Shown: one piece after another, positions 1 through 44,527 of the stretch
How positions within the stretch are numbered: position 1 is the stretch's first letter
Layout of the letters: each line of letters begins with the position of its first letter
DNA from: Salinibacter altiplanensis
GTDB lineage: Bacteria > Bacteroidota > Rhodothermia > Rhodothermales > Salinibacteraceae
Assembly (NCBI RefSeq): GCF_002894645.1
Contig: NZ_NCQY01000001.1
Coordinates: 1 to 44,527, forward strand
DNA length: 44,527 nt
Direction of reading: 5' to 3'
Notes under the pieces: generated by a model
The model's database searches: none
Told to the model about the DNA's origin: nothing
The model's input: only the letters and a program-made list of their open reading frames with translations
Translations under genes and position numbers: made by a program

Positions 1-257
1 CCCCCCCCTCCCCCCCGGGCGTCCTCCGCCGCTTTGGATCCCATGTCGTTCGGACGGAGCAGGTTGCTGAAGAGGTCGGAGGTATTCCTACCACCGCGCA
101 GTCGACAGAAGGAGAAGCCCACTACGAAGCATTCTCTGATTTCAAGCAGGAAGAGGCCGCCGAGCTTGTCGAGAAGGCCTGCCGGTTCATCGAAGCTATT
201 GAGGAGCGGGCTCTCTTCGGCCAATGGTCTTTTCCGCCAACAGGCCCAGTACAGTAG
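1..257 (+). CDS. Incomplete CDS at window edge, unknown function
   Basis: A reading frame is open from the first bases to a TAG at 255-257, with no start codon inside the window, so the gene would begin upstream. The readable C-terminal part contains VVRTEQVAEEVGGIP, then an acidic, probably helical stretch (EAFSDFKQEEAAELVEKACR) and ends PPTGPVQ. I do not recognise a family. This frame looks more protein-like than the overlapping frame that has an ATG at 43, which is rich in Arg and Ser as shadow frames usually are. The window opens with a C-rich run (two runs of C broken by one T), which is odd for coding sequence, so the true 5' part may be frameshifted or absent. Confidence 0.3.
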   Translation, partial: PPSPPGVLRRFGSHVVRTEQVAEEVGGIPTTAQSTEGEAHYEAFSDFKQEEAAELVEKACRFIEAIEERALFGQWSFPPTGPVQ

Positions 258-372
258 TATGAGGAGGTGATTGGACCAGGCCTGATACGGACGGGGGACT
301 GCCTTCACACTACGATGGGGGGCCAGGCCGCCCGGATCGCTGGATGGGGCGGCTTGCTCCGAAGCATGTTCG

Positions 373-663
373 ATGAAGAACGGTCACCCTCAACCCTTTC
401 AACCCTTCGGTCTTGCCAAGTTTGCTTGCGACTCAAAGCGCTGCCCTCGATTCTTCCCGTCTACTGCATTCCAAGCCCCAAAGCCCAGTCAGATGTTGGT
501 TGCCGAAGTAACTACGACCGATTTGCGGAAGACGCGGTACCAGGTCGAATCCAGAGACGACATTAGGAAAACCCGGCAGGGGTACAAGATCGAAACGGCA
601 AGTGGGGAGGTCGTACGCATGTCAGAAGAAGAGGTGGAGTCGATCAGCGTCACCGACGAGTAG
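373..663 (+). CDS. Small hypothetical protein
   Basis: This is a possible 96-residue protein with an ATG start. The C-terminal half, from about residue 42, looks like real coding sequence: alternating charged residues, a TASGEVVRMSEEEVESI stretch and an acidic end typical of a halophile. The N-terminal half is Pro/Phe/Cys-rich and less convincing, so the true start may lie later. No family is recognised. It lies upstream of the minus-strand tRNA pair, with no obvious operon partner. It could equally be a decayed gene or a chance frame in GC-rich DNA. Confidence 0.25.
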   Translation: MKNGHPQPFQPFGLAKFACDSKRCPRFFPSTAFQAPKPSQMLVAEVTTTDLRKTRYQVESRDDIRKTRQGYKIETASGEVVRMSEEEVESISVTDE

Positions 664-890
664 GAACGTGCTCGCGTCGGTCCTCCGCAGTGGGGACAGG
701 GGGCCAAGCCGAGAAGACGCCCCGGCCCAGTCATCCCAAAAAGTGAGCGGAAGCAAGTAGCGTTCGAGAAAGGCCTACCAGCCCGAATCGAAGAAGGGAT
801 GGGAGGGGCCGCTCGTCACCTTGACGGCTAATCCCTGTCGAGTAGAGTTCTACAAATCGTGTCGTCAGATGGCATTTCGTGGCAGGACCG

Positions 891-941
891 CCAAAGAAAA
901 GACGCCTCCCGAACGGCCGTAAGTGCCGCTGAGAGGCGTTT
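891..941 (-). terminator. Intrinsic terminator downstream of the tRNA pair
   Basis: On the minus strand, just past the tRNA-Val 3' end, ACGCCTC pairs with GAGGCGT around an inner stem (CGGC/GCCG), followed by TCTTTTCTTT. The layout fits a rho-independent terminator ending the two-tRNA transcript. Confidence 0.65.
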
Positions 942-948
942 GAGGGGG

Positions 949-1022
949 TGGGCGGTGCTGGATTTGAACCAGCGACGTCCTGCTTGTAAGGCAGGTGCTC
1001 TAAACCGCTGAGCTAACCGCCC
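949..1022 (-). tRNA. tRNA-Val (anticodon UAC)
   Basis: The minus strand folds as a full cloverleaf of 74 nt. The acceptor stem pairs GGGCGGT with ACCGCCC and the discriminator is A. The D-arm begins TAGCTCAG. The anticodon stem CCTGC/GCAGG carries loop CTTACAA, giving anticodon UAC (Val, GUA/GUG codons). The T-arm contains GGTTCAAATCC. The 3' CCA is not encoded (the genome continues ACCCC), so CCA must be added after transcription. It lies 98 nt downstream of tRNA-Gly on the same strand, and the two are probably co-transcribed. Confidence 0.95.
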
Positions 1023-1120
1023 GGAATGGGGACGGGCTGGAGGCTGAGGGAGGAGGTCACGGGGAGCGGCCCCCGAACACGGATCCCTCAATGCAAGACG
1101 CTCCAACCAGAAAGGGGCGG

Positions 1121-1192
1121 AGCGGGAGACGGGGATCGAACCCGCGACCTTCAGCTTGGGAAGCTGATGCTCTGCCACTGAGCTACTCCCGC
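1121..1192 (-). tRNA. tRNA-Gly (anticodon CCC)
   Basis: The minus strand folds as a 72-nt cloverleaf. Acceptor GCGGGAG pairs with CTCCCGC, followed by a U discriminator. The anticodon stem TCAGC/GCTGA carries loop TTCCCAA, giving anticodon CCC (Gly, GGG codon). The T-loop GGTTCGATCC is canonical. The 3' CCA is not encoded (TCCG follows). It is the promoter-proximal member of the tRNA pair and is divergent from rpmH, whose ATG is 172 bp away. Confidence 0.95.
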
Positions 1193-1364
1193 TTGGGATT
1201 TGCATGCGCTCCAAATGCGAGTACGGGTCGTCGGTTCCAGGGAGCGTGCCCGATTGCCTGCACATTTTGACCGTGTCTTCGTCATCCAGGGGCAAAACAA
1301 GGCGGTGCTCGCCCCGTTACGCTCTTTTGCACCGAACTCTTTACGCACTGACCGTGTAGCTGTT

Positions 1365-1529
1365 ATGCCGAAGCGCACCTACCAGCCCAGCCAGAAGAAG
1401 CGCAAGACGAAGCACGGCTTCCTGGAGCGCATGAAGACGAAGGAAGGCCGAAAGATCATCAAGCGGCGCCGCAAGAAGGGCCGCGACAAGCTTTCGGTGA
1501 GCGACGAAGACTCCGGCAAGCCTGTATAA
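1365..1529 (+). CDS. rpmH: 50S ribosomal protein L34
   Basis: The product is a 54-residue, very basic protein that starts [19 protein letters not shown] and continues with the L34 hallmark [21 protein letters not shown]34 is one of the smallest proteins of the large ribosomal subunit and binds 23S rRNA. It is usually 44-52 residues; here a short acidic tail (about [12 protein letters not shown]) extends it, as expected in a halophile. The ATG at 1365 is fixed by homology, since upstream in-frame sequence does not look like L34. rnpA begins 6 nt after its stop, the classic rpmH-rnpA pair, probably one transcript. Confidence 0.97.
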
Positions 1530-1535
1530 CCGGCG

Positions 1536-1982
1536 GTGTCTGTGTTCAACGTTCCCGACCGCGTCGAACAGCGACGCCTCACGTTTCCCCCGTCGTATCG
1601 TCTGAAGCGGCGTTGCCTCATCCGGTCCCTCTTTGACCGGACTCGCAACGATGTGGAGACGGTCGCCGTGGGCTGCACACGGCTGCTGTACCGCGTCGTA
1701 GACCGCGATGCGCTTGGGCACGACGTGCCGCTCCAAGTCGGGTTCGCCCCCGGCCCGCGCGCCGAGAGCGGCGTTGAGCGCAACCGGATCCGCCGGCTTC
1801 TCCGAGAGGTCTACCGGGTGCACCAGTACACCCTGGTAGACCCTTTCGTATGTTGCCCCGAGGCGCTCATCGTCATGATGTTGTTTCGGGGAGCGCCCAC
1901 GCAGGCCGATGACTGCATCGGGCGCGACCTGCCGCGTGCCCTGCGACGCGCCGCTGCTTCGCTCGACGAGCACTGCGCCTGA
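1536..1982 (+). CDS. rnpA: Ribonuclease P protein component
   Basis: RnpA is the protein subunit of RNase P, which removes 5' leaders from precursor tRNAs. The 148-residue product opens with the family pattern RRLTFPPSYRLKRRCLIRSLF (compare LTFPKxxRLKKxxDF) and contains the RNR signature as ERNRIRRLLREVYR around residues 80-93, which contacts the catalytic RNA. It is somewhat longer than the usual 110-130 residues. The start is GTG at 1536, only 6 nt past rpmH, consistent with coupling. No yidD, which usually follows, is recognisable between here and yidC. Confidence 0.93.
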   Translation: MSVFNVPDRVEQRRLTFPPSYRLKRRCLIRSLFDRTRNDVETVAVGCTRLLYRVVDRDALGHDVPLQVGFAPGPRAESGVERNRIRRLLREVYRVHQYTLVDPFVCCPEALIVMMLFRGAPTQADDCIGRDLPRALRRAAASLDEHCA

Positions 1983-2067
1983 GGGCGCCGTGTCGGCTTT
2001 GGGAATTCTACGCCGATTTTGAAACGGCATCGGGCACGTCGCCCCCGGCTGCTCGTTTTCTGTATCG

Positions 2068-4125
2068 TTGCATTGCCTGTGCCGTGGCCCGGAGCCCGGC
2101 GCCGCACGTCCTGCTCCGGCCCGTACTGTGAGAACGCATTCACCAACCCGTCCCTGTCCCTTGGCCTCTCCGCTCCGCAACAATCCCGAGCCGGAAGATC
2201 AGCGCAATGTGATCATCGCGACCATCCTGGTTGCCGTGATCATGTTCGCCTGGATGTTCTGGTTTAGCCCGCCGTCCCAGCAGCAACAGTCCCCGCAGGC
2301 GGCGGGCTCGGCCGACACGACCGAGCAGACTGAACCGTCCGCCCCGGCGGCAGACACAGGGGCGGACGACGCCCCGTCCGAGGCGGCGTCTCCGTCCACC
2401 GCGGATGCCGGGGGGAGGGCCCCGGAGCCCGAGGCGGACCTGCCGGAGGCCCCCGCCGCGGACTCCGTGACGGCCGCGGCGCTGGAGGGGACCGATCGCA
2501 CGATCGTCGTGGAGTCGGACCTGTACACGGTCGTCCTCTCCACCAAGGGCGGCACCATCGAGCGCTTCACGCTCAAGGAGTACGAGCAGTTCAACCAGGA
2601 AGACCCCGTCCAGATCGTCGACACGACGGCGGGCGGCACCCTCTCGCTGTCGTTTACGACGCCCACCCGGCGTCGCGTTGACACCCGGTCGCTCTACTTC
2701 TCGGCCAACACCGAGGCCGACACGGTACGGGTCGAGGACGAGCCGAAGACCCTCACCTTCGAGACACAGCTCGGGGACGGGGCGCTCCGTCAGTCCTACA
2801 CCTTCCACCCGGACGACTACGACCTCGGGCTCGCCATCGAGCAGGAGCGGCCCCGCAGCTTCCTGACGAGCGACGGGTACGAGCTGACCTGGCACGGCGG
2901 CATGCCCTACTCGGAGGGCGGGGAGGAGGATGAGCTCCGGTACACGGGGCTCTTTGCCCGCAACGGCGAACAAATCCAGAGCCTCAAGCTCTCGGACGCG
3001 GATCAGAACGAGAAGCGGATCGAAGGGGATGTGTCGTGGATGGCTGTGAAGAACAAGTACTTCACCGCGGCCGTGATGCCGGACCGCCCGGAGTCCGCCC
3101 TGGGGGCTTCCCTAACTGGACGAAAAGAGGGGCGGGCGACCAGCGAGGCGGCCTTTAAGGACCTCACGGGTCGGCTCCAGATGCCCCTGCCACGCGAGAG
3201 CAGCCACGTCGACAACTTTCACCTCTACGCGGGCCCGATCGATTACTACAGCCTGGCCGACTACGGCCGAAACCTGTATGGCATGGTCAACTACGGGTGG
3301 GACTGGTTCGAGTGGATGACCAAGCCGCTTGCCGAGTACCTCTACATCCCGATGCTCACCTATCTCGGGGGCGGGCTCCCGTCGTGGCTCTCTGGGGGCG
3401 GGCTTCCGTACGGGGTGATTGTCATCCTGATGGCCGTCCTCATCAAGACGGTCGTCTACCCGCTCACGAAGTCGTCGTACCGCAGCATGGCGCAGATGCG
3501 GGAGCTGCAGCCGAAGATGCAAGAGATCAAGGACAAGTACGACGACGAGCCGGAGAAGCAGCAGGAGGAGATGATGCAGATGTACCGCGAGACGGGGGTT
3601 AATCCGCTCGGGGGCTGTCTGCCCATGTTCCTGCAGTACCCCATCCTCATCTCGCTGTACCAGTTCATTCCGAAGTCCATCCAGCTCCGTCAAGAGAGCT
3701 TTCTCTGGGCGGCGGACCTCTCGGCGCCGGACAAGATCCTGCAACTGCCGTTCGAGATTCCGTTCTACGGCGACTACGTGGCGGGCTTCACGCTCTTGAT
3801 GGGGCTGGCCATGATCGTGACGATGCGGGTGCAGTCCACCGGCGGCGGCGCGGCCGGTGGGCAGGCGAAGATCTTCATGTACGCCATGCCCGGGGTCATC
3901 TTCTTTATCTTCAACCGGTTCGCCTCGGGCCTGAGTCTGTACTACCTCTTCTACAACATCGTTACGGCGGCCCAGCAGAAGTGGATCAACATGCAGCTGG
4001 AGAAGGAAAAGGACGACGACGGCAACCTCACGAACGGGCGCTCGGACGGGGAGGCCGAGGGGGAGCAGGGCTTCTTTGCCCGGCTTATGGAGAAGGCCGA
4101 GGAAGCCCAGAAGGAGCAGCGATAG
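2068..4125 (+). CDS. yidC: Membrane protein insertase YidC
   Basis: YidC inserts proteins into the inner membrane, alone or with SecYEG. Translation shows an N-terminal membrane segment (VIIATILVAVIMFAWMFWF), an acidic Ala/Pro/Glu-rich linker, a large periplasmic beta domain, then the Oxa1/YidC core with LTKSSYRSMAQMRELQPKMQ and NPLGGCLPMFLQYPILISLY and four further membrane segments. The C-terminus is acidic, unlike the basic tail of many homologues. The start is uncertain: the frame is open from ATG 2068, but GTG 2128 or TTG 2161 would place the first membrane segment nearer the N-terminus and look more natural. mnmE follows after 64 bp. Function is firm; only the start is in doubt. Confidence 0.93.
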   Translation: MHCLCRGPEPGAARPAPARTVRTHSPTRPCPLASPLRNNPEPEDQRNVIIATILVAVIMFAWMFWFSPPSQQQQSPQAAGSADTTEQTEPSAPAADTGADDAPSEAASPSTADAGGRAPEPEADLPEAPAADSVTAAALEGTDRTIVVESDLYTVVLSTKGGTIERFTLKEYEQFNQEDPVQIVDTTAGGTLSLSFTTPTRRRVDTRSLYFSANTEADTVRVEDEPKTLTFETQLGDGALRQSYTFHPDDYDLGLAIEQERPRSFLTSDGYELTWHGGMPYSEGGEEDELRYTGLFARNGEQIQSLKLSDADQNEKRIEGDVSWMAVKNKYFTAAVMPDRPESALGASLTGRKEGRATSEAAFKDLTGRLQMPLPRESSHVDNFHLYAGPIDYYSLADYGRNLYGMVNYGWDWFEWMTKPLAEYLYIPMLTYLGGGLPSWLSGGGLPYGVIVILMAVLIKTVVYPLTKSSYRSMAQMRELQPKMQEIKDKYDDEPEKQQEEMMQMYRETGVNPLGGCLPMFLQYPILISLYQFIPKSIQLRQESFLWAADLSAPDKILQLPFEIPFYGDYVAGFTLLMGLAMIVTMRVQSTGGGAAGGQAKIFMYAMPGVIFFIFNRFASGLSLYYLFYNIVTAAQQKWINMQLEKEKDDDGNLTNGRSDGEAEGEQGFFARLMEKAEEAQKEQR

Positions 4126-4126
4126 T

Positions 4127-4178
4127 GCGTTCGAACGCTGGACGCTCGGTCGCTGGAACGTTCAACGTAAAGCGTTCC
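4127..4178. repeat. Palindromes between yidC and mnmE
   Basis: The 64-bp gap holds a perfect 12-bp palindrome GCGTTCGAACGC (4127-4138) right after the yidC stop. It is followed by a hairpin with arms GGAACG (4155-4160) and CGTTCC (4173-4178). Related GTTC/GAAC motifs recur through the gap. There is no T-run, so it is not a standard terminator. It may be a small dispersed repeat, a transcript-processing site or an operator. Confidence 0.5.
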
Positions 4179-4189
4179 AACGTGCGACA

Positions 4190-5575
4190 ATGAGCCAGAG
4201 CGATACCATTGCGGCCATCGCCACGGCGCGGGGGCGGGCGGCACTTGCGGTCGTGCGCACGTCCGGGCCGGCCGCCATCGAGATTGTCGACCGTTGCTTC
4301 CGGGGCGACGCCCTGACGGCGGTCGACAGCCACACCGCCCACGTCGGCCTGCTGGTGGACGAGGCGGGGGGCGACATCGACCAGGTCGTCGCCACCGTCT
4401 TTCGTGCGCCCAACTCCGCCACCGGCGAACACGTGGTGGAGGTCTCATGCCACGGCGGTGACCTGGCCCCGAAGCTGGCGCTCCAGAGCCTGCTCGACCA
4501 TGGCGCCCGCATGGCCGAGCCCGGCGAGTTTACCGAGCGGGCCTTCCTAAACGGCAAGATGGACCTGACGCAGGCCGAGGCGGTGGCCGACCTCATCGAC
4601 GCCACCTCCACGAAGGCCCACCAGGCGTCGCTCACCCACCTCAAGGGCCGCTACTCCGACCTGCTCGGGGACCTCCGTGAGGAGCTGCTCAACCTCTGCT
4701 CGCTCGTGGAGCTGGAGATCGACTTCTCGGACGAGGACGTCGAGTTTGCCGACCGGGAGCGGCTGGAGGCCCTGCTGGACGAGACGGAGGAGATTCTGCA
4801 GGACCTGCTCGACACCTACCCGACGGGAGAGAAGCTGAAGGACGGGGTCCAGGTCGTCATCGGTGGGCGCCCCAACGCGGGGAAATCGACCCTGCTCAAT
4901 GCGCTGGTGGGCCACGACCGCGCCATCGTCAGCGAGACGCCCGGCACCACCCGCGACGAAATTGAGGCGGAGGCCGAGATCGAGGGCGTGCTCTTCCGTT
5001 TCGTCGACACGGCCGGCCTGCGCGACACGGCCGACGAAATCGAGGCGGAGGGCGTGCGCCGCGCCACCGAGTCCATCGAAGAGGCTGACGTGCTCTTCTA
5101 CCTCTACGACCTCACGGTGGGCCTCGACTCCGACGAGATCACCCTTCTCCAAGGCCTCGCCGACGACGAATCGGACGTACAGCCGTTTCTGCTCGGCAAC
5201 AAGGCCGACCGGGCGCCCGACCTGCCCGTCGCCACCCTCGACGGCCTCACGTCGCTCAAGCTTTCCGCGCTGGAGGCGCGCGAGAACGCCGACGAGGTGC
5301 AGCCGCTCCTCGACCACCTCACGGACACCGTCGCCGAACACCTCAGCCGCGCGGAGGCCTCGCCCGTCGTCATGAACCAGCGCCACCGCCAGCACCTCCA
5401 AGATGCGCTCGGCGCCGTGCAGCAGGCCCGTGAGGCGCTCAACGCAGGCGTCTCCGGGGACATGCTCACGCTCGACCTGCGGGCGGCTCTCCAGGAGCTG
5501 GGGGCCATCACCGGCGAGATCACCAACGAGGACGTGCTCGACCAGATCTTCTCCCGCTTCTGCATCGGGAAATGA
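4190..5575 (+). CDS. mnmE: tRNA modification GTPase MnmE
   Basis: MnmE acts with MnmG to install the (carboxymethyl)aminomethyl group at C5 of the wobble uridine in some tRNAs. The 461-residue product begins SDTIAAIATARGRAALAVVR, the formyl-THF-binding N-domain. It has a G domain near residue 224 (G1 GRPNAGKST, G2 GTTRDE, G3 DTAGLR, G4 NKAD) and ends with the invariant CIGK motif whose Cys is needed for modification. The ATG at 4190 is chosen because the frame upstream overlaps yidC and carries no MnmE sequence. mnmG, its partner, lies 1.9 kb downstream beyond an accessory insert. Confidence 0.97.
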   Translation: MSQSDTIAAIATARGRAALAVVRTSGPAAIEIVDRCFRGDALTAVDSHTAHVGLLVDEAGGDIDQVVATVFRAPNSATGEHVVEVSCHGGDLAPKLALQSLLDHGARMAEPGEFTERAFLNGKMDLTQAEAVADLIDATSTKAHQASLTHLKGRYSDLLGDLREELLNLCSLVELEIDFSDEDVEFADRERLEALLDETEEILQDLLDTYPTGEKLKDGVQVVIGGRPNAGKSTLLNALVGHDRAIVSETPGTTRDEIEAEAEIEGVLFRFVDTAGLRDTADEIEAEGVRRATESIEEADVLFYLYDLTVGLDSDEITLLQGLADDESDVQPFLLGNKADRAPDLPVATLDGLTSLKLSALEARENADEVQPLLDHLTDTVAEHLSRAEASPVVMNQRHRQHLQDALGAVQQAREALNAGVSGDMLTLDLRAALQELGAITGEITNEDVLDQIFSRFCIGK

Positions 5576-5698
5576 GTGCGGGCGAATGGGCGTACGGGGG
5601 AAGAGGGGCAAGGGGCGGAGCGGTGACCTCCGAGCGGACCGACTGTGCTGAGAGGGCGTTCACACATCTCATTCTCACGCATCACGCGTCGATCCGCC

Positions 5699-6112
5699 AT
5701 GAGCACCAAGATGAAAGAGCGGCCCGGGCTCTCGTGGAAAGAGGTCTGCGAAGCCCCGAATTTGCAGGACCTGCCCTACAAAATTGAGACCAACGACCGG
5801 GGCCAAATTGTGATGAGCCCAACCTACGCCTGACACGGAAAATTTGCCTTCCAGATTGCGCAGCGTCTCGAAGAATTGATGCCGAACGGAGAGTCTTCGG
5901 TCGAAACGGCCATCCGAACGGTGAAGGGCACGAAGGTAGCCGATGCGATCTGGTGCACCGCCGAGCGGTGGGCGGAGATCAAAGACGCGTACGACGTACC
6001 CGTGGCTCCCGAAATGTGCGCCGAGGAGGGGCAGATCACCTTCTACGATGCGAAAGGAGAGCGGGAGGCCTCTCAACGAGTCCCTTCGTTTCCGTCCCGC
6101 ATCGAAGCGTAG
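5699..6112 (+). pseudogene. Broken Uma2-family (DUF820) nuclease gene
   Basis: The frame from ATG 5699 encodes a Uma2-like start (LSWKEVCEAPNLQDLPYKIETNDRG, then IVMSPTYA). It is cut by TGA at 5831-5833 and continues in the same frame as HGKFAFQIAQRLEELMPNGE to 6112. The family core between the conserved APE and the EVW region is missing: APEM joins directly to CAEEGQITFYDAKGERE, so the catalytic Asp/Glu/Lys segment appears deleted. Uma2 proteins have a PD-(D/E)XK-like fold and are often multicopy in Cyanobacteria and some other phyla. One nonsense codon plus an internal deletion make it a clear pseudogene. It lies in an accessory insert between mnmE and mnmG. Confidence 0.75.
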
Positions 6113-6126
6113 CCACATTCCTCTCC

Positions 6127-6672
6127 ATGCCCGATGCCCTGCGCACCCATCTCGCGACCCAGCTTGAGGCCACGGTGGCGCGCCGATCGCACGACGAGAT
6201 TCTTTACAGCGTCCCGCCCGCGGCTCGTGGCATCCAGCCTGACCGTCTCCCCGAGGGCTACTTGCTCTGGCAGATTCTAGAGCACATGCGCATCTGCCAG
6301 GCGGATTGCTTCCGCTTCTGCACCGATTCGGACTACACCGTGCCCATGTGGCCGGACGACTACTGGCCCGACGCGGTCGCCCCGCCGAGCGACGACGCCT
6401 GGAACCATAGCCTTAACGCGTTTCAGCAAGATCTACGGTTGATCAAGGAGCTGGTAAATGACGCTCCGGTCGACAGTGCGGGCGAGATTCCGCACGCGGC
6501 AGCGGTTCGGGAGCAGGAGGGAGACACGTCGTACCACGGGTTGACCTACGCTGATGAGATCGTCGCCATCGCTGATCACAACGCCTACCACTTGGGCCAG
6601 TTTGGGATGGTGCGACGCCTCCTCGGCGTGTGGCCGCCCGCCCCCACAGAACCGCCGGCGTGGGCGGCGTAG
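6127..6672 (+). CDS. DinB/DfsB-like four-helix protein
   Basis: The product is a 181-residue soluble protein. It fits the DinB/YfiT-like four-helix bundle family: a His in the ILEHMRICQADCF helix (about residue 56) and a second His pair in IVAIADHNAYHLGQFGMVRR near residues 149-159 are placed as metal ligands are in this family. Members include thiol transferases and many proteins of unknown role. ATG 6127 is the start next to the homology; longer in-frame sequence overlaps the Uma2 relic in another frame. It starts 14 bp after that relic. The exact function is unknown. Confidence 0.7.
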   Translation: MPDALRTHLATQLEATVARRSHDEILYSVPPAARGIQPDRLPEGYLLWQILEHMRICQADCFRFCTDSDYTVPMWPDDYWPDAVAPPSDDAWNHSLNAFQQDLRLIKELVNDAPVDSAGEIPHAAAVREQEGDTSYHGLTYADEIVAIADHNAYHLGQFGMVRRLLGVWPPAPTEPPAWAA

Positions 6673-6727
6673 CGAGAGGGGGAGGGACGAGAGATCGGCT
6701 CTGTGTTTCACACGATCGCATTGAACC

Positions 6728-7207
6728 ATGCCGGACGACTCGCTTCGTCAACTGGGACGTTTGGAGGAGGGCGGGTTCCGTCGCCTTGCGGCCCGGCTCG
6801 CCCTCCTCCGCGCCTACGCGCATCACCGGGAGAACGAATCGCTGTCCGGTGTCCAGGCCCAGGAGGAGACCGCCGAGGCCTTCGACGAGCGCACCGCCGC
6901 GGTGGACGACTGGGTCTACGACGTGTACGACTCGGTGACGGCCCGCACGCTGCGGCGCTGGGCACGCCAGTTCCGAGACGACGGACTGCAGGGCCTGATC
7001 GACCGACATGGGCGCCGCAGCGAGCGTTCCTACGACTCGTACTTCGGCGCGGGGTCGGAGCTGCGCAAAGTTGCGCTTCACTACCTCGCCGACCATCCGG
7101 ACTGCACGAGCACAGAGCTCCTGGACGCGCTGGACGAGCACGTGGACGAGGAGGAGCTCCCCACCCGCCGCACCGTACAGCGGTTTCTGCAAAAGGTGGG
7201 GGGGTGA
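6728..7207 (+). CDS. Helix-turn-helix protein, possibly a transposase N-terminus
   Basis: This 159-residue acidic protein has two likely DNA-binding segments. One is VTARTLRRWARQFRDDGLQGLIDRHGR (about residues 69-96), a winged/HTH motif typical of the N-terminus of Mu/IS481-type transposases. The other is ELLDALDEHVDEEELPTRRTVQRFLQKV at the end. The frame stops just where a DDE catalytic domain would begin in such transposases, so it is either a stand-alone regulator-like protein or a truncated transposase. No DDE domain follows in any frame of the 272 bp before mnmG, a gap in which I see no gene. Confidence 0.55.
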   Translation: MPDDSLRQLGRLEEGGFRRLAARLALLRAYAHHRENESLSGVQAQEETAEAFDERTAAVDDWVYDVYDSVTARTLRRWARQFRDDGLQGLIDRHGRRSERSYDSYFGAGSELRKVALHYLADHPDCTSTELLDALDEHVDEEELPTRRTVQRFLQKVGG

Positions 7208-7479
7208 CGAGGGCGGGACCGTGCACCGGAGGAGCACGGACGAGTGCCACGACGCCGAGCGTTTGGAAAAATCATGTGTCGTGGCCCGGTCGGCCGGAGA
7301 ACTGCCTGGACAAACCATGCGTCGCACTCCTCTCAGGGCCCTACGCCGCCGATCTGTGGGGGGAGAGCAGCTGTCTTCTGGGGGCGTCGGGCACACGGCA
7401 GGGCGTGTCCCGTTAGGGGCCCACACCGGTCTTCTCCGGTCTCTCCCGTAAATTTTCGCGCACGAATCCGCTTCGGATC

Positions 7480-9474
7480 ATGCACCAGGATTACTTTGAG
7501 CACGACGTCATTGTGGTGGGCGGTGGGCACAGCGGCAGCGAGGCGGCGGCCGCGGCGGCCAACATGGGCGCCGACACACTGCTCATCACGATGAAGCTCG
7601 CGGACATCGGGCAGATGTCGTGCAACCCGGCCATCGGGGGCATCGGGAAGGGGCACATCGCCCGTGAGATCGATGCGCTCGGCGGGATCATGGGGAAAGC
7701 CACCGACCGGGCCGGAATTCAGTTTCGGATGCTCAACAAGAGCAAGGGGCCGGCCGTGTGGGGGCCGCGGGCCCAGTGTGGCCGCCGGGCGTACGCCCGC
7801 GCCATCCGGCAGGAGCTGGAGGCGATCGACAACCTGAAGATGCGGTCGGACATGGTAAAAGAAATCCGGACCGACGACGCCGGGGAGACCGTGACGGGCG
7901 TGCGGACGAACCTCGGCAAAGAGTTTCGCGCGCCCTGCGTCGTCCTTACGACGGGCACCTTCTCCAACGGCGTGATCCATGTCGGCGAGCAAAACTTTGG
8001 CGGGGGACGCATCGGAGAGAGCGCCTCCCACGGCATCACGGGCTGTCTCCACGACCTTGGCTTCGAGAGCGGGCGGCTCAAAACGGGAACGCCCCCGCGG
8101 GTGGACGGGCGCTCCATCGACTACAGCGTGATGGAGAAGCAGCCCGCCGATCCGGACGCCACGGCCTTTTCCTTTCTGACCGACGACCTGCCGCCGGTGA
8201 GTGAGCAGCTCTCCTGCTGGCTCACCGACACCACGCCCGAGACGCACGAGGTGCTGCGCACCGGCTTCGACCGGAGCCCGATGTTTACAGGGGCCCTCGA
8301 AGCGGACGGGCCCCGCTACTGCCCGTCCATCGAGGACAAGATCGACCGCTTCTCGGAGAAGGACCACCACCAGCTGTTCATTGAGCCGGAGGGGCGAGAC
8401 ACCACCGAGGTCTACGTCAACGGCTTCTCGTCGAGCCTGCCGGAGGAGGTGCAGTTCGAGGCGCTCCGCACCATTCCCGGCATGGAGGAGGCCCACATGC
8501 ACCGGCCCGGCTACGCGATCGAGTACGACTTCTTCCCGCCGTACCAAATTCAGCACAGCCTGGAGACGAAGTTTGTGGACGGCCTTTTCTTCGCCGGGCA
8601 GATCAACGGCACCACCGGCTACGAGGAGGCGGCTGCGCAGGGCATCATGGCGGGCATCAACGCGGTGCAGAAGCTGCGAGGGGCCGACCCGGTCGTGCTG
8701 AAGCGGTCGGAGGCCTACATCGGCGTGCTCATCGACGACCTCGTGGCGAAGGGCACCGACGAGCCGTACCGCATGTTTACGAGCCGCGCGGAGCACCGCA
8801 TCCTGCTGCGGCAAGACAACGCCGACCTGCGCCTCACGGAGCTTGGGCACACGCTGGGCCTCGCTTCCAAAGAACGCCTGGAGCGCACACAGGAGAAGGC
8901 GCGGGCGATCGATGTTACACGTGAAACACTGGCCGGCACGACCGTCAGCCCCCAGCAGGTCGACGACTACTTGGAGTCCGTGGGCACCTCTACGCTCGAC
9001 CAACCGCGGCCCGTGATTGAGCTCTGCAAGCGCCCGGAGGTCGACTCCGAAGCCCTGCTCCGCCACGCCGGCATCTACGACGAGGTGGTGACGGAGGCGC
9101 CGGGGATGCTCTCTGCGCCGCGCCTCATCGAGATCGACCTCAAGTACGAAGGCTACATCGACCGGCAGAAACAGATGGTCGAGGAGATGGAGGAGAAGGA
9201 GCGCTGGCCCATCCCCGACGACTTCGACTACCACGCGCTCGACAACATCTCCATCGAGGCCCGTCAGAAGCTCAGCAAGGTGGAGCCGGACAACCTGGGG
9301 CAGGCCTCGCGTGTGCCGGGCGTTCGGGCGTCCGACATTTCCGTCCTGATGGTGCTCCTCAAGAACGAGGGCGTAGAGCCGCTGCCGAAGGAGCGCGACC
9401 TGAACCTCGACGCGATGGGGGGCGACGGGCAGTCGTTCGGGGTTTCACGTGAAACGGCGGTCGAAGTGGGGTAG
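7480..9474 (+). CDS. mnmG: tRNA uridine 5-carboxymethylaminomethyl enzyme MnmG
   Basis: MnmG (GidA) is the FAD-dependent partner of MnmE in wobble-uridine modification. The 664-residue product has the N-terminal dinucleotide-binding motif VVGGGHSGSEAA (about residues 12-23), the MnmG signatures CNPAIGGIGKGHI (48-60) and GPRAQCGRRAYA, and a C-terminal helical domain ending near VPGVRASDISVLMVLL that binds MnmE. It is slightly longer than the usual 620-650 residues. The reading frame contains two parS-like palindromes (8913-8928 and 9441-9456), translated as VTRET and VSRET. rsmG begins 45 bp downstream with another palindrome in the gap. Confidence 0.97.
   Translation: MHQDYFEHDVIVVGGGHSGSEAAAAAANMGADTLLITMKLADIGQMSCNPAIGGIGKGHIAREIDALGGIMGKATDRAGIQFRMLNKSKGPAVWGPRAQCGRRAYARAIRQELEAIDNLKMRSDMVKEIRTDDAGETVTGVRTNLGKEFRAPCVVLTTGTFSNGVIHVGEQNFGGGRIGESASHGITGCLHDLGFESGRLKTGTPPRVDGRSIDYSVMEKQPADPDATAFSFLTDDLPPVSEQLSCWLTDTTPETHEVLRTGFDRSPMFTGALEADGPRYCPSIEDKIDRFSEKDHHQLFIEPEGRDTTEVYVNGFSSSLPEEVQFEALRTIPGMEEAHMHRPGYAIEYDFFPPYQIQHSLETKFVDGLFFAGQINGTTGYEEAAAQGIMAGINAVQKLRGADPVVLKRSEAYIGVLIDDLVAKGTDEPYRMFTSRAEHRILLRQDNADLRLTELGHTLGLASKERLERTQEKARAIDVTRETLAGTTVSPQQVDDYLESVGTSTLDQPRPVIELCKRPEVDSEALLRHAGIYDEVVTEAPGMLSAPRLIEIDLKYEGYIDRQKQMVEEMEEKERWPIPDDFDYHALDNISIEARQKLSKVEPDNLGQASRVPGVRASDISVLMVLLKNEGVEPLPKERDLNLDAMGGDGQSFGVSRETAVEVG
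8913..8928. promoter_or_regulatory. parS-like site (one mismatch in core), inside mnmG
   Basis: TGTTACACGTGAAACA differs by one base from the parS consensus TGTTTCACGTGAAACA. It is in-frame within mnmG. Confidence 0.65.
9441..9456. promoter_or_regulatory. parS site, inside 3' end of mnmG
   Basis: GGTTTCACGTGAAACG contains the perfect 14-bp palindrome GTTTCACGTGAAAC. ParB binding is inferred from the consensus. Confidence 0.85.
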
Positions 9475-9495
9475 GGCAGGATGCCGAGCGCAGCG

Positions 9496-9511
9496 TGTTT
9501 CACGTGAAACG
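9496..9511. promoter_or_regulatory. parS site, mnmG-rsmG gap
   Basis: TGTTTCACGTGAAACG contains the perfect 14-bp core and ends 8 bp before the rsmG start. It lies only 41 bp from the previous site. Confidence 0.88.
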
Positions 9512-9519
9512 AGACCCCC

Positions 9520-10170
9520 GTGGACGATCTTGCCTGGAACCCGTTTGGCGCCTTCTCCGCCGAGCAGCGTGAGAAGATGGAGGCGTTTGAGGAGCAACTT
9601 CTCCGCTTCAACCCGCGCGTCAACCTCATTTCCTCGGAGACGGAGGACGCCTTCCGGACGCGCCACCTGCTCCACTGCCTGACGCTCACGGCCCGCGGGT
9701 TTCCGGACGGATGCACGATTGTCGACTGGGGCACCGGCGGCGGCCTGCCCGCGATTCCACTGGCCATCTGTCATCCGGAGGCGACGGTCGTGGGCGTCGA
9801 CTCGGTGGGGAAGAAGGTGCGGGCCGTCCGCACGATCGCGCGGCGGCTGGGGCTGGAGAATTGTTTCACGTGGAACGGTCGTGCCAAAGAGTGGACCGGC
9901 GAGGTGCACTACTCGGTCTCGCGCGCCACGGCCCCGCTCGCAACCCTCTGGCAGTGGCACCGGCGCGTGGCGGTGGACTTGCAGCCGCCGCCCCGAGAGG
10001 ACGAATGGGAACAGGGGGTTCTCACGCTTAAGGGCGGCAATTTAAGCGGCGAAATTGCGGACCTGCGCGCTATGGATTCAGACGCCAGCGTTGCGCGGCA
10101 TTCACTTGAGGATCTTTTGGGAAGAAACAGCTTCTTCGGCGAAAAAGAGATCGTGGCGGCGCACTCGTAG
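9520..10170 (+). CDS. rsmG: 16S rRNA (guanine-N7)-methyltransferase RsmG
   Basis: RsmG (GidB) methylates N7 of G527 in 16S rRNA using S-adenosylmethionine; loss gives low-level streptomycin resistance in several bacteria. The 216-residue product contains the family N-terminus (LLRFNPRVNLIS, then RHLLHCL) and the SAM-binding motif IVDWGTGGGLPAIPLA (about 67-82), followed by VVGVDSVGKKVRAVRTIARRLGL and the SRATAPL segment. The start is GTG at 9520, since no ATG lies closer to the homology. The usual downstream parA-parB pair is absent; an alpha/beta hydrolase follows instead. A degenerate parS copy lies within the gene. Confidence 0.95.
   Translation: MDDLAWNPFGAFSAEQREKMEAFEEQLLRFNPRVNLISSETEDAFRTRHLLHCLTLTARGFPDGCTIVDWGTGGGLPAIPLAICHPEATVVGVDSVGKKVRAVRTIARRLGLENCFTWNGRAKEWTGEVHYSVSRATAPLATLWQWHRRVAVDLQPPPREDEWEQGVLTLKGGNLSGEIADLRAMDSDASVARHSLEDLLGRNSFFGEKEIVAAHS
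9862..9877. promoter_or_regulatory. Degenerate parS-like site inside rsmG
   Basis: TGTTTCACGTGGAACG has one mismatch to the 14-bp core. It may be a weak ParB site or chance; its place between stronger copies supports it. Confidence 0.5.
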
Positions 10171-10175
10171 CGCTA

Positions 10176-10191
10176 TGTTTCACGTGAAACG
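10176..10191. promoter_or_regulatory. parS site downstream of rsmG
   Basis: TGTTTCACGTGAAACG contains the perfect 14-bp core and lies 5 bp past the rsmG stop, in the gap before the hydrolase gene. Confidence 0.88.
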
Positions 10192-10239
10192 CTGTGCTCG
10201 ACGACACCCTGCAGTCTCCCGCACGACCCGCTCATCTCC

Positions 10240-11121
10240 ATGCGTCGCGCGATGATCAACACCGCCCTCGGGCTCGCCGTTGGCTACGCGGCGGTTGCCG
10301 GCCTTGCGTTTGCGTTTCAGGACCAGCTTCTCTTCCAGCCGAGCGATCGCCTCCGCGCCACCCCCGACGACGCCGGCATGGGCTACGAGACAGTGCGGAT
10401 CGACACCGAGGACGGCGAGACGCTCCACGGCTGGTGGATCCCGGCGCCCGATGTTTCACGTGAAACAAGCTCTGGTGAACCGAGCCCTGGCGAGTCCACG
10501 ACGCAGACGCTGCTCTTCTTCCACGGCAACGCCGGCAATATTTCGGGACGCCTGGAAAGCGTAGAGCAGTTCCACCGGCTCGGGCGCAACGTCCTGATCG
10601 TCGACTATCGCGGCTACGGGCAAAGCACCGGGGCGCCCTCCGAAGAGGGACTCTACCGCGACGCGGAGGCATGTTGGTCGTATCTTATTGATGCACAAAG
10701 AGTTACGCCGAAAGACATTGTCGTGTTTGGGCGGTCGATGGGCGGTGGCCCGGCGACGTGGCTCGCGGCACAGGAGCGGCCCGGCGCGATGATCCTGGAG
10801 TCCGTGTTCACGAACGTGCCCGACGTCGGCGCCCACCACTACCCGTTTCTGCCGGTGCGTGCCCTCGCGACTACTCAGTTCGACAACGCGTCCCGCGTGT
10901 CCCAAATCGACGCCCCGATGCTCTCTATACACAGCAGAGCGGACCGCGTGGTGCCCTTTGAGCTGGGGCGAGAGGTCTACGAGGCGGCCGCCGAGCCGAA
11001 GCGGTTCCTCGAAATTGAGGGCGGGCACAACGACGGCTTTCTCGTGTCCGCGGACGAGTACCTCCGGACGATTGACCGCTTCCTGTCCGAACACTTGGGC
11101 GAGAAGAAGGCAGGCTCTTGA
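10240..11121 (+). CDS. Membrane-anchored alpha/beta hydrolase
   Basis: The 293-residue product has an N-terminal hydrophobic segment (about residues 7-26) and an alpha/beta-hydrolase core of the BEM46/YqkD-like type. The oxyanion region is FFHGNAGN (93-100), the nucleophile elbow is GRSMGG (Ser166), the Asp is in SRADRVVP (Asp235) and the His in GGHNDG (His263), so the full triad is present. The substrate is unknown; an esterase or peptidase-like role at the inner membrane is possible. A perfect parS palindrome is embedded in the frame at residues 71-76 (VSRET), in what looks like a surface insertion. It ends 7 bp before a convergent transposase pseudogene. Confidence 0.88.
   Translation: MRRAMINTALGLAVGYAAVAGLAFAFQDQLLFQPSDRLRATPDDAGMGYETVRIDTEDGETLHGWWIPAPDVSRETSSGEPSPGESTTQTLLFFHGNAGNISGRLESVEQFHRLGRNVLIVDYRGYGQSTGAPSEEGLYRDAEACWSYLIDAQRVTPKDIVVFGRSMGGGPATWLAAQERPGAMILESVFTNVPDVGAHHYPFLPVRALATTQFDNASRVSQIDAPMLSIHSRADRVVPFELGREVYEAAAEPKRFLEIEGGHNDGFLVSADEYLRTIDRFLSEHLGEKKAGS
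10452..10467. promoter_or_regulatory. parS site inside the hydrolase gene
   Basis: TGTTTCACGTGAAACA matches the full 16-bp parS consensus exactly. It is the best site in the window. Confidence 0.9.
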
Positions 11122-11353
11122 CTCCCCTTCAGTCTTCGCGCATGCGCCTCGGATTGGTACGGATGTAGTGCCGGATGCGGCGAAGCTCCTTGCGATTCCG
11201 CACGATGTGGTCGTGGAAGCTCGACTGCCAGACCGTTTCTCCGGGTGTCTCCCGTGTCTCGTTGATGCGGCGGGTGACGGCTGCTTTGAAGCATCCCATG
11301 ATGGTTGAGAGCGTTCCCGCCCTGTGTTTTTGCAGACCAGGAGGTAGGTCTAA

Positions 11354-12265
11354 GAGACCGTTTTGATTTCGACCTCAGTTAACATCCGTTCTCAAAAACG
11401 GAAGGGAGTCCGCCTCGTTTTCGGGATGAGTGTACGATCTCTTCCGAAAACGATTTGCCAGAGCCATGCGCCAAAAGCGCTACGACTCCGACGTGACGGA
11501 CTCCCAATGGGAAGAAATCAGCTGCTATTTTACGACCGGACGCCGCCGGCAATACCACCTCCGATACCACGTCCTGGACGCAATCTTGTATATTGTCAAA
11601 ACGGGCACTCAGTGGCGCATGTTGCCCGGTGGATTTGCCCCTTGGCAAACCGTTTACTACTACTTCCGACGATGGCGAGAGGAAGGACGTATCCGGTGTA
11701 TTCTGAGCATTACGTGTCGGTCGGCCCGGCGCCGGGAAGGGCGCCACGGCGAGCCCAGCGCATTGATTATTGACTGCCAGTCGGTCCCCAGCACGCGGGT
11801 GGGCGGAATCAGCAGTTTTGACGCCTACAAGAAGGTCAACGGACGCAAGAGGCACATCGCCCAAAAGGCACATCGCCGTCGATACGCAGGGGCTGCTCTG
11901 GGGGGTAGTCGTACATGCGGCTGGAGATCATGAAACGCAGTGGGCCTTGCAACTGCTGGGGCCGGTGGCCTCTCGCCTCGATCGGGTGGAAACGGTCTTT
12001 GCAGATCAGGCTTACCGGGGTCTCGAAGAGAAAATCGAAAACGAACTTGACTGGACCCTCCAGGTCGTCGAATCGGAAGACGATGAGCCCGGATTTTCCG
12101 TTGAGCCAAAGCGGTGGATCGTGGAGCGAACGTACGGGTGGTTTGGAGGATGGCGCCGACTCGACCGGGAGTACGAGCGGCGGACCGATTCCAGCGAGAC
12201 AATGGTGCACTTCGCTATGCTGCGCATCGCACTGAATCGGCTCGGCTAAAAATCAAAACAGACTC
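11354..12265 (+). mobile_element. IS5-family insertion sequence (about 912 bp)
   Basis: The ends carry imperfect terminal inverted repeats: left GAGACCGTTTTGATTT (11354-11369) and right AAATCAAAACAGACTC (12250-12265), matching at 13 of 16 positions. A 3-bp target duplication TAA flanks it (11351-11353 and 12266-12268), as in the IS1031 group of IS5. The element interrupts a RAYT gene, and one transposase frame fills most of it. The group assignment is inferred from target size and transposase motifs. Confidence 0.85.
11466..12249 (+). pseudogene. IS5-family transposase, frameshifted
   Basis: The first part (YDSDVTDSQWEEISCYF, then LDAILYIVKTGTQWRMLPG and TVYYYFRRW) is the IS5-type N-domain, with the first DDE Asp in LIIDCQSV. 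The second part, one frame over, has VETVFADQAYRG (second Asp) and RWIVERTYGWFGGWRRLDREYE (catalytic Glu region). The shift comes from a 16-bp tandem duplication: AGGCACATCGCC occurs at 11850-11861 and again at 11866-11877. Deleting 16 bp restores GRKRHIAVDTQGLLWG. The element is therefore probably not autonomous now. A start at ATG 11430 is also possible. Confidence 0.85.
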
Positions 12266-12592
12266 TAAGGAGTCGCGAGATGCGTCGCGCGACCTTCCTC
12301 TCGAGGGCATTCCCTCGTCCGAGTGGCGGACCCAGAGGAGGCCGTGGACGTGGTCGGGCACCACGATGAAAGTGTCCAGCGAGACCTCGTCCCGCAGTTC
12401 GCCGGTCCGAGTCCACTCCTCAGCCACGATTTTGCCAAAGGCATTGAGGGACATCTGGCCCCGCTCGACCGTGCCGAAGAAGGGCACTCGCTTCCGCGTG
12501 TTTGTCGTCACGAAGTACGCCCCATCGCGGTAGTCGTGATGATCAGCTCGACGCGAGCGGGAGCCGGGGGATGAGTTGACAAACCGTTTCAT

Positions 12593-12969
12593 GGGGAATC
12601 AGGGGACGTGGCAGGCGACGGCTCCATCCCGTAGACACCTGCTGCCCCCCTTGCATACCGTCAACGGGCGTGAACCTCGTTCTTCGTCGCCATTCCATGC
12701 ACCAAAACGTACACGCTCTCGCCACCCACTGCTGGACTCTCTGTGTGACACAGCGCATCCATTCGGGACGACATTGGGGCGGCGATCGAGGCAATGGCCG
12801 AGGAAGAGGACCTTTCCATCAGCGAATTCTACGCTCGAGCAGCCGAATCGTACTTGAAGTGCATTCGCCGCCGTCCGATCGACGAACGAGGACCAACGGG
12901 CCGGGCCGGTCGAGCCTCCGTGGAGCGGTCAGTGAGGCCCCTCACAACATTTGGGAGGGAGCCCTGGAC
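12593..12969. other. Gap holding a possible antitoxin-like fragment
   Basis: No complete gene is supported here. On the plus strand at about 12764-12870 a frame reads IRDDIGAAIEAMAEEEDLSI and then SEFYARAAESYLKCIRRR. This resembles the end of a ribbon-helix-helix or CopG-like antitoxin, but the upstream part needed for a start is out of frame. The same frame then runs on as an open shadow of mfd. I read it as a decayed fragment at best. Confidence 0.3.
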
Positions 12970-12985
12970 TGTTTCACGTGAAACG
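12970..12985. promoter_or_regulatory. parS site downstream of mfd
   Basis: TGTTTCACGTGAAACG contains the perfect 14-bp core and lies 21 bp beyond the mfd stop. Confidence 0.88.
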
Positions 12986-13006
12986 TCCCCCGTTCCGGCC
13001 TGGAAA

Positions 13007-16000
13007 TTACGCCTCCACCGTCGCCACCGTCTTGGTCTCCTCCAGCAGCAGCGACTCGGTCACGCGGAGCGCGTCGTCGAGGGCGTCCACATCCTGCACG
13101 ATGGCGCGCATGAGCCCGCCCTCCACGTCGTCCTTCATCACGTACTCGCGGTCGAGGAGCGTGAGCTTTTCGAGGAGCGGGTGGAAGACCTCGTCGTAGA
13201 AGTACGGGTCGGCGTCCTCGCTGGGGAGGTAGAGGAAGAGCCGCTCGTTCTTGTAGACCACCTTTGGCATGCGGAGCCGCTCGCCGAGGAGGCGGAGGCG
13301 GGCCCCGGTGAGAAGGTTCTGCACCGGCTCCGGCGCGTCGCCGAAGCGGTCTTCCATCTCGTCGAGGAGGTCGACCAGCGTCGTCTCGTCCGGCGCGTCG
13401 CTGATGCGGCGGTAGAGGTTGAGGCGCTCGGTGTTGTCCCGCAGGTACGACTCCGGGATGTAGGCGTCCTCCTCCACGTCGACCGCCGTCTCGGGCCCGG
13501 GCGGCACGGCCTCCCCGTCGAAGACGTCGTCGAACTCCTCCTCGCGCAGCTCCTTCACGGCCTGGTCGAGAATGTTGTGGTACGTCTCGTAGCCGACGTC
13601 CTCGATGAAGCCGCTCTGCTCGGCGCCCAGCAGCGAGCCGGCGCCGCGGATGTCGAGGTCGCGCATGGCAATGTTGAACCCGCTGCCGAGATCGGAGAAC
13701 TGCTCCACGGCCTTCAGGCGCTCGCGGGCGTCGTCGGTGAGGCCGTGCACGGAGGGCACCAGGAGGTGGCAGAACGCCTTTCGCTGCGACCGTCCCACGC
13801 GGCCCCGCAGCTGGTGGAGCTCGGAGAGCCCGAAGTGATCGCCCGCGTGGTTGATGATCATGGTGTTGGCGTTCGAGATGTCGAGCCCGTTCTCGATGAT
13901 GGACGTGGAGACGAGCACGTCGAGCTTCTCGTTGACGAAGTCGAGCATCACGTCCTCCAATTCGCGTCCACTCATCTGGCCGTGGCCCACACCCACGCGC
14001 ACGTTCGGCACCATGGCGCGCACCATCTCGGCCACCTCGTGGATCGTCTTTACCCGGTTGTGGATGAAGAAAACCTGGCCGCCGCGGCTCGTCTCGTAGA
14101 CGATCGCGTCGCGGATGACCTCCTCGTCGAAGGTGTGGATCTCGGTGTTGATGGGCTGCCGGTTCGGGGGCGGCGTCTCGATGAGCGACAGGTCCCGCGC
14201 CCCGAGGAGCGAGAACTGGAGCGTTCGGGGGATGGGGGTGGCGGTGAGCGTGAGCGTGTCGATGGCCTCCCGCATCTCGCGGAGCTTCTCCTTTGTTTTG
14301 ACCCCGAAGCGCTGCTCCTCGTCCACGACGAGAAGCCCGAGGTCGTCGAACACGATGTCCTCGGACGTAATGCGGTGCGTGCCGACGAGGATGTCGACCT
14401 GTCCCTGTTCGAGCCGCTCCAGCACCTTCCGTTGCTCGGCCCGTGAGCGGAAGCGGGAGAGCACCTCCACGTTGACCGGAAAGCGCTCCAGCCGCTCGCG
14501 GAACGTGGCGTGGTGCTGCTGGGCGAGGATGGTGGTGGGCACGAGCATGGCCACCTGCTTGCCGTCCTGCACGGCCTTGAAGGCGGCGCGCACCGCCACC
14601 TCGGTCTTGCCGAAGCCCACGTCGCCGCACACGAGCCGGTCCATCGGCACCGGCTCCTCCATGTCGCTTTTTACGGCGTCCGCGGCCTCGGCCTGGTCCG
14701 GCGTGTCCTCGAACTCGAAGGACGCCTCCATCTCGCGCTGCCACGTGGTGTCGCTGGAGAAGGCGTAGCCGTCCGATGCCTTGCGCTTCGCGTAGAGCTT
14801 GATCAGGTCGCGTGCCACGTCCTTGACCTGGTCCTTCGTCCGCCGCTTTTTCTTCTCCCACTGCTCGGAGCCGAGCTTCGTGAGGGTGGGCTGGTGCCCC
14901 TCCTTGCCGGTATACTTGTTGAGCTTGTGGAGGGCGTGGACGTTGATGTAGAGCACGTCGTCGTCGGCAAAGTTGAGGCGCACGGCCTCCTGCTGGTTGC
15001 CGCGGACGGTGATTTTCTTCATGCCGTCGAACCGCCCGATGCCGTGGTCCACGTGCACCACGAAGTCGCCCCGCGTCAGGTTTTTGATGTCGCGGAGGTT
15101 CATCCCGTCCGCGTGCCCGTCGCGCTGCCTGGAGGAGGGGCGGTGGTAGCGGTTAAAGATCTGGTGGTCGGTGTAGACCGCCAGGCTCGCCCCGGGCCAT
15201 TCGAAGCCCTCGTGCAGCGACTCCACGACGAGCCGCGCCCATCCGTGGTCGATTTCGGATTCGAGCAGGTCGCGGAGGCGCGAGCTCTGGCCGTGGCTGT
15301 CGCAGAGGATGAAGGTGTCCAGGTCGCGGTCGCCATTTTTCTGGAGCCGATTCCGCACCAGGTCCATGTCGCTGCTAAAGGAGGGCTGCGGGTCGGCCTC
15401 CAGGTCGAGGGTGTCGGTGGGGGTGCCGTTGGTGGAAGACGGGGTAAACGTCCCGAATTGGAGACGCGGGTGTCGCGCGAGGGCCGCCGACAGCTGGTCC
15501 CCAGTGAGGAAGCGATCGTCCGGCGGCGTGAGGGCGTCGGGGGGCTCGTCCGCCTCGTCGGCCTCGGCCAGCTCCGCCCGCCGTTCCTCATAGGCCGCCA
15601 CGGCGTCGTTGTATTGCACCTGCGCGCCCTCGCGCACCTGGGTTTCGTCGAGGGTCGCGAGCACTACGTCGTCGGGCAGGTATTCGAAGAGGGCGATGGA
15701 TCCGCGGGCCGCCGCCTCCCGCTCCAGGTTGGGGACGAGGCGGGCGGTGGTCAGGCGGCTCACCGAGCGCTGCGTCTGCGGGTCGAACTCGCGCAGGCCG
15801 TCGATCTCGTCGCCGAAGAAGTCGATGCGGACTGGGTAGGTGCCGGCGTAGGGAAAGACATCAAGGAGGCCGCCCCGCCGCGCAAACTCGCCGGGCTCCT
15901 CCACGAACTCGACCGGCGAGAAGTCCTGCTCCAGCAGCCGGTCGGCCAGCGCCTCCAGCGCAATCGCCTCGCCCGTCTCCACGGTCAGGGTCTCCCGCTG

Positions 16001-16468
16001 CACGGCGGCGGGCGGGGGCACGAGTTCACCCACGGCGGGCACGCTCGTCACGAGGATCCCGTCGAACCCTTCGGCCAGTCGCTGCAGGGCATCGGCCCGC
16101 TCGATGAGCGGCGTGGAGTCTGCAATCTGCTCCGAATCGTAGGGCGTTTTCTGGGTGGCGGGCACGCGGAGGATGGTTTTGTCCGGACTGCCCACGAGCT
16201 GCTCCAGGTCGCTCTGCAGGTACGCCGCCGCGTCCTCGTCGGGCGTCAACACGCAGAGGGGGGGGCTGGGCTCCCCGTGAAGGTGGGCGAGGAGAAAGGC
16301 CGGAAGGGACCCGGCGGCGCCGGTCACGTGGAGGGCGGGCGTGCGGTCGCCGCGCTGGGCCTCGGCGGTCCAGGCGCGGAGGCGCGTCACGGCCGCGGTC
16401 GTCTCGATGCGGTTGGCGAGGGTGGAGAGGGACACAGGCAGTCGTGATGTTCTTGTGCATGAGGTCAA
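13007..16468 (-). CDS. mfd: Transcription-repair coupling factor Mfd
   Basis: Mfd removes RNA polymerase stalled at DNA lesions and recruits UvrA. The 1153-residue product has, in order, a UvrB-like N-terminal module (EFARRGGLLDVFPYAG and VRIDFFGDEIDGLREFDP near residues 190-230), the RNA-polymerase-interacting domain (LTRGDFVVHVDHGIGRFDGM), and the RecG-like translocase with Walker A GDVGFGKTEVA and DEEQRFGV. It continues through TATPIPRTLQ and LRGRVGRS and ends in the TRCF C-domain (ESYLRDNTERLNLYRRI). Length is normal for the family. The start MTSCTRTS is the first in the frame; a later start near residue 15 is possible. It lies alone on the minus strand. Confidence 0.97.
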   Translation of the reverse strand: MTSCTRTSRLPVSLSTLANRIETTAAVTRLRAWTAEAQRGDRTPALHVTGAAGSLPAFLLAHLHGEPSPPLCVLTPDEDAAAYLQSDLEQLVGSPDKTILRVPATQKTPYDSEQIADSTPLIERADALQRLAEGFDGILVTSVPAVGELVPPPAAVQRETLTVETGEAIALEALADRLLEQDFSPVEFVEEPGEFARRGGLLDVFPYAGTYPVRIDFFGDEIDGLREFDPQTQRSVSRLTTARLVPNLEREAAARGSIALFEYLPDDVVLATLDETQVREGAQVQYNDAVAAYEERRAELAEADEADEPPDALTPPDDRFLTGDQLSAALARHPRLQFGTFTPSSTNGTPTDTLDLEADPQPSFSSDMDLVRNRLQKNGDRDLDTFILCDSHGQSSRLRDLLESEIDHGWARLVVESLHEGFEWPGASLAVYTDHQIFNRYHRPSSRQRDGHADGMNLRDIKNLTRGDFVVHVDHGIGRFDGMKKITVRGNQQEAVRLNFADDDVLYINVHALHKLNKYTGKEGHQPTLTKLGSEQWEKKKRRTKDQVKDVARDLIKLYAKRKASDGYAFSSDTTWQREMEASFEFEDTPDQAEAADAVKSDMEEPVPMDRLVCGDVGFGKTEVAVRAAFKAVQDGKQVAMLVPTTILAQQHHATFRERLERFPVNVEVLSRFRSRAEQRKVLERLEQGQVDILVGTHRITSEDIVFDDLGLLVVDEEQRFGVKTKEKLREMREAIDTLTLTATPIPRTLQFSLLGARDLSLIETPPPNRQPINTEIHTFDEEVIRDAIVYETSRGGQVFFIHNRVKTIHEVAEMVRAMVPNVRVGVGHGQMSGRELEDVMLDFVNEKLDVLVSTSIIENGLDISNANTMIINHAGDHFGLSELHQLRGRVGRSQRKAFCHLLVPSVHGLTDDARERLKAVEQFSDLGSGFNIAMRDLDIRGAGSLLGAEQSGFIEDVGYETYHNILDQAVKELREEEFDDVFDGEAVPPGPETAVDVEEDAYIPESYLRDNTERLNLYRRISDAPDETTLVDLLDEMEDRFGDAPEPVQNLLTGARLRLLGERLRMPKVVYKNERLFLYLPSEDADPYFYDEVFHPLLEKLTLLDREYVMKDDVEGGLMRAIVQDVDALDDALRVTESLLLEETKTVATVEA

Positions 16469-17034
16469 CTCGTCCCCGAGTGCCGATTCCGCCGGATGGG
16501 GGCCCTTTTCGCCTGGGAGAGAACGGGAGAATGGGGGAGAGGGCGAGGCGATTTCGACCGCTCCGATCTGTTCTCCCGTGCTCCCGCTTGCCCATCCTCG
16601 AACGTGTCAAACACCGAAAGCCCGACGCCGGGCTGTGTGCGGCGGTCGGGGGCGATGGGACGAGCCCGGGTATAGGAGGCGAACGCGTTCACTTCGGAAG
16701 GGCCAACGGCACAGGCGAACGGGGAGGTTCCGGGGACGCTGCACGTCGGTGCGGAGGGGGCAAAGAGTCGCAGATGTTTCACGTGCGGGCGAAGGAGAGG
16801 AGGGAGGAAAGTGTTTAGGGATTGAGGATGGAGAGGTGCCAAAAGGTGAGAAAATGCCTACTGTAGGCGGGGTGGGGACATCTTTCGCTCAACCCCCCAG
16901 GTCGTCGTTGCGATGCGGAACGGAACGAAGGGAGTGCGGCAAGGAGGGTGTTTCACATGAAACAGGGGCGCATCCCCTCCTACTGCTCGTTTGGCCCGGT
17001 CCCGCGGACCGTCTCCGGGAACGACGATCGCCGA
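16469..17034. other. Intergenic stretch with two parS-like sequences
   Basis: This 566-bp gap has no supported gene; frames here are Arg/Gly-rich shadows. It holds a half parS (TGTTTCACGTG at 16775-16785), a one-mismatch parS at 16949, and a GC hairpin AGCCCG/CGGGCT at 16619-16634 without a T-run. The mfd promoter should lie at its left end. Confidence 0.6.
16949..16964. promoter_or_regulatory. parS-like site (one mismatch)
   Basis: TGTTTCACATGAAACA differs from the 16-bp parS consensus only at one central base. It lies between mfd and the thioredoxin relic. Confidence 0.65.
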
Positions 17035-17421
17035 TGGCGACGGCCCTATCGGGCCGGGAGCTGAGTGCATCGTCGCTGAGAGGAAAACATGTACTCCTAG
17101 ACTTTTGGGGCAGCTGGTGCGCGCCGTGTGTGGAGGCGATTCCGAAGCTGAAGAAGGTATGCGACCGGTACCGAGACCCAAAACTTCGAGATTGTCGGGA
17201 TTGCCGCTGAGGGCGAGGCATCCGTGCGAGATGCAGCGGACCGGTTCGGCATCGAGTGGCCCCAGGTCGCCGATGAGGACGGGGGCTACAGCTCGATGTT
17301 TTTGGTCCACGGGGATCCCACGTACTATCTGGTGGGGCCCGACGGCACAGCTTTGGCGACGGGGGAACGGCTCCGTGAGGAGGGATTCGAACCCATTCTG
17401 GACGAATACCTGCGTGAGTGA
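17035..17421 (+). pseudogene. Frameshifted TlpA/ResA-like thioredoxin gene
   Basis: The first part reads ELSASSLRGKHVLLDFWGSW followed by CAPCVEAIPKLKKV, a thioredoxin fold with a CxxC site (WCAPC). Near 17177-17185 the frame breaks. The next frame continues as NFEIVGIAAEGEASVRDAAD, FGIEWPQVADEDG and FLVHGDPTYYLVGPDGTALATG to a TGA-type stop at 17421, the expected second half of TlpA-like proteins, including the cis-Pro-type region (DPTYYLV). No signal peptide or membrane anchor precedes it, so the N-terminus also seems lost. Intact relatives reduce periplasmic disulfides, for example in cytochrome c maturation. A sequencing error at the break cannot be excluded. Confidence 0.7.
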
Positions 17422-17496
17422 GGGCCCTGTTGGCGAGTCCTGGAGGGGACGGGGGGACTTCGGAGAAGGGCCATCGACGACCGGGGACAGGTTGGG

Positions 17497-18429
17497 CTAG
17501 CCGGTTCCATCTCCCGCAATGGCGGGCCGCACGAAGCCGTCCGCCGCGTCGAGTCGTCGCCGCGCCTCCGCTACCTCCACGTCCGCGAGGACCACGACGA
17601 TCGCGGTTTTGACGTGCCCGTCGCACGCGCCGAGCACGGCGTCGGCCTCCTCGTAATCGATCCCTGTGACCATCATCACCGTGCGGAGGCCGCGTTCCAC
17701 GAGCTTCTCACTGGTGCGCCGAAGGTCCACCATCATGTTCTCGTAGACCTTGCCGAGACGCACCATCGCGGCGGTCGTGATCATGTTAAGCACGAGCTTC
17801 TGCGCGGTCCCGCTCTTCATGCGCGTGGAGCCCATGATCACCTCCGGCCCCACCACCGGACAGATGGCGACGTCCGGGGCCACATCGAGGTCCGCCCGCG
17901 GGACCGTCGTCACGAAGAGCGTCGGGCAGCCAATCTCGTCCCGGGCGTGCTCCACGGCCCCCACCACGAACGGCGTGCGCCCGCTGGACGTGACACCGCA
18001 GACAACGTCATTCTCTCTCACTCCGTGCTGTTCAAGGACTTCGGCCCCGTCTTCGGGCACGTCCTCCGCGCCTTCCTGCGACCGAAAGACCGCCTCGCGC
18101 CCCCCAGCAATGAGGCCCTGCACCCGCTCCGGATCGGTCCCGAAGGTGGGGGGACACTCCGAGGCATCGACCACGCCGAGGCGCCCGCTCGTCCCGGCGC
18201 CCACGTAGAAGAGCCGCCCGTCGTTCTCGAACGCCTCCACCACGATCTTCACCGCCTCCGCCACGTGCGGCAGCTCGCGACGCACCGCAATCGGCACCTG
18301 GTGGTCCTCCGTATTGATGACGCGCAGGATCTCCTCCGTCGACGCGGTGTCGATGTGGGTGGAGTGGGGATTCCGCTGCTCGGTGGCGAGGGTCTGGAGC
18401 TCGTCGAAAAGGGAGGAAGAATCGGGCAT
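17497..18429 (-). CDS. murQ: N-acetylmuramic acid 6-phosphate etherase
   Basis: MurQ cleaves the lactyl ether of MurNAc-6-phosphate to GlcNAc-6-phosphate and lactate during cell-wall recycling. The 310-residue product has the SIS-domain signature FYVGAGTSGRLGVVDASECP with the catalytic Glu, followed by PTFGTDPERVQGLIAGG, then GVTSSGRTPFVVGA and MGSTRMKSGTAQKLVLNM. All are diagnostic of MurQ rather than other SIS proteins. The ATG at 18429 gives the normal N-terminus (a TEQRNPHSTHID motif follows); the longer open frame upstream is low-complexity. No MurNAc transporter or kinase neighbour is visible. Confidence 0.95.
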   Translation of the reverse strand: MPDSSSLFDELQTLATEQRNPHSTHIDTASTEEILRVINTEDHQVPIAVRRELPHVAEAVKIVVEAFENDGRLFYVGAGTSGRLGVVDASECPPTFGTDPERVQGLIAGGREAVFRSQEGAEDVPEDGAEVLEQHGVRENDVVCGVTSSGRTPFVVGAVEHARDEIGCPTLFVTTVPRADLDVAPDVAICPVVGPEVIMGSTRMKSGTAQKLVLNMITTAAMVRLGKVYENMMVDLRRTSEKLVERGLRTVMMVTGIDYEEADAVLGACDGHVKTAIVVVLADVEVAEARRRLDAADGFVRPAIAGDGTG

Positions 18430-18505
18430 GCCGGAGGCTAGAGGGGGCGAAAGGGCACGAGTGTGCTGGAGGCGTTCCGATCTCGATTGAGGAGGCCCTT
18501 TGCGC

Positions 18506-21310
18506 CTACGGGGACGCGATGCCCAATCGAGAGCGAAACCGAACGAGGAGCCAAGCGGAGAGGACTGCGAAGAGGGCAAGTGCGAGGGGCCACCAGGAGG
18601 AGGGGAGCGTGCCGCCGGACGAGTCTAGCTCCAGGGAGTGGGGCGCGCCGTAGAGCACCGTTGGGGCCCAAAAGAAGGGACTCAGGTTCCCGCGATGGTT
18701 TTGCAGGTACATCAGTTTGGCCTGCCGGAGGGCCCGGTCTTTGGGCTGGCCCGCCTGGAGGTTCTGGTAGAAGGTCTCCATGAGCGCAACGCTGGACCGA
18801 TCGGCCGTGGGCCACAGGTTGGACACCGTGGCCCTGGCCCCCATGACCCGGAAGGCATACTGCAGGCCCGACATGCCTTCGCCCCCCCGCAGCGTGCCAC
18901 GGGCGGTGCTGCACCCGCTGAGGACGGCCAGGGGCAAGGACCGGTCGCGCGCCTGCAGCTCGTGGAGAAACAGAAGCCCGTCTGAGCTGGAGTCGGGGTG
19001 CAGGAGGAAGGCGTTTTGGAGCGAGGAGGAGGGGTGGACAAGGGCGTGCGAGGCCAGGTGGAGCACGTCGGCCTGCCGGCTGGCGGTGGTGAAGGCCGGC
19101 TCCGTCGCGCGCTCGTCGAGAAACGTGTCGGCGTCGTCGAACAGCCGATCAAGGGTGTTGATCTCGGACCGCACCCCTGGCAAGGGGGGAGGGCGAAACG
19201 ACGAGGGAGCGGCGGTATCGGGGCGAGAGGGCTGGAGGAAGGACGACGCGGACCGCAGGGAATCGAAGGAGGACACCCCGAAGGCCGCCAGGTCGCGAGA
19301 AAACGACGCGGTGTCGCTCCGCGCCTTGGACGTGTCGGCCGCCAGGGAGGCCGACAAATCGAGTGCCGTCGGGCGCTCGTGGAGCACAAATCGGGCCCGA
19401 GCGTGGTCGTAGCGTCCCCCGGGCGTGGCCGTCGCCAGCATCGAAAAGGGCACGTGGAACATCGGCCCGTCCGGAATGACGGTCAAGGGCTGTCCGTCGG
19501 AGAGGTGCTTCGCGATGGGGGCGTAGAGGCGGTCGTGCAGTGCCCGGAGTGGACGGAGATCGAAGTGCATCGCGTTCATGTGCTGAGGTGCCTGTTGGGC
19601 CTCGAACACCGAAGAGATGCGTCGAACGTGCGCCCGGACCGAATCCTGGGACAGGTTGGGGAGGGAGACGGCCCGGAGCGTGTCCCCCGTCAGGACGAAG
19701 GCCGCAGAGCGTGGGGCCCGGTCGTACACGGGCCACGGGTCGTCGAGGAAGTACGAGACGAGGGCCCGACCCTGGCGGGCGATCGTCTCGGAGATCTCGT
19801 CCACCGACGGCCGAGCCGTCATCGCGGAGTCGAGACGCAAAGCCCGTTGGCGAGTGGCCATGAGGGTTGCTTCGCGGGCACGAAGGCTTGCCGCCTCGGC
19901 GTCGTCGAGCGCATCGGTGCCGAGCCGAGTGCGCACGTCGGTGAGGGCACGTCCGAGGCTGTCGAACCGGGCCCGTGTCGTGGGCGGAAGCTGGTTAGCG
20001 ACCCGGTCCTGCGTGCGCAGGTCTTGGAGGTACCGGGCGCGCGTTCGGTCCAGGGCCGCCAGGGCCGGTCGGGGTTCGTCCTGGGCAAGAAGGGTGCGCA
20101 CAAGGCCGCGGTGCACGTCGCGCCACTGGGCAAATGCCGTTGAGGACCACTGCGTAGCGGTCAGCGACTCCCGGTACGTCTCGATCACCGAAATGCCCTC
20201 CCGGTAGTACGTCTCCGCCGCCGCCCAGTCGCGCTGCAGTTCGTGGAGGCGGCCCAGGCCGCGCAGGGCACGGCGCTGAAAGTCGAGGTCCCGAAGGTCT
20301 TCGGCGAAGGAGAGGGCCCGACGGAGCGTGCGATCGGCCCGGGCCCACTGTTCGGTTTGCATGTGGAGGAGGCCCCGTTTGAGGAGGGCAAATGCCTGGC
20401 GCCGGATGTCATCGTGGCTCCGGGCGTACCGCAATGCCTCGTCGTTGAGGCGATAGGCCTCCTCAAACTTGCCCAGATACCCGAGGCTTTCGGACAACGT
20501 CATCGTGGACCGGGCGAATCGGTCCGTGCCGGGGTCGGCGGCCGATCGGCTGCGACGGGCAAGCGTCCGGGCCCGCTCCAGCGATGCCCGGTCGAACTGC
20601 GTGTTGAGGGTCTCCTCGAGGAGAAGGTCGGCCTGGCTGTACAGAAGATCGACGTGGCGCGACGGGGCCGACAGATCATGGTCCCGGTACAGACGCTGGG
20701 CCCGGTTCAGATACCGATGGGCGGACCGATAGTCTTGTGTGCGCTGATGCAGGACGCCGAGGCTCCGGAGGAGCTCGGTCCGTGCGGCGGCCTTGGGGGC
20801 TGGGGTGTGCCGGAGGGCTTTGAGGTACTGATCGAGGGCGTCCGAGAGGTTGCCGAGAAGGTAGTACAGGTAGCCCCGCTCTTGATAAAGGTGTGGGCGC
20901 TCGGTCGCGCGGAGGGATTCCCGTTCGTCGGGAGAACGTGTGCCGTCGTCGAGGTGGGCGAGGGCGTCGTCGAAGGCCGCCACGGCCTCGGAAAACTGGG
21001 CGAGGGCGGCGTGAAGGTAGCCTTCCCACTTCAAGGTGTAGAGAATTTCTCGGGAGGGGCGCTCGAGGGCGGACGCGGGCAGGCGACGGAAGCATCGACG
21101 GGCGTCCTGAAGCTGAGAAATATAGGCGCGGAGCGTATCGGAAGAAACGTCGTCGCGCCCCGACCAGACCCGCTGAGCATCCGGGAACGAGCGCACGGGA
21201 AGCTCCGAGCGCGCGGTGGCGGGCAGAAGCTCTGTACAGTCGTCCCGTTCCGCAACATCGGCCGCGGAAACGACGACAAGAAGACTCAGCAGCAGCGCAG
21301 TCACGAGCAA
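18506..21310 (-). CDS. TPR-CHAT protein with C-terminal membrane anchor
   Basis: The 934-residue product begins with a signal-like hydrophobic stretch (VTALLLSLLVVVSAADV). It has a long array of TPR-type helical hairpins (about 40-440, e.g. ALAQFSEAVAAFDDALAHLD and LGNLSDALDQYLKALRHTP) and a coiled linker, then a C-terminal CHAT domain of the caspase-like clan CD. The catalytic dyad appears intact: His755 in LHLASHA and Cys800 in LSGCSTA, followed by GGEGMSGLQYAF and the NLWP motif. A final membrane segment (WWPLALALFAVLSAWLLV) precedes a short basic tail, so most of the protein would lie outside the cytoplasm. The start is TTG 21310 or GTG 21304. CHAT proteins serve as proteases in several contexts; the role here is unknown. 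Confidence 0.88.
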   Translation of the reverse strand: MLVTALLLSLLVVVSAADVAERDDCTELLPATARSELPVRSFPDAQRVWSGRDDVSSDTLRAYISQLQDARRCFRRLPASALERPSREILYTLKWEGYLHAALAQFSEAVAAFDDALAHLDDGTRSPDERESLRATERPHLYQERGYLYYLLGNLSDALDQYLKALRHTPAPKAAARTELLRSLGVLHQRTQDYRSAHRYLNRAQRLYRDHDLSAPSRHVDLLYSQADLLLEETLNTQFDRASLERARTLARRSRSAADPGTDRFARSTMTLSESLGYLGKFEEAYRLNDEALRYARSHDDIRRQAFALLKRGLLHMQTEQWARADRTLRRALSFAEDLRDLDFQRRALRGLGRLHELQRDWAAAETYYREGISVIETYRESLTATQWSSTAFAQWRDVHRGLVRTLLAQDEPRPALAALDRTRARYLQDLRTQDRVANQLPPTTRARFDSLGRALTDVRTRLGTDALDDAEAASLRAREATLMATRQRALRLDSAMTARPSVDEISETIARQGRALVSYFLDDPWPVYDRAPRSAAFVLTGDTLRAVSLPNLSQDSVRAHVRRISSVFEAQQAPQHMNAMHFDLRPLRALHDRLYAPIAKHLSDGQPLTVIPDGPMFHVPFSMLATATPGGRYDHARARFVLHERPTALDLSASLAADTSKARSDTASFSRDLAAFGVSSFDSLRSASSFLQPSRPDTAAPSSFRPPPLPGVRSEINTLDRLFDDADTFLDERATEPAFTTASRQADVLHLASHALVHPSSSLQNAFLLHPDSSSDGLLFLHELQARDRSLPLAVLSGCSTARGTLRGGEGMSGLQYAFRVMGARATVSNLWPTADRSSVALMETFYQNLQAGQPKDRALRQAKLMYLQNHRGNLSPFFWAPTVLYGAPHSLELDSSGGTLPSSWWPLALALFAVLSAWLLVRFRSRLGIASP

Positions 21311-21798
21311 CAGAGATCGATTGGATTTTCAAGCCCCGTACGGTTACGTTCTATCCAAACGCCGCACACATCCTTTACATTTCTCCCAATCGCCGACACG
21401 AACCATGTTCGACAATTTAGGGCAGTCCCTCTCACGCCGATATCCGCTCTCATTTCAGGGCGGAGGCTCCGATCCGGGGTCCGGGGAGAAAGAGGAAGAG
21501 ATTGAAACTGAGGAGGACGATGAGGACGACGGATGACGGCGGTGGCGGTGCTCGGGAACGAGACGGTCCTCTGAGGAGCGGAAAAACGCTCGGTGGGGAG
21601 TCCCATGTCTTTTGCCGACGGAAGACGGGCACGGGGCCTCCGGCGCCTCGTCCCCCAAAGGACAGAAGCCGGGAGACACGATCCCGATTCCAGAGCCCGG
21701 CGTCATAAAGTGGTGGGGCAGACCCGGAGGGGACCGTGGCCCCAAACCTACGGACCGAGCGTCGGAAATCGCAACGGGCCTTCGGGCCCCGAAGGGGG
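21311..21798. other. Gap between CHAT gene and GNAT gene
   Basis: This 488-bp gap holds, at most, one short plus-strand frame (21405-21536). The rest shows no RNA gene, repeat or protein match that I can see. Confidence 0.5.
21405..21536 (+). CDS. Possible 43-residue acidic protein
   Basis: From ATG 21405 the frame reads MFDNLGQSLSRRYPLSFQGG and ends in a strongly acidic run (EEEIETEEDDEDDG). The composition suits a halophile's small protein, but no family is recognised and no clear ribosome binding site precedes it. It is divergent from the CHAT gene and convergent with the GNAT gene. It may be chance. Confidence 0.3.
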   Translation: MFDNLGQSLSRRYPLSFQGGGSDPGSGEKEEEIETEEDDEDDG

Positions 21799-22389
21799 CT
21801 ACTGCGTGCGGGGCGAGGCGAGAGGGCGGGCGTAGAGGGACGCGGTGCAGGTGCACGGGCCCTCGCAGGCGGGGCAGTGGGGACGCGTGCTGGTGCGGGC
21901 GTAGTAGTGCTCGACGGTGGCGATGCGCGTGAAATCATGCTTTTCGAACAGCACACGGCTGCCAACGGGAGCAGGCCGGTGCCACGCGATGCCGAACGCG
22001 CACGGGACGTCCCGGTCGGCGAGCTGCTCGAGCCGGCGTTCATAGAAGGCCGTTCCGACCCCGCGGTCCTCCCAGTCCGCCTGCACACACGTGAGGTGAA
22101 ACAGGCCGTTTCGGGACGCGAGCGACACGTCCACGTCGAGGGCCTCAAGCCCAAGGTACTGGTGGGTGTAGCGCCGGTTGCCCACCTCGAGAAACGAGAC
22201 GCCCACGACGGCATCGTGTGGGGCGACGGCCACAGTCGCGGTGGCCGAGTGGGCCGGGTCTAGGGCTGCCTCCATCCACTTGCGGCGCGTATCGGGCGCC
22301 CCGCCGAACCGATCGGCCCAGAGCTGTTCGGCCGCGGGGGCGTCGGCGCCGGTAAGTGGGCGGAGGTGAACGGGTGGGGCATCGGGCAT
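21799..22389 (-). CDS. GNAT-family N-acetyltransferase
   Basis: The 196-residue product fits the GNAT fold. It has N-terminal VHLRPLTGADAPAAEQLW, a central VGVSFLEVGNRRYTHQYLGL (strands 2-4), and the acetyl-CoA loop in VQADWEDRGVGTAFYERRLE, where motif A (Q/RxxGxG/A) appears as DRGVGT. The ATG at 22389 gives the normal N-terminus. The C-terminus carries an unusual Cys-rich tail, CPACEGPCTC, that could bind a metal or a lipid. The substrate is unknown. It is divergent from recF, with 139 bp between. Confidence 0.85.
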   Translation of the reverse strand: MPDAPPVHLRPLTGADAPAAEQLWADRFGGAPDTRRKWMEAALDPAHSATATVAVAPHDAVVGVSFLEVGNRRYTHQYLGLEALDVDVSLASRNGLFHLTCVQADWEDRGVGTAFYERRLEQLADRDVPCAFGIAWHRPAPVGSRVLFEKHDFTRIATVEHYYARTSTRPHCPACEGPCTCTASLYARPLASPRTQ

Positions 22390-22528
22390 ACGCAGCGTCG
22401 GGCGTGACGGAGGAGCAGAAGAAGCTGCACTGGGTACCAACGAACGAAGGCCCTGCCCCCGTCGTAATGGAAAGCCTAGGGGTCCACGCAGGCTCCCGCG
22501 CAGGCTTTCCAGAGGTGGCGCTCCGTTC

Positions 22529-23770
22529 ATGATTCTCCACACCCTTCGCCTCCGGTCGTTCCGGGCCCACGCGGAGAGCGAGTTCGATCTCGCCCCGTCG
22601 GTGAACCTCCTCTACGGGCCCAACGGGGCGGGCAAGACGAACGTCCTGGAGGCGGTCCACTACCTGTGCCTCACCAAAAGCTTTACGGCCTCGCGGGACC
22701 GCTACGCCGTGCGGACGGACGCGCCATATTTCGAGGTCGAGGGGCGCGTTGGGCAGGTTCGGAAGGAGCCGATGACTGTGAAGCTGGCGTACGTGCCCGG
22801 AGAGGGCAAGTCGGTCTTCGTGAACGGGGCGGAGCTCGACCGGCTGGCCGACCTCGTCGGCCTCCTGCCGGTCGTGGTGTTCTCCCCGGAGGACCACGAC
22901 CTGACGGCCGGGGGGCCCAGTGAGCGGCGCCGCTTCGTCAATAACATCCTCAGCCAGGCGCGGTCCGTCTATATGGAGACGCTCATGAAGTACCGCCGTG
23001 CGCGCCGTCAGCGCAACGAGGTGCTCCGCAGCTACAAGAAGCGGTCCGCCCCGCCGCCGGACGCGCTGCTGGCGCCCTGGACGGAGAAGCTAGTCGGGCT
23101 CGGAAGCCGCATCGTGCACCGCCGGCAGCAGTTCCTGCAAGCCTTTGCGGACGACCTCGAAGAGGCATACCGTCGCATCGATGCGGTCGCCGAGCGGCCC
23201 ACCATCGAGTACGATACGATTGCGGACCTTGCCCCCGACGCGACGCCCGACGACATTGAGGATGCGTTCCGCGCGGCCCTCGACCGAAAACAGGGACAGG
23301 AGCGCGACCGGGGCACCACCCTCGCCGGGCCGCAGCGGGACGAGCTCATCTTTCGCCTCGACGACCTGGAGGTGCGCCGGTACGGCTCGCAGGGCCAGCA
23401 CCGCACCTTTGCAATGGCCCTCAAGCTGGCGCAGTACTTCTACCTGCAGCGGCGAAACGACACCGAGCCGCTCCTGCTTCTCGACGACGCCTTCGGCAAG
23501 CTCGACGCGGAGCGAACCGGGGTGTTTCTCGATCTCCTCCGGTCGGACGCCGTGGGGCAGAGCCTCGTCACCGCCACGCGCCGGGGGCCCTTCGAGCCGG
23601 CCCTCGACGCGGAGCCCGCGTCGCACCGTGCCCTGCAGGTCCAGCCGGGCGACGGGGCGGCGGTGGTGGCGCCGGATCCCGAATACGCCGGTGGGGACGC
23701 GACGGCCTCCAACGGCGTGGCATCGGCGTCCGGGGGGCCCGACGCAACGGCGCCGACGTCCCGCAGCTGA
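22529..23770 (+). CDS. recF: DNA replication and repair protein RecF
   Basis: RecF is an SMC-like ATPase that helps RecO and RecR load RecA at single-stranded gaps. The 413-residue product has Walker A GPNGAGKT (30-37), the RecF feature FSPEDHDLTAGGPSERRRFV, a central helical arm, the ABC signature region (YGSQGQHRTFAMALKLA) and Walker B (PLLLLDDAFGKLD). It is longer than the usual 360-370 residues because of an acidic/Ala-rich C-terminal tail. The start MILHTLRLRSFRAH matches the family N-terminus. recF is usually near dnaA-dnaN; neither is in this window. The M48 protease gene follows after 48 bp. Confidence 0.96.
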   Translation: MILHTLRLRSFRAHAESEFDLAPSVNLLYGPNGAGKTNVLEAVHYLCLTKSFTASRDRYAVRTDAPYFEVEGRVGQVRKEPMTVKLAYVPGEGKSVFVNGAELDRLADLVGLLPVVVFSPEDHDLTAGGPSERRRFVNNILSQARSVYMETLMKYRRARRQRNEVLRSYKKRSAPPPDALLAPWTEKLVGLGSRIVHRRQQFLQAFADDLEEAYRRIDAVAERPTIEYDTIADLAPDATPDDIEDAFRAALDRKQGQERDRGTTLAGPQRDELIFRLDDLEVRRYGSQGQHRTFAMALKLAQYFYLQRRNDTEPLLLLDDAFGKLDAERTGVFLDLLRSDAVGQSLVTATRRGPFEPALDAEPASHRALQVQPGDGAAVVAPDPEYAGGDATASNGVASASGGPDATAPTSRS

Positions 23771-23818
23771 GCCGAACCCAACGAACGTGTTTTGCGAACA
23801 AGCGCTCTCCCATCCCCG

Positions 23819-25354
23819 ATGACTACGTCGTTTCCCACACGTCGCGCCCTCGCCCAACGCCTGCACGTCTGGGCGCTCGTGCCCATCTTGTTGCTGGTTC
23901 TGACGGTCGGGGCGGGCTGTGTCTCGACGGGCACGAACCCGGTTTCCGGCAATACCCGCGCCTATGGCTATTCTTGGCAGGAGGAGGTAAAGCTGGGCAC
24001 GAAGGCGGACGAGCAAATTCAGTCGCAGTACGGGGTCTACGACGGCGAGGGGCTGCAGGAGTACGTCGACGAGGTGGCACAAGAGGTGCTGGCGGAGAGC
24101 CACATGCGGCGCCCCGACACGCCGGAGCGGTTTCGGGATACGGAGTTTGAGTTCCGCGTGCTCGATAGTCCCATCATCAACGCGTTTGCGCTGCCCGGCG
24201 GCTACGTGTACGTGACGCGGGGCCTCATGGCCCACCTTAACAACGAGGCGCAGCTGGCCATGGTGCTCGGGCACGAGATTGGGCACGTGGCCGCCCGGCA
24301 CTCCTCGCAGCAGGCGGCCCGTCAAAAGTTTACGCAGGGCCTCCTCCTCGGCGGGGCCGTTGCCGGGCAGGCGGCGCTCGGGGGCAACGTCGCGGAGAAC
24401 GTGATGGGGATCGGGGGACAGGCCGCGCAGCTGTTCTCTCTCAGCTACAGCCGCGACAACGAGCGGGAGTCCGACCGACTTGGGGTAGAATACGCCATTC
24501 GGGCGGGCTATGACGGGGCCGAGGGGGCGGCCTTCTTCGAGTCTCTCGACCGGGTGCGGGAGCAAGGCGGGCAGTCCATCCCGACGTGGCAGTCGACCCA
24601 CCCGGACCCAGGGGCGCGGAAGCAAACCATCCCGGAGTTGGCGCAGACGTGGCAGCAGAAGGTGGACGCACCGGCCCGGACGATCGGCCAGGATGCCTAC
24701 TACGGCGCCCTTGAGAACGTCGTCCTCGGCAAAAATCCCCGCCAGGGCTTCGCGGAGGACGGGGTGTTTTACCACCCCGAACTGGAATTTCGTTTCTCCA
24801 TCCCCAGCCGGTGGACCGTGCAGAACCAGCCGAAGCAGGTGGCCCTGGTGCAGCCCGACCAGTCGGCCTACATGATTTTCTCGGTCTCCGACGCGGAGAG
24901 CCCCACCGCTGCGGCCCGCGAATTTGCCGGGCAGGAGGGCCTTACCGTCCTCGACCGTCAGGGCACCTCGGTGAACGGGAACGACGCCCGGCGCGTCCTG
25001 GCCGAGGGCACGACGCAGGAGGGAGAGGTCGTGCGCCTGCTGACCTACTTCATCGCCTACGGAGACAGCGTGTACCAATTCCGGGGACTCACCGCCGGGG
25101 ACCAGTACAGCGCCTACCGGCCCGACTTCGAACAGTCCATGACGAGCTTTGCCCGGCTCACCGATGCGGAGAAGTTGAACCGGCAGCCCACGCGCCTCAC
25201 GATCCGCCCGGCCCGCCGGGCGGAGCCTTTCCGCTCCTTCGTGGATGCGGACGCGCTGCCGTCCGACATGACGGAGGAGGACCTCGCGATCATCAACCAG
25301 CTGGAGGTGGATCAGACCGTCCCCGTAGACCGTCCCCTGAAGCTGCCGAACTGA
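23819..25354 (+). CDS. M48-family metalloprotease, lipoprotein
   Basis: The 511-residue product starts with a type II signal peptide ending VGAGC (lipid-attached Cys34), so it is probably anchored in the outer membrane or on the periplasmic side. The zinc site is HEIGH (152-156) with a third ligand in SRDNERESDRLG (Glu215), as in BepA/LoiP-like M48 proteases that check outer-membrane assembly. A C-terminal domain (about 320-450) resembles the extra domain seen in some bacterial M48C proteases. ATG 23819 is preferred because it directly precedes the signal peptide. It is downstream of recF and may share its transcript. Confidence 0.92.
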   Translation: MTTSFPTRRALAQRLHVWALVPILLLVLTVGAGCVSTGTNPVSGNTRAYGYSWQEEVKLGTKADEQIQSQYGVYDGEGLQEYVDEVAQEVLAESHMRRPDTPERFRDTEFEFRVLDSPIINAFALPGGYVYVTRGLMAHLNNEAQLAMVLGHEIGHVAARHSSQQAARQKFTQGLLLGGAVAGQAALGGNVAENVMGIGGQAAQLFSLSYSRDNERESDRLGVEYAIRAGYDGAEGAAFFESLDRVREQGGQSIPTWQSTHPDPGARKQTIPELAQTWQQKVDAPARTIGQDAYYGALENVVLGKNPRQGFAEDGVFYHPELEFRFSIPSRWTVQNQPKQVALVQPDQSAYMIFSVSDAESPTAAAREFAGQEGLTVLDRQGTSVNGNDARRVLAEGTTQEGEVVRLLTYFIAYGDSVYQFRGLTAGDQYSAYRPDFEQSMTSFARLTDAEKLNRQPTRLTIRPARRAEPFRSFVDADALPSDMTEEDLAIINQLEVDQTVPVDRPLKLPN

Positions 25355-25461
25355 CCTGCAGATCGGCATCGGAGCTCAGAGCCCCCACTGCTCCGGGCAT
25401 TGATCGGGGGCCGTCCGGCTGTCCAGGTGGCCCGCGACACGAGCCCTTCCCGTGGCATCTC

Positions 25462-25908
25462 CTACCGGCGGGCCCGGTGGGGATCCTCCTCTTCTTCCGT
25501 CGGGGGAATGACGCGTCCCTCGCCGCCGACCACCATCTGGCCGTCCCGATAGATGTACGTGCGCAGCTTGACGTGCTTCTTGTCCTCAAGCTTTTCCGAC
25601 ACCTTGACCTGGACCCGGACCTCCGAGCCGACGGGGACGGGGCGGAGAAAGCGGCACGAAATGCCGACGGCGATGCTGCCGTGTCCGGGGAAGTCGCGGC
25701 CCAGCACCTTTGAGATAAGGCCGAGCAGGAGCACGCCGTGGACGATGGGCTTGCCAAACCGAGAATGCTCCTCTGCGTACTCCGGGTCGACGTGCACGGG
25801 ATTGTCGTCGCCCGTGATGTCGGCAAACTTCTGCACGTCCTCGGCCGTGACGACTCGCGTCCATTCGTGGGAGTCGCCAATCTCTATCGATTCGTAGGTG
25901 TTGACCAT
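25462..25908 (-). CDS. MaoC-like (R)-specific enoyl-CoA hydratase
   Basis: The 148-residue hot-dog-fold protein carries the hydratase-2 motif FADITGDDNPVHVDPEYA (active-site Asp34/His39), then FGKPIVHGVL and the GSIAVGISCRFLRPVPVGSE segment. Enzymes of this type hydrate trans-2-enoyl-CoA in fatty-acid oxidation or feed polyester or fatty-acid synthesis. ATG 25908 gives the natural N-terminus (MVNTYESIEIGD). It is divergent from the exporter gene across a 276-bp gap that should hold both promoters. I see no other gene in that gap. Confidence 0.9.
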   Translation of the reverse strand: MVNTYESIEIGDSHEWTRVVTAEDVQKFADITGDDNPVHVDPEYAEEHSRFGKPIVHGVLLLGLISKVLGRDFPGHGSIAVGISCRFLRPVPVGSEVRVQVKVSEKLEDKKHVKLRTYIYRDGQMVVGGEGRVIPPTEEEEDPHRARR

Positions 25909-26184
25909 GGGCAGTGCGCTGTTGGAGAGAAGGGGCGAAGAAACATAGAGATGACGTCGGCGGCAAGTTAGGAAAGAGTAACGGGAAAACCTACCGACTG
26001 CCACGTGGGGGGCGGGCCTCGCTGGTTCATTTGGGCGTGAAAAGCGGCATGAAAAGTGGGCCGGGCGGCGTGTTACTCCGATGGAGCACCGGGCGGCCTG
26101 TTGGCGTGGGGAACGGGTGTTCGCTGCGTCCATCCGAGGAGGGGGGCGACATTTCTGTCTTTGGTCATTCAACGCGCGAACGTG

Positions 26185-28731
26185 ATGGATCGTCTGTTTC
26201 GGGCCCTGCGGCCGTTCATCCGACGTGTGACGCAGCGCGCCGGTGTGGTGCTCGGGCTCGCCGTTCTGGCCACGGCCCTGGGCGGCTACGGGGCATCCCA
26301 GCTCTCCCTCGATACCAACATTGCGAACCTCGTCCCCGAAGACTACGAAAGCGTCCAGGCCCTCAACACGCTCCAGCGCACCGTGGGTGGGGAGCGCGAC
26401 ATGGCCGTGGCCATCACCAGCCCGTCGTTTGAGGCCAACAAGCAGTTCGCCGAGGCCCTGATTCCGGAGGCCCTGTCCCTGCGGCGAACGGGAGACACGA
26501 GCGAGACGTACCTAACGCGCGTGGAGTACAAGCGCGAGGTCGAGTTTCTGAGGGACAATGCGCTCTACTTCGCGTCCGATCAGGAGCTGCGCCAGGTCGA
26601 AGGCTTTCTGGACGATCAGATTGCGGAGGCGAAGCGGGCCCGCCAGGACGCCAATCCGTTCTACTTCGAGTTGGAGGAGGGCGAGGCGGACACGACGGAG
26701 ACGACGGAGGACGGGGAGGCGCTGGAAGGGGTGTACGACCGCCTCGTCGGCACGCGCTACCCGGTCTCCGACGACAGCACCACGATGGTGCTGCGCTTCT
26801 ACCCGTCGGGATCGAATACAAACATCGGGTACATCGAGGACCTGTACGCCGACACGCGGGCCCTGGTGGACCGGATGGATCCCGCGTCGTACCACCCGGA
26901 GATGAAGGTGGTGCTCGCCGGGCGCCTGTACCGGCAGCTCGCTGAGGTGAACACCATCTGGGGCGACGTGGCCGGCTCGTTTGGGGCGGGCGTCGGGACC
27001 GTTCTGCTCGTGGTCGTCCTGTACTTTTTGTACAAGGCCTACCGGGTGCGGTCGGGTCCCGGCGTTGACGGCCGGGGGCTGTTTTGGGAGCTGGTGCGGG
27101 CGCCGGTGATGGGCCTCGTGATCGGCGGGCCGCTCTTCATGAGCCTGGCGTGGACGGGCGGCGCGGCCGCCCTGCTGTTCGGGGAGCTCAATCTCATGAC
27201 CTCCACTCTCGGCCTCGTGCTCTTCGGGCTGGGGATCGACTTCGGGATCCACTTCTACGCCCGGTACGCCGAGGAGCGGGCCGACGGGCACGCGGTCGTG
27301 GACGCGGTGGAGCGCACCTTCGTGAGCACCGGCCAGGCCATTGCCGTGGGGGCGTTCACGACGGCCGGGGCCCTGTACGTGCTCGTGGCGGCTGACTTCA
27401 AGGGCTTCAGCGAGTTTGGGGCCATTGCGGGCACCGGCGTGCTGTTTGCCCTCCTCGCCATGACGGTCGTGATGCCGGCCCTGCTGGCCCTGCTGGAGCG
27501 GACCCGCCTGCTCAACCTCCGAGGAGGGGCCGGCCTGGAGGCCCGTGAGGCCACGCACCGGCGGTACGCGGCGGCGCGGCCCGTCGTCGTGGGGGGGCTC
27601 GTGGCCGTGCTGGGGGCCCTGGTTCTTGCTCCGCGCGTCGACTTTCAGTACGACTTCGGGGCGCTGGAGCCCGAGTACACCGAGTACGAGCAGCGCGACC
27701 AGTACGTTGACCGTGTCAGCACGGGCGGGGACGGCGACCGGCGCAACCCGGCCTACGTCGTGGCGGACAGCGCGGCCGAGGTGCCCGCGATCGTCGAGGC
27801 CGTCCGCGAGAAGATGCGATCCGACACCACCTCCCCAACCATCCTGGCGGTGGAGAGCCTGCAGGAGCGGTTCCCGCTCCACGACACCAGCCAGGCGGCC
27901 AAGCTGCGCCGGATCGCCCAGATTCGCGAGACCGCCACCGAGAATCGCTACCTGCGCGACGAGTCCACCGACGCGCTGGAGCGGCTGCGCCGCGCCGCCC
28001 AGCCCCGCACCCCCATCCCGCTCGACCAGGTGCCCCGGTCGCTTCGCAAGCAGTTTACGACGAAAGAGGGCGAGCTCGGCCAGTTCGTCATGATCTACCC
28101 GTCCGTGGGCCTCTCCGACGGGCGAAAGTCCATCGCCTTCGCCCGGGACGTGGGCACCATCACGACGGACGACGGCACCACCTACCACGCGGGCTCCACG
28201 TCTCTCGTCGCGGCGGACATGCTAATGCTGCTGCAGCGGGAGGCGCCCTGGATGATTCTGGGCACGTTCGTCATTGTCGCGCTGCTGATGCTGCTCAACT
28301 TCCGGTCGCTCCGGTGGGCCGGGCTGGCCCTCGTGCCGCTCGGGGTGGGCCTGCTGTGGATGCTGCTGGCGATGGAGGTGTTCGGCCTCAGGGTCAATTT
28401 CTACAACATGGTCGTCTTCCCGGCCATCCTGGGGATTGGCAACGACGCGGGGGTGCACATGGTGCACCGGTACCGGGAGGAGGGCTCCGGCTCGCTCTGG
28501 ACCGTGCTGCGGTCGACGGGGGAGCACGTCACGATGGGCACGCTCACGACGATGGTCGGGTTCGGGGGGCTGCTCCTGAGCTTCCACCCCGGCCTCAACT
28601 CGATGGGCACCCTCGCGGTGCTGGGGCTGGGCACCACGCTGCTCGCGGCGGTCGCCTTCCTGCCGGCGCTGTGGCAGTGGCTGGAGGACCGCGGCGACGT
28701 GCCGCACGACGTGGGGACGGAAGAGGAGTGA
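26185..28731 (+). CDS. MMPL/RND-family exporter (hopanoid/lipid type)
   Basis: The 848-residue product has the two-fold RND layout: an N-terminal membrane helix, a large periplasmic loop, five helices, then the same again. The first half contains the [17 protein letters not shown] helix. The second contains [22 protein letters not shown] and [20 protein letters not shown]; the GxxxD / GNDAG motifs are the proton-relay helices of MMPL/HpnN-like transporters. Substrates in this group are lipids, hopanoids or other hydrophobic compounds. ATG 26185 starts a normal N-terminus ([15 protein letters not shown]). The last 47 bp of homologous sequence before the tail is repeated at 34406-34452. Confidence 0.88.
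28645..28691 (+). repeat. Duplicated 3' segment of the exporter gene, copy 1
   Basis: These 47 bp, within the last codons of the exporter gene (encoding [16 protein letters not shown]), are identical to 34406-34452 in the same orientation. Each copy is followed by an intI homologue on the minus strand, so this marks one end of a larger duplication. Confidence 0.9.
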
Positions 28732-28781
28732 GGGCGAAGGAGTGCCGTAGTCTAAAACTACTTCTTCGCTTCGCTCAGGGC

Positions 28782-29213
28782 GAAGCGTGTGGCAGGTCGC
28801 GTGCTTCTCAATGTCCGCCGTGTCGGCGGCGGTCTTGACGGCCCGCTGCACGGCCGAGTCGGAGCGGTGGTGGCGGCGCACGGCCCCACTGCGCGGGTCT
28901 CCCGACAGCTGCGGGGAGGGGAAGACGTACTGTCACCGCCACTCGGTCGCCGCGTTCGGGGACTTCTCCGCAATCGCGCCGGGCAGATGCACGCCCCTGA
29001 CGCCTTCCGCACAGTCCGTCTCGTGTTGGGCCTTCACCGTCTTCAGGTGACGCTGGAGGGGGACGTGCAGGCGTTCGGGCAGCACGGTCGTGCGGTCCTT
29101 TCCCCCCTTCCCCATCCCGTGCGTGGAGGCGGCCCCTGTCGAAGTCGAGCTCCTTGGCCCGAAGGCGGAGAGCTACCGAGAGGCGCAGGCCGCTGCCGTA
29201 AAGAAAATATGCG
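28782..29213 (-). pseudogene. Integron integrase relic
   Basis: The minus strand matches the intI gene at about 34691-35119 over its whole length, with scattered substitutions and small indels. One frame reads [35 protein letters not shown] and PNAATEWR, then meets TGA where the other copy has TGG (WRWQYVF). Both ends are missing: the C-terminal R-H-Y catalytic part beyond CHTLR is replaced by unrelated sequence, and the N-terminal SAM-like domain is gone. It cannot make an active recombinase. It sits just downstream of the exporter gene, as the better intI copy sits beside the duplicated exporter end. Confidence 0.88.
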
Positions 29214-29486
29214 CGTCGAGGGTCGAGTTGAATCGGTGCTCACAGGTGTTGAGGGCATTTTGAAATAGACCGACCGAAAGGCAAAACCGTCTTGGCAGCG
29301 TCTCAGGGTAGCTTTGCCGATTCAGCTCCTGATTGGCACTTAAGGTCTTTGGATATGCAGCGATAACTCAGGAGTAGAGCCATCTAACGGGGTTTTTGTG
29401 CGTGAGTATGTCCCCTGTGCTGGCTCGACCGGTCCCCTACATAGTTTGCTAACGCTGCTCTCTCGGTACAGGATTAGGACACTGCT

Positions 29487-31865
29487 ATGAAATACCTGAC
29501 CGCTCTCTGGTCCGCCGCTACCACCCGTATTGCGGCCAAGTTTATGATTCCGATCATCCTGGTGGTCGGATTGGGCGTGGTGGCAGCGGGGGTTGCCGTG
29601 TCGATGCGGATCGGCGACGACGCCCGGCGGGCCGCACAGGAGAAAGTTGAAGCCAGCACGGCGCGCTTCACCGATCGGATGCGAGCCATCAACCGGCTCC
29701 GTCTGGAGATGGTACGCAGCGGGATACGTACGATGAAAGACGACGCCCAGCAACTGGGGACCCCTGCCCTTCGAGGGCGCACGGTGCTCAATGGGGAAGA
29801 GGTGCCGGACCTGCAGTTTGGCCGTGTCAGCCAGGTGGGCCGTTACCAACTGCCGGATCAGGTTACCGAGCAGCTTGGGGGGACGGCCACACTGTTTGCC
29901 CGCGACGGCGACACGTTCGTTCGTGTCAGTACCAACGTGACGAAAGACGACGGCAGCCGAGCGGTGGGAACCGTTCTGAATCCGGACGGCAAGGCCTACG
30001 CGGCCATCACCGAGGGGGAGGCCTACTACGGAATAGTTGACATCTTAGGGCACAAGTACCTGACGGGATACGAACCGATGTACGATGCCCAGGGCGACGT
30101 GGTGGGCATCTGGTATGTGGGGTACGAACTGAGTGGGATGACGACGCTCCAAGCATCTGTCCAGGACACCCGCATCCTAGAAAACGGATTCCTGGCCGTG
30201 CTGGACGGGGAAGGGGAGATGATGTTCAACTCAGAGCACGTTGGTTCCGATCAGCTACAGTCTGCACTTGCCAGTGAGGATGGATCGTGGAGCGTGCGGC
30301 GGTCGACCTTCGACGCGTGGGGATTTACAATTGTCGCCGCCTATCCGGAGCGCGACATCAACGCCAAGCTCGCTGGCGTGCGGCAGATGATTTTCCTCTT
30401 TGGCGGTATCGTCGTGGTTATTATCGGAGGCATCCTGTACGCGGTGGCGCGGCGGACGGTCATCAGCCCGATACAGGAGTTGGCCACTGCCGCGGATGCG
30501 GCTGCGGACGAGGACTACAGCGCACATGTGGAGCGTGACACCCAGGACGAGGTGGGGCAGCTGGCCGCTGCATTCAACGCGATGGTGAGCCAAATCCGCG
30601 AGGCCGTGACCCAGATGGAAGAAAAAAGTGAGGCAGCCCGCACGGCGGCCCGTGAGGCGAAGGCCGCCAAGGCCGAGGCCAACGAGCAGCGTGCCTACCT
30701 CAGCGAGAGCGTCGAAACGATGCTGGACGCAATGAACCGGTTTGCCGATGGGGACCTGACGGTGCAGGCGCACCTCGATGACGCCGAGGGCGATGGCGAC
30801 CTCGATGAGCAGCAAGCCATGATGGCCCGCCTCTTCGAGGAGTTCAACCAGGCGGTGAAGAGCATCCGCCAGCTCCTCTCAGACGTGAAGGGGGCGGCCG
30901 AGGAGACCGCTTCGTCGGCCGACCAGATCAGCGCTTCCTCGCATCAGATGGCTGCCAGTGCCGAGGAGCAGTCCGCGCAGGCCGAGGAGGTGGCCGCGGC
31001 GGTCGAGGAGCTCAACCAGACGATTGGCGAGAACGCCGAGAGCGTCCAGCGCACCGCGGAGGCGGCCCAGACCGGCAGTCAGAAGGCCCGCCAAGGAGAA
31101 GAAATCGTGGAGGAAACCGCTGGAAAGATGGAAGAGATCGCAGAGGTGGTCGAAAGCTCGGCGGACACGATCGAGCGGCTTGGTGCCTCGAGCGAGCAGA
31201 TCAGCCAGATCGTCGAGCGGATCGACGAGATTGCTCAGCAGACAAACCTTCTCGCCCTGAACGCGGCGATCGAGGCCGCCCGGGCCGGCGAGGAAGGAAA
31301 GGGCTTTGCCGTTGTGGCCGAGGAGGTTCGCGACCTGGCGGAGGAGGCCGACCGGGCGACCGGCGAAGTTGCGGAGATGATCGAGCAGATCCAGACCGAG
31401 GCCGAAGAGGCCGTCGGCCGGGTCCGCGAGGGCACCCAGCGAGTGGAGGAGGGGCGCGAACTGTCGGCCCAGACCGGGGAGGTGATCGAGGAGGTCGTCG
31501 ACTCAATTGACCAGGTCGAGCAGATGACCGACGAGATCGCGGCGGCCTCCGAAGAGCAAAGCGCCACCAGCGAGCAGATCGCCCGGTCGGTCCAGTCAAT
31601 CTCGACCGCGGCCCAGCAGTCGGCGGCGGGAGTCACCCAGGTGTCCGATGCGGCCGGTGACCTGGACCGGCTCATCGATCGGCTCCAACAAGGCGTCGAG
31701 CAGTTTGCCCTCGGGGAGCAAAGTGGAGCCGGACGCGACGCGGGGCTGGTAGGAACGGCCCCCGGTGGAGCGTCTGCTCCTGGTGAAAGCGAACCAGAGG
31801 AACCGGCCGACTACGGGGGCGATGGATCTCTTGCCGGAAATGGGCATCTGGGGACCGAAAGATAA
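29487..31865 (+). CDS. Methyl-accepting chemotaxis protein
   Basis: This 792-residue transducer has membrane helix 1 at about residues 20-42 and a periplasmic sensor of Cache type (VGRYQLPDQVTEQLGGTATL to IVDILGHKYLTGYEPMYDAQ). Helix 2 lies at about 300-321, followed by a HAMP domain (PIQELATAADAAADEDYSA) and a long coiled-coil signalling domain. The hairpin tip is EIAQQTNLLALNAAIEAARA with GEEGKGFAVVAEEVR nearby (about 577-612), which binds CheA/CheW. Glu/Gln pairs around it are likely methylation sites. It lies inside the block bounded by duplicated exporter/intI ends, so it may have been brought in or displaced. The ligand is unknown. Confidence 0.95.
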   Translation: MKYLTALWSAATTRIAAKFMIPIILVVGLGVVAAGVAVSMRIGDDARRAAQEKVEASTARFTDRMRAINRLRLEMVRSGIRTMKDDAQQLGTPALRGRTVLNGEEVPDLQFGRVSQVGRYQLPDQVTEQLGGTATLFARDGDTFVRVSTNVTKDDGSRAVGTVLNPDGKAYAAITEGEAYYGIVDILGHKYLTGYEPMYDAQGDVVGIWYVGYELSGMTTLQASVQDTRILENGFLAVLDGEGEMMFNSEHVGSDQLQSALASEDGSWSVRRSTFDAWGFTIVAAYPERDINAKLAGVRQMIFLFGGIVVVIIGGILYAVARRTVISPIQELATAADAAADEDYSAHVERDTQDEVGQLAAAFNAMVSQIREAVTQMEEKSEAARTAAREAKAAKAEANEQRAYLSESVETMLDAMNRFADGDLTVQAHLDDAEGDGDLDEQQAMMARLFEEFNQAVKSIRQLLSDVKGAAEETASSADQISASSHQMAASAEEQSAQAEEVAAAVEELNQTIGENAESVQRTAEAAQTGSQKARQGEEIVEETAGKMEEIAEVVESSADTIERLGASSEQISQIVERIDEIAQQTNLLALNAAIEAARAGEEGKGFAVVAEEVRDLAEEADRATGEVAEMIEQIQTEAEEAVGRVREGTQRVEEGRELSAQTGEVIEEVVDSIDQVEQMTDEIAAASEEQSATSEQIARSVQSISTAAQQSAAGVTQVSDAAGDLDRLIDRLQQGVEQFALGEQSGAGRDAGLVGTAPGGASAPGESEPEEPADYGGDGSLAGNGHLGTER

Positions 31866-31874
31866 GCAGTCCTG

Positions 31875-32130
31875 AGAAGCTGTTTGGTGGACGCTCTGTG
31901 GCCCCTCGGAAGTACTTGGTCGCTGCGCTCCCAGCGCAAGATGGCTTCTGCATTCGCCCGGTAGCTCCCCACGGGCATGACCTCGCTCCTGCTCGGCCCC
32001 CGCTACAGAGACTCATTACAGAGACTCATTTGGGCACCATTTTGCAGCTTCGCCCACTGTGTGTACTCGGCTGGGCCTCGTCAGTCGCTACGCTCGTGTC
32101 GGCTGAACATCAATCCACCAAACAGCTTCT
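31875..32130. mobile_element. MITE-like element with 17-bp terminal inverted repeats
   Basis: AGAAGCTGTTTGGTGGA (31875-31891) recurs as its exact reverse complement at 32114-32130, bounding 256 bp with no credible gene. Inside is a tandem 13-bp repeat (TACAGAGACTCAT at 32004-32016 and 32017-32029). Perfect terminal repeats around a short non-coding core fit a non-autonomous transposon. No clear target duplication is visible. Confidence 0.6.
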
Positions 32131-32278
32131 GAGGCATTCCGGTTTTTTCGCCGGTGGCGAATGAGCTCAGGCTTCACGTCGGTGGCTATGAGGGGGATCA
32201 TAAAACGGAGTGGCTCTTCCGGCCTGGAAAAACGTCCTGCACGAGGCACGCCTTTCCCAACAGAAAAGATACGCACTC

Positions 32279-33574
32279 ATGCACTGTCGATGCCACCTGA
32301 ACCCCGCGTCCTGGGCCTGTTTCTTTTTCGCAATTGCCGTCGCTCTGCTCATCCCGGGGCAGGCCAGCACGGCCCAGTCCATTGGCCTCAGCGGGTTCGT
32401 CAAGTCCTCCTACTACTACGACACCCGGCAGGTCGTAGCGGCGCGAGACGTGGACTTTATGCTCTACCCGGCGGCCAACAATCCCGACGCCGACGACCTG
32501 AGCGACCGAGACAACCTCGGGGCTTTTCAGTTCTTCTCGCGGCTCGGCCTCCGTGTCGACGACTTTGAGCAGAACGTGCTGGGGGCCGACGTGTCGGGCT
32601 ACGTCGAAACGGACTTCTTCGGGCCCACCGGCGACGTGCAAAACACCCTCCGCGTCCGGCGGGCCTTTGCCAAGATGTCGTGGGACAACCGCGACGTACA
32701 ATTCGGGATGGAGTGGTCGCCGCTTTTTACACTTGGGGCCTTCCCGCACACGGTGGCGTCGGAGGCGGGCACGCCGTTCAATCCGTTTGCCCGGCAGCCG
32801 ATGATCAAGCTCACGCTGCGGCCGACGGAGACGCTGCGACTGATCGGTGCCACGGCCTGGCAGATGGACGCATTCGTGGACGCGGGGCTGTCCAACGCGC
32901 CCAGTGGGACTGAGCCACAGGGCGGCATCGACGCGCAGCAGCAGGCCGCCATCCCGGGGCTGCACGGCCACGCGCAGTACGTTACAGATCGGGTCACGCT
33001 CGGGCTGGGCGGGTACCTGAAGGCGCTGCGTCCCTTCCCGCTGGGCGAGCGTTTCTTTGGCGGCGCCGGCACGGCGTATGCCGCCTACAGCGGCGATCCG
33101 CTGGTGGTGCGCGGCAAGCTGGTGTACGGAACCGCCCGCGATCACATAGGCATCGGCGGCTATCTTTACGACCCGGCGGCCGCAGGCAACGACGTTGGCG
33201 CAGCCGACGCGTTTCAGCAGATCAACACGCTCAGCACCTGGGTCGAGGTTGAAAAGGCCGGGACCATCGCGCCGGGCCTCTTTGCTGGATATGTGACCAA
33301 CCTCGGCGTGGCCGACGCGCTCGACGGGCCGACTTCCGGCGTTGCCTTCGCCACCCGCGGCGTGGACCCGGACGGGGAAAGCCTCGCTTCGGTCTGGGAA
33401 GTCGCGCCCCGCCTCGCCCTCAACTACGGCCCCATGCGCTTCGCCCTGGAGGTGCAGGTGACCACTGCCCAGTACACCGCCCGCCTCGACGACCACTTTG
33501 CCCCGGACCCCGCCGACGCTGAGGAGCCGGTCACCAATGTGCGGGGGGACCTCAGCGTCTTTCTGTTCTTTTAG
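32279..33574 (+). CDS. Outer-membrane beta-barrel porin-like protein
   Basis: The 431-residue product starts with a Sec signal peptide (hydrophobic core FFFAIAVALLIPGQ, cleavage near ASTAQS). It continues as alternating amphipathic strands typical of a barrel: IGLSGFVKSSYYYDTRQ, DVSGYVETDFFGPTGDVQNT, VRRAFAKMSWDNRDVQFGME. It ends in ...GDLSVFLFF with the terminal Phe expected of outer-membrane proteins recognised by BamA. It resembles DUF3373/OprO-like porins in layout, but I cannot name a family. ATG 32279 is chosen over 32210 because it places the signal peptide correctly. It lies downstream of the chemotaxis gene and the MITE. Confidence 0.8.
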   Translation: MHCRCHLNPASWACFFFAIAVALLIPGQASTAQSIGLSGFVKSSYYYDTRQVVAARDVDFMLYPAANNPDADDLSDRDNLGAFQFFSRLGLRVDDFEQNVLGADVSGYVETDFFGPTGDVQNTLRVRRAFAKMSWDNRDVQFGMEWSPLFTLGAFPHTVASEAGTPFNPFARQPMIKLTLRPTETLRLIGATAWQMDAFVDAGLSNAPSGTEPQGGIDAQQQAAIPGLHGHAQYVTDRVTLGLGGYLKALRPFPLGERFFGGAGTAYAAYSGDPLVVRGKLVYGTARDHIGIGGYLYDPAAAGNDVGAADAFQQINTLSTWVEVEKAGTIAPGLFAGYVTNLGVADALDGPTSGVAFATRGVDPDGESLASVWEVAPRLALNYGPMRFALEVQVTTAQYTARLDDHFAPDPADAEEPVTNVRGDLSVFLFF

Positions 33575-34009
33575 ACTCGCCGCTGCGCACTGACTGCCCC
33601 ACTCCTTCGACTCATGAGACTCACCGCGCAACAACAGCGAGCATGAGCCTGCGTCCCTCGCTGCTTGCGCCTCCGGCGGTGGCCTTCGACCTATCGTGTA
33701 CGGGCCGAGGGGAAGTGCTTCCTCTCAGCAGAACGAAACGCGCTCCAGTACCGGTGATCAAGGCCAAGGCAATGACAACTTTAATCGGTACATTATGCAA
33801 TTAAAACACTGTACGACTGGCATATCAGAAAGAGTGTCTTTCGGGAAAGGCCTCCCTTGAAAATGGACCGATCACGAAGTCTCCAATGCCTCCTCAACCG
33901 TCGCGGCCGTCTGTTTTTCTCCTCTTCGAAGGATAGGGGGGCTGATCTCCTCGGGCGGAATCAAGATCAGATTTGCCTCAAAAAGATCTATATCCGCTTC
34001 TGAACGGTA
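33575..34009. other. Gap with a headless minus-strand reading frame
   Basis: No complete gene is supported. On the minus strand, from about 34102 down to a TGA at 33872-33874, a frame without a start codon reads IDITYDPVTIHYRSEADIDL, LILIPPEEISPPILRRGEKQ and TAATVEEALETS. It looks like the C-terminal end of a real protein cut off by the neighbouring transposase relic. The family is not recognised. From 33575 to 33870 I see nothing. Confidence 0.4.
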
Positions 34010-34099
34010 GTGGATCGTGACCGGATCATACGTGATGTCAATCAGGGGGGGACAAACCCCATCACCGCAGGCGGATTGGAAAGAGATGCCCCCAGCATC

Positions 34100-34390
34100 T
34101 TCTCAGGCAAGCCGCCCTTGGCGACACGGACACTGCTCTGGTGGAGCACCACTGCACTTGTTCGGGGGTACCTGTTCGTCTACCGGCGACATCGCGGGAG
34201 AATCGCCGCGGTCGCACAGCGGCAGGGTAACCGCGCTTCCCCGACGTTCACCGGTGAGGAGGGGCCGAGAATCTATGTGTTTGGACTCATCAAAAAGCGG
34301 TCGACCCCAGGCGAGATCCACCGGTACGCGGAGGACCACTTTTCGGACTGGGTTCCTGATTTCCGAACGCAGGAGCGCTACAACCGGTGT
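34100..34390 (+). pseudogene. Transposase relic
   Basis: The plus frame contains IYVFGLIKKRSTPGEIHRYA and then EDHFSDWVPDFRTQERYNR. This matches the N-terminal segment (xIYxFGLxxKRxTxxEIxxYxxDHxxDWFPxLPSYxxFxxRLNRL) of a common IS transposase group. The DDE catalytic region is absent; at about 34400 the frame runs directly into the duplicated exporter end ([16 protein letters not shown]). The relic thus forms the junction of the duplication. The IS family (IS982-like) is a recollection from motif shape and is unproven. Confidence 0.55.
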
Positions 34391-34405
34391 CCGGGGCGGC
34401 TCGCC

Positions 34406-34452
34406 GCGGCGGTCGCCTTCCTGCCGGCGCTGTGGCAGTGGCTGGAGGACCG
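34406..34452 (+). repeat. Duplicated 3' segment of the exporter gene, copy 2
   Basis: These 47 bp are identical to 28645-28691. Here they are fused to a transposase relic upstream and followed by 68 bp and the intI stop codon. Confidence 0.9.
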
Positions 34453-34520
34453 AGGGTTTTGGGGGGAGCGTTGAGGGTTATGGGGTGAGGGTTGGTGCGT
34501 GGAGGGCGCGCGTCGGGGGG

Positions 34521-35516
34521 CTACGCCGGGTCGGTCGGGAGGGTGTCGAGGGGACTGGTGACGGCCTCGCCGCTTTGCTCCAGCACGTGGACGTACTGCA
34601 TGGTGGTGCGGAGCTGCTCGTGGCCCAGCAGCTTCTGAATCGTCCGCACATCGGTGCCGTCCTGCAGCAGGTGCGTGGCGAAAGAGTGGCGAAGCGTATG
34701 ACACGTCGCTCGTTTCTCGATCTCCGCCGCGTCGGCGGCGTTCTTGACGGCCCGCTGCACCGCCGAGTCGGAGCGGTGGTGGCGGCGCACGGCCCCACTG
34801 CGCGGGTCTTCCGACAGCTGTGTGGAGGGGAAGACGTACTGCCACCGCCACTCGGTCGCCGCATTCGGGTACTTCTCCGCAATCGCGTCGGGCAGATGCA
34901 CGCTCCCGACGCCTTCCGCACAGTCCGTCTCGTGCTGGGCCTTCACCGTCTTCAGGTGACGCTGGAGGGGGACGTGCAGGCGTTCGGGAAGCACGGTCGT
35001 GCGGTCCTTTCCTCCTTTCCCATCCCGTACGTGGACGCGGCCCCTGTCGAAGTCGAGCTCCTTGACCCGGAGGCGGAGAGCTTCCGAGAGGCGCAAGCCA
35101 CTGCCGTACAGAAGATGAGCGATGCGCCGGTTTGGGCCGGGAGAGAGGGACGCGAAGAGGCGCCGCACCTCCTTCCGAGAGAGCACCGTGGGGAGGCGTT
35201 TGGGCCGGTCGGCCCGGTCGAGGGGGCCAATGTCATCGAGTTCCACGCCCAGTACCTGTTCGTAGAGGAACACCAGGGCATTGAGGGCCTGGTTCTGGGT
35301 GGAGGCCGCGACGTTGCGCTCCGACGCGAGGTGGGACAGGAAGGCCCGGATGTCGTCTTCCGCGAGGTGGCGGGGGTGGGTGGTGTCGTGGAACCGAACG
35401 AAGCGGGTGACCCAGCGCACGTACGCCTTCTACGTGTGGTAGCTGTACTGGCGGCGCTGGCAGACCTGCCGCACCTGATCGAGGAGCTTGGGGGATTGTT
35501 CTGTGGGGCCGGGCAT
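34521..35516 (-). pseudogene. intI: Integron integrase IntI, amber-interrupted at codon 29
   Basis: The frame from ATG 35516 would encode 330 residues, but codon 29 is TAG (35432-35430, after QRRQYSYHT). Everything after it is intact and can be read from GTG 35420. The tyrosine-recombinase residues are present: Arg in [24 protein letters not shown] (HxxR), [10 protein letters not shown] and Tyr in [11 protein letters not shown]. The IntI-specific insert is clear ([29 protein letters not shown]), separating it from XerC/D. IntI recombines attC with attI to insert cassettes. The stop removes the first helix of the core-binding domain unless suppressed or restarted at GTG 35420. The restart protein may be weak or inactive. 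Sequencing error is possible. Confidence 0.9.
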
Positions 35517-35721
35517 GGCCGAAGAGAGGGACTCCGTTCAGGGTGTGTGGCTTGACAATAAGATCGCCAATATTGAATATGTCAAATGAGTTAACGTATT
35601 CAGCGAGTCAACCCGGTTTGACATATGCACAGGGCATTTCGCATAACCAGAAGTGGTTCAGTGGGTTGTAGGGCTGGGGATGTGGATATGTTGAGCACAT
35701 TGATATAATTATAGGTTATAC
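35517..35721. promoter_or_regulatory. Candidate attI and divergent promoter region
   Basis: The region between intI and the first cassette is AT-rich. TTGACATAT occurs on both strands as an inverted repeat (35577-35585 and 35618-35626). Rightward, TTGACA (35618) is followed after 18 bp by CATAAC, a possible cassette promoter Pc; leftward it may serve intI. GTTATAC at 35715-35721, with context GTTATACGGC, matches the R' ends of the attC sites and is the likely attI crossover (35715/35716). GCATAACC at 35641-35648 may be an accessory site. Roles are inferred. Confidence 0.5.
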
Positions 35722-35772
35722 GGCTAAACCGAACTGTAACTACCTTACTCTCTCAGAACTTGTGTTAAAACA

Positions 35773-36066
35773 ATGTCAGACCATGCAGATCACCACTTTA
35801 GCATTCAAATTCATACTTCTGATCTCGCAATCTTGAACTGTCTTCGGGCACTAGCCGATTATACACAGGAAACAGGAAATAGCAGAATTACTTGGGGGGG
35901 GACGGGGGAAAATAACTGGGAGGAAAACAACCAGCAGGTAACATTCCACTTTACCAATCCTGAGTACAGACACCAATTCAAGCAGGAAGCAAGTCGAGTG
36001 CTGCCATACCAGTCCTGGAGGACGGTTCAAGAGAACGATAATGATCCTGCAACCCCCCAATCCTGA
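35773..36066 (+). CDS. Cassette 1: hypothetical protein
   Basis: The 97-residue soluble protein reads HADHHFSIQIHTSDLAILNC, LRALADYTQETGNSRITWGG, then an Asn/Glu-rich loop and FTNPEYRHQFKQEASRVLP. It has no membrane segment and no recognised family. The start ATG lies 57 bp inside the predicted cassette border at 35716, nearest to the integron promoter, so it should be the best-expressed cassette. GC content is clearly lower than in the core genes, in keeping with foreign origin. Function unknown. Confidence 0.75.
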   Translation: MSDHADHHFSIQIHTSDLAILNCLRALADYTQETGNSRITWGGTGENNWEENNQQVTFHFTNPEYRHQFKQEASRVLPYQSWRTVQENDNDPATPQS

Positions 36067-36093
36067 GGCCGATCACGGTGGAAAGTAGGGCCG

Positions 36094-36281
36094 CATAACC
36101 CATCACTATAGCTGACGAGCGGCTTTTGCCAGTTTTGAGCGATGAGGTTAAGGCAGTTCATCTCCGTTTACCGCGAGTGATGACAAGAGCGAATGATCGC
36201 TTTGCCGTCCGACTCGATTTGCCGATGTACTGGTTTCTGACCTCTTCCTGGCCGCTCGCGAGCTAAGTTCGCCCGTTATAC
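36094..36281. repeat. attC site 1 (188 bp)
   Basis: The 5' end is CATAACC...TAGCTGACGAGCGGC and the 3' end GGCCGCTCGCGAGCTAAG...GTTATAC. The ends are largely complementary (TAGCT..CGAGCGGC), as attC folding needs. Longer than the 126-bp sites. Confidence 0.8.
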
Positions 36282-36319
36282 GCACCCTTTCGCCTCCTCT
36301 AGCAACTGCAATTGCTGTC

Positions 36320-36526
36320 ATGAAACTATCGAAGCCGTACAAGTACGCCGCCCTAGCCGGGGTCTTTATATTCAGTGCGCTGGTTGGCGCTTGGTCTTAC
36401 TCAGCGGGATTACCGCAGAGGTATTTGGGAGATGCGATACCATATGTCGTGGTTATGATTGGGAGTCTGGGAGGACTGTATGCGGCGTATCTAACAAAGA
36501 GAAAGAACTCGTCCCCAAACTGCTGA
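36320..36526 (+). CDS. Cassette 2: small membrane protein
   Basis: The 68-residue protein has two predicted membrane helices: YAALAGVFIFSALVGAWSYS (about 8-27) and AIPYVVVMIGSLGGLYAAYL (about 39-58). It begins with basic residues (KLSKPYK) and ends KRKNSSPNC, suggesting both ends face the cytoplasm. No family is recognised. It is the sole gene of a 392-bp cassette, starting 44 bp from the border, so it probably depends on read-through transcription from upstream. Small two-helix membrane proteins are common cassette cargo, usually of unknown role. Confidence 0.65.
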   Translation: MKLSKPYKYAALAGVFIFSALVGAWSYSAGLPQRYLGDAIPYVVVMIGSLGGLYAAYLTKRKNSSPNC

Positions 36527-36542
36527 CGAGAAGGCTTGAGCG

Positions 36543-36673
36543 TATAACACGGCGCTGCACCGGACGATGGGCGTGTGCCGTTTTAAATCTGCGTCGCCAT
36601 TTGGCTGCACTCTACGCTATATTTTGGCCTCGCTGCTCATCCTGCCACCGCCGGTGAGTTTTGACCGTTATGC
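36543..36673. repeat. attC site 2 (131 bp, divergent)
   Basis: It starts TATAACACGGCGCTGCACCGG and ends CCGGTGAGTTTTGACCGTTATGC. CACCGG/CCGGTG replaces the TAGCT box of the other sites, so the palindrome is kept with a different sequence. Confidence 0.75.
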
Positions 36674-36772
36674 CGATCTATCCGTTCTATTCAGTGGCCG
36701 TCGGTTTGCTATTCCGTGAGATACTACTTTTGTAGTATTAAACAAGCAGTATCAATCGGACCCTTCCCATCC

Positions 36773-37855
36773 ATGCGACTCCTGCTCTCTTTGCTTCTCG
36801 TTTTCTTCCTCGCTCCTGGCGTCAATGCACAGGGTCTGGGCCAGGGTACGGCGGAGGCGCCTGTCACTGACTGGCCCTCTGCCGATGCCGACACTATGGG
36901 CCTCAGCACCAAGGCGCTTCAAGCCCACCTCGACCGTTGTAAGCAATCAGGCTCCTTCGGATGCCTGGTGGCGTACAGGGGGCACGTCGTGCAGAAATGG
37001 TACCGGGTCGAGCATCGCAACCCGTTTGTCGGGACCCGCTCGGCGGTGAAGTCCTGGACGGGTCTGCTTGCGGGCATGCTCATCGCGGACGGCGCCATCG
37101 ACAGTGTCGGCGTGCCGGTGGCCAAATGGATTCCGGAGTGGACCGCCGGAGCGGAGGCCGACGTCACGATTCGGCATCTCCTGACGATGACATCGGGCCT
37201 GAGCGATCGCACAGGCAATGGCGTGACCGTTCCGCCTCCCGACTCGGCAACGGCCGCGGCGATTCCGGAGGGGCCCGGCGTCGTGGCCGAGAAGAACACG
37301 ACAGGATATGTTTTTGACCTCCAGCTCGACTTTCCGCCCGGGAAGCGGTTTTCCTACAGCAACGAAGGGGTGCAGCTGCTCTCCCCCATTCTGGAGCGAG
37401 CCGCGGGAATGCCCCTCGCCCGCTACGCCCGCGAGCGATTGTTCGGCCCCCTGGGCATGGAGAATACTCGTCTCATGGTGGACGAGTACTACAACACCAT
37501 CACCTTCGGCGGCGCTGAAACGACCCTCACGGAGTTTGCACGCATTGGGCAGCTCATGCTCAACGAGGGGCGCTGGAACGGCCTGCAGATCGCGCCCGCC
37601 TCGTGGGTCGAGCGGTCGACCACTTCCATCGAGCAGATGCCCAACTACGGGTTTCTGTGGTGGATTGACCCGAAACGAACTAATTATGCGGCGACGGGCA
37701 GCCTCGACAATGTCTGCATCGTCTTTCCTGATCTGGACCTCGTGGTGGCCCGGATGCAGCGCGACCCTCATCCAGGCGCTGAGGTCAAGTACCAGAGCAC
37801 CCAGACCCTGGACCTGCTCCGGCGGATCGTGGAGGGATCGGCCACGAAGGAATAG
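36773..37855 (+). CDS. Cassette 3a: secreted serine beta-lactamase-like hydrolase
   Basis: The 360-residue product has a Sec signal peptide (LLLSLLLVFFLAPGVNAQ, cut near residue 20). Its fold is that of class C beta-lactamase/AmpH-type hydrolases: SxxK as SAVK (Ser90, Lys93), a YSN motif in FSYSNEGVQLL near residue 195, and RHLLTMTSGLSD between them. The ATG at 36773 is preferred over 36716 because it directly precedes the signal peptide. Such enzymes include DD-peptidases, esterases and amidases, so resistance to beta-lactams should not be assumed. It shares one 2.55-kb cassette with a catalytically degenerate relative that starts 63 bp downstream. Confidence 0.85.
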   Translation: MRLLLSLLLVFFLAPGVNAQGLGQGTAEAPVTDWPSADADTMGLSTKALQAHLDRCKQSGSFGCLVAYRGHVVQKWYRVEHRNPFVGTRSAVKSWTGLLAGMLIADGAIDSVGVPVAKWIPEWTAGAEADVTIRHLLTMTSGLSDRTGNGVTVPPPDSATAAAIPEGPGVVAEKNTTGYVFDLQLDFPPGKRFSYSNEGVQLLSPILERAAGMPLARYARERLFGPLGMENTRLMVDEYYNTITFGGAETTLTEFARIGQLMLNEGRWNGLQIAPASWVERSTTSIEQMPNYGFLWWIDPKRTNYAATGSLDNVCIVFPDLDLVVARMQRDPHPGAEVKYQSTQTLDLLRRIVEGSATKE

Positions 37856-37918
37856 CGCCCGGCCCCGGAGTGTCCGTTCTTCGAATCAGTCCCTAAAAGC
37901 AATCAGAGAAATCTGACG

Positions 37919-39022
37919 ATGCTACCACCGCTATCTGTTCGGTGTATCGCGATAGTCCTTCTCGGTGCGACGGGCTGGGCGGCAAGCGCCGGATGTGCGA
38001 GCTCGGACCAGAGCACGCAACCGCAGCCGAGTCGGCTGGAGCAAGCGAAGGCCTACTCCGCTAAGAAGGCAGGAGATGCTCTTTTGGTGTGGAAGGGGGG
38101 CGACCTCGTCCTCGAAGCCTACCAGAACGGCTATGACCCGGAACAGCCCCACATCCTCACGGAGGTGAGCGCGCTTTTCCCGGCCCTGACAGCCCTGACG
38201 CTCGTGGACAACTCTCTCTTGGCTCTTGACGAACCGGTCGCCCGTGTGGTCGAAGGGTGGCGCTCATCTCCCCAAAAATCCAAAGTCACCCTCTCCCACC
38301 TTCTTCACCGAACGAGCGGGCTGAAGCAGTATGGAGTAGGGCAAGGAACCGTCCCGGCCTACGAAAAGGCCCTTACAGCCCCGATCGTTGAGGGTCCGGG
38401 AGAGAAATTTCGGTTCGGGTATGCGGACGCGCAAGCCCTCGGCGCAGTTCTCGAACGGACGGATGGAAAGAGGCCAATGATGAAAGAACGCCTTTTCCTG
38501 CCGCTGGGCATCCCTGGAGGCCGCTGGTTGTGGGTAAGCCAGAATTCCGAGAGTGAAACGTCGGCGGGTTCTCCTCAAGCGCGTTCCCTCAGCGTCAGAC
38601 TCTACGACGGTGCGCACCTTACGGCTCGGCACCTGGGGCGGGTCGGGCGGATGCTTCTGCAGGACGGGCAGTGGAAGGGCAAGACCATAATCGAAAACCT
38701 GGCCCCACTAACCGAGCCGACACCAGCAAGCCCCGGATACGGGGCGGGCGTCTGGCTCAACGTGCCCCTCGACTCAATCCCGTCGGCCCAGTTCGAGAGG
38801 TTCTGGTCGCAGGTTCCGGAAAGCATCCTACTGACTCACGACGAGAAGCGGCTCATTTACGACGGTGCCCCTCCGCAAATGTACATGGCCGCAGGTCGCT
38901 ACAACCAACGACTCTACGTCCTCTCGTCTAAGGAAATGGTGATCGTTCGGCTTGGGCGAGCGGACCGGACTTGGAGCGACGCAGAGTTTCTAACTCGACT
39001 TTTAGGTGGAAAGAGTCTATGA
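37919..39022 (+). CDS. Cassette 3b: beta-lactamase-fold lipoprotein, catalytic residues lost
   Basis: The 367-residue product follows the layout of the upstream hydrolase (VTLSHLLHRTSGLKQYG corresponds to its RHLLTMTSGLSD, and ERLFLPLGI to RERLFGPLGM). The SxxK motif has become SALF (Ser84, Phe87) and the YxN motif FGYADAQ. Without the Lys and Asn it should not be an active acyl-serine hydrolase. A lipoprotein signal ending ASAGC (Cys26) suggests membrane anchoring. It may be a substrate-binding or regulatory partner of the active hydrolase, or a drifting duplicate. The frame is intact over its full length, which argues for selection. Confidence 0.75.
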   Translation: MLPPLSVRCIAIVLLGATGWAASAGCASSDQSTQPQPSRLEQAKAYSAKKAGDALLVWKGGDLVLEAYQNGYDPEQPHILTEVSALFPALTALTLVDNSLLALDEPVARVVEGWRSSPQKSKVTLSHLLHRTSGLKQYGVGQGTVPAYEKALTAPIVEGPGEKFRFGYADAQALGAVLERTDGKRPMMKERLFLPLGIPGGRWLWVSQNSESETSAGSPQARSLSVRLYDGAHLTARHLGRVGRMLLQDGQWKGKTIIENLAPLTEPTPASPGYGAGVWLNVPLDSIPSAQFERFWSQVPESILLTHDEKRLIYDGAPPQMYMAAGRYNQRLYVLSSKEMVIVRLGRADRTWSDAEFLTRLLGGKSL

Positions 39023-39098
39023 GAGTCAACTGCCTCAGGCAGAGGGCGAAAATGTAGAGGCCAGATCACCTATCTACCCGACCCCTACATCTTGGCAC

Positions 39099-39224
39099 CA
39101 TAACAAGTCGCTGTAGCTGACGAAAAATTCGGGACATTTTGCCCTTTTGCAGTCGAGACAATTTCTTATTCTCGAAACTACGGATGTGCCGCAACTTTTC
39201 GCGAGCTAAGCTCAGTCGTTATAC
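39099..39224. repeat. attC site 3 (126 bp)
   Basis: It starts CATAACAAGTCGCTGTAGCT and continues GACGAAAAAT; it ends ACTTTTCGCGAGCTAAGC...CGTTATAC. It is the same length as sites 4 and 5 and closely similar to them. Confidence 0.88.
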
Positions 39225-39243
39225 CGCACTATGCCCCAATCGT

Positions 39244-40044
39244 ATGACGGAAAATAAAGATAACGACTCGTCTCCTCCGGAAATCGTTGATGCTGGAGCC
39301 GACATTGCAGGTGCAGCTACCGGTGCTACGTTAGGCACATTTTTAGGTGGACCAGCCGGTGCAGCCATCGGAGCTGCAATGGGACACACTCTTCGGAAGA
39401 TCGGAGCTGAGATCAATAATCGGTACATCAGTCCGAGGGAGGATGAGCGGGTTGCATCGGCACTGACATATGCTATCGAGCGCGCCGAACGAAAGATAGA
39501 GGATGGTGAAGAAATTCGTAGCGACGGCTTTTTCGATGAGGGAACGGATGACCGAAGTACAGCTGACGAGATAGTGGAGGGAGCTCTAATCGCAGCTCAA
39601 CGAGAGCACGAGGAGCGTAAAGTTGAGTACATTGGATATCTGATTGCAAATATCTGCTTCGACGAGTCAGTGGGAGGCCCTCAGTCCAACGCCTTGATCA
39701 GCACAGCTGAACGCATAAGTTGGAGGCAGATCCGGATTTTAGCCTACCTCCTGCGTCCGCAAAAATTTGCCGGATCGGATAGAACAACTCCCACTTTCAG
39801 TCCCGACAGTATTCGAGATTTAGAGCCACCTCCAGACGATTTTTTACATGAGTTCTCGGAGTTACAGCAGATGAGACTCTTAATGGATCTGGAAGCCTTC
39901 ATGGGCTTCCCTTTCGATCCTGACAGATATGTCGTATCGAGATTTGGTAAGCAATTGTATTCCCTGATGGAACTTGAGAGGATCGATCCTTCCGTACTCC
40001 GAGAGTTCAGTGAGTTGTGTAAGTTTGGTCGGTATGATGTGTAG
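39244..40044 (+). CDS. Cassette 4: glycine-zipper protein of unknown function
   Basis: The 266-residue product has an acidic start, then a Gly/Ala-rich segment GATLGTFLGGPAGAAIGAAM (about 25-44) that looks like a membrane-inserting glycine zipper. A long helical, charged domain follows: RVASALTYAIERAERKIEDG, EIVEGALIAAQREHEERKVE, YIGYLIANICFDESVGGPQ. The C-terminal part ends LCKFGRYDV. ATG 39244 is chosen because it is the first in frame inside the cassette (25 bp from the border); the upstream frame lies in attC. I do not recognise a named family. A glycine zipper joined to a helical sensor-like domain would suit a membrane-acting effector, but this is speculation. Confidence 0.75.
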   Translation: MTENKDNDSSPPEIVDAGADIAGAATGATLGTFLGGPAGAAIGAAMGHTLRKIGAEINNRYISPREDERVASALTYAIERAERKIEDGEEIRSDGFFDEGTDDRSTADEIVEGALIAAQREHEERKVEYIGYLIANICFDESVGGPQSNALISTAERISWRQIRILAYLLRPQKFAGSDRTTPTFSPDSIRDLEPPPDDFLHEFSELQQMRLLMDLEAFMGFPFDPDRYVVSRFGKQLYSLMELERIDPSVLREFSELCKFGRYDV

Positions 40045-40052
40045 AAATGTGG

Positions 40053-40178
40053 TATAACACGTCGCTGTAGCTGACGAAAAGCTCAGGCCGGATTGCTCTT
40101 CTGAGAACGAGATGGCTTCTTGTGCCTGAAGCGAAGGTAGTGCCGCAATTTTTCGCGAGCTAAGCTCGAACGTTATAG
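40053..40178. repeat. attC site 4 (126 bp)
   Basis: It starts TATAACACGTCGCTGTAGCT and continues GACGAAAAGCT; it ends TTTTTCGCGAGCTAAGCTCG then AACGTTATAG. It begins 8 bp after the stop of the cassette 4 gene. Confidence 0.88.
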
Positions 40179-40209
40179 CGCGCTTAGTTGAACGGTCTGA
40201 TCCTCTGTA

Positions 40210-40650
40210 ATGGAGCTTTACGCGGAAGCATATCAGCAACTCGCTTCAATCAGCGCCGTGCTCGGGGGACTGGCTTTCGCTGCGGCTGCTGCCCTTCTGA
40301 ACGCCGGGGCGCGGACCAGCGACGCGAGTGCGTTGGACTGGCCCGCCAAGCTTACGACCGGAACGGCGGTGGCAAGTGCGGTCCTGTACGTAATTGCCGC
40401 GATGACTTGGTCGTTCATGACGGCTGACCTCTTTCGGGCTGCTGCTGATGGTCAATCGTTTCCTCCTGGGGTTGCTCTCATGAACTTTGTTGCTTCCCTT
40501 GAAATGATCGCCGGATCCGTGCTCCTTTTCGTGAGCATCGGCGCAAGTGGATGGATCGCATCTCGAAGGATTGGAATCGCCACAAGTGGGGTTGCTCTCG
40601 GAGGCGGTATTGGACTGATGATTCTGATTTTTTGGTTCGGTGACCTATAA
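40210..40650 (+). CDS. Cassette 5a: four-helix membrane protein
   Basis: The 146-residue protein has about four predicted membrane helices: ASISAVLGGLAFAAAAALL, TGTAVASAVLYVIAAMTWSF, FVASLEMIAGSVLLFVSIGA and GVALGGGIGLMILIFWFG. Loops are short and there is no signal peptide. No family is recognised. It starts 37 bp inside its cassette and is followed 50 bp later by a secreted hydrolase gene in the same cassette, so the two probably share a transcript. Confidence 0.7.
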   Translation: MELYAEAYQQLASISAVLGGLAFAAAAALLNAGARTSDASALDWPAKLTTGTAVASAVLYVIAAMTWSFMTADLFRAAADGQSFPPGVALMNFVASLEMIAGSVLLFVSIGASGWIASRRIGIATSGVALGGGIGLMILIFWFGDL

Positions 40651-40700
40651 CCCGATGGGGTCAGCTGTCATTCACGTAAGGACAGGTTCCAAATCAGATT

Positions 40701-42176
40701 ATGAGCGGGAAGACTTGCGTTCTGGGTTCATTCGCGGCTATCCTTCTCGGCGTCCTTGCCTGTGCGAGTCCTCTCAGGGCCCAAACGCTCGACTCGATTG
40801 CCGAGCGGCAGCGAGCGGTCGAGTCGGGACTGCTTCCCGAGGTGATCGTTGCGAGCGACCCGGATCCAGGCTACGGAATTTACGAGGGCATGAGGCGGGA
40901 TAGCGTGCCCGGTCTCAGCGTCGCCGTGATCAATGGTGGGGCGGTGGAGTGGGCGATGGGATACGGCGCAAAGCGGTCGGGCAGTTCAGACTCGGTCGTG
41001 GTCTCTACGCTGTTTCAGGGCGCGTCGCTCAGCAAACCCATTGCGGCCACCGCTGCGCTTCAGCTCGTCGACGACGGGCGCCTCACCTTAGACGACAACG
41101 TCAACCGCTGGCTCCGGTCATGGCGGGTGCCCGAAAACGAATACACGGCCCGGCGGCCCGTCACGCTCCGCGGTCTTCTGAGTCACACCGCCGGTCTGAC
41201 CGTGCACGGGTTCTCCGGATACTCGACGGGAACGGATCTCCCGTCCCCAGTTGACATCCTTGAGGGGAGGGGCAAGACGGATCCGGTTCGCCTCGATACG
41301 ATTCCAGGGACAGCGTTCCGCTACTCCGGCGGCGGGTACATGGTGGCTCAGGTTCTGATGCAGGACGTGACGGGGGACCGGTTTGCCCCAATGATGGAGC
41401 GGGAAGTGTTCGATCCACTCGGCATGTACCGAAGCACCTACGAGCAGCCGCTTTCGGAGCATCTAGAACAAGTGGCTGCCCACGCTCATCGGGACGACGG
41501 AACGCCCCTCAAGAATCGATGGGAAATCGAACCGGCGCTGGCCGCAGCCGGTCTTTGGACCACGCCTACAGACATCGCCCGATTCGCACTGGGGATTCGT
41601 GACGCTTACAAGGGAACTCCCGGGGCACTCCTTCAACAATCGACAGCTCGGGAAATGTTGTCGGAGCAGAAGGAGAACTGGGGACTAGGCCCGGAGGTTT
41701 ATGGTAAAGGCGACAGCCTTCGGTTCAGCCACCGGGGCTCAATCACGGGATATCGAGCGTTCTTCGTCCTGTATCCGGAAACGGGCGACGGGGTTGCGGT
41801 CATGACCAACTCCGAGGCCGCAGGCGGTTTGATGTTTGACGTAGCACGGGCGGTTGCCACCGTCTACGACTGGCCCACCTTCCAGTCGGAAACGCGGACC
41901 GTGGTGGAGGTTCCTGCGGAGACGCTGGCGGACTATGTGGGCGATTATCAGCTTCCCTCCGGCGCGGAAATCACTGTCACCCGCGACGAAGATCAACTCT
42001 TCGTGGACGTGCCCGGTGAAGACACGGTCCCGCTTTTGGCAGAGTCGAAGGCCGTATTCTTTCCGAAGGGAGAGAAGGCCCGTCTCGCTTTCAAGCGGGA
42101 CTCGACCGGTCGAGTCACCCACTTCATTTTGCGCCAGGAAAACAGTAAAACGAAGGCTGTGCGCCAAGTGCCTTGA
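40701..42176 (+). CDS. Cassette 5b: secreted serine beta-lactamase-like hydrolase
   Basis: The 491-residue product has a signal peptide ending near LACASPLRAQ, read either as a lipoprotein (Cys21) or as cleaved after RAQ. The catalytic core contains SxxK as SLSK (Ser109, Lys112), Tyr208 in RYSGGGYMVAQ, LSHTAGLTVHG, and a late HRGSITGYRAFF corresponding to the third motif (HxG). A C-terminal DUF3471/lipocalin-like domain (ETLADYVGDYQLPSGAEITV onward, about residues 412-490) is typical of Bacteroidota serine hydrolases of this group. Substrate unknown; peptides or esters are possible. It differs clearly in sequence and architecture from the cassette 3 enzymes, so it is not a recent duplicate. 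Confidence 0.88.
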   Translation: MSGKTCVLGSFAAILLGVLACASPLRAQTLDSIAERQRAVESGLLPEVIVASDPDPGYGIYEGMRRDSVPGLSVAVINGGAVEWAMGYGAKRSGSSDSVVVSTLFQGASLSKPIAATAALQLVDDGRLTLDDNVNRWLRSWRVPENEYTARRPVTLRGLLSHTAGLTVHGFSGYSTGTDLPSPVDILEGRGKTDPVRLDTIPGTAFRYSGGGYMVAQVLMQDVTGDRFAPMMEREVFDPLGMYRSTYEQPLSEHLEQVAAHAHRDDGTPLKNRWEIEPALAAAGLWTTPTDIARFALGIRDAYKGTPGALLQQSTAREMLSEQKENWGLGPEVYGKGDSLRFSHRGSITGYRAFFVLYPETGDGVAVMTNSEAAGGLMFDVARAVATVYDWPTFQSETRTVVEVPAETLADYVGDYQLPSGAEITVTRDEDQLFVDVPGEDTVPLLAESKAVFFPKGEKARLAFKRDSTGRVTHFILRQENSKTKAVRQVP

Positions 42177-42223
42177 ATGCACAACTCTTACCCCTGACGT
42201 GAGCAGGAGTAGGCCACACGCGC

Positions 42224-42349
42224 TATAACCCTGCGCTGTAGCTGACGAAAAGTTTGGGCCATTTTGCTCGTCCTCAACCAAAACTGTTTCTTGTGCTCGA
42301 AGCTACAGGTGTGCCGCGACTTTTCGCGAGCTAAGCTCCGTCGTTATGC
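42224..42349. repeat. attC site 5 (126 bp)
   Basis: It starts TATAACCCTGCGCTGTAGCT and continues GACGAAAAG; it ends GACTTTTCGCGAGCTAAGCT then CCGTCGTTATGC. It is near-identical at both ends to sites 3 and 4. Confidence 0.88.
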
Positions 42350-42455
42350 CTCCCTGACCCGATTACTGAAGGTACTGATGCAGTTGCCGTGTTGGAGCGG
42401 CAGAGAATGTAGGTAAACTACCCCAATTATACTGATCGACAGAAATGATATCGTA

Positions 42456-42689
42456 ATGGAAAAGCCTTCAGACAATGAAAAGTTTTATAGGTACGTTAAG
42501 TATGTCGGATTGGCGCTCGTTTTGATCTCTGTGCCCCTAGCAGGGGTTGGGGCTTATGCAATGGGGGGAGGATTCTCAAACAACGACTGGGAGATCCTTG
42601 GCATTTTGGCACCGATACTTGGACTGTCTGGACTTGCCATGGTCCTGTGGGCCGATCCAGAATTTCCTTCAGGCGGGGAGGAAAAATAG
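42456..42689 (+). CDS. Cassette 6: small membrane protein
   Basis: The 77-residue product has two predicted membrane helices: YVGLALVLISVPLAGVGAYA (about 16-35) and ILGILAPILGLSGLAMVLWA (about 47-66). They are joined by a short polar loop (GGGFSNNDWE) and end in an acidic tail. The layout resembles the cassette 2 protein, but the sequences are not obviously related. The start lies 112 bp inside the cassette. No family is recognised. The region from 42690 to 42881 before attC shows no gene. Confidence 0.65.
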   Translation: MEKPSDNEKFYRYVKYVGLALVLISVPLAGVGAYAMGGGFSNNDWEILGILAPILGLSGLAMVLWADPEFPSGGEEK

Positions 42690-42881
42690 CCTGATAGACC
42701 TACGGCAACTCCCCAGTACTGTAATATTCCGACGCGCATGGGAGTGAGAATCATCGGCAAGTGACTGCCGACGAAGTAAGAACAGTCAGCATGACACTCT
42801 GTGGAGCCGATCTAGTCAAAGTCGCTCTTCCGAAAGGAGAAGCTATTTCTACAGTAATGTGTCTGGACGTGGACGAGAAGG

Positions 42882-43067
42882 CATAACCCTCGATGTAGCT
42901 GACAAAGGGCGCGGGCCATTTTCAAGCGTAGCGTGTCGGGTGTTCGCCGTTGTCAATCGGAGGTGCTGACGCTGGCAAATGAGCACTTCGCGATCAGGGT
43001 CAGTTTATCGAGGTGCTGGGATTTTGAACTTTTTCCGTCCTTTGCGAGCTAATCTCTGTCGTTATGC
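42882..43067. repeat. attC site 6 (186 bp)
   Basis: It starts CATAACCCTCGATGTAGCTG and continues ACAAAGGG; it ends CCTTTGCGAGCTAATCTCTG then TCGTTATGC. The TAGCT..CAAAGG / CCTTTG..AGCTA arms pair, and the inner loop is longer than in the 126-bp sites. Confidence 0.8.
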
Positions 43068-43262
43068 CGCACCACCCTGCGTCGGAAAATCGAGTCGCAG
43101 CTTGAGTCCTCATGTCTCCCGTTGGATGCGTCTCTGCTTGCGCAACCACTTCAGGCTGAGTCTACCATTTTCTCTCGTTCGTTGCAAATCGAGCTATGCC
43201 GCCATACTTTTGCCTAGTGTCCACATGTGATCAACGACTTCTTCATGTTACCCGTCTCTTAG
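43068..43262. other. Leader region of cassette 7
   Basis: About 200 bp separate the cassette border from the first start codon, an unusually long lead for a cassette. No reading frame here is convincing; it may hold a cassette-borne promoter. Confidence 0.4.
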
Positions 43263-44294
43263 ATGTCCGGTTCTATAAGTAGCCAGGATGCAGGGAGCCA
43301 GAATGGATCTACCGATCAGAACCACTCATCTGAGGTAGAATCCCTCGATGGTCAGGCCGCCGAGACAGTCACCGACTCTGTGGAGTGCCCGAGCTGTGGG
43401 CGAACCTTTTCGGGGACCTACTGCCCGGACTGCGGGGAGGAGGTCGGGGCTTCCCTCACAATGGGAGATGTGATCGGGGATGCGTTCCGGGAGGTGTCCG
43501 AGATTGGAGACGGGCTCCAAGCAACACTGGTCGGGTTTACCGTTCGTCCCGGGGAGGTGCTACAGGAGTACCTCTCCGGAGTCCGGAGGCGATACATGAG
43601 CCCAGGACGCTACCTGACGGTGGCAGTGCTCCTGTTTCTTGGAACCATGCAGGGACTGATCTGGCTTGATTTCATGAAGCCCCTTTCGGACTCGGCGATG
43701 ATGATGGGACCCGGCGGTTCCAAGAAGGAAGTCACGCAACTCACATCGTCTCAATGGTATACGCTTGCCACGGTGTTTCTCAATGCGGGGATACTGGGGC
43801 TTCTGTTCTGGCGCATCTTCGGGGAGAAACTGCGTCGAGGAGCGGAGGCACTGGCGATCGGGGTTTTTCTCGTTGCCCATGCCTCGGTGCTGTCGGTTGG
43901 CGTCCGGGTGCTGCTCGTCCCCGCCGTCTCGCTTTGGAGGGGAGCTCCTGTCGACCCAGCGGTTCCCACCAGTATTGGCTCCGTGATTATGGTGCTGTAT
44001 CCTGGAGTGGCGGCCTATCTTAGGTTCGGAACGGATTGGGGGAGTGCCGTCAAAGGGATACTGGGGTCAGTGTGGGCGTACATTGAGACAATTGCAACGG
44101 GAGCCATTGCAGCGTTTTGGTATCTTTTTCTGAGTTCCCCCAGTTTCCATGAAGCCTATCGGACTCACCTGAATGAGCTCCTCCCGGACGGGGGAGAGGA
44201 CCTTGTAATGGTGACATTGGGACTTACAACGGTGATCTACTTGGTGCCCCTATTCCTCCACGTCGCGATGGAGGCGTACTACCGTCTGCGGTAA
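43263..44294 (+). CDS. Cassette 7: zinc-ribbon membrane protein, DUF3667-like
   Basis: The 343-residue product starts with a disordered acidic stretch, then a four-Cys zinc ribbon CPSCGRTFSGTYCPDCGEEV (about residues 42-61). An amphipathic region (LTMGDVIGDAFREVSEIGDG) is followed by TLVGFTVRPGEVLQEYLSGV and RRRYMSPGRYL, the pattern of DUF3667-type proteins. About five membrane helices follow, including YLTVAVLLFLGTMQGLIWL, LATVFLNAGILGLLFW and ALAIGVFLVAHASVLSVGV. The family has no established function to my knowledge; zinc sensing or a role in envelope stress is guesswork. It is the longest membrane protein in the array. Confidence 0.75.
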   Translation: MSGSISSQDAGSQNGSTDQNHSSEVESLDGQAAETVTDSVECPSCGRTFSGTYCPDCGEEVGASLTMGDVIGDAFREVSEIGDGLQATLVGFTVRPGEVLQEYLSGVRRRYMSPGRYLTVAVLLFLGTMQGLIWLDFMKPLSDSAMMMGPGGSKKEVTQLTSSQWYTLATVFLNAGILGLLFWRIFGEKLRRGAEALAIGVFLVAHASVLSVGVRVLLVPAVSLWRGAPVDPAVPTSIGSVIMVLYPGVAAYLRFGTDWGSAVKGILGSVWAYIETIATGAIAAFWYLFLSSPSFHEAYRTHLNELLPDGGEDLVMVTLGLTTVIYLVPLFLHVAMEAYYRLR

Positions 44295-44468
44295 TTTGCA
44301 CCACTCAAATGCGTCACTATCGGTGGCGGCCCACTCGCAGGAGGACACACGGATCAACTCACGTGACTTATGGAAAGCGACCACGACGACTTTCTGAGAC
44401 CGAGAGCAGGTGAAAGATCCACTTCTAGATCAGGATTTGGAGGGCTGGTTGGACGCCTGGGCATGCGG

Positions 44469-44527
44469 CATAACCCCGCGCTACAGCTGAAAATGGGCTG
44501 TAGCCGTTTTCGGACACGTCAGCCCGA
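44469..44527. repeat. attC site 7, 5' part only
   Basis: CATAACCCCGCGCTACAGCTG matches the 5' ends of the other sites. It contains a perfect short hairpin GCTACAGC/GCTGTAGC. The 3' half lies beyond the window. The 174 bp between the cassette 7 stop and this site hold no visible gene. Confidence 0.7.

Follow-up and report, generated by a model that had tools for sequence, protein, structure and literature searches.

Does an integron integrase gene interrupted by a single early stop codon still act on the cassettes beside it, and how long ago was it broken? The question is raised by the intI gene of an entire contig (C11) of 44,527 bases, hereafter the window, from a draft genome of 3.59 Mb (G000; 30 contigs, 99.75% complete). 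Our analysis indicates that a Salinibacter-type halophile has here most probably lost the integrase of a chromosomal (sedentary) integron, through a single nonsense substitution at codon 29 that arose recently.

The plus strand reads CTA at positions 35430–35432, which places an amber codon (TAG) on the minus strand, in frame at codon 29 of intI. Base reading and translation from the ATG at 35516 agree with an earlier note on this DNA, which described the frame as open except for that codon: the only further stop is the TAG at codon 332 (34521–34523). The amber copy shares 92% amino acid identity with an open copy in the related genome G004. Four codons past the amber, a GTG at codon 33 (35420–35418) offers a candidate restart. 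The features of the locus are collected in Table 1.

Against TIGR02249, the NCBI model for integron integrases with a cut-off of 265, the 299-codon remainder reaches 415.7 bits over profile positions 24–315 of 315. Its residues 2–293 of 299 align with 2a3v, an integron integrase of solved structure (E = 4.4e-84). Together these matches identify a real gene rather than a chance frame. PF00589 and an N-terminal SAM-like domain are also matched in the remainder (profile positions 23–84 of 85 for the N-terminal model). The catalytic tyrosine-recombinase residues are present together with the IntI-specific extra region (2a3v alignment, PF00589), and the catalytic part is intact after the stop, as had been proposed. 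What the gene lacks as a member of the IntI family is an unbroken frame from the N-terminal domain onward, which the TAG at codon 29 interrupts.

Table 1 Coordinates of the integron features in the window
Feature	Position	Strand	Details
3' part of gene 26056–28731	28644–28694	+	part of the gene neighboring the intI fragment
Hairpin element of ~35 bases, inserted in intI fragment	28747–28780	-	18-base motif match
Decayed second intI fragment	28779–29205	-	427 bases, about codons 133–276, both ends lost
Second copy of gene tail	34405–34455	+	51 bases, 98% identical, beside amber intI
intI (integron integrase gene, tyrosine recombinase)	34521–35516	-	331 codons + stop, broken at codon 29; translation, TIGR02249, 2a3v alignment
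Longest post-stop frame	34521–35420	-	299 aa from GTG codon 33; without first part of N-terminal domain
Amber TAG	35432–35430	-	codon 29 of intI
intI-to-first-cassette region, presumed integrase promoter + attI	35517–35770	.	DNA similarity in relatives
attC site 1	36092–36284	+	
attC site 2	36541–36672	+	weaker; right end judged by eye
Cassette 3	36716–39022	+	two serine hydrolase-type genes (PF00144)
attC site 3	39097–39228	+	
Cassette 4	39139–40044	+	gene of unknown function
attC site 4	40051–40182	+	
Cassette 5	40210–42176	+	small unknown gene + serine hydrolase-type gene (PF00144 + DUF3471)
attC site 5	42222–42353	+	
attC site 6	42882–43071	+	
Cassette 7	43263–44294	+	DUF3667 gene
attC site 7	44467–44527	+	truncated by contig end

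An attC array adjoins intI, as in a complete integron. Half-sites were scanned separately in the window and chance-like matches with 3–4 mismatches were set aside, which left seven left ends of attC with two mismatches or fewer, all on the plus strand (36096, 36545, 39101, 40055, 42226, 42884, and 44471). Beside intI on this strand there are also five right ends, none with more than one mismatch. Paired halves numbered three against a mean of 0 in 20 shuffles, fewer than the repeat families show; the attC repeats of the window fall in families D2–D5. Hairpin folding is weak evidence for attC identity here: the three sites folded as single strands gave z-scores of −0.71, −0.39, and −2.58, and one of the three clearly beats its shuffles. 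Between intI and the first cassette, the DNA from 35517 up to about 35719–35727 resembles that beside intI in G004, G011, G001, G005, and G008, and a 155-base relative lies on another contig of the same genome (C21, locus L052).

Three cassette genes encode serine hydrolase-type proteins. Against the NCBIfam class C beta-lactamase model (cut-off 415), the first gene of cassette 3 scores 27 bits, its second gene gives no match, and the hydrolase gene of cassette 5 scores 51.5; because these scores lie far under the cut-off, we do not call them resistance genes, and no resistance gene was identified among the window genes scanned. On contig C21 (L052, about 4347–8996), the attI-like region is followed by genes, of which one is kinase-like and one toxin-like by eye, and by left ends of attC that continue to the end of the contig. 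This locus has no intI match and forms an integrase-less array. Contigs C3 and C4 start within attC-like sequence and have a 50-base prefix in common; together with the cassettes of C21, these starts indicate that the array is split over contigs. A copy of cassette 3 with two serine hydrolases, 88% identical, lies on contig C10 (L130, about 7065–19757). Half sites of degenerate attC-like sequence occur on the same strand, some kilobases off. The earlier note mentioned neither that the whole-contig window ends in attC nor that it holds a decayed second intI fragment.

This second fragment is 92% identical to the amber copy and carries a frameshift, an in-frame TGA at 28933–28935, and a 35-base insert. 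A search of the own genome for intI returned seven rows (one for the amber copy, two for the fragment, and four elsewhere at 28–39% identity) and no third intI-like match in the 30-contig draft assembly, so that we set aside rescue by another intI of the same genome. Judged from the 30 contigs, which hold no open intI match, the integron probably lacks the working integrase of a complete one. The two intI places also differ in their surroundings. In G004, G005, G011, and G012, intI directly adjoins the ortholog of gene 26056–28731; in the window, the fragment occupies that place. The two copies of the gene tail (Table 1) flank a 5.7-kb stretch, and the 5.2 kb between the two intI places match other places in relatives, with a methyl-accepting chemotaxis protein (MCP) gene 80% identical in G001 and 79% in G004, and with the part at 32.3–33.6 kb 84% identical to G002 and G012. 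Since a gene-tail copy stands at both intI places and the intervening DNA matches elsewhere, the integron edge has been rearranged and partly duplicated, presumably before the stop arose. Within the intervening DNA, a repeat of ~264 bases (31871–32134) ends in 21-base inverted repeats that are 95% complementary; numerous complete or partial relatives of it occur in the own genome, the closest 97% identical, and it is likely a MITE.

The age of the stop was approached by comparing related copies. In an alignment with 12 other rows, every one of the ten copies that can be read at codon 29 encodes an amino acid there; the two unreadable rows are G002, whose start is gone, and the fragment of the window, which does not include this region. 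Over codons 30–326, the window and G004 copies differ by a dN of 0.041 and a dS of 0.49. We then counted synonymous (S) and nonsynonymous (N) changes after the stop, excluding ambiguous codons. With G011 as outgroup (27 codons ambiguous), the window branch carries S 35 and N 2 and the sister branch S 30 and N 7; with G001a as outgroup (34 codons ambiguous), the counts are S 31.5 and N 3.5 against S 27 and N 5. In N:S, the window branch and its open sister show no significant difference (P = 0.15 and 0.72). Taking a neutral N:S of 2.3–2.8, no more than 6–12% of the window branch can have evolved neutrally.

The decayed fragment served as a positive control. Its branch gives S 6 and N 11, or S 5 and N 7, corresponding to an omega of 0.72 or 0.55, and the window copy measured on the fragment's basis gives an omega of 0.13 or 0, a borderline difference (Fisher P = 0.046 and 0.044). 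The high omega of the fragment relative to the window copy therefore indicates that the branch method can detect long decay. Against this control, the 35 synonymous and two nonsynonymous changes after the stop support the view, put forward in the earlier note, that the loss looks recent. Omega in itself is a poor test of function, because broken relatives keep low ratios: the broken copies G002, G004b, G008, and G005a show an omega of about 0.11–0.17, similar to the 0.09–0.18 of open copies. The window intI has the lowest value among the compared copies, and it is the low nonsynonymous count on its branch (ratio 0.02) alone that bounds the age, not a low ratio as such.

These data fit a recent loss or else a shortened product that still functions. 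The strong constraint after the stop is equally expected from a working shortened integrase that starts at GTG codon 33, or from full-length traces made by basal readthrough; in either case the array would be slowly active. We consider this unlikely. The GTG restart suggested in the earlier note holds as to its position, and an AAGG ends five bases upstream of it. The codon itself is not conserved: of the ten other copies that can be aligned, five have GTG at position 33 and five have a different codon (G002 and the fragment set aside). A product from this start would also miss the first 22 positions of the model for the N-terminal domain and the first 23 of TIGR02249, a stretch that open relatives possess. 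Codons 1–28 carry S 1 and N 0–1 on the window branch (5 codons ambiguous), with no extra decay and no sign of long disuse, which makes it less likely that GTG 33 has long served as the start. As to readthrough, Rfam matched 46 tRNAs in the own draft genome, and ARAGORN assigned an anticodon to 45 of them; none of the 45 reads UAG (anticodon CTA), and the uncalled match (L129, 42 bits) contains no CTA in its matched stretch. Amber suppression is thus unsupported among the Rfam-detected tRNAs of this draft assembly.

The amber codon could instead be a sequencing or assembly error in an intact gene, since it is a single-base difference in a single draft assembly of 30 contigs. We hold this to be somewhat less likely still than a working shortened product. 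The difference is a substitution and not a homopolymer indel, and the genome reaches 99.75% completeness. Three neighboring genes (413, 520, and 891 aa) are unbroken and nearly full length relative to their G004 orthologs, one of them with a different start. The nearby second intI copy is broken by several independent changes.

A different kind of interruption recurs in intI genes of the genus. The motif GAAGTRGTTTTAGACYRC of a 35–44 base hairpin element has 68 matches in 13 genomes at up to two mismatches, against seven for a reversed control; in places the elements stand in tandem at 36-base spacing. In the window genome, the motif occurs once at up to one mismatch, within the intI fragment. 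Relatives with the element in intI are found at loci L031, L032, L033, L043, L041, and L112. Specifically, the element interrupts intI at about codon 81 in G005 (two copies and a remnant recognized by eye), G004b, and G012b, and at about codon 275 in the window's fragment and G001b. The carriers at codon 81 do not cluster together in the tree of either intI piece, and several supports are low. The element-free copy G001a is placed with the two G005 copies (support 0.98 for the 3' piece and 0.69 for the 5' piece), and G004b and G012b fall elsewhere. The 44-base inserts of G012b and G005b differ at three places, and the flanking 5' piece is 71% identical between them. This distribution could reflect repeated insertion at the same site, transfer by recombination, or precise loss. 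REP elements are reported inside genes, once at about the same recB site in two species (PMC3733652). No Rfam match to the hairpin element was obtained at E up to 1 for the one tandem place searched. A hairpin element at the same intI codon in scattered copies is more curious than the stop itself. It is conceivable, if quite improbable, that the element enters intI at fixed sites and exits precisely, toggling the integrase off and occasionally on, with the amber codon as another route to the off state.

The least credible reading, which we regard as very improbable, takes the amber codon for a switch whose on and off states interconvert by reversion within the population: one substitution is reversible in principle and open related copies exist in the genus, with no direct support beyond that, and among the repeat matches listed, only a 76% match of 25 bases (35433–35457) lies beside the codon. 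Base substitution is far too slow for a phase switch. The idea of the earlier note that the array is switchable by reversion accordingly found no backing in our set of one genome per species, in which neither reversion nor two states are in evidence.

Loss of intI is repeated across the genus. We searched 13 genomes including the window genome, one per species, some of them incomplete drafts (G008, 83%), and obtained intI matches at E ≤ 1e-30 in 12 of the 13, with 21 rows merging to 19 loci. Eight of the 19 are open across the catalytic part (two in G004 and one each in G011, G001, G007, G006, G010, and G012, whose copy has an altered tail), and the other 11 are broken; remnants below the cut-off are uncounted, at least one being apparent by eye (G005, L112). 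Five of the 12 intI-bearing genomes (G000, G002, G003, G005, and G008) are without an open copy. A wider scan of genome contigs returned six intI loci, three of them on contigs of G011, G002, and G008. The viral contigs scanned gave no intI match, and on plasmids all matches among the best 5000 records lay below 60% identity.

Published surveys describe frequent inactivation of intI, and our finding is therefore ordinary in kind: nearly one third of intI genes were classed as pseudogenes in one (PMC2426708), and 43% and 46% were inactivated in another (PMC3108266). The intI pseudogenes or 'pseudo-integrons' of Nemergut et al. (2008, PMC2426708) likewise include chromosomal intI genes with an internal stop, many apparently arising through within-genome duplication, and their decay is thought to be recent. 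The text of that survey does not mention Salinibacter; here, age is bounded by branch counts with a decayed control in the same window. The intI2 gene of class 2 integrons also combines one internal stop with retained cassettes (PMC2426708). The intI2 integron is typically mobile, whereas that of the window is chromosomal and has no resistance gene identified among the genes scanned. The stop of intI2 lies elsewhere in the gene than the one described here. Probably within the same genus, the integron of Salinibacter ruber M1 comprises an attC array with intI and is called complete in the work on IntegronFinder 2.0 (PMC9024848); the integrase of the window is interrupted. In the intI1 losses, linked to fitness cost, of Starikova et al. 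(2012, PMC3510236), the disabling changes likewise fell within the gene's first quarter. Those were frameshifts in mobile class 1 integrons under laboratory evolution, and the present case is one natural substitution. In the literature searched, which covered few subscription journals, neither the codon-29 stop nor the hairpin element was found described for Salinibacter.

Under the reading that we prefer, a recent nonsense inactivation, translation would stop after 28 residues, ahead of every catalytic residue, and the product would presumably be inactive. The cassettes would remain but would no longer be excised or captured by the integron's own enzyme, with no other intI found in the assembly. 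The array may plausibly be frozen, unless basal readthrough or an integrase supplied in trans keeps it active. We infer the reason for the rise of the null allele from published work on integrase cost, which reports such a cost and loss through early disabling changes in experimental evolution (PMC3510236): an active integrase would often be useless or costly, null alleles would rise, and the gene would then decay, as the second copy did. The window thus adds one more case, bounded in age, of integrons often retaining their cassettes after loss of the integrase, a rule that is visible here within one genus. Because a fresh null allele and a decayed fragment stand side by side, the timing of this decay becomes measurable.
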